From the IMG/VR virus record IMGVR_UViG_3300032050_000606, positions 1 through 29,119 of that record: 29,119 nucleotides of DNA; one strand, 5' to 3'. Every line of letters begins with the position of its first letter. Within the stretch, counting starts at the first letter, position 1. This document shows, piece by piece, positions 1 through 29,119 of the stretch. This stretch comes from a virus. The notes below the pieces were generated by a model. It worked only from the letters and a program-made list of their open reading frames with translations. It did not search any database and was not told where the DNA came from. The position numbers were made by a program, and so were the translations under genes.

Positions 1-1587
1 GGCGCACAAGGTGCACAAGGCGCACAAGGTGTACAAGGCGCACAAGGCGCGCAAGGTGCACAAGGAAACTTTGGTGGAGTCACGTTTGAATATGTCTTCG
101 ACACCAACACCGATCAAACAGACCCCGGCACTGGAAAACTAAAGTTCAGCAACGCAGATATCACTCTTGCAACAGAGCTCACAATCGACGATCTTGACGT
201 AAACTCGACAGATATTCAGTCGTATCTGCGCACGATCGACGACTCGACGAGCACAATGAAAGGTCACTTTAGAATCTCTAACAAGAGTGACTCTTCAGAC
301 TTTGCAATTTTTACGATCTCATCTATCACAGAAGAATCTGGCTTTTTTGATGTCGCTTGTGCATATGTCTCCGGGTCGGCAAGCGCGTTTAGTAACAGTG
401 AAAGTGTGATCATCACGTTCGCAAGAACAGGTGATGTAGGCGCGCAAGGTGCTCAGGGTGCGACTGGCGCACAGGGTGCCCAAGGTGCAACTGGTCCTCA
501 GGGTCCACAGGGAGATATTGGCGCTCAGGGCGCAACTGGTGCTCAAGGTGCAACGGGTGCTCAGGGTGCAACGGGTCCTCAAGGACCACAGGGTGATGCT
601 GGTGCGAATGGCGCACAGGGCGCACAGGGTCCTCAAGGAGATGTGGGACCTCAGGGTGCTACTGGTTCACAAGGAGCAACGGGAGCGACAGGAGCACAGG
701 GTCCACAGGGGTCCGCTGGTCCACAGGGTGCACAGGGCGATGTTGGTCCGCAAGGTGCTACGGGTGCGCAGGGTGCTACCGGTCCTCAGGGACCGCAAGG
801 CGATACTGGACCTCAGGGGGCGACGGGCGCACAAGGCGCTACGGGCGCTCAGGGGGCGACTGGACCACAAGGCGATGCCGGTCCACAAGGACCACAAGGA
901 GCAACTGGCGCTCAGGGTGCGACTGGCGCACAGGGTTCAACTGGTCCACAAGGCGATGTGGGACCGCAGGGTGCAACTGGTTCACAGGGTCCGCAGGGGG
1001 CGCAGGGAGCAACAGGACCACAGGGCGCTACCGGTGCTACGGGTGACGCTGGTCCACAAGGCGCAACTGGCTCTCAGGGTGCCACCGGACCCCAAGGCGC
1101 AACTGGCGCGCAGGGAGATACAGGTCCGCAGGGACCTCAAGGGGCAACTGGCGCTCAGGGTGCTCAAGGTGCTACTGGTCCTGTTGCAGGTTCTGCAAAC
1201 CAGGTTGTATATAAAGACGGTTCTAACGCTGCAGCAGGTAGTGCAAACTTAACATTCAGCGGAACTGCACTTGATCTTCTCGGCACTGCTACGGTTCGTG
1301 CTGCAGCAACTCAAGATGGTGTTGCCCTTATGGGACGCTCTGGTGGCACGAGTAGTCATGAAGTAGTTCTAACACCGGCAACACTTAGTGCCGATAGAAC
1401 CATCACTTTACCTAATGCTTCAGGAACAGTCGCTCTTATCACAGTATCCGACACTGCCCCAACAGCACCAGCCGCAGGAAGCCTATGGTTTAAGTCCGAT
1501 ACCGGCAACCTTCTCGTGTATTATGATTCATACTGGATTGATGCGGCGGCCCCCGCATATAGCACACTAGATGGAGGGACAGCATAA
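1..1587 (+). CDS. Collagen-like tail fibre protein, 5' end outside window
   Basis: The reading frame is open from base 1, so the gene starts upstream. The first ATG in the window (256) is internal: bases 1-255 encode seven Gly-X-Gln triplets and then a globular segment that continues through it. Domain order: short Gly-X-Y run (1-66), globular interdomain (about 67-429), 84 uninterrupted Gly-X-Y triplets (430-1185), then a C-terminal globular part. That part contains [15 protein letters not shown], a motif common in phage fibre C-termini, and ends in a [11 protein letters not shown]...YWIDA module. Triplets are rich in GAQ, GAT and GPQ, as in phage collagen-like fibres, which form trimeric stalks. 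The stop overlaps the next start by one base (TAATG). Likely a structural fibre on the virion tail; receptor-binding role is inferred. Confidence 0.9.
430..1185 (+). repeat. 84 consecutive Gly-X-Y codon triplets (collagen-like)
   Basis: I counted 84 in-frame Gly-X-Y triplets with no interruption, built mostly from [18 protein letters not shown] and a few GSQ/GAN. The 9-base periodicity keeps other frames and the opposite strand open, producing several spurious ORFs. A second, shorter run of seven Gly-X-Gln triplets occupies bases 1-63. Confidence 0.95.
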
Positions 1588-2465
1588 TGGCAATTGACTT
1601 CCCTAATAGCCCTACTGCAGGTGACCTCTACACCGCTGGTGGTAAGACATGGCAGTGGAATGGTACCTACTGGGCCGCTTATGGAACAGGGCCAGTTCTC
1701 CGTACCTCTGATACGCCTCCTGCTTCACCTAACGCTGGTGACCTTTGGTATGAGACCGACACTGGGCGATTCTTTACCTACATTGATAGCGCATGGGTAG
1801 AAATTGGTAACGCTACGGATGTTGCTGGTGCGTTGCAACCGGGGCAGGTGACCGCGTTGTCGGCGGTGACGAGCTTGACGACCGACGACGTGTTTCCGGT
1901 GGTTGATAATCCGTCGAGTGCGACGGCGGCGAACAAGATTACTTACGGCAATTTGGTGACGGCGATGTCGGCCAGTCTTGCGCCAGGTTTGGTGTTGGTG
2001 AAGACACAGGCAATCGGCACAGCCGTCGCATCGGTGGAAGTGACTGGAGCCTTCTCAAGTACATACGACAACTATCGGATTGTCATAACGACGGACAGCG
2101 CAAGCACTGATGAATCACTCCTATTGACGCTCGGATCATCAGTTGCTTCGTACTACTACGCTAATTGGCAGATGAACTTCACTGTCGCTTACGGCGAGAT
2201 CAAGGCTACTAACACTTCATCATGGCGGCTTGGATCAGTTGATGGAGCGAACGGAGCATACGCAATCGTTGACGTAATCAGACCATTTGAGGCGAGACCA
2301 ACAAATGCTTCTTGGACGAATGTGTACGCCGATACAAATGGAACGGCTTGGATAGGTGGTGGATTCCACAATTCGTCCACCTCATACACGTCGTTCACCG
2401 TCAAACCGGGCTCGGGAACAATTACCGGCGGCACGATTCGCGTCTATGGATATAGGAACTCATAA
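1587..2465 (+). CDS. Tail fibre-like protein with shared anchor module
   Basis: 292 residues. The N-terminus [20 protein letters not shown] followed by WQWNGTYWAAYG is a module also found at the start of the gene at 2580. A second GDLWYETDTGRF...AWVEIG module follows at about residues 50-75. A hinge (about 80-130) contains a Lys-Ile-Thr-Tyr segment typical of phage fibres, then a beta-rich C-terminal domain. The start is fixed by the TAATG overlap with the preceding stop. Bases about 1815-1990 use many G- and C-ending codons, unlike both flanks, suggesting mosaic assembly. Probably a virion fibre or adhesin; ligand unknown. Confidence 0.8.
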   Translation: MAIDFPNSPTAGDLYTAGGKTWQWNGTYWAAYGTGPVLRTSDTPPASPNAGDLWYETDTGRFFTYIDSAWVEIGNATDVAGALQPGQVTALSAVTSLTTDDVFPVVDNPSSATAANKITYGNLVTAMSASLAPGLVLVKTQAIGTAVASVEVTGAFSSTYDNYRIVITTDSASTDESLLLTLGSSVASYYYANWQMNFTVAYGEIKATNTSSWRLGSVDGANGAYAIVDVIRPFEARPTNASWTNVYADTNGTAWIGGGFHNSSTSYTSFTVKPGSGTITGGTIRVYGYRNS

Positions 2466-2590
2466 TGGAACCCGAACGACCCAACATCCAAATCGATGAT
2501 CTAGTGCGCCCTATGACAGACGAGGAATACGAAGCGTTGCTCGCGTCAGGTTGGACTCTTGAATCAACCGAGGTAACTGATGGCGATTGA
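2465..2590 (+). CDS. Small acidic protein between fibre genes (41 aa)
   Basis: ATG at 2465 overlaps the upstream stop (TAATG) and the frame ends TGA at 2588-2590, overlapping the next fibre gene by 11 bases. The product starts MEPERPNIQIDDLV and contains MTDEEYEALLASGWTLES, an acidic helix-like segment seen in short phage proteins linked to tail genes. No signal peptide or membrane segment. The perfect coupling on both sides argues for real translation. A fibre chaperone or a virion component are both possible; I do not recognise a defined family. Confidence 0.6.
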   Translation: MEPERPNIQIDDLVRPMTDEEYEALLASGWTLESTEVTDGD

Positions 2591-3752
2591 CTTCCCCAAC
2601 TCCCCCACCACCGGCCAAATCTTTACGTCGGGCGACAAGTCGTGGATTTGGGACGGAACCGTCTGGAAAGCCTACGGTGCGTCCCTGTCCCCAACCGTAC
2701 TGAAAGTGGACTCGACGAACACGCGGGTTGGTATCAACAACCAGTCCCCGGCGTACACGTTGGATGTCAACGGGACGGTCGAGGCCACCCAGTTCATTCA
2801 GGGTACGGACTATTTGACTCCGTATACGGGGTTCCGTAATGCGATCATCAACGGCGACTTCCGCATCAACCAGCGAGCATGGTCGTCGTCCACGGCAAGC
2901 ACCACTTATGGTTATGACCGCTGGAAAGTATTCAATGTCGGTGGCACAGTCACCATGTCAAGCCAGTCCTTTACGGTTGGTTCACCTGCCGCCACAGGTT
3001 ATGAGTCTCCCAATTTTGTCCGACTTGTGACGGCAAGTCAGTCGGCATCTGGAGATTACGCCGTCCTTCAACAGCCCATTGAGGATGCTAGAACATTCGC
3101 CAACAGCACGGTTACGATTTCGTTTTGGGCAAAAGCGGCTAGCGGTACACCCAAAGTTGCTGTTGAACTAGCACAGGTATTTGGAACTGGTGGTAGCCCA
3201 TCGGCAGATGTCAACACTCTTGGTGGTCAAGTAACGCTTTCTACATCATGGGTTCGCTATTCGGTTACTATGACCGTCCCTAACATCAATGGCAAAACGT
3301 TTGGCACGACAGCAAACACCAGTAGCCTAAACTGTAACCTGTGGGTTTCGGCAGGAAGCACCTTCAATGCGCGACTAAATAGCATTGGCATCCAGAACAA
3401 CACCTTCGACTTCTGGGGTGTTCAGGTTGAGCGTGGGTCGGTGGCAACACCGTTCGAGCAGAGGCCGATCGGCGCAGAGTTGGCGTTGTGCCAGCGGTAC
3501 TACTTTCGTGAAACAGATACCGCAATCCCTATGTGGCCCGACCAAAATGGCACGGGAAGTACCAATAGGTATTGCAACATACAGTTTCCAGTAAGAATGA
3601 GAACAAATACCTACACGGCATCGGGTAATTCTGGTGCTGGTGCGTTGAGTGTGTATTACAAGGCTGTTACTAATTGTTCCTTTTCTCGTACTTCAGGCGG
3701 CAATAGTTTTGGAACAGACTTGTGGAACTTTGTCATTGATGGAGAGTTTTGA
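2580..3752 (+). CDS. Tail fibre protein with jelly-roll-like C-terminal domain
   Basis: 390 residues. Residues 1-35 repeat the [10 protein letters not shown]...W.W.GT.W anchor found in the gene at 1587. About 35-75 is a segment with VGINNQSPAYTLDVNGTV, a fibre motif related to those preceding intramolecular chaperone or shaft regions. About 80-320 resembles the carbohydrate-binding-module-like fold common in phage fibres, beginning FRNAIINGDFRINQR and ending FDFWGVQVERGSVATPFEQR. The C-terminus (ALCQRYYFRE...) is the usual short tail of that family. The next start overlaps the stop (TGATG). Likely binds host-surface glycan or another fibre; specificity unknown. Confidence 0.85.
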   Translation: MAIDFPNSPTTGQIFTSGDKSWIWDGTVWKAYGASLSPTVLKVDSTNTRVGINNQSPAYTLDVNGTVEATQFIQGTDYLTPYTGFRNAIINGDFRINQRAWSSSTASTTYGYDRWKVFNVGGTVTMSSQSFTVGSPAATGYESPNFVRLVTASQSASGDYAVLQQPIEDARTFANSTVTISFWAKAASGTPKVAVELAQVFGTGGSPSADVNTLGGQVTLSTSWVRYSVTMTVPNINGKTFGTTANTSSLNCNLWVSAGSTFNARLNSIGIQNNTFDFWGVQVERGSVATPFEQRPIGAELALCQRYYFRETDTAIPMWPDQNGTGSTNRYCNIQFPVRMRTNTYTASGNSGAGALSVYYKAVTNCSFSRTSGGNSFGTDLWNFVIDGEF

Positions 3753-3907
3753 TGTACGGGACATTTACAACAACACGCGGCGAACAATACATAGTGCGTC
3801 TAGAAGATGTTGCGTTTATCTCAATGGACGAATCATGCCGCGACTACCGTGCCTATCTAGCATGGCTAGAAGAAGGCAACACCCCCGAAGAATGGCAGGC
3901 TGAATAA
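3752..3907 (+). CDS. Small fibre-associated protein (51 aa)
   Basis: ATG at 3752 overlaps the upstream TGA and the TAA at 3905-3907 overlaps the next ATG, so it is coupled at both ends. The product starts MYGTFTTTRGEQYIVRLED and contains DYRAYLAWLEEGNTPEEWQ. The Y..WL..GNTPE signature is one I associate with short phage proteins encoded beside tail-fibre genes. It could be a fibre assembly factor or small virion protein; no biochemical function can be read from the sequence. Confidence 0.65.
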   Translation: MYGTFTTTRGEQYIVRLEDVAFISMDESCRDYRAYLAWLEEGNTPEEWQAE

Positions 3908-4272
3908 TGGCTCGTAACGCACTCATACAAATACGGCGTGATACCGCCGCTAACTGGACCTCAGTTAACCCAACTCTTGCCGCTGGTGAGATGGGGTTTG
4001 AAACAGATACTGGCAAGTTCAAAATCGGCACTGGTTCTACAGCGTGGACCAGCCTTTCTTATGCCACAACAATTCCTTCTAATACCGTGACTAGCGCAAT
4101 GATTGTTGATGGCACTATTGTTGACGGGGATATTAACGCTTCGGCGGCTATCGCCCCATCTAAAGTTGCAGGCGTTTTCATTACTGGTGACAGTTCTAAT
4201 AACACTATTACTATTTCAACATCATCACCAACCGGGGGTAACGATGGGGATGTCTGGATGGTTTATTCCTGA
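3907..4272 (+). CDS. Short tail protein with Mtd-like N-terminal domain
   Basis: 121 residues. The N-terminal segment ALIQIRRDTAANWTSVNPTL followed by AAGEMGFETDTGKFKIGTG matches the pattern of the N-terminal domain of major-tropism-determinant-like and many other phage fibre proteins, a small beta module for attachment to the tail. A low-complexity Ile/Ala/Asp hinge follows (about 60-95), and the protein ends SSPTGGNDGDVWMVYS, an abbreviated version of the GD-W module seen in neighbours. There is no receptor-binding C-terminal domain, so it is an anchor without a tip, perhaps a connector. Start and stop overlap both neighbours by one base. Confidence 0.75.
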   Translation: MARNALIQIRRDTAANWTSVNPTLAAGEMGFETDTGKFKIGTGSTAWTSLSYATTIPSNTVTSAMIVDGTIVDGDINASAAIAPSKVAGVFITGDSSNNTITISTSSPTGGNDGDVWMVYS

Positions 4273-6656
4273 TGTCTCATCTTACTAAAGTCGCTGGTAC
4301 TTGGCGAAATTCAAAGCCTTATACGAAAGTTGCTGGTACATGGAAGTTGGCTGACTATGTTTACAACAAGGTTGGCGGAAGGTGGTATACCTCTTTTGTT
4401 AAGGGTGGTTTGGTTGATAAGTCTTGGGATGATAGGGACCAGACAGGAGTGTTTGGTACTGGTGCTGGTACTGGTTCTGTTTACGCAATAGCATTTCAGT
4501 CTGACGGTAAAATCCTTGTTGGTGGTTATTTCACTTCTTGGAACGGTACGACCGTAGGTAATATTGTTCGTTTAAATGCTGACGGCACTAGAGATACTGC
4601 ATTTACAACAAACACTGGTACTGGTGCTAATAGTTATATTCTTTCTGTAGCAATTCAGTCTGACGGTAAAATCCTTGTAGGTGGTGAATTTAGTTCTTGG
4701 AACGGCACAGCAGTAAATTATATTGTTAGATTAAACTCTGACGGTACTAGAGACACTGCATTTACTACTAACACTGGTACTGGTGCTGATGATTATATTT
4801 TTTCTGTAGCAATTCAATCTGACGGCAAAATCCTTGTAGGTGGTTTTTTTGGTGCTTGGAACGGTACGACCGTAGGTCGTATTGTTAGATTAAACTCTGA
4901 CGGTACTAGAGACACTGCATTTACTACTAACACTGGTACTGGTGCTGATGATTATATTTTTTCTGTAGCAATTCAATCTGACGGTAAAATACTTCTTGGT
5001 GGTTATTTCACTTCTTGGAACGGTACGACTGTAAACCGTACTGCTCGTTTGAATTCTGACGGCACTAGAGACACTGCATTTACTACTAACACTGGTACTG
5101 GTGCTAATAATGTTATTTATACAATCGCAATTCAATCTGACGGCAAAATCCTTGTAGGTGGTAATTTTAGTGCTTGGAACGGTACGACTGTAGGTCGTAT
5201 TGTTAGATTAAATTCTGATGGTACTAGAGATACTGCGTTTACTACTAATACTGGTACTGGTGCTGATAGTTCTATTGAAACAATCGCAATTCAGTCTGAT
5301 GGCAAAATCCTTGTAGGTGGTTATTTCACTTCTTGGAACGGTACAGCAGTAAATTATATTGTTCGCTTGAACTCTGACGGTACTAGAGATACTGCATTTA
5401 CAACAAACACTGGTACTGGTGCTAATAGTTCTATTGAAACAATCGCAATTCAGTCTGATGGCAAAAGTCTTGTTGGTGGTTTTTTTGGTTCTTGGAATGG
5501 TACAGCAGTAGGTCGTATTGTTCGTTTAAATAGTGATGGCACTAGTTATGAAACATTATCTGCTTTTGCTACTAGTACGACCACTTGTGTAGCAATTCAA
5601 TCTGACGGTAAAATACTTGTAGGTGGTTTTTTTACTGCTTGGAATGGCATAACTGTAGGTCGTTTTGTTCGTTTAAATTCTGATGGCGCTATGGATACTG
5701 CGTTTACAACCAATACTGGTACTGGTGCTAATAGTTCTATTCTTTCTGTAGCAATTCAATCTGACGGTAAAATCCTTGTTGGTGGTGCTTTTACTGCTTG
5801 GAATGGCATAACTGTAGGTCGTTTTGTTCGTTTAAATTCTGATGGCGCTATGGATACTGCGTTTACAACCAATACTGGTACTGGTGCTAATAGTTCTATT
5901 CTTTCTGTAGCAATTCAATCTGACGGTAAAATCCTTGTTGGTGGTAGTTTCACTACTTGGAACGGTACGACTGTAAACCGTATTGTTCGTTTAAATAGTG
6001 ATGGTACTAGAGATACTGCATTTACTACTAATACTGGTACTGGTGCTAATACTACTATTGAAACAATCGCAATCCAGTCTGACGGAAAAATAATTGTTGG
6101 TGGTAGTTTTACTATTTGGAACGGTGCGACTGTAGGTTTTATTGTTCGTTTAAATAGTAATGGGACTAGAGATACTAGTTTTACGACTAATACTGGTACA
6201 GGGGCTAATACTACTATTGTAACAATCGCAATCCAGTCTGACGGTAAAATTCTTGTTGGCGGTAATTTTACTGTTTGGAACGGCACGGCCGTAGGTCGTA
6301 TTGTTCGTTTAAATGCTGACGGTACTAGAGATACTGCATTTACAACAAACACTGGTACTGGTGCTAGTGGTGGTGTTGTATCAATAGCAATTCAGTCTGA
6401 CGGTAAAATTCTTGTTGGCGGTAATTTTGGTGCTTGGAACGGTACGACTGTAACCCGTATTGTTCGTTTAAATAGTGATGGTACTAGAGATACTGCATTT
6501 ACTACTAATGCTGGCAATGGTGCTAATAATACTGTTCGTTCAGTCACTATTCAATCTGACCGCAAAATACTTCTTGCGGGTACTTTTACTAGTTTTAATG
6601 CTCTTAATCAATTCAGAAGATTTTTTGTTCGTATAGGAGGAGAAGACGCATCATGA
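4272..6656 (+). CDS. Delta-60-repeat beta-propeller tail protein (794 aa)
   Basis: Residues 1-60 hold three variants of a K-V-A/G-G-T/R-W motif (KVAGTW twice, then KVGGRWYTSF), an attachment-type repeat in phage tail proteins. From residue 75 to the end are 14 units of 53 residues (unit 7 has 49) with the pattern IQSDGKILVGG.F..WNGT followed by V..IVRLN.DGTRDTAF. This is the delta-60 repeat, predicted to form beta-propeller blades. Unit 14 is degenerate. The protein is probably a host-surface-binding adhesin. Codons end strongly in T or A compared with neighbouring genes, suggesting separate origin. TGATG start overlap and ATGA end overlap tie it into the operon. Confidence 0.85.
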   Translation: MSHLTKVAGTWRNSKPYTKVAGTWKLADYVYNKVGGRWYTSFVKGGLVDKSWDDRDQTGVFGTGAGTGSVYAIAFQSDGKILVGGYFTSWNGTTVGNIVRLNADGTRDTAFTTNTGTGANSYILSVAIQSDGKILVGGEFSSWNGTAVNYIVRLNSDGTRDTAFTTNTGTGADDYIFSVAIQSDGKILVGGFFGAWNGTTVGRIVRLNSDGTRDTAFTTNTGTGADDYIFSVAIQSDGKILLGGYFTSWNGTTVNRTARLNSDGTRDTAFTTNTGTGANNVIYTIAIQSDGKILVGGNFSAWNGTTVGRIVRLNSDGTRDTAFTTNTGTGADSSIETIAIQSDGKILVGGYFTSWNGTAVNYIVRLNSDGTRDTAFTTNTGTGANSSIETIAIQSDGKSLVGGFFGSWNGTAVGRIVRLNSDGTSYETLSAFATSTTTCVAIQSDGKILVGGFFTAWNGITVGRFVRLNSDGAMDTAFTTNTGTGANSSILSVAIQSDGKILVGGAFTAWNGITVGRFVRLNSDGAMDTAFTTNTGTGANSSILSVAIQSDGKILVGGSFTTWNGTTVNRIVRLNSDGTRDTAFTTNTGTGANTTIETIAIQSDGKIIVGGSFTIWNGATVGFIVRLNSNGTRDTSFTTNTGTGANTTIVTIAIQSDGKILVGGNFTVWNGTAVGRIVRLNADGTRDTAFTTNTGTGASGGVVSIAIQSDGKILVGGNFGAWNGTTVTRIVRLNSDGTRDTAFTTNAGNGANNTVRSVTIQSDRKILLAGTFTSFNALNQFRRFFVRIGGEDAS
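4494..6656 (+). repeat. 14 tandem 159-bp coding repeats
   Basis: Units start at 4494, 4653, 4812, 4971, 5130, 5289, 5448, 5595, 5754, 5913, 6072, 6231, 6390 and 6549. All full units are 159 bp except the one at 5448, which is 147 bp (four codons fewer). Some neighbouring units are identical over long stretches: 5630-5786 equals 5789-5945 (157 bp), and 4721-4825 equals 4880-4984 (105 bp). Confidence 0.95.
6635..6640 (+). promoter_or_regulatory. Strong Shine-Dalgarno sequence inside the propeller gene
   Basis: AGGAGG followed by AGAAG lies in the last codons of the propeller gene, 12 bases before the ATG at 6653. It provides independent initiation for the 60-residue protein in addition to ATGA coupling. 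Confidence 0.6.
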
Positions 6657-6835
6657 ACGATTACACACCAATAACAAAAGAACAGTTTTTAGAACAAAAT
6701 CCGTTTGGAAGCATCTCAAAGCAAAACCCTGATGGTTCAATTACTGTCTTAACGCAACAGGAGTACGATGACTGGGTAGAGTTTTCCAGAGGAATCTGGG
6801 ATGACGCATCTATAACAGAAGAAGAAAATGAATAA
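6653..6835 (+). CDS. Small acidic protein downstream of propeller gene (60 aa)
   Basis: The start codon overlaps the preceding stop (ATGA) and has an AGGAGG ribosome-binding site. The product (MNDYTPITKEQFLEQNPFGS...) is strongly acidic at its C-terminus, ending EEENE, and includes the aromatic segment QEYDDWVEFSRGIWDD. By position and composition it parallels the small proteins at 2465 and 3752, each following a fibre gene. Function unknown; a dedicated partner or assembly factor for the preceding adhesin is a guess from position only. Confidence 0.7.
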   Translation: MNDYTPITKEQFLEQNPFGSISKQNPDGSITVLTQQEYDDWVEFSRGIWDDASITEEENE

Positions 6836-6861
6836 TTACCCCCAACAACAGGAGAAGAATA

Positions 6862-7064
6862 ATGTCCAATGTACAACTAGATGTCAACAAGATTGTTGAA
6901 TCGCTCGTAAATCAGATTTCCCAGAAGGCCACACGTTGCTTTCCTGCGACGAACACCCGCAAGCATCATTTGGCTGGACGCTTGACGGGGAAACTTGGAT
7001 TGCGCCGAGCCCTAATCCCGCCGAACTATGGCAACCAGAGTCCACCGCTCCTACGGAGTCTTGA
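6862..7064 (+). pseudogene. Hybrid, frame-shifted small tail-module gene
   Basis: The ATG at 6862, with an AGGAGAAG site upstream, opens a frame whose first residues MSNVQLDVNKIVESLVNQIS closely match the complete 47-residue protein at 7858. After about base 6925 this frame becomes unconvincing (Arg/Pro-rich, running to 7092 and overlapping the next gene). The -1 frame from about 6915 to the TGA at 7062-7064 is instead protein-like: PEGHTLLSCDEHPQASFGWT then LDGETWIAPSPNP. This resembles the W-T-L-D-G-E-x-W motif of short phage tail-associated proteins. That second frame has no start of its own (stop at 6897), and its TGA overlaps the glycosyltransferase ATG exactly as elsewhere in this operon. 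The likeliest explanation is fusion of two small genes out of frame, or an indel. Confidence 0.65.
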
Positions 7065-7858
7065 TGATCTCAATCATTACCCCGACCTATAACACCGACA
7101 AGTCAATCCTCGCCAGAACGTGGGCATCACTCAAGGCTCAGACGCTCACAGATTGGGAATGGGTTGTATGGGACGATTCCACCAATACCGAGACGTGGCG
7201 CCAGTTGTACGGTTTCTGTTCCGACGAGCGCTACAAGATCGCAATGTACAGATCGCACGTTCACTCCGGCTCGATTGGAGAAATCAAGCGCAACGCATTT
7301 ATGGTTGCTAAGGGCGACATTCTTGTTGAACTAGATCATGATGACGAACTGACGCCGGACTGTCTTGCCGAGATCGCTAGCGCGTTTGAGGATCCAGAGG
7401 TTGGATTTGTCTACTCGGACTGGTGTGAAATTCTTGCCGATGGCCAGTCCGGTCGCTACCCAGAAGGTTGGGGTTTTGGCTATGGGTCAGACTATTGGTC
7501 TGACGAGTACGGAGTGTGGGTAATGTCAGCGCCAGAAGTTAACGCGGTCACGATGAAGCACATCGTGTCAGCACCAAACCACGTACGCGCGTGGCGAGCC
7601 GACGTCTATAGAAAACTTAACGGACACAACCCTGCGTACGTTGTTGCCGACGACTACGAACTTGTTGTAAGAACGTTCCTTGAGACAAAATTTGCTCACA
7701 TCAATAGGCTTCTGTATAAGCAGCACGTCGGGCCGTCAACGGCGCAACGGCAAAGAAACGCGCTAATCCAAGACCTAGTAGCCGCTATTTCGTCACAATA
7801 CAGTGATATGATAGACAGCAGATTTGAAGAACTAAACAAACAGACGGAGACTGAGTAA
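7064..7858 (+). CDS. Family 2 (GT-A) glycosyltransferase
   Basis: 264 residues from the ATG at 7064. I prefer this start to the ATG at 7028 because it begins with the canonical first strand MISIITPTYNT and overlaps the preceding TGA (TGATG), the rule in this operon. It has the GT2 fold signature: PTYNT near residue 6-10, the WVVWDDS nucleotide-binding strand, and a D-H-D-D cluster (VELDHDDEL) as metal and sugar-nucleotide site, followed by FVYSDWCEI. No membrane segment. It lies among tail genes, so it may glycosylate virion fibres or a host glycan; acceptor and donor cannot be read from the sequence. Confidence 0.85.
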   Translation: MISIITPTYNTDKSILARTWASLKAQTLTDWEWVVWDDSTNTETWRQLYGFCSDERYKIAMYRSHVHSGSIGEIKRNAFMVAKGDILVELDHDDELTPDCLAEIASAFEDPEVGFVYSDWCEILADGQSGRYPEGWGFGYGSDYWSDEYGVWVMSAPEVNAVTMKHIVSAPNHVRAWRADVYRKLNGHNPAYVVADDYELVVRTFLETKFAHINRLLYKQHVGPSTAQRQRNALIQDLVAAISSQYSDMIDSRFEELNKQTETE

Positions 7859-8001
7859 TGTCAGACAACCTAGAACTTGATATCGACAAGATCGTTCTAA
7901 GCCTCACAAACCAGATAGCACAGCAGGCACAGAAGATCGCTATTCTTGAAGCTACAGTTGACGCGCTAAACAAGGCGCTTCAAAACAAAGAAGAAAACTA
8001 G
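7858..8001 (+). CDS. Small coiled-coil protein (47 aa)
   Basis: ATG overlaps the glycosyltransferase stop (TAATG). The product MSDNLELDIDKIVLSLTNQI followed by AQQAQKIAILEATVDALNKA has a heptad-like pattern of Ile, Leu and Ala across about 40 residues and should form a helical oligomer. Its first 22 residues are the intact version of the N-terminus found in the hybrid gene at 6862. It is the last plus-strand gene; its TAG lies in a CTAG palindrome that also supplies the stop of the convergent WhiB gene. Function unknown. Confidence 0.7.
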   Translation: MSDNLELDIDKIVLSLTNQIAQQAQKIAILEATVDALNKALQNKEEN

Positions 8002-8483
8002 TCTTTCTTCTTTTTCTTCTCGTTTTCAGATTTCTTACGAGAAGCATGATACGCGGTAACTGCGTTAGCACTAGTGCGACTTCTCCACGTAAACTCGCAC
8101 TCCGAGCACTGCACAAGTTTCATTGTCGTCCATCGGCCGCCTTCAGGCGATGGCGCAACAATCACCGACAACTTGACTGGTCGAGCACCGCAGTACGGGC
8201 AGTTGGGAAACCGAGTGCGTCTGATCTCTTTGCCTTCGTGAGACAGCGACAGGGTGCGTCTAATTTCTGCCTCGTCTTTTCCACCCCAGACTCCCCAGAT
8301 CTCTTTGTTCTCGAGAGCGTACTTTAGGCATTCCTTACGAACGTCACATTGGAAGCACAGATTTCTAGCATCATATTTTTCTCTTGGTACCGCAGAGAAA
8401 AAGTACGACGACATGTGCTTGTTGCTACGTTTACCGCATTCAGCTTCGTCCATCCACTCGAAGTCGCCTACACCTTTTGGCAT
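7998..8483 (-). CDS. WhiB-family regulator with extra C-terminal zinc ribbon
   Basis: 161 residues. The WhiB core shows four cysteines for the [4Fe-4S] cluster: C16, then C43-x2-C46 and C52 (CFQCDVRKEC), followed by the GVWGG turn at 64-68 and a basic segment RRT. WhiB proteins act with the host sigma factor and read redox or NO signals; phage versions can interfere with host WhiB genes. Unusually, residues 95-129 add a second set, C95-x2-C98 and C126-x2-C129, which looks like a zinc ribbon, and the C-terminus is a lysine tail. It overlaps the end of the gene upstream by 16 bases and converges tail-to-tail with the plus-strand operon. Confidence 0.9.
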   Translation of the reverse strand: MPKGVGDFEWMDEAECGKRSNKHMSSYFFSAVPREKYDARNLCFQCDVRKECLKYALENKEIWGVWGGKDEAEIRRTLSLSHEGKEIRRTRFPNCPYCGARPVKLSVIVAPSPEGGRWTTMKLVQCSECEFTWRSRTSANAVTAYHASRKKSENEKKKKKD

Positions 8484-8842
8484 TGAATCTCCACCCAGGT
8501 CACCTCGAGAACTTCGTCAACGTCATCTCCGTCGCGTGTCTCGCCGTCCTGGGCGCAGATTGTCATGTCGGTGTCACCGTCTACACAGCCGGCGTAGCCG
8601 AGCATAGCGATAGCGCCGTCTAAAAGTTTGTATCCTTCACCAAGAGAAACGGCAATCCCGTCTCTCTGAAGCGCAGATGCAAGAGCTCTTTTTACTACGT
8701 CGTTCTCGAGATCAACGTGCCCAACGGTGTAAAACGTTGTTAGATCTCTGTCAAAAGAGTCATAGTCTTCCCCAGACCATTCGACCCAGAGAGATTCACC
8801 AATTCTAGAATCTTTCATAGTAGAAAGATTGTATCTTGTCAC
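8468..8842 (-). CDS. Hypothetical acidic protein
   Basis: 124 residues from a GTG start at 8842, or 116 from the ATG at 8818; neither has a clear ribosome-binding site. The sequence is acidic (DGDDVDEVLEV near the C-terminus) and has recognisable secondary structure but no motif I know. It is the gene immediately upstream of the WhiB gene (16-base overlap), so the two are probably co-transcribed. The conserved-looking segment ESLWVEWSGEDYDSF is near the start. Function unknown. Confidence 0.55.
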   Translation of the reverse strand: MTRYNLSTMKDSRIGESLWVEWSGEDYDSFDRDLTTFYTVGHVDLENDVVKRALASALQRDGIAVSLGEGYKLLDGAIAMLGYAGCVDGDTDMTICAQDGETRDGDDVDEVLEVTWVEIQCQKV

Positions 8843-8870
8843 GCGACGTAAGCGCGGTAATCTTGGCAGG

Positions 8871-8900
8871 ATTATCTATGTTAGCGGACGAGACGCTGAA
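8871..8900 (-). promoter_or_regulatory. Possible promoter for the WhiB operon
   Basis: On the minus strand, TTCAGC (8895-8900) and GATAAT (8871-8876) are spaced 18 bases apart in the 78-base gap before the gene starting at 8842 or 8818. The -10 matches consensus at five of six positions; the -35 is weak. Confidence 0.3.
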
Positions 8901-8920
8901 TTAGAGGCCTTCTACAGGGT

Positions 8921-9433
8921 TCAAGCCACTACTACGTAGCCGTCTTGGTGCGGCCACAGGTACTCGTACCCCGGAGGGCATGTTCCAGTGTCTTCTGGCC
9001 ACTTGAACTGCGAATACCATTCGTAGTTCTTGTTCAGTAGCGCGACACGGTGAGTTGAGCACAGGTTCTCAAAGTACGTACGGTCATGCATCCACAACGG
9101 CAACGTAATGTCACTAGATATTCTACCAAGTGACACAGCGGTGTCGTAGGTACGTAGTGTCTTCTCGAGGAGCGTAGACTTGTACCCACGAGACCGCCAC
9201 TCAAAGTACGTAGCCGTGATGTAGGAGACAAGTAGCGTCTCATGCCCTCGCCACATCTTGACTACAGGGTGACTTGACCAGCCTTTTGGCGCACGGTCGT
9301 TGCCGTCGGGGTCAAGCCCGCACATATTGAGAAGACATTGCCACGCCTCAAGGGTCTGCTTGTGCAGGCGCTTGTTGTCAAGCACCGCGGCCGTTTCTTC
9401 AAACGAATTTGTAGATACAAGAAAAGATTGCAT
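8921..9433 (-). CDS. Pyrimidine-dimer-glycosylase-like (Pyr_excise family) protein
   Basis: 170 residues. The pattern MQSFL...LDNKRLHKQTLEAWQ, WSSHPVVKMWRGHE, EWRSRGYKS and HRVALLNKNYEWY matches the T4 endonuclease V-like Pyr_excise proteins widespread in actinobacteria and their phages. T4 endonuclease V uses Thr2 as nucleophile; here position 2 is Gln, so classical glycosylase/AP-lyase chemistry is doubtful and DNA-repair activity should not be assumed. It is transcribed from its own gap containing a good extended -10. A GGAG site lies six bases before the ATG. Confidence 0.7.
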   Translation of the reverse strand: MQSFLVSTNSFEETAAVLDNKRLHKQTLEAWQCLLNMCGLDPDGNDRAPKGWSSHPVVKMWRGHETLLVSYITATYFEWRSRGYKSTLLEKTLRTYDTAVSLGRISSDITLPLWMHDRTYFENLCSTHRVALLNKNYEWYSQFKWPEDTGTCPPGYEYLWPHQDGYVVVA

Positions 9434-9462
9434 GAGTCACTCCGTCACTGTTTAGAACAATG

Positions 9463-9471
9463 ATTATATCA
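9463..9471 (-). promoter_or_regulatory. Extended -10 promoter element
   Basis: The minus strand reads TGATATAAT, a perfect TATAAT hexamer with the upstream TGn extension, 30 bases before the ATG at 9433. No good -35 is present, which fits extended -10 promoters. It would drive the Pyr_excise-like gene and possibly genes beyond. Confidence 0.5.
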
Positions 9472-9507
9472 GGACGGCGGAAAATCTTGTGACACACGCT
9501 TTTTATG

Positions 9508-10749
9508 TTATTCTTGGTAGAAGTTCTTCTTCACGAAGTTGCGGCTAAAGCCCTTGTCAGTGTCCAAAAGCCATTCGCGTTCGCCGATCAACTCACCCTG
9601 CGGGCCGTTTGGTTGACCTTCTAAAGCCGCCGCCGTTGCTTGACCGATCCATGTCGCCGCCTGGACGGCCACTGCCTTGCCCCACGTGGCCCCAAGAGCC
9701 GAGTAGTTGTTGACACTGACAAATTCCCAATTGTCGGGCAGACCTTGAATTCTAGCGGCTTCTCTGTGCGTGATACGGCGCGGCTGTGTCGGGTGCACGA
9801 TGTGATCAAGAGCACTGCCTGTCATAACGTGACAGAACGAGTTCGCGTCCCAACGAGCCGGAAGCGAGAAACCCATGTAGAAGTCGTTTAGACGAATCTT
9901 CTCTTCCTTGGTGGCCCATGACTGCGGGAACGTGTTGTTGTTCTTCTCGACAGCCTCTTTAAGAGCAACGTTCAGCGCGGCCATAGGCTTCCAACCTTCG
10001 TTACCGAGAATGTCGAAGATCTCTTGGATTCTCTGCGACTCGAGGTTTGTTCTATTCATGTGGCCGTCGACGTAGCCGTCTTCATTTCTTAGATCAGCAA
10101 CAAACTTCGACGGTTCAGCGTTGTACTTCTGTCTGTTCCACGTGATTTCAAGGTTCTCGAGATCTCCGATGACGTCGATCATCTTTGGCATTTCCTTCGG
10201 CATTTCAGCGTGCGCGCCGAAAGGCATACCGCTTTCGACAGCCACCCAGAAGTAGCGCATGCGGTACGAGAATCCACCGACCATTAGATTGTTGTGCTTA
10301 ACGTGATACAGGTCGTATTTCTTACCGGAGAGCTCTTCGAGCATGTCGCGGTATTGATTCATCACGGCTCGGCCTTGCGTATACGCCTGCTGCACGCACT
10401 CAAACACGACCATCTTTGGTTTGATCCGGGCAGCGTACTTCATGAACGCACGCGTGTGCTCGTGGGCCTTAGCGTCGGGGCCACGGTTCGCTGGGCCAGA
10501 CCACAGCGACCAACCAGAGCATGGCGGGCAACCAAGAACAACGTCAGCGCTCGTGTCAGGCCAATCGTTTGGGTCTTCAGAGAAGAACGACGTCCATTGT
10601 TCGCCAAGGTGTTTTCTATTCACCTCGGCAACCGGGTTACCAAAGTTAAGAGTGCCCGTTCGGACCGTCATATCGAGTCCGGATCTCACGAACCCGAGGC
10701 TCATAAAGCCAGCAAGACCGTTGCAGTCAATGAAGGTGGGATTGCTCAT
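9508..10749 (-). CDS. Divergent cytosine-C5 DNA methyltransferase
   Basis: 413 residues. Motif I FIDCNGLAGFMSLGFVRSGL replaces the usual DLFAG-G-G. Motif IV is GCPPCSGWS with catalytic C77 and S81. Motif VI is FECV (E117) in place of ENV. Motif VIII is YRMRYFWVAV. The C-terminal RRITHREAARIQGLPDNWEF and GKAVAVQAA match motifs IX-X. The enzyme should methylate cytosine in DNA from S-adenosylmethionine; recognition sequence unknown. As no restriction enzyme is adjacent, it is an orphan methyltransferase, probably protecting phage DNA. If the phage uses modified cytosine (see the enzyme at 22368), its substrate may be unusual. GAGGA lies before the ATG. Confidence 0.8.
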   Translation of the reverse strand: MSNPTFIDCNGLAGFMSLGFVRSGLDMTVRTGTLNFGNPVAEVNRKHLGEQWTSFFSEDPNDWPDTSADVVLGCPPCSGWSLWSGPANRGPDAKAHEHTRAFMKYAARIKPKMVVFECVQQAYTQGRAVMNQYRDMLEELSGKKYDLYHVKHNNLMVGGFSYRMRYFWVAVESGMPFGAHAEMPKEMPKMIDVIGDLENLEITWNRQKYNAEPSKFVADLRNEDGYVDGHMNRTNLESQRIQEIFDILGNEGWKPMAALNVALKEAVEKNNNTFPQSWATKEEKIRLNDFYMGFSLPARWDANSFCHVMTGSALDHIVHPTQPRRITHREAARIQGLPDNWEFVSVNNYSALGATWGKAVAVQAATWIGQATAAALEGQPNGPQGELIGEREWLLDTDKGFSRNFVKKNFYQE

Positions 10750-10796
10750 TGTTGTTCCTCGTTGTTGTCCAATGCGATGATAAACACTAACACGTA

Positions 10797-11093
10797 TTAC
10801 TTACTGACCTGACCTTTTAGACCGACTTCGTAGCCGCATGCGGCGTACCCTGCAATGTCGGTCCATGTGTCTGGTTGAAACCCTGAGTTGGAAGCATAGC
10901 GAGCGATCTTTACAGCAACCATCGCCATGGCAACGTCCTCGTTAGTGAATTCTCTACCAAAGAGTACGCCCCAGATCTTGGCTATTCTTCCAAAGTTATC
11001 TTCAGGTCCGCCGTATTGAGTGTCTCGTTGCCCAGAAATGATCTTCGCCGCTGTTTCAAGCATCTCCTGCCGAGGACTTTTTTCGTTTTTCAT
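10797..11093 (-). CDS. DUF6378-like small phage protein
   Basis: 98 residues. The sequence contains AAKIISGQRDTQYGGPEDNF followed by GRIAKIWG and ends with TWTDIAGYAACGYEVGL. The D-x-x-Y-G-x-P-E-D-N-F and D-I-A-G-Y-A motifs are those of the conserved phage family annotated DUF6378, whose biochemical role is not established. It overlaps the upstream small gene by four bases (ATGA). Confidence 0.75.
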   Translation of the reverse strand: MKNEKSPRQEMLETAAKIISGQRDTQYGGPEDNFGRIAKIWGVLFGREFTNEDVAMAMVAVKIARYASNSGFQPDTWTDIAGYAACGYEVGLKGQVSK

Positions 11094-11290
11094 GCCTTAG
11101 CTCTCGCGATCAACGTAGCAAGATAGAACTCCGAGTCCGGGTCATCACCAGGCTGAGAAATGTGTATCTCTGAGTCAAACGGAATGACAGCCGACGGGTC
11201 TTGAATGAACTCCGACCACTTACTTGTAAGTGACTCATGAATCTCTTCAAAGGTTCTACCGGTGCACTTCATCTCAATGTTAAGTCTCAT
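11090..11290 (-). CDS. Hypothetical small protein (66 aa)
   Basis: Starts MRLNIEMKCTGRTFEEIHES with a beta strand followed by a helix, then a Pro/Asp-rich loop and an Ala-rich C-terminal helix. I do not recognise the family. It overlaps the DUF6378-like gene by ATGA and lies two bases after the preceding stop, so it is operonic. No membrane or signal sequence. Confidence 0.6.
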   Translation of the reverse strand: MRLNIEMKCTGRTFEEIHESLTSKWSEFIQDPSAVIPFDSEIHISQPGDDPDSEFYLATLIARAKA

Positions 11291-11292
11291 GT

Positions 11293-11493
11293 CTACTCCT
11301 CGTACTCGCTGAGATCTTCGAACTCTGCCTTTATCCCGTAACCGACGCGTTGATACAAAAGACCACCGTCTACAAAAATGCCGGTATCTGAGTCGTCAGG
11401 GCAGACACATCTAACAAAATCGTGCCTATGCACAGACTCAATTACCTTGCCGCACGTTAAACACTTAAGAGCGTTACGAACTAGCTTCGCCAT
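11293..11493 (-). CDS. Small zinc-binding phage protein (DUF7695-like)
   Basis: 66 residues with C11-x2-C14 and C29-x-C31 around the motif IESVHRHDFVRCVC, then FVDGG and a C-terminal FEDLSEYEE. This pattern is familiar from a widespread small zinc-ribbon family in phages and bacteria (DUF7695 as I recall the name). No catalytic residues are evident. It overlaps the upstream gene by 20 bases. Confidence 0.65.
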   Translation of the reverse strand: MAKLVRNALKCLTCGKVIESVHRHDFVRCVCPDDSDTGIFVDGGLLYQRVGYGIKAEFEDLSEYEE

Positions 11494-11863
11494 TTAGAAG
11501 TTTCTCCCTGTCTACAACTTCAAATCCCGGTGGCGCAATAGCTGGACTCAGCGTTCTATACCAGCCTCGCTTCACCATCAACACTCCAGGTTCACCAGAT
11601 ATTTCGCACGTAGACCAGGCCACCTGCTCGTATCGAGCTACTACATCGTTCATCACGCGCCAGTGCTCCGTCTTAGTGTTGAAGTAGTATCTAAGGCCGC
11701 CAAACTTTTCCTTGATCTGCTGTATCGTGTAATCTGGGTCGATCTTCGACAGCTCTACGTCGATCGCGGCGATAATAGCGTGCCACCCCGGCTCACAGTC
11801 AATTCTTCTTGACCAGTCCGGTTCAAATCTTTCAAGAACTGCTGAAAGATCTACGGTGCTCAT
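11474..11863 (-). CDS. Conserved hypothetical protein with QIKEKFGGLRYY motif
   Basis: 129 residues. DCEPGWHAIIAAI followed by QIKEKFGGLRYYF and STCEISGEPG is a pattern I have seen in many phage and bacterial hypothetical proteins with a small alpha/beta domain and an optional Cys pair. The function of that family is not known to me. One base separates it from the preceding gene, indicating co-translation. The stop overlaps the next gene by 20 bases. Confidence 0.65.
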   Translation of the reverse strand: MSTVDLSAVLERFEPDWSRRIDCEPGWHAIIAAIDVELSKIDPDYTIQQIKEKFGGLRYYFNTKTEHWRVMNDVVARYEQVAWSTCEISGEPGVLMVKRGWYRTLSPAIAPPGFEVVDREKLLNGEASS

Positions 11864-11864
11864 G

Positions 11865-12101
11865 CTATATCGCCGCTATCTTCTTCTCTAGTTTGTACGC
11901 TGGGTGTCTAGCAGAGTGTATGTGCGGCGTCTTATAGTCTATCGTGGTCACGTAGATATCGCCGTCCTTGATATCTACAACCTTAACAAGTCGGCCGTTA
12001 TGAAGTCTGCCAGCATCGGTTTTGTATGCGTCTTTTTTCACTCTTAAGACGTCGTCAACGTTCACGTCGAGAGCCGACGCATCTTCCCATAGATCATTCA
12101 T
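11865..12101 (-). CDS. Hypothetical protein (78 aa)
   Basis: I chose the ATG at 12101 because it overlaps the upstream TGA (ATGA), the usual arrangement here; a longer form from 12146 would overlap by 49 bases. The product MNDLWEDASALDVNVDDVLR ends with a beta-rich region (GRLVKVVDIKDGDIYVTTID) like a small SH3-type barrel. No recognised family. Confidence 0.55.
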   Translation of the reverse strand: MNDLWEDASALDVNVDDVLRVKKDAYKTDAGRLHNGRLVKVVDIKDGDIYVTTIDYKTPHIHSARHPAYKLEKKIAAI

Positions 12102-12583
12102 GAACCACCGCCAGTGCTCCGTTGAGGGCAAGACGACTCGAGACACGCGTCCACGTCGTAGTCGTCAAGAGCTCTGAAGCACGCGGTGCACTTGACACCA
12201 CTGTCAAGAACTCGATAGCCGTTCTTTTGTCTATCAGCATTCTTCTGCATCTTAGCAAGATACTCGCGATCAAGCTCATCGTCCGTGGCCCCTGCGGCGC
12301 ACAGGATGTTCGCTACAAAGTGCAGAACATCAACGCATTCCTTGAGGATCTCGTGACGGTCGGCATACGGGTCGTCGTGCTGCCACGGCTTCCATGAGAT
12401 AGCCTTACGCACCTCGGCAAGCTCGTCGTCGATGGCAAGCATATTCCATCGGATGTACTCGATGAGGGTTCTTAGGTCGTCATGCTCGTCGCTATGGAAC
12501 GACGCGTAGTCGACGTTGTACACATCCGTCTGTAGTTGACGTGTCTTTTCCAGCCATTTACCAAATAGCACGTTGTCTGCCAT
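12098..12583 (-). CDS. All-alpha dUTPase/dCTPase-like NTP pyrophosphohydrolase
   Basis: 161 residues. ELAEVRKAISWKPW (E54, E57) and EILKECVDVLHFVANIL (E82, D85) form the paired acidic motifs of the MazG/dimeric-dUTPase superfamily, followed by KMQKNADRQKNGY. It would hydrolyse dUTP, and possibly dCTP as I recall for T4 gp56 of the same superfamily, releasing the monophosphate and PPi. A C-terminal extension of about 30 residues with C132, C135, C147 and C152 looks like a zinc knuckle and is unusual. It overlaps the glycosyltransferase gene upstream by 26 bases and fits a nucleotide-pool role alongside the dCMP enzymes further along. Confidence 0.75.
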   Translation of the reverse strand: MADNVLFGKWLEKTRQLQTDVYNVDYASFHSDEHDDLRTLIEYIRWNMLAIDDELAEVRKAISWKPWQHDDPYADRHEILKECVDVLHFVANILCAAGATDDELDREYLAKMQKNADRQKNGYRVLDSGVKCTACFRALDDYDVDACLESSCPQRSTGGGS

Positions 12584-13592
12584 GACCTAATCCATTCTTC
12601 AGTGTCTGTAGTGCGTCTTGCCTGCTGGCAAGAGCGGCGATGTATCTTTTGCGTTGGTCTACGGAAAGTTCGTAGATGTCAACGTAATCCATTTCCTCTA
12701 CGTTTGCCGGCAGTAACGACCACGAATCTCCAAGAATGGACGTAATTTTCCAGTCACTTACCACCGGCGTGTCGTTGTTTAGAGCTTGCGACATTCTGTA
12801 GCTCCACCACAGCGTCCCGTCGTCTTGCGGACTGACGATCGCGCCTGATGAGCGTACTATTAGTTTTTCTACGTCTGAGTCTGTCGACAGTCTGTTGCTT
12901 TTCATCTCAACGACCTCGTGGCCAAGGGTATTTTTAAGTGACCTAAACCATTTTGCCTTTGAGTTGTCGACGGTCCAATACCCACCACGCGCCTTAGGCA
13001 CCGTGTTCAACTCGGTGTTAAGAAGAAATGAGTCGATCTGAACACCTTGGACTACGTCACGCGTCGCGCCGAATAATTGGCTTTCAACGTTTTCATTAGA
13101 GGTGAACGGCGTCGACGGGTACAGCGTTGTGTAGACCCAACCTGTCGCCAGCGCCTGTGCGCCTGCGATCACCGATGCCATGATCTTACGGTTGCCTGCA
13201 ACGTCGGCATATTGTTTTCTAGCCGCGTAGAAAGGCTTGACGATGTCTTCGGGCTTTCTATCTATAGCACGAAGGCTTGCCGCGATCTTCGCCGGTTCCG
13301 GCGCGTCAACAAATAGTGCAAGACTGCCGTCGTCCTTCAACAGGTTGATCATGTGAAGAACGCCGTACGCCTTGTTTGCAGTAAGACTTAGCATCGGAGC
13401 GACGCCAAGTAGAACGTGGTCGTACTGATCTAGGTCACTTTTCTTCAGTAGAACGCTCGGTTCTATGAAGTGAACAGCGACACCGCTGTCCTTTAGTTCG
13501 GACGCGACAACGCCTATGAAGCTTGCCTTGCTATGGAATGATCGGTACGACGACTGCGACGCGGTCATACCTGAGATAGCGATTGACTTCAT
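12558..13592 (-). CDS. GT-B-like glycosyltransferase, copy 2
   Basis: 344 residues from the ATG at 13592, which overlaps the previous TGA. N-terminal half: strand MKSIAISGMTASQ then YDHVLLGVAPMLSL (about 57-70). C-terminal half: SSGAIVSPQDDGT, LWWSYRMSQALNNDTPVVS (about 248-279). These match, in order and spacing, the same places in the neighbouring protein (YDVIWVNLGPLNSL; GILSPPYPHAGCGWW), so the two genes are tandem paralogues. A two-Rossmann, GT-B-type fold is likely, with the donor site in the C-terminal half. The acceptor is unknown; modified DNA is proposed from context. Confidence 0.6.
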   Translation of the reverse strand: MKSIAISGMTASQSSYRSFHSKASFIGVVASELKDSGVAVHFIEPSVLLKKSDLDQYDHVLLGVAPMLSLTANKAYGVLHMINLLKDDGSLALFVDAPEPAKIAASLRAIDRKPEDIVKPFYAARKQYADVAGNRKIMASVIAGAQALATGWVYTTLYPSTPFTSNENVESQLFGATRDVVQGVQIDSFLLNTELNTVPKARGGYWTVDNSKAKWFRSLKNTLGHEVVEMKSNRLSTDSDVEKLIVRSSGAIVSPQDDGTLWWSYRMSQALNNDTPVVSDWKITSILGDSWSLLPANVEEMDYVDIYELSVDQRKRYIAALASRQDALQTLKNGLGHGRQRAIW

Positions 13593-14800
13593 CACCTGCT
13601 ACCGTCTGGGTTTATCCTCAGTCCCTTGTCTTCATTCAACGCACGGTGCACGATCCTATTGCAGTGTTCAACAAACGAATCATACGTGGGCATGTGAGCA
13701 CGCAAGGCATCGGATTGCGCGTTAGCAGCGCCGGCAAGATCGTCGTCGGACATCGACTCAACCTGCTTGATCGTCAACGAGTACGGTGCGCCAAGCGGCT
13801 TGCCTTCACCCTTGTCGGTGACAAGAATTGACTTTACACGAGCGGCGTACATGAACCGGCTTCTCCACCAACCGCAGCCAGCGTGCGGGTACGGCGGAGA
13901 AAGAATGCCCCAATGTTCGTTGTAGAACGAAAGCACGTCTTCCTCTGTGTCAAAACGCTGTCCGCCAAACTTTCTGATGAGTTTGCGGCTACCGACGATC
14001 TCTACAGGCCATTCAGGGTTTTTCTTTTCGAGCCACGTGTCGTGCGGGACGAGGGCCCCAAGAACCCACGCCTTCTTCTTTTCAGACGGCGGCATCGGAA
14101 TAGCTGACGACAGAATATTGAAGATCGTTGAGCTCGGGTCTAGCGCTTCGATCCCTGCCATTTCAGCAGGCATTCTCTTTCGCACTAGTGACCTGTCGCC
14201 GAATGAATACATCGGGCACACTGGTACAAGCCCGTGTGACCAGCGCTCACCGAGAAGAGCCTGGGCGGTTTGTACCAATTGGCCTTCGTGCGCCTTGATG
14301 TTATCGTCATTGTCGTTGAAGAAGTATCTACCGACAGCACACTTCTTTGCGGCGTCGGGATTAGCAGCAACGATTCTTTCTAGTGCAGCGTCGGCTTCTG
14401 CCTTTGAGAAGTAAGTGGCGTCTTCAGAACCTCGCAGCGCCGAACCAGACAAGAGATACTTGTACAGAATCTCTGGGTGACGGACTAGCGAGCGGCACGC
14501 GTTGAACACGGCTGAAAACTGCCAGTCGTCAAAGAAACCAACAGCCGGGATACCAGAGCTAAGAGCGTACAGCGCGCCCATAGCGCCCTGTCGGCCGTTA
14601 AGAGAGTTTAGTGGGCCGAGGTTTACCCAGATCACGTCATATGACGATAGATCTTCACCTGGCGTGACGCGTCGCCAATCAACCTGATGGCCAACGCTTT
14701 CGAGAGCTTCGACGATCGACGCTGGCACGTCGATCTTTTTGATTGTTCTATGCTCTGTGTTGATCTGAAGAGCAGTGAACCCTGTCATTAAAATCTTCAT
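13592..14800 (-). CDS. GT-B-like glycosyltransferase, copy 1
   Basis: 402 residues. It opens with MKILMTGFTALQIN, a first Rossmann strand, and YDVIWVNLGPLNSL at 54-67. The C-terminal half has the strand WVLGALVPHDTW, then VEIVGSRKLIRKFGG and GILSPPYPHAGCGWW (298-312) followed by RSRFMYAARVKSILVTD. The succession of a per-strand GS/GP site and an acid- and Arg-rich donor helix fits GT-B enzymes such as phage DNA glucosyltransferases, but no clear nucleotide-sugar motif identifies the donor. AAAGGA lies before the ATG, and a strong RNA hairpin sits just upstream. Paralogue of the gene at 12558. Confidence 0.6.
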   Translation of the reverse strand: MKILMTGFTALQINTEHRTIKKIDVPASIVEALESVGHQVDWRRVTPGEDLSSYDVIWVNLGPLNSLNGRQGAMGALYALSSGIPAVGFFDDWQFSAVFNACRSLVRHPEILYKYLLSGSALRGSEDATYFSKAEADAALERIVAANPDAAKKCAVGRYFFNDNDDNIKAHEGQLVQTAQALLGERWSHGLVPVCPMYSFGDRSLVRKRMPAEMAGIEALDPSSTIFNILSSAIPMPPSEKKKAWVLGALVPHDTWLEKKNPEWPVEIVGSRKLIRKFGGQRFDTEEDVLSFYNEHWGILSPPYPHAGCGWWRSRFMYAARVKSILVTDKGEGKPLGAPYSLTIKQVESMSDDDLAGAANAQSDALRAHMPTYDSFVEHCNRIVHRALNEDKGLRINPDGSR

Positions 14801-14825
14801 TGATTCATCCTTTGTGTGATGCTCA

Positions 14826-14865
14826 AGTGGCCGCCCACGACACCTTCGTATCGCGGGCGACCACT
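14826..14865 (-). terminator. Strong 15-bp hairpin between SSB and glycosyltransferase genes
   Basis: Arms 14826-14840 and 14851-14865 pair over 15 positions with a 10-base loop. In the minus-strand RNA, two of the pairs are G-U, which would be A-C mismatches in the opposite strand, so the structure belongs to the minus transcript. It begins 17 bases past the SSB stop. There is no U-run after the stem, so it may be an attenuator, an RNA-processing or stabilising element rather than a classical intrinsic terminator. Confidence 0.6.
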
Positions 14866-14881
14866 AGAGAACAGCGGCTCG

Positions 14882-15469
14882 TCAGAACGGAGCGGCCGGC
14901 GGTGTCTGTGTCTGAACCTCGGCGGCGACGGGAGCCGGGGCGGCTTCCGGAGCAGGAGCCGGAGCGGGCGCTGCAACTGGTGCAGGCGCCGGGGCAGGTG
15001 CCGGAGCGGGCGCGGGGGCCGGTGCCGGAGCTGCAGCCATCGGCGGAACAGGAGCGGACGCTGTCGGGATCGAGTAGTACGTCTTGATCTCGTTCTTCTT
15101 CTGTCCCTGCCAGGTGCGGCTACCAACCTGCGCGCGGAAGCTACGACCCTTGAGGGTCTGCTCGATCTGTGCGTTGGTCGGATTGGTCGCGAAGTAGTCC
15201 TTGCCGAGACCGAGCGCGTTCATCTTACGGAAGAAGATTCCGAGCGCGTTCGGGTTGTCGGTCGAGACCACCAGGTTGTCCCACACGAGACGCTTTGCGT
15301 GCGCCCCTGTCGTGACCTGCGCCTTGACGGCGAACATCGTCTTGCCGGTCTGAGTGGCCTTAGCCTGTGCCTCGACGATCACGAGGTCGTAGTCGCCGTC
15401 GGGCAGCGGGTCGTACCCACCGACGTCACCTGCCTCCTTGACGAGGTCACCCCAATTAAGTGTGCTCAT
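14882..15469 (-). CDS. DUF669-like single-stranded DNA-binding protein
   Basis: 195 residues. The N-terminal 130 residues (NWGDLVKEAGDVGGYDPLPD, GDYDLVIVEAQAKATQTGK, then FFRKMNALGLGKDYF) match the DUF669 family of phage proteins regarded as ssDNA-binding, OB-fold-like. Residues about 140-185 are a Pro-Ala tail (PAPAPAPAP...) followed by a short acidic/hydrophobic end, like the flexible tails of SSBs. It sits directly upstream of the Sak4-like ATPase in the usual phage recombination order. AGGT precedes the ATG. The tail is encoded by GC-rich imperfect repeats, which also create long spurious ORFs on the other strand. Confidence 0.75.
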   Translation of the reverse strand: MSTLNWGDLVKEAGDVGGYDPLPDGDYDLVIVEAQAKATQTGKTMFAVKAQVTTGAHAKRLVWDNLVVSTDNPNALGIFFRKMNALGLGKDYFATNPTNAQIEQTLKGRSFRAQVGSRTWQGQKKNEIKTYYSIPTASAPVPPMAAAPAPAPAPAPAPAPAPAPVAAPAPAPAPEAAPAPVAAEVQTQTPPAAPF

Positions 15470-15497
15470 TGTGTTTACCTATGTCTTTCTGTGTTGG

Positions 15498-16259
15498 TTA
15501 CTTTGCTTGCTGATCCGGACGAGGTCCGAAAACGATATCGAGCATTCGTTCGACGCTGAGGTCGCCTTGCTCGACGATCTTACCGAGGCGGCCTTGAACG
15601 CGCTCGCCGGCCTCGTACTGGTTGGTGCGCTCGACGTACATACGGCGAGCTTTGTAGGGTCCTTGTGTCGGGTCCGGATTGTTGAACTCTTCGACGTTGA
15701 TAGCGCCGAGGATGTCGTAGAAATACGGAGCCTGAATTGCAAGTTGACCCTGAAGGTACGGACGGTAACGCCCGTCCTGACCTTGACGCGCCATAGCTGT
15801 CAGCACGACGGCTTCCAGCGGATTGGTGGCGTGCATTGTCAGGTCGCGAAGATCGCGAAGCAACGCGCCCATGTGGCGAAGAAGTTCGCCCCACTGTTGC
15901 ATCTGCATCTGATTTGTTCCCGCGATGTTGTCCATGCACTTGACCTGCAACTCAGAAACCGAGTCGATGATCAATGATTTGAACTGATGGCGTCCGATCT
16001 GAAGCCACTGGTACGCCTTGAGAACCGTATCGTACTCGGTGACGTTGACAACGCAGGTGTCCCACGTTCCGTCAGCCGCAGGCGGCTCCTCGCGCAACGG
16101 GTCCCAGTACTTGACGTTGATAGGTAGGAACCTGTGCCCACCTTCAACGTCAAGCATTAGACGCGGGTATGGTGCGGTGACTGCAAACGTCGACTTTCCG
16201 ACCTTTGATTCACCATACACCATGAGGGTAAGCGATCGCTGTACTCCACTCATGGTCAT
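15498..16259 (-). CDS. Sak4-like RecA-fold ATPase (AAA_24)
   Basis: 253 residues. Walker A GESKVGKST (16-24), Walker B SLIIDSVSEL (D99), and a polar Gln-rich segment (TNQMQMQQWGELLRHM) typical of the AAA_24/Sak4 group of phage single-strand annealing proteins. These ATPases act with the cognate SSB in recombination and replication. ATGA overlaps with the RecB-like gene; 28 bases separate it from the SSB gene. Family function is known for homologues; activity here is inferred. Confidence 0.85.
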   Translation of the reverse strand: MTMSGVQRSLTLMVYGESKVGKSTFAVTAPYPRLMLDVEGGHRFLPINVKYWDPLREEPPAADGTWDTCVVNVTEYDTVLKAYQWLQIGRHQFKSLIIDSVSELQVKCMDNIAGTNQMQMQQWGELLRHMGALLRDLRDLTMHATNPLEAVVLTAMARQGQDGRYRPYLQGQLAIQAPYFYDILGAINVEEFNNPDPTQGPYKARRMYVERTNQYEAGERVQGRLGKIVEQGDLSVERMLDIVFGPRPDQQAK

Positions 16260-17215
16260 TCACTTCCTTTCATCTCTGTTGATTCGTAATACTTATACGG
16301 ATCGCCTTGCGTATACAGCTCAGCGATCGCGTGCTCTGCAGCGCTACCGTCGTCAAACAACGGGCACACTGCAAAGAACTGGCACTTCCATTTGCAATCA
16401 CGGCTTGGCCGAGGGTATGCAACAAAGTGATGATCTTGTCCTTCGTCCAATGCGTCTCGCACCGCGAGCATGTCGCCTACGGTACCATGAATTCTGTTCC
16501 AAAACGCTCTCAACGCAAAGGTGTTGTGTCGAACCTCGATCTGATCGTAGAACGGCGGCTTTGCGTTGGCGGTGCGCTTGACCTTTTTCAGCATCGTAAA
16601 GATGCCACCTTCACTGCGCTCGCCTTCCTTGTTCTGCGCCGCCTCAAGAAGCATGTATGTCAAGATCTGCTCGTTCATGTGCGCTAGTGCAGCGAACTCG
16701 GTGAATGATCCGCCAACAGTCTTGAAGTCGCGGAACATGCGAACACCATCTGCCTTACGGCGAACACGCATGTCAAGTTTACCTTGAAGTTCTACCCTGC
16801 CTTCAAACATAGGCATGGTGATGATTTCTTCTGTCGAGATCATCTCAAGATCAGCGTCGATACCGTTTTCGTTGACCCAGTCAAGGTAACCCTCGAGCAT
16901 GATTCTGCCGAGTTCGGCTTCTGTCTCGAGTTCCATGGTGTCACGGAAGCTTTCCATGAGCGCCTTCTTGTCGAGCTGTACGAAGTGAGCGTACGCCTCG
17001 AGCAATGGAGTACCAGTCGAGTAGTACATGTCAAGCGCAGAGTGAACTCGCGAACCGAGCGCAAGAGCGCCGGTGAAGTTTTGCGTCTGCGGCTGAAGTC
17101 TGCGGTAGTAGTTTAGCCACCACTTTCTTCTGCAGTCTTTGAATGTCTGAATCTCTGAGTTGGAGATTCTCAGTGGCTCGCGGCGGAGCTCAACCGGAGT
17201 TTCGTTGATTGTCAC
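16256..17215 (-). CDS. RecB/Cas4-like PD-(D/E)XK nuclease with Fe-S cysteines
   Basis: 319 residues from a GTG start that overlaps the helicase stop (GTGA). Active-site residues: H58 (GSRVHSALD), D150 (GKLDMRVR), D165-x-K167 (FRDFKTV) and Q185. Cysteines C28 near the N-terminus and C276, C280 and C286 (CKWKCQFFAVC) match the Fe-S site of the Cas4/AddB/RecB exonuclease family. Likely a 5'-3' or recombination exonuclease working with the Sak4-like ATPase and SSB. Length is normal for phage members. Confidence 0.85.
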   Translation of the reverse strand: MTINETPVELRREPLRISNSEIQTFKDCRRKWWLNYYRRLQPQTQNFTGALALGSRVHSALDMYYSTGTPLLEAYAHFVQLDKKALMESFRDTMELETEAELGRIMLEGYLDWVNENGIDADLEMISTEEIITMPMFEGRVELQGKLDMRVRRKADGVRMFRDFKTVGGSFTEFAALAHMNEQILTYMLLEAAQNKEGERSEGGIFTMLKKVKRTANAKPPFYDQIEVRHNTFALRAFWNRIHGTVGDMLAVRDALDEGQDHHFVAYPRPSRDCKWKCQFFAVCPLFDDGSAAEHAIAELYTQGDPYKYYESTEMKGSE

Positions 17216-19014
17216 AGTGATCCTGTCTTGTCGTCTCTCAACATCTTGAGAAGTTGGTCTTTGTCTCGTACGATTTGCTCGAAGTTGTCGGCCTTGGTAT
17301 CTAGAACCTGAATAACGCGCTCCTCGATCGTCCCGTCAGTGACGTAGTCGGTGATCACGATGGAGTCGTGGATCTCGCTACCGATTCTGTGCACGCGGTC
17401 AAGAGCCTGTTTGTAATCGACAAGTGACCACGGACGCTGAAGCATGATGAGTCTGCGAGCCGCTGTCAATGTAACGCCGACACCTCCGGCTTGCGCCGTG
17501 AAAAGAATCCACTTGATTCTTCCATTCTGAAAATCATCGATAGCCTTTTGGCGCTCTTCTTCTGTTTGTGCACCAGTGATTAGTCCGTGCGGGATCTTTG
17601 CTTTCTCAAGGCGGGCGCTGAGAAGTTCGATGAGCTGACGTGATACGGCGCAGACGGCAACCGAGTCATCTCCAAAGTCGCCAGCGTCGATGTCGTCCAT
17701 CAACGCGTCAACCTTGCACGATGGCTCTGACAGTTTGACGGCGATCTCGCCCGTAAACTCGTCTACGTCAACCATAGCGTATGAACTGGCAAACTGTAGC
17801 AGACGCGTCGCCTGCGTAAGAGGGCTTGGAGCAGTTAGCGCCTCGCCACCTTCCAACTGCGCGATCATGACGTCACGCATTTGCTCGTACGCCTTTTTCT
17901 GCTTTGTAGACATTTCTACGTCGCGACGTTCCTTGATCACTGGCGGCAACCACGGTAGCACCTTTGCCTTAAGCATTCTGCGCATCCGTGGGTTGATAGC
18001 CGCGTAGAACTCATCGTGCATATGCGGCTTGACGCCTAGCACCATCATTCCACCAAACGCGTTCAACATAGTGTCAACCATGCGATCGATCCAGCGCGTC
18101 TTGCTAGGCCATTCATTTGGCGACAGCCAATGCAGAATCGGCCATAGGTCTAGAACGTTGTTAGCGATCGGTGTTCCTGTCAGCGCAAAGCGAATGTCAG
18201 CTTTTCCTGTGGCCGCCCACAGCGCGCGTGTCTGCTTGCTCTTCGGTTCCTTTGAACGGTGAATCTCATCGGCGACAACGGCCTTGAAGTCGATCTTGTT
18301 TAGTTCACGCACGTGAACCTCACAGCGATTTTCCGAGACCTTTTCATCGTGGCCGCCGCATTCAACACAGCGCGCCAACGCAACGGACCCGTAACTAGCA
18401 AGACGTGAGTGCGTGCGCAACGACTCCCAGTTGATGACGTATACATCAACGTTTTCTTCGGCAAATTGTTTACGTCGCTGTGTCGCTGATCCGCTGATGA
18501 CCTGGACGTTTACACCAGGCCACCACATTCCAAACTCGCGTCTCCAGTTCTTCTTGAGCGTGTTAGGGCACACGATGAGCGCTGGGAATACGTCTTCGCC
18601 TCTGTCTTTTAGTTCCTTCAACGCGCGAATTGTTTGCGCTGTCTTACCAAGGCCTGGCTCGTCGGCAAGCAATGCGCGACGGGCAGCGGCAAGAAACTTT
18701 ACTCCAGCGCGCTGGTGAGGGAACAACGCCTCGTCGCCGTCTGCTGTCTCAAGTTCGCGCAGTTCGTTGCAGGGCGTCACTCGTGTGTTGAGTTCGGTTG
18801 TAGCCCACTCGGCAAGTCTTGGTCCGATGCGCAGCTCAGTCTTGAAGACCGATCGCAGTGCAAGGCATGTTGACCAGCCGAGCGGCGCCCGCCACGCCTT
18901 GTCGGCTGCAGACCAGGTCGCACCCGGGATCCCCTTGCATAATTCTTTGTATCGCCATTCGGTCTCGATACGGATGTGTTCACCCGAATCATTAAGCTCT
19001 ACATCAACTGGCAC
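17212..19014 (-). CDS. SNF2-family DNA helicase/translocase
   Basis: 600 residues from a GTG start with GAGGTG upstream. An N-terminal HARP-like segment (about 1-90: IRIETEWRYKELCKGIPGAT then WSAADKAWRAP) precedes motif I DEPGLGKT (118-125), motif Ia, motif II DEIH (249-252) and motif III LTGTPIANN. Motifs IV-VI include FTAQAGGVGVTLTAA and QALDRVHRIGS. A short zinc-binding insertion, C216-x2-C219 and C231-x2-H234, lies before motif II. Such SMARCAL1-like enzymes anneal or remodel forked DNA. Operonic with the RecB-like nuclease. Confidence 0.9.
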   Translation of the reverse strand: MPVDVELNDSGEHIRIETEWRYKELCKGIPGATWSAADKAWRAPLGWSTCLALRSVFKTELRIGPRLAEWATTELNTRVTPCNELRELETADGDEALFPHQRAGVKFLAAARRALLADEPGLGKTAQTIRALKELKDRGEDVFPALIVCPNTLKKNWRREFGMWWPGVNVQVISGSATQRRKQFAEENVDVYVINWESLRTHSRLASYGSVALARCVECGGHDEKVSENRCEVHVRELNKIDFKAVVADEIHRSKEPKSKQTRALWAATGKADIRFALTGTPIANNVLDLWPILHWLSPNEWPSKTRWIDRMVDTMLNAFGGMMVLGVKPHMHDEFYAAINPRMRRMLKAKVLPWLPPVIKERRDVEMSTKQKKAYEQMRDVMIAQLEGGEALTAPSPLTQATRLLQFASSYAMVDVDEFTGEIAVKLSEPSCKVDALMDDIDAGDFGDDSVAVCAVSRQLIELLSARLEKAKIPHGLITGAQTEEERQKAIDDFQNGRIKWILFTAQAGGVGVTLTAARRLIMLQRPWSLVDYKQALDRVHRIGSEIHDSIVITDYVTDGTIEERVIQVLDTKADNFEQIVRDKDQLLKMLRDDKTGSL

Positions 19015-19051
19015 TCAACACCTCTTGTCGTTCGTTATCTGTCACTGTATC

Positions 19052-19100
19052 ACATACTAAGCGGAAATGTCTTCACGCATGCAATTTTTTCTTAGTATGT
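19052..19100. promoter_or_regulatory. 10-bp perfect inverted repeat in the resolvase-helicase gap
   Basis: ACATACTAAG (19052-19061) and CTTAGTATGT (19091-19100) are perfect inverted arms around 29 bases that include the palindrome GCATGC. The right arm begins immediately after the resolvase stop codon. The 86-base gap is one of the longest in the window. Arms are AT-rich and the loop long, so it looks more like an operator or promoter region for the helicase operon than a terminator. Confidence 0.4.
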
Positions 19101-19565
19101 TCACTCAAGGAGCCGCAATGGCGCCCAACCGATCTTCACTAGACGCAGAAGACCGTGGCGTATCGCGTCCAGCGCGTGACCTTCTCCACCACGATGCCAA
19201 AGGTCGAGTTTCTTCAGTGCGCTGTTGTCAAACATCTTCTTAGCGTCAGACGGTGACTGAAACAGCAAAGTACCAGGGTCAATGTCGTTGCTGAGCATCA
19301 GATACTTTAAGATGCCGATCTGCTCGAGGCTAAACGGCGCCTGAGAATTTTTTACCGTCTGAGCGTTAATTGTGAACCTCTCACAGACGATATCTAACTG
19401 TGCGCCAGCCAGTTTGGCTGTGCTAATGGCCCCAAGAATCGGAGTATGGTATTCTTCCATAAGAAACTCGCCGGAGGCCAAGAGGCGCGGTTCTAGGCCG
19501 CTCTCATAGGAAATCAAAGCGACGCCGCTCTTCTTTCCAGGGTCAACAGCCAAAATAAACCTCAT
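19101..19565 (-). CDS. RuvC-like Holliday junction resolvase
   Basis: 154 residues from the ATG at 19565, which overlaps the upstream TGA (ATGA); a longer ORF adds 16 poorly conserved residues. Catalytic acids: D8 (FILAVDPGKKSGVAL), E62 (IVCERF) and D133 (GHALDAIRHGLL), the RuvC/RNase H-fold arrangement. It would resolve branched DNA formed during replication and recombination, or debranch DNA before packaging. The next gene on the strand is the SNF2 helicase, after the inverted-repeat gap. Confidence 0.85.
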   Translation of the reverse strand: MRFILAVDPGKKSGVALISYESGLEPRLLASGEFLMEEYHTPILGAISTAKLAGAQLDIVCERFTINAQTVKNSQAPFSLEQIGILKYLMLSNDIDPGTLLFQSPSDAKKMFDNSALKKLDLWHRGGEGHALDAIRHGLLRLVKIGWAPLRLLE

Positions 19566-19882
19566 GTCCACACCACCCTTGCCACCTTCGACCTTAACAG
19601 TATACTTTCGCACTTCTTACACGGCTTCGACGGAGCCGGAGACCCATCTGCGGCTATTCTGGCAATATAGACGTTCGACCCGACCGCAAGAGAACCTGCG
19701 GCGGTGATAGCAGCAAATTCGGCATGAACATGAGATGTTCGCCACGCCGTCGCTGGGTCACCGATCTTCTTATTCGTCGACGTCGAAACGATCCGCCCGT
19801 CACGAACAACCACACAACCGTGCTTATGTCTGCACTTGCTCTTCGAGGCGACCCCTAGAGCCATTTCAAGGTATCGGTTCAT
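19562..19882 (-). CDS. Cytidine/deoxycytidylate deaminase-family protein
   Basis: 106 residues. Zinc site H53-A-E55 (SHVHAEFAAI) and C88-x2-C91 (PCKKC), with the preceding CVVVRDGRIVSTSTNKK strand-turn-strand. This is the minimal deaminase fold; substrate (dCMP, cytidine, or another amino-pyrimidine) cannot be told. It is distinct from the longer dCMP deaminase at 21698. Start overlaps the polymerase stop (TGATG), and its own stop overlaps the resolvase start. Confidence 0.75.
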   Translation of the reverse strand: MNRYLEMALGVASKSKCRHKHGCVVVRDGRIVSTSTNKKIGDPATAWRTSHVHAEFAAITAAGSLAVGSNVYIARIAADGSPAPSKPCKKCESILLRSKVARVVWT

Positions 19883-21705
19883 CAGTACTTGTCACCCCAT
19901 GTCTCAAGCGGGCCATCAACGTCAGCGGTAAGCGGCACTGCCCAACCGTCGGTTGTTGTCATACACTGTCTAACAAGTTGCTTGATCTCCTCAGCATCTT
20001 CTCGAGGGGCCTGCAGCACGATCTCGTCGTGCACCGGGACGATCAACATTTCTGTCAGATCTGCTTGGTCGAGCTTTACAAGATTCGACTTAAAAACCTC
20101 TGCAGCTCCACCTTGAATGAGATAGTTGACAAGCGTGTAGACTCTTCCTTCGTCGCACGGCAATCTGCGACCAGTCCACGTGTAGACGTAGCCTTGGCCT
20201 TCCGACTTGAGTCTTCGCATCCCGATGTCTTCTATCTGTCTCTGGAAGTATGACATTCCCGGGAATCTGTTGTCGAACGCGTCAGATGTTTGCTTCATTT
20301 GAATCTCAGCAACGCCGGCTGTCAACGCTTGCTTAGCAACGCCAGCGCCGTACAGGCGACCGTAGATCATGCTCTTGATCAGACCACGACGCTTGTCTGA
20401 TTTCTGCATCCCCGGATCGTTGTAGACCTCACGACCAATCTCGGTGAACGGGTCGGACCCTGTCGCATCGGCAAGATGAAACAGATTGATGAGGTTGGTG
20501 TCATTCGACAGACTCGCAAACATACGGAACTCGACCTGGTCAAGGTCGCTCGTGATAATCACATGATCATCGTCCTTAGGGATGAAGGCGCGGCGCACAA
20601 CATCGTCGCCCTTAGGCAACGTTTGTAGCGCCGGGTTTGTGATCGACATACGAGAAGTACGAGCACCGAGAGTTTTCACCGATGGGTGAACGATGCCGTC
20701 AATAGACTCTGTAAGAAAATTAGAGAAGTACGTGCCAGCAAGTTTGTCAGCTTTGCGCTGTTTAAGAACGGTGTCAGCAAGAGTAGACACTTCAGCATTT
20801 CCGTCACGAGCAAGGATCTTCAACTGGTCCTTAGTGCATGACTTCTGACCTGTAGGCGTGAACTCGGTGATCTCTGCGCCAAGTGACTCAAACAGGCGGA
20901 CCAACTGAACGTTGCTCGTAATAGACACTCCGCCATACGTGTCCTTCGCCCACTTCTTGACAGATTCAGTGTACGCTGTAAGTTCATCGTACTTTCTCTG
21001 TGAGTAGTCAAGATCAACTCGTGCACCGTTGATTTCCATGCGCGTCACGATCTTGCGTGTCGCCATCTCAAGCTCGTACGCGCGCTGATACGGACCGTCA
21101 GGCCCGCACTGCTTATAGAACATCTCCCACAGACGAGTTGTCAAAACGCAGTCAAGAGCGCCGTACGACCAGTATGGCGTAAAGTTAGTGGGAACCGTCC
21201 CCCACGTCCACCCGTTCTTAACTAGTTCAGTGTCGAGTGTCTCTTGTAGAGCAACTGCGCGACTGTCGATGTGAAGAGCGGCAAGACGCTTTAGAGCGCC
21301 AGACCCAAGCGGGTCAACAACGTGTGCCATAATCATCGTGTCGTGTGCACGATGCCACGGAATATCCCATCGGGACTGAACATCAAACCAGCGCGCCTCG
21401 AACGCGATGTTATGGCAGATCAACGGACCGTCAAACTTGTCCATTGCCTCGTAGAAAACGCCCGACCACTCGTCCCACGGGATCGACCAGCCCTGCTCAC
21501 CATCACCAACCTGCACGAGACGAAGACGGCCGTGCCACGGCGACAGTGCGTGATCTCTTGGGTTTCCGGGCAGCTCACCGGTTTCAGTGTCTACCGAGAT
21601 AGCGTTGTACGGTCTTCTCTGCCCAAGCCAGTGCAGAAAATCCTGTGCCTTCTGCACGTTGTCAACAAGGTGCAGTTGCACATTTGAAAGGTCGTTGTCA
21701 CTCAA
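19882..21705 (-). CDS. polA: T7-type DNA polymerase A with 3'-5' exonuclease
   Basis: 607 residues. Exonuclease motifs: D39-x-E41 (SVDTETG), N99-D108 (CHNIAFEARWFD) and Y181-x3-D185 (YGALD). Polymerase motifs: A SDLDQVEFRMFA (D387, E392); B R440-x3-K444-x3-Y448 (YGRLYGAG); C VHDE (559-561). There is no 5'-3' exonuclease domain, so it is the phage replicative form. Tyr448 is the equivalent of E. coli PolI Phe762 and T7 Tyr526. Translation starts at TTG with AAGGA eight bases upstream, overlapping the dCMP deaminase stop by eight bases. Main replicase of this phage. Confidence 0.93.
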   Translation of the reverse strand: MSDNDLSNVQLHLVDNVQKAQDFLHWLGQRRPYNAISVDTETGELPGNPRDHALSPWHGRLRLVQVGDGEQGWSIPWDEWSGVFYEAMDKFDGPLICHNIAFEARWFDVQSRWDIPWHRAHDTMIMAHVVDPLGSGALKRLAALHIDSRAVALQETLDTELVKNGWTWGTVPTNFTPYWSYGALDCVLTTRLWEMFYKQCGPDGPYQRAYELEMATRKIVTRMEINGARVDLDYSQRKYDELTAYTESVKKWAKDTYGGVSITSNVQLVRLFESLGAEITEFTPTGQKSCTKDQLKILARDGNAEVSTLADTVLKQRKADKLAGTYFSNFLTESIDGIVHPSVKTLGARTSRMSITNPALQTLPKGDDVVRRAFIPKDDDHVIITSDLDQVEFRMFASLSNDTNLINLFHLADATGSDPFTEIGREVYNDPGMQKSDKRRGLIKSMIYGRLYGAGVAKQALTAGVAEIQMKQTSDAFDNRFPGMSYFQRQIEDIGMRRLKSEGQGYVYTWTGRRLPCDEGRVYTLVNYLIQGGAAEVFKSNLVKLDQADLTEMLIVPVHDEIVLQAPREDAEEIKQLVRQCMTTTDGWAVPLTADVDGPLETWGDKY

Positions 21706-22180
21706 CGTCGTCGTCCTTAACTACTGTTAGTTCGATCTTACACTTCTTTAGATACTCAAACACGTCGTACGGTCTACGATGTAGATCGGCAGAACGCAGT
21801 CTGCATACGACGCGCGCAAGACCAGAGTTTGTTATCAACTTAGCGCACTGCATGCACGGAGCGCTCGTCACGTAGAGTGTCCCACCGGCGACACTCGAGC
21901 GGTCTACATATAGCAACGCGTTTGCCTCAGCGTGAATCGCTGGGCAAGCATCATACATATTGTCTAGCGGGGCTTCACCTCTTGCTCGAGGGCACCACAG
22001 ACTGCACGTACCTTGTTCAGGCCAATCAGCCGCAGGGCCGTTGTAACCTGTTGCGCAGATTCTTTGCTCGCTAGAAACAATCACGGCGCCTAACTGCGCG
22101 CGCGAGCATCGAGATCTAAGCCCAATAGTTTCGGCTACTGCAAGCCATGTCTCATCCCAAGAAGGTCTTGTATCGTCCAT
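21698..22180 (-). CDS. dCMP deaminase
   Basis: 160 residues from the ATG at 22180, overlapping the previous TGA. Zinc ligands H84-A-E86 (AIHAEANALLY) and C110-x2-C113 (APCMQCAKLI). The upstream insertion TGYNGPAADWPEQGTC with another Cys pair is typical of deoxycytidylate deaminases, which form dUMP from dCMP and are allosterically controlled by dCTP. It lies between the polymerase and the TS-like genes and shares substrate with the dCMP-type enzyme at 22368. Confidence 0.85.
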   Translation of the reverse strand: MDDTRPSWDETWLAVAETIGLRSRCSRAQLGAVIVSSEQRICATGYNGPAADWPEQGTCSLWCPRARGEAPLDNMYDACPAIHAEANALLYVDRSSVAGGTLYVTSAPCMQCAKLITNSGLARVVCRLRSADLHRRPYDVFEYLKKCKIELTVVKDDDVE

Positions 22181-22368
22181 CAATCTTCGTCATCTTCGTC
22201 GTCTTCTATCGAGGCTTCTGCAATGCCTGTGATTAGCATCTTGGCGATAAGCTCAAGACCGTCCCGTCTGGAGAATCCGGCTTCACGCAAGGTGAGGTAC
22301 ATTTCGTGCATACTCACCGCGGCTTCCTTCATCGGTGAAGAGTATTCGTCATCCCAATCGCCACTCAT
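22180..22368 (-). CDS. Small acidic protein in TS-deaminase operon (62 aa)
   Basis: ATG at 22368 overlaps the TS-like stop (TGATG) and the TGA overlaps the deaminase start. Product MSGDWDDEYSSPMKEAAVS with a central amphipathic segment SMHEMYLTLREAGFSRRDGL and a fully acidic tail SIEDDEDDED. This helix-turn-helix-like central piece followed by an acidic tail recurs in short actinobacterial phage proteins. Role unknown. Confidence 0.65.
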   Translation of the reverse strand: MSGDWDDEYSSPMKEAAVSMHEMYLTLREAGFSRRDGLELIAKMLITGIAEASIEDDEDDED

Positions 22369-23228
22369 CACGCCTCTTTTCTTTTGTTCTTTTCGATCGC
22401 TGTGATCATGGCACTAGCATACCACCGCTCCTGCGAAGAAAGAGAGTCCAACAAACTGTGATCTTTTACAGAGTTCAGGATCGCTATTGCCGAGTCTTTG
22501 ACTTCATCCCACGTATCACCGTAGATAGGCGGCACTGCTTCAACCTTGTCGGTTTTCTTAAGGTTGTTCGCGGCCGCGTAGTTTGACTCGTAAATGTGCA
22601 AAGACCCAACATGATGAGCGTATGCGCCAGGCTCAACGCCAAGCACGCTACACATCGCGAGTTGAACCCTCGTAAACTGGAAGAAGTCATACGCTGCTCC
22701 TAGCCACACGTCGTTCGATCGCATGTACACGCTCATGTTTAGTTTGTTGTCTCTGATTCTAAACTGATGGAGGACAGTGCACGGGTAGTCTCTCTTACCT
22801 TCTTGGTTGTCGTACTCTGGGTTCCAGATGGTGACAACAGCCTGCCGTGTGTCGCGATCGTTCTTCAGTTTCTCGATCGCGTAGTCGTACTGGCCATTGG
22901 TTCTGCGACCGTACGCGCCGTGGAATATCCCATTGTCCTCGGCATAGTTCTTAAACTGCGGGCCGACGGCAATGACTGTCTCTGGCGTGCTTACACCGCC
23001 AAGAAGTTGGCAAGCCTCAACGGCACCGATGCCGGGGACAGTGCCACGGCCGACGCCGATCGGCAGAGCGGCGAAGATATCATCGATGTAGATAACTGCG
23101 TCTTCTATTTCAAGCGTATTGAATCCTCGCGGCGCGGCAGGCTTCCCGTGGCGCAGCACGTGATTGACAAGATCAACGTAGCCGTTGACGCCATCTTCGA
23201 TATGAATAAGCTTTACGGAAGTATCCAA
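22368..23228 (-). CDS. Thymidylate-synthase homologue, probable dCMP (hydroxy)methylase
   Basis: 286 residues, ThyA fold. Catalytic C150 (DYPCTVLHQF), phosphate-binding R125 and R128 (NDRDTRQAVVTIWNP), and H211-x-Y213 (SLHIYESN) for the sugar. At the base-recognition position, corresponding to E. coli TS Asn177 (in LPFNIASY), the sequence here is RSNDVWLGAAYDFFQF: the residue is Asp181. This Asn-to-Asp change is the hallmark of dCMP-using relatives such as T4 dCMP hydroxymethylase. It therefore probably makes 5-hydroxymethyl- or 5-methyl-dCMP rather than dTMP. It starts at TTG with GAAAGG eight bases upstream and overlaps the kinase gene by 16 bases. Confidence 0.8.
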   Translation of the reverse strand: MDTSVKLIHIEDGVNGYVDLVNHVLRHGKPAAPRGFNTLEIEDAVIYIDDIFAALPIGVGRGTVPGIGAVEACQLLGGVSTPETVIAVGPQFKNYAEDNGIFHGAYGRRTNGQYDYAIEKLKNDRDTRQAVVTIWNPEYDNQEGKRDYPCTVLHQFRIRDNKLNMSVYMRSNDVWLGAAYDFFQFTRVQLAMCSVLGVEPGAYAHHVGSLHIYESNYAAANNLKKTDKVEAVPPIYGDTWDEVKDSAIAILNSVKDHSLLDSLSSQERWYASAMITAIEKNKRKEA

Positions 23229-24214
23229 TGTGTGTACCTTTCATCTCTGTTATAGGCGAAGCTCATGATCGCCTGGCCGTACTCAAAACGATCATCGTGA
23301 TGGAATCTTCTGACGTATTGCGGGTGTGGAAGAACTACGTATCGCTCTTCTTCTAGGCCGCACTGGCGAACTTTCTTTTCAGCTAATCTGCCAAGAACAA
23401 CTATCCTCGGCCCACCGAGCACATCAAGCAGATCATGCAACGAGTTTTCGTCAAAGTCATCTGAGTTGATGATTCCGCATGAGCGCCAGCCAAGCTCCGG
23501 CAAAGAAGACAGCAGATAGTCTCCAGAGTTGCCGTTGACAGGCATGAATGGGAGAATAGTCTCGGTAGGGTCTTTTCTCTTGTCGCCGATTAGAAGAACG
23601 TTCGGGTGTCTAGGGCCGATGTACATCGGAAACTTAGAAAGCGGTTTCGCTGCCATAGACTTCTTCGTGGCAGCGTCGATTATCACGTCGGCGGCGTATT
23701 TAACATATTTTTCGCCTTGAGGTACGGTAACCTTCAGCTCTACGTTGTACGCTTTGTTGTAGCCAAACTCATATCTATCAAGAATACCGGCAAGCTCGTG
23801 CGCATCTACAAAATCGTCGCCGCGGCTATTGATCCGTTCAGTGATGACCTCGAGAGGCTGATACACCCAGCACTGCGTCACTCCACGAGACTCGAGAAAC
23901 AGCTCCACCCAACGCCAGCCGGCAACGCCAAGAAGACCGTACTCGTCCTTGCACGTCTCGGGTCGCTTCGTGGGTGCGTACGTTACCTCGCCCCAGTGCC
24001 ATCTGTCAGACACGGCAATCTCGTCTGTCCAGTCAATGTTCTCGATATCAACGGCATACTCGTGCAGCACCCAGCGACGCGTAAGTTCTTCAGGCTTGCC
24101 TTTGTGAAACTCCCGCACCTCAGTACGTGGGTTTGCTAACCGTAGCTGTTGCTTAATCTCGGCAGCAAGAGTACTTTTACCAGAAGCGTCTGCGCCTTCC
24201 AAAACTATAAACAT
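23213..24214 (-). CDS. Nucleotide kinase fused to UDG-like domain
   Basis: 333 residues in two domains. Residues 1-185: P-loop dNMP kinase of thymidylate-kinase type, Walker A GADASGKST (7-15), D70-R71 (SDRW), LID RINSRGDDF (127-135). Residues 195-320: a domain with HPNVLLIGDKRKDP, LPFMPVNGNSGDYLLSSL, IVVLGRLAEKK and PHPQYVRRF. The G-D/E...P-F-x-x-x-G-x-S-G start and terminal H-P-x-Y motif recall the uracil-DNA glycosylase superfamily. The kinase would phosphorylate the monophosphate made by the adjacent TS-like enzyme. The second domain may bind or inspect bases; this is inference. AAAGGA precedes the ATG. Confidence 0.75.
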   Translation of the reverse strand: MFIVLEGADASGKSTLAAEIKQQLRLANPRTEVREFHKGKPEELTRRWVLHEYAVDIENIDWTDEIAVSDRWHWGEVTYAPTKRPETCKDEYGLLGVAGWRWVELFLESRGVTQCWVYQPLEVITERINSRGDDFVDAHELAGILDRYEFGYNKAYNVELKVTVPQGEKYVKYAADVIIDAATKKSMAAKPLSKFPMYIGPRHPNVLLIGDKRKDPTETILPFMPVNGNSGDYLLSSLPELGWRSCGIINSDDFDENSLHDLLDVLGGPRIVVLGRLAEKKVRQCGLEEERYVVLPHPQYVRRFHHDDRFEYGQAIMSFAYNRDERYTHWILP

Positions 24215-24237
24215 TCGTCAATCCGTCCTTTGGCGGT

Positions 24238-24258
24238 CTAATATATAACGTCTATTAG
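24238..24258 (-). promoter_or_regulatory. Palindrome overlapping a -10 element before the kinase gene
   Basis: CTAATA (24238-24243) and TATTAG (24253-24258) are perfect inverted arms around nine bases. On the minus strand, a TATATT -10-like hexamer (24240-24245) lies inside, about 26 bases before the kinase ATG at 24214. This is the likely promoter/operator region for the long kinase-TS-deaminase-polymerase-resolvase operon. No clear -35 was found. Confidence 0.45.
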
Positions 24259-24274
24259 CAGAAAAGATGACCGA

Positions 24275-24751
24275 TCAGGGGATGACCTCGATACGGTAAA
24301 CTGTCTCGATGCCTTTGTCGATTCTTGACGCTTCCTCGAGCAGTCTCTGGGCGACGTGCGTAAGATACCTTGCTCCGCTTTCATCGTACTTATAGAGCGC
24401 CTCAAGAACCGCGTTTGGGTCCTCGCTTACCTGCGCCCAGTTGCGGTCTTTCTCGGGAAAGATAACCGCGGCTGAAAGCGAGGCATTGCAGATCTCGCAC
24501 GGGACGAGCTCTCGTGGCGCGGTAACCGACTGTGTTGGCACCTCGCTAAGGCCGTACCGTTTGACAAGGTGGCATGTTGCAGCGTGGTAGACAACTGAGA
24601 CACCGACTCGAGACAAAACATACGAGCCGCTCTCAGTTTTGTACAGTTCAAACTCGATCCAGCGCAGCGAGTCTCTGCGCCACGACGACGACTTACCAAG
24701 AAGCTTGCCGTTGAACTGAAGGATTCTATCCCCGTCTTTTACCTGTATCAT
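24275..24751 (-). CDS. Conserved hypothetical protein with zinc site
   Basis: 158 residues. The N-terminal strand-rich part (MIQVKDGDRILQFNGKLLGK, WIEFELYKTESGSYVLSRVG) is followed by H56-x3-C60 and C85-x2-C88, a zinc-binding arrangement. Then NWAQVSEDPNAVLEALYKYD and YLTHVAQRLLEEA. The overall pattern is familiar from actinobacterial and actinophage hypothetical proteins, but I know no function. It lies alone between two gaps, with TATGAT/TATTAT -10-like hexamers upstream (24784-24792), so it may have its own promoter. Confidence 0.6.
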   Translation of the reverse strand: MIQVKDGDRILQFNGKLLGKSSSWRRDSLRWIEFELYKTESGSYVLSRVGVSVVYHAATCHLVKRYGLSEVPTQSVTAPRELVPCEICNASLSAAVIFPEKDRNWAQVSEDPNAVLEALYKYDESGARYLTHVAQRLLEEASRIDKGIETVYRIEVIP

Positions 24752-24829
24752 GCGAATACCATCTTTCGTAGCGAACTAGTTGAATCATAATATGTAAACC
24801 GTCTGCACGTGTTCATAGCAAGACTGTTT

Positions 24830-25990
24830 TTACATCGGGTACGAGTCCGGTAGATCGTCGTAGGCTACGTGCAGTTGCTCGCCTTCAAATCTTTTGTAGA
24901 ACAGTCTGTAGACATCCATGAGCCAGTACCTAAACGATTCAGGGCACTCCGGTGACACAGCTGCTTTGACAAGTGCAGTTGAGTCGCCCATAACGTACTT
25001 AGCGACCGGCTGCGGCGGCACGATGTTTAGTAGATCGTTTCTAACGTTCAACGGCATCTGAAGAGCGCGCAAAACGCTATGGCACGTTACTGCCATCGGC
25101 TCACTGTTCCCAAGCTCCGTATGCGACCACGCCCACTCAATGATCATTCTGAACAGTTCATGCGCCGTGTGTGCCATGCACTGCGGATGTGTCTGCCATA
25201 TCCTCTGAGTACCGACAACGTCTACATACGTTTCATCTAGCTCACTGTACGTAATGAACGCGATCGGTGCCATGTCAACCGCCATGTCATGGCGTTTGAT
25301 CGTCGGGAACGCGCCGCGCCCTTGCTCTTGCGCATCAATCGCGCCCTTGAACGATGTGATTTCTACGTCAAATTTTACGGTGCCGTGAGTGACCTGCTCA
25401 AGGCTTTTGATCGTATAGTCGTTAGCTGAGCACGCGTTCTCATAAGTCTTTGACGCCACTTTTGGTACCGATTTCCATAGTTGAAAACCAGTAAACTTTC
25501 TTTCTGGTTGATTCACTATCTCGATGTCCCAGTTCAATCGAGCCTGGTTCCATACACATGAGAAGTTGTTAGACAGCCGCGGGCGCTTGATCGGCGGCTC
25601 CCAATGCCCGTCAACTGAGTTCCACACCCAGTTCTCAAATGGACATGCCTCGGGGTTCTTGTGATCTGTAAGATCGTTGAACGGTGGCGGAGACGAAATA
25701 TGAAACACGTCTGGATTTAAGTCACTTACCGTAGATCTATAGTCGGAGTTAGTGTTGACGTAGTCTCTTAGCTCATCGATAGAGTGGATTCTTATGTTAA
25801 AGATATCCATCATCTCAGGCGCGATTCTTGAGAAATCAAACGTATCTTCTACCTTAGAAATTGACGTCTGACCGTCGTAAGCATCAAGAAGAAAGAACGT
25901 CTTATCGGGCGACGGAAAGTCACCTTGAAGAGTTTCGTAGATGTTCAGATCTTCGCTAAACTGAAAAAATGTTACGTACTTCATCGTCAC
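24830..25990 (-). CDS. Tail-module protein with W-rich motif
   Basis: 386 residues. The start used (GTG at 25990) overlaps the upstream TGA (GTGA); an ATG two codons later is possible. Residues 1-100 form a mixed alpha/beta domain. Residues 116-135 hold CPFENWVWNSVDGHWEPPIK, then SCVWNQARLNWDI. These W-x-W-N-x-x-x-x-x-W-x-x-P motifs are those of short phage tail-associated proteins and echo the remnant at 6900-7064. The C-terminal half is helical (AHTAHELFRMIIEWAWSHT). It follows two fibre-type genes, so a virion or tail-assembly role is likely, but no family is certain. Confidence 0.65.
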   Translation of the reverse strand: MTMKYVTFFQFSEDLNIYETLQGDFPSPDKTFFLLDAYDGQTSISKVEDTFDFSRIAPEMMDIFNIRIHSIDELRDYVNTNSDYRSTVSDLNPDVFHISSPPPFNDLTDHKNPEACPFENWVWNSVDGHWEPPIKRPRLSNNFSCVWNQARLNWDIEIVNQPERKFTGFQLWKSVPKVASKTYENACSANDYTIKSLEQVTHGTVKFDVEITSFKGAIDAQEQGRGAFPTIKRHDMAVDMAPIAFITYSELDETYVDVVGTQRIWQTHPQCMAHTAHELFRMIIEWAWSHTELGNSEPMAVTCHSVLRALQMPLNVRNDLLNIVPPQPVAKYVMGDSTALVKAAVSPECPESFRYWLMDVYRLFYKRFEGEQLHVAYDDLPDSYPM

Positions 25991-28182
25991 CCAGTCAATG
26001 TCTCGTAGCTGTATCTTAACTGTATTTCCTTGATCGTCGAGTAGTATAGACCGTCGCCAGCATAGTAGCCAGGGAACACGTTGGCTTTAATATAGAAGTA
26101 GTAGTCAGCGTACGTCGGTGTAAGACTAAAACCTGACAGATAGATCCATCCGTTAGCGATAGTTCCAAATCCGCCAGAGTCAAACTTAAGATCTCCGGCG
26201 CCGGTGCCGTTCATGTAGACCTGGATTCTGCTAGCGGCGACTCCACCGATCTGTATGGCGACACCCTCAAGCGTGGCGTCACGGTAGCCGGCCGGAAGTA
26301 TTGGTCTGAAAAGAATACTCACAAAATCGTCGTCACTCGACGTTTTAGCAACCTTTGTTGATGTTGTGACAGTGTACGACACACTGCCGAACGCCGCAGA
26401 AGTCGGAACGTCGTACGGGTAGTCAGCGTCTGTTCTAGTGACACTTGTTTCTGTTGAAGATGTTCTAGCACTTGTACCGCCAAAAACGGTTACGTCTATC
26501 CCTCTCGACGTGTCGACGCGCAAGGATCCCCCGCTCGCGCTTGATGGGCTAGATATAGCGCTGTTGTACGGGGTCGCAAACACCGTATCTCCCGCAGCAG
26601 ATGACACGAGATACGTCTGGTTATACGTTGAGCTCGAGCTGCCAACAACTCTTACAAAGTCGCCATTTACAAGATCTATTCTGCTAGAACTGTTCAGCAC
26701 TATCCTTACGTTTCCGCCTTTTTGAAGAGTAAGCGTGTTAATTCCGTACGACAGCGACGCGACCACTGTACTGACGTTTGGATACGCTGGGTCAAAGTCA
26801 AAGGCTTCAGTGACGAAGTAGGCGTTTTGCCCAAATGTAGCAGCTCTTTGGAAGAACGCTAGACTTCGCACGCGACTTTCAGTGCCAGACACAGTTTTGT
26901 ACGGGTACGCTTCCCATTGAGTGCCGGAGTTATTGTCAGACGAAAGATAGTCTTCTGCGGCGCCGTTCTCACTGGAGTTAGCGAATATTACCGTCGAAAA
27001 GTACGAGCTTTCACTTGCAGCCGCGTAGCCAGAAAACGAAGGTATGTATGTTCTAACCCACAGCTTCGGTCTTACTGTCGCAGAGTAAGAACTATACGGG
27101 CCGTACACTCCCAGAGTCGAGTAGTAGACTCTTGCACGAAAACGGTACTCATCAGTTTGATTAGCCGAGAACGCGTACGAAACAAAGCGTGTTGTCGCGT
27201 CATTTGTAAGCAGATTGCCTGAGTCGTTGAACGTGGTCACTGTCCATGCACCGCTTGAACCTGCTGTTCTTGAGCTGCGCTCCCACTGCATATACGCCGT
27301 GCCGTTATTGTACGCGTTCCCTGTCGACACCATCGTAAGCACCGTGTCACTGGTGAACCCGTCAACTTTAGTGGGTGTTGCCGGTGTGTGCAACGGGTGT
27401 GTCGACACGACGTTCGACGGGTCACTGCCACTGCTATAGCCAGACACTGGCGACCCGTAATAGGTTCTTGCCGTGCAGTAGTATGCGGTGTTATAGCTCA
27501 GCCCGGTAAATGTCACGGTCCTAGACGTTGTGGTGTCATTCGACGGTAGATTAGAACTATTTTCCGTGGCTTGAAGAGTGCCGCCAGGGTAGTCGTACAG
27601 TCTGAATTGAATGTACGCGGTTGCTCCGTTGATCGAGTAGTTTGCGTTTGACGATGATGAAAACGAAAGACTTGTTGAGGTGATTGTACCGGTGTTTACC
27701 GGAGTTGTTGGCACCGTCTTAACGTAGTCAAGAGTAGAGTCCGTATGCAGAACAAGCATCGACGGCCCTGTAAAGAGCACGTTGTCACTCGAGTCAAGGT
27801 ACTCTATGTACGAATCAAAGTCATATGAAGTACCGCGTGTCAACCCCGTGAAGTTCAATTGCGCCGATGTATTTGACGACACCATATTTGTCGTGAACAC
27901 GCTTGTCGTCTGTGCTGTCGTAAGAAACTGGCCGCTGATCCAGACAACCGCGCGACGTCTGTCAGTGCCGGTGTGATTGACACCGATCTTTATAGACGTA
28001 AATGTCTTATCAACCGTGTCAAGATCCGAGTACGTTTCGTTGGCGTTTCTAAAATAGAATGCCACCCACGACGAGCCGTTCCAAATCTCGCCCTTGTTGA
28101 TATTGACCCACGCCGAACCGTTCCAGATCTCCGGGTCTGTCATCGAAGCCCATGATGAACCGTTCCAAACTTCAAGCGCCAT
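25987..28182 (-). CDS. Tail tip/fibre protein with fibronectin-III-like domains
   Basis: 731 residues. It begins with three tandem W-N-G-S-x-W motifs (VWNGSSW, IWNGSAW, IWNGSSW within the first 42 residues), then a series of beta-rich domains resembling fibronectin type III (about 45-150, 155-265, 270-385). These show the characteristic TGLSYNTAYYCTARTYYGS and ATPTKVDGFTSDTVLTM stretches. The remainder (385-731) is Ser/Thr-rich and beta-predicted, with a possible jelly-roll near the end. Probably an adhesin or a spacer on the tail tip. Twelve bases separate it from the preceding gene. Confidence 0.8.
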   Translation of the reverse strand: MALEVWNGSSWASMTDPEIWNGSAWVNINKGEIWNGSSWVAFYFRNANETYSDLDTVDKTFTSIKIGVNHTGTDRRRAVVWISGQFLTTAQTTSVFTTNMVSSNTSAQLNFTGLTRGTSYDFDSYIEYLDSSDNVLFTGPSMLVLHTDSTLDYVKTVPTTPVNTGTITSTSLSFSSSSNANYSINGATAYIQFRLYDYPGGTLQATENSSNLPSNDTTTSRTVTFTGLSYNTAYYCTARTYYGSPVSGYSSGSDPSNVVSTHPLHTPATPTKVDGFTSDTVLTMVSTGNAYNNGTAYMQWERSSRTAGSSGAWTVTTFNDSGNLLTNDATTRFVSYAFSANQTDEYRFRARVYYSTLGVYGPYSSYSATVRPKLWVRTYIPSFSGYAAASESSYFSTVIFANSSENGAAEDYLSSDNNSGTQWEAYPYKTVSGTESRVRSLAFFQRAATFGQNAYFVTEAFDFDPAYPNVSTVVASLSYGINTLTLQKGGNVRIVLNSSSRIDLVNGDFVRVVGSSSSTYNQTYLVSSAAGDTVFATPYNSAISSPSSASGGSLRVDTSRGIDVTVFGGTSARTSSTETSVTRTDADYPYDVPTSAAFGSVSYTVTTSTKVAKTSSDDDFVSILFRPILPAGYRDATLEGVAIQIGGVAASRIQVYMNGTGAGDLKFDSGGFGTIANGWIYLSGFSLTPTYADYYFYIKANVFPGYYAGDGLYYSTIKEIQLRYSYETLTG

Positions 28183-28194
28183 GACTAATTCTCA

Positions 28195-29119
28195 CTAGCT
28201 AAAGTGAATGTCGCCTGTAGTTGGGGCGGTTGGCTTAGTCGCGCCGTACGAGATGTTTCTTAGAAAACCGCTAGTGCCGCCGCTAATAGAAATAGTCGTA
28301 GTGCCTGTAGCACCAGCAGTGCGTGACGGGGCGCCGTATCCGCCAAACAATGGAGAAAGCACTCCGATCGTAAACCAAGCACTTCCGTTGGTGTTTAAGT
28401 ACGCATTACCGAGCTCATCAACACCGCCTGAAGACAACGATGATGCCCCAATCGTCCATCCGCCGACACTGCCAGACGTAGACGTCATAGCGCCGGCGGG
28501 CGTCACTCTAAACGGCGCGCTACCAAACGTCGAGTTGCCGAGATAGATACCGTTAGTGTCGGCCTTGAAGATCGTAGTACCGGAGCCGATAGTGATAGTG
28601 CCACCGATGATCGTGTTGCCGGAGAGTGTTCTACCAGTAAGAGTGCCAGTCGTAATGTTGCCGGCATCAAGATTCGATACTGTGATCACGCTAGCGTCGA
28701 TCGTACCTGCAGTGATCTTGTTCGCGCTGATACTGTCAAGCGCGTTGTCGCCTAACGTAAACCCGACCCAGCCAGGGCTGACAGGGTCCTCCTGATAGCG
28801 ATAGAACTTATTATCGTTGTCTGTGTCAAACCAGATGTCACCAGACTTATAGTTACCGCCGGTCGGTTCGCTAGGTTGACGGTAGATAACATTCTTACCG
28901 TTCGCGCTTGCCTGGATAAACGCAACGTTCTCGTTTAGCTCAGCGCTAAGAGTCAACGCTGTAATAGCACCAGGCGCAATGTTCTCAGACGTGACAACGC
29001 GAGCGCCGATACGTGTCGGTGTCCCACGACGGACGATTGACGAAACCTTTGTTTCTGTTTCAAGAAACCTTTGACCAAAGGTGCGTCTACTTCTTCTAAG
29101 ATTACTCGCCAACTTTGTC
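28195..29119 (-). CDS. Minor tail/fibre protein, 5' end at or beyond edge
   Basis: At least 305 residues. The first initiation codon inside the window is a TTG at 29112, but the frame is open to the edge; the two upstream codons read Thr-Lys, preceded by a codon ending in G, so a start of Met-Thr-Lys just outside is plausible. N-terminal basic segment (LRRSRRTFGQRFLETETKVS), then the YKSGDIWFDTDNDNKFYRYQ module, an alanine/isoleucine-rich hinge of repeated N-I-T-T-G-T-L-T-like steps (a short beta-helix or triple-stranded shaft), and a final KPTAPTTGDIHFS. This is the architecture of a fibre or baseplate hub extension. Confidence 0.75.
   Translation of the reverse strand, partial: TKLASNLRRSRRTFGQRFLETETKVSSIVRRGTPTRIGARVVTSENIAPGAITALTLSAELNENVAFIQASANGKNVIYRQPSEPTGGNYKSGDIWFDTDNDNKFYRYQEDPVSPGWVGFTLGDNALDSISANKITAGTIDASVITVSNLDAGNITTGTLTGRTLSGNTIIGGTITIGSGTTIFKADTNGIYLGNSTFGSAPFRVTPAGAMTSTSGSVGGWTIGASSLSSGGVDELGNAYLNTNGSAWFTIGVLSPLFGGYGAPSRTAGATGTTTISISGGTSGFLRNISYGATKPTAPTTGDIHFS

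Follow-up and report, generated by a model that had tools for sequence, protein, structure and literature searches.

Gene block for predicted cytosine hypermodification

We identified a gene block in an actinophage that probably encodes a T4-like cytosine hypermodification system, combining dCMP hydroxymethylation, dCTP removal, replication and DNA glycosylation. The first-pass annotation had proposed that cytosine is hydroxymethylated as a nucleotide and then glycosylated in DNA, and this is supported by the base-specifying Asp and the folate-site residues of a thymidylate synthase homologue, by a homologue of T4 gp56, and by a transferase (GT1) whose predicted glycosyltransferase fold resembles T4 BGT. 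The conservation of the gene order in deep lineages and the occurrence of the GT1 family in T4-like phages that bear gp42 and lack AGT and BGT point the same way.

The window (the whole stretch of DNA analysed, 29,119 bases of an IMG/VR virus record) is a piece of a freshwater actinobacterial virus. A WhiB gene marks it as an actinophage, and so does the closest relative, Actinomycetia phage DSL-LC01, a Dishui Lake virus that matches 36% of the query at 76% identity. A minus-strand gene set at 9508-24214 holds every candidate of the first-pass annotation, and all seven ORFs named there were present, most of them overlapping or abutting. In the direction of transcription (from 24 to 8 kb), the order is kinase, thymidylate synthase homologue, dCMP deaminase, PolA, small deaminase, RuvC, SNF2 helicase, Cas4-like nuclease, RecA-like ATPase, DUF669, GT1, GT2, gp56-like hydrolase, small genes, C5-methyltransferase, Pyr_excise, and WhiB. 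UDP-galactopyranose mutase, found in some relatives, is abbreviated as UGM. The main features are as follows:

22368-23228, minus strand: thymidylate synthase homologue (TS), predicted dCMP hydroxymethylase (Pfam Thymidylat_synt, 1e-22; phrog_5131, 1e-42)
12098-12583, minus strand: all-alpha NTP pyrophosphohydrolase, predicted dCTPase/dUTPase related to T4 gp56 (Pfam dUTPase_2, E 8e-12; tblastn to T4 gp56)
13592-14800, minus strand: GT1, GT-B glycosyltransferase, predicted DNA glycosyltransferase (phrog_14998; structural model with T4 BGT as best PDB match)
12558-13595, minus strand: GT2, predicted second GT-B glycosyltransferase, paralogue of GT1 (hhalign 100%, E 5.5e-42; structural model)
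23213-24214, minus strand: P-loop (d)NMP-kinase-like domain with a degenerate UDG-like C-terminal domain (phrog_761, 4e-14)
21698-22183, minus strand: dCMP deaminase (Pfam, 1e-18; phrog_174, 3e-41)
9508-10749, minus strand: C5-cytosine DNA methyltransferase with intact catalytic motifs (conserved companion of the set)
19882-21705, minus strand: PolA-type DNA polymerase, a syntenic neighbour (Pfam DNA_pol_A, 2e-54)
19562-19882, minus strand: second, small cytidine/dCMP-deaminase-like protein, seen in fewer than half of the relatives

Four of these features are new relative to the first-pass annotation, namely the paralogy of GT1 and GT2, the UDG-like domain of the kinase, the small deaminase, and the C5-methyltransferase. 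The small deaminase gene overlaps the RuvC gene. Pyr_excise (8921-9433), a pyrimidine-dimer DNA glycosylase conserved within the block, is a functional parallel of T4 DenV.

In the proposed pathway, the TS homologue would add a hydroxymethyl group from methylene-tetrahydrofolate onto dCMP, and the gp56-like hydrolase would clear dCTP (and dUTP), so that unmodified cytosine is excluded. The putative product, hydroxymethyl-dCMP, would be the presumed substrate of the P-loop kinase, which together with host NDP kinase would bring it to the triphosphate for incorporation into DNA by the polymerase. GT1, joined by GT2 in the window lineage and acting with it in a presumed order, would then attach one or two sugars from a putative nucleotide-sugar donor to the hydroxymethyl groups of DNA, the presumed acceptor. 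If this is right, T4-style cytosine hypermodification would exist in a large group of freshwater and soil actinophages and in isolated Gordonia phages. Genome protection by glycosylation has been suggested for isolated Nanopelagicales phages with glycosyltransferases and, in passing, for Gordonia phage GMA2; no paper describing the gene set as a hydroxymethylcytosine pathway was found in the open-licence literature.

Conservation of the gene set across viruses

Co-occurrence of the pathway genes across related phages had been set beforehand as a check, and the companions of GT1 were found in all loci on long-enough contigs, namely GT2 (60/60), the dCTPase-like gene (62/62), TS (42/42), kinase (40/40), and C5-methyltransferase (47/47); these counts are of IMG/VR loci, some of which come from one contig and are hence not independent. 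TS, GT1, hydrolase, and C5-methyltransferase occurred together in 46 loci. The conservation is far beyond chance, and in the near IMG/VR relatives the set could be a single inherited backbone. The order GT1-(UGM)-(GT2)-dCTPase-C5-methyltransferase is broadly kept at 20-40% identity in Gordonia phages (GMA2, Sixama, and GodonK) and in soil contigs, persisting in contigs L197-L204, several of which have GT1 and no separate GT2; the G+C content of the two that were measured is 65-67%. A tryptophan halogenase gene adjoins a glycosyltransferase in DSL-LC01 (L001, 30222-31793).

Beyond actinophages, GT1 relatives were detected in T4-like phages of Aeromonas, Erwinia, Morganella, and Providencia. Seven non-actinophages (FBB1, Aeromonas 25, AS-gz, 60AhydR15PP, Rgz1, PSTRCR_121, and ctIqW946) all possess both GT1 and an Asp-type TS homologue, and T4 AGT or BGT was found in none of the seven. 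All six T4-like phages tested among those with GT1 relatives encode gp42-like enzymes, and none of the six encodes AGT or BGT. If the proposed function is right, it would explain how T4-like phages of Aeromonas, Erwinia, and Morganella with gp42 and without AGT/BGT might finish the modification. The cyanophage-like C48C1 carries GT1 and UGM, with no TS homologue found, and in a Vibrio phage that matches GT1 in part only one TS homologue was found, which is td-like by Pfam score. This suggests that GT1 may act on another acceptor in some phages.

Two transferases of an uncharacterised family

GT1 and GT2 gave no usable Pfam or NCBIfam match, the one sub-threshold Pfam match of GT2 being spurious, and among PHROG profiles GT1 matches only phrog_14998, an uncharacterised family. 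The two proteins are paralogues (hhalign probability 100, E 5.5e-42), and both were modelled with confidence (pLDDT 90.2 and pTM 0.88 each). When the GT1 model was compared with 350,542 PDB chains by Foldseek, T4 BGT took ranks 1-4 and T4 AGT rank 6, with T4 BGT 1qkj as the best match (E 2e-6, TM 0.54 by target). The GT2 model is also GT-B-like, with PDB matches that are remote. The GT-B-like character assigned to both ORFs in the first pass is thus borne out by the predicted structures and Foldseek. Asp92 of GT1, in the motif FFDDWQF, is placed like the catalytic Asp100 of BGT in LFTDIRLPF, according to a pattern read by eye rather than a computed superposition.

Sequence methods gave no link between GT1 and T4 AGT, T4 BGT, or RB69 ORF003c, so that homology to these proteins at the sequence level was rejected, in support of the early remark that the transferases are unlike the T4 pair. 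A PDB sequence search with the GT1 and GT2 profiles returned nothing relevant, and no distant GT1 relatives came up when the Sixama copy was used for a scan. Taken with the models, this suggests that GT1 resembles those families in its working and lies outside them. We therefore regard GT1 and GT2 as predicted DNA glycosyltransferases of an uncharacterised family, and phrog_14998 would thereby gain a function. As this sugar-attaching family, unlike that of T4, is uncharacterised, there seems to be a second and unrelated version of a known anti-restriction strategy.

Possible sugar donors

UGM adjoins GT1 in Aeromonas 25, AS-gz, FBB1, C48C1, DSL-LC01, and several contigs (L071, L184-L188, L195, and L198) and is absent from the window and most of its near relatives. 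In Morganella phage Rgz1, the GT1 relative sits in an RB69-type arabinose cluster, next to genes for arabinose-5-phosphate isomerase and a sugar nucleotidyltransferase; a Pfam search found neither type of gene among the window ORFs. The UGM or arabinose genes beside GT1 suggest that the phages make their own donors, perhaps furanoses, and so point to furanose sugars in some relatives, and the donor in the window lineage may be a host sugar nucleotide. A possible but doubtful extension is that GT1 and its paralogue form a phage DNA glycosyltransferase family, widespread but so far unrecognised, that uses furanose donors, which would place galactofuranose on hydroxymethylcytosine in the UGM-adjacent relatives, arabinose in Rgz1-like phages, and a disaccharide where GT1 and GT2 are paired. 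To our knowledge, galactofuranose is known in no DNA.

In actinobacteria, UGM acts in the cell wall, and the authors of DSL-LC01 read the phage gene in this way and took the methyltransferase as an anti-restriction gene (PMC10611076); if the proposed pathway is right, it would suggest that the phage-borne UGM serves DNA rather than the cell wall. The cell-wall reading of UGM belongs to a broader alternative, which we consider unlikely, that the transferases modify virion proteins or the glycans of the host cell wall and lie near nucleotide genes by synteny only. The presence of GT1 and UGM in C48C1 in the absence of a TS homologue agrees with it, as does a family 2 (GT-A) glycosyltransferase in the window (7028-7858) adjoining collagen-like tail genes, which more likely serves virion glycoproteins rather than DNA. 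However, the best structural matches of GT1 are DNA glucosyltransferases, its family recurs in gp42-bearing T4-like phages without AGT/BGT and in Rgz1 lies within the RB69-type sugar cluster, and the transferase genes overlap the dCTPase-like gene in an order that lasts over great divergence.

The thymidylate synthase homologue as a predicted dCMP-type enzyme

In thymidylate synthases, the residue corresponding to E. coli ThyA Asn177 decides between uracil and cytosine, and T4 dCMP hydroxymethylase (gp42) has Asp at this site. In the alignment, the window TS has Asp181 (in YMRSNDVWLGAAYDFFQFT) at the site of ThyA Asn177 and T4 gp42 Asp179, and its catalytic nucleophile is Cys150. Of the 69 rows aligned, 65 carry Asp here; the remaining four are the SPO1 dUMP-hydroxymethylase (twice, Asn), a ThyX sequence serving as control, and a contig whose reading frame is garbled. 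The control split was exact, since in T4-like phages of Aeromonas, Erwinia, and Morganella that carry both kinds the td-type synthases have Asn and the gp42 homologues have Asp; for Rgz1 gp33, the pairwise alignment is ambiguous at the base site and the multiple alignment gives Asp. The folate-site residues (ThyA E58, D169, G173, and Y209) are present in both the window TS and T4 gp42. The best PDB match is the CMP 5-hydroxymethylase MilA (E 5e-17), which has the same Asp. In the tree, the window TS stands apart from gp42 and groups with SPO1-type enzymes with weak support. The base-site Asp together with the kept folate site makes a folate-dependent, dCMP-type enzyme the best prediction from sequence, in agreement with the dCMP-type homologue first suggested for this ORF.

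The base-site Asp is also compatible with a dCMP methylase, and according to a second alternative the TS homologue makes 5-methyl-dCMP for a 5mC genome, as in Xanthomonas phage XP12, with the transferases acting elsewhere. A single change from Asn to Asp (N229D) in the L. casei enzyme reportedly suffices for thymidylate synthase to methylate dCMP, and the intact folate site would suit this reaction. Nevertheless, we consider this reading very unlikely, because 5mC has no hydroxyl group that could take a sugar, yet GT1 accompanies TS in every long-enough relative, and the closest PDB match is a hydroxymethylase. Moreover, the window TS has Phe/Tyr where ThyA has its Trp80/Trp83 pair, and T4 gp42 and SPO1 gp29 also differ from ThyA at one or both of these positions. 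The residues that may favour attack by water over attack by hydride are suggestive only. Hydroxylation of 5mC within DNA does not appear to be the route either, since none of 21 relatives gave a TET/JBP match above the Pfam cut-off (one, G017, gave sub-threshold matches), the window itself being a fragment; a TET/JBP-dependent route was thus rejected.

TS-family enzymes of RB69-like phages can also make 5-hydroxy-dCMP (PMC13390438), and a third alternative is that the TS homologue does so here, the sugar being joined by an ether linkage as in RB69/Mosigvirus. Work cited in PMC13390438 reports glycosylated 5-hydroxycytosine from diverse viruses, and the GT1 relative in the arabinose cluster of Rgz1 would fit such a product. 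However, in RB69 ORF048c and Rgz1 gp33 the four folate-site residues are lost, with F, N, V, and F in place of E58, D169, G173, and Y209, whereas the window TS keeps them all, which argues against the RB69-type route and leaves it less probable again. The least probable alternative is ordinary dTMP supply with unrelated glycosyltransferases and no modified base, for although TS, dCMP deaminase, dUTPase, and kinase are common phage genes of dTTP supply, the base-specifying site holds Asp, not Asn, across the clade, and GMA2 and one long IMG/VR contig additionally encode a separate ThyX, which makes the TS homologue dispensable for dTMP there.

The C5-methyltransferase

The C5-methyltransferase, an invariant companion found wherever its place is visible (47/47; for example in L001, L003, L007, and L197-L204), keeps its catalytic residues in 46 sequences. 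This fits the proposed pathway poorly, because an intact C5-methyltransferase has no substrate if all cytosine is replaced and cannot methylate hydroxymethylcytosine. Its presence in the set makes complete replacement of cytosine less certain; replacement may be partial, or the enzyme may protect early DNA or have a different role. In contig L198, the C5-methyltransferase frame (12160-14268, 703 aa) has a second region resembling another methyltransferase domain.

Hydrolase, deaminase, kinase, and polymerase

The ORF at 12098 had been described as an all-alpha dUTPase/dCTPase-like hydrolase, and besides its dUTPase_2 match it proved to be a sequence relative of T4 gp56, which it finds by tblastn (E 8e-9, 28% over 136 aa) and with which it has the metal-site pattern IDDE..WK.W..E..D...N..K..N..RQ in common. 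The dCMP deaminase at 21698 is clear from its Pfam and phrog_174 matches.

For the proposed dNMP kinase, a thymidylate-kinase-like P-loop protein is indeed present, with YorR of SPbeta as its best PDB relative, but hhalign detected no relation to T4 gp1, so that its role is given by position only. Its C-terminal domain (about 130 residues) resembles a uracil-DNA glycosylase by a sub-threshold Pfam match and is degenerate; it is kept in contigs L197-L203 and is not evident in the Gordonia phages. The polymerase at 19882 is present as a PolA-type enzyme, but it is not specific to the pathway, and PolA was therefore rejected as one of the pathway steps.

Comparison with known modification systems

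Like T4, which uses gp42, gp56, gp1, cd, AGT, and BGT, the window encodes a dCMP-type TS with an intact folate site, a gp56-related hydrolase, a dCMP deaminase, and GT-B transferases, of which GT1 is nearest to BGT among solved structures. It differs from T4 in that the transferases are unrelated by sequence, the kinase is no relative of gp1, the polymerase is of the PolA type rather than family B, and the TS does not group with gp42; the C5-methyltransferase is always present in the window-type set, and UGM occurs in some relatives. The RB69/Mosigvirus 5-arabinosyl-(hydroxy)cytosine system likewise combines a TS-superfamily enzyme bearing the base-site Asp with a glycosyltransferase, and the arabinose cluster of Rgz1 holds a GT1 relative. 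However, the window TS keeps its folate site, no sugar-precursor genes were seen in the window fragment, and GT1 is unrelated by sequence to ORF003c, the proposed arabinosyltransferase.

Gordonia phages GMA2, Sixama, and GodonK as well as DSL-LC01 possess the same genes in nearly the same order, but these are annotated as thymidylate synthase, hypothetical protein, glycosyltransferase, or cell-wall UGM. The cytosine-pentose system of Shewanella phage Thanatos also includes a TS-like gene, a dCTPase, a dCMP deaminase, and glycosyltransferase-type genes; it differs in using an RB69-type bifunctional sugar protein, and sugar activation has been shown for TH1_063 (PMC12838424).

Outside the block, the window encodes a DUF5122 beta-propeller repeat protein (4272-6656, 794 aa) that adjoins an Mtd_N domain protein and collagen-like genes. 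With about 39-41% G+C against 51% for the window, this region is likely an acquired tail or adhesin module.
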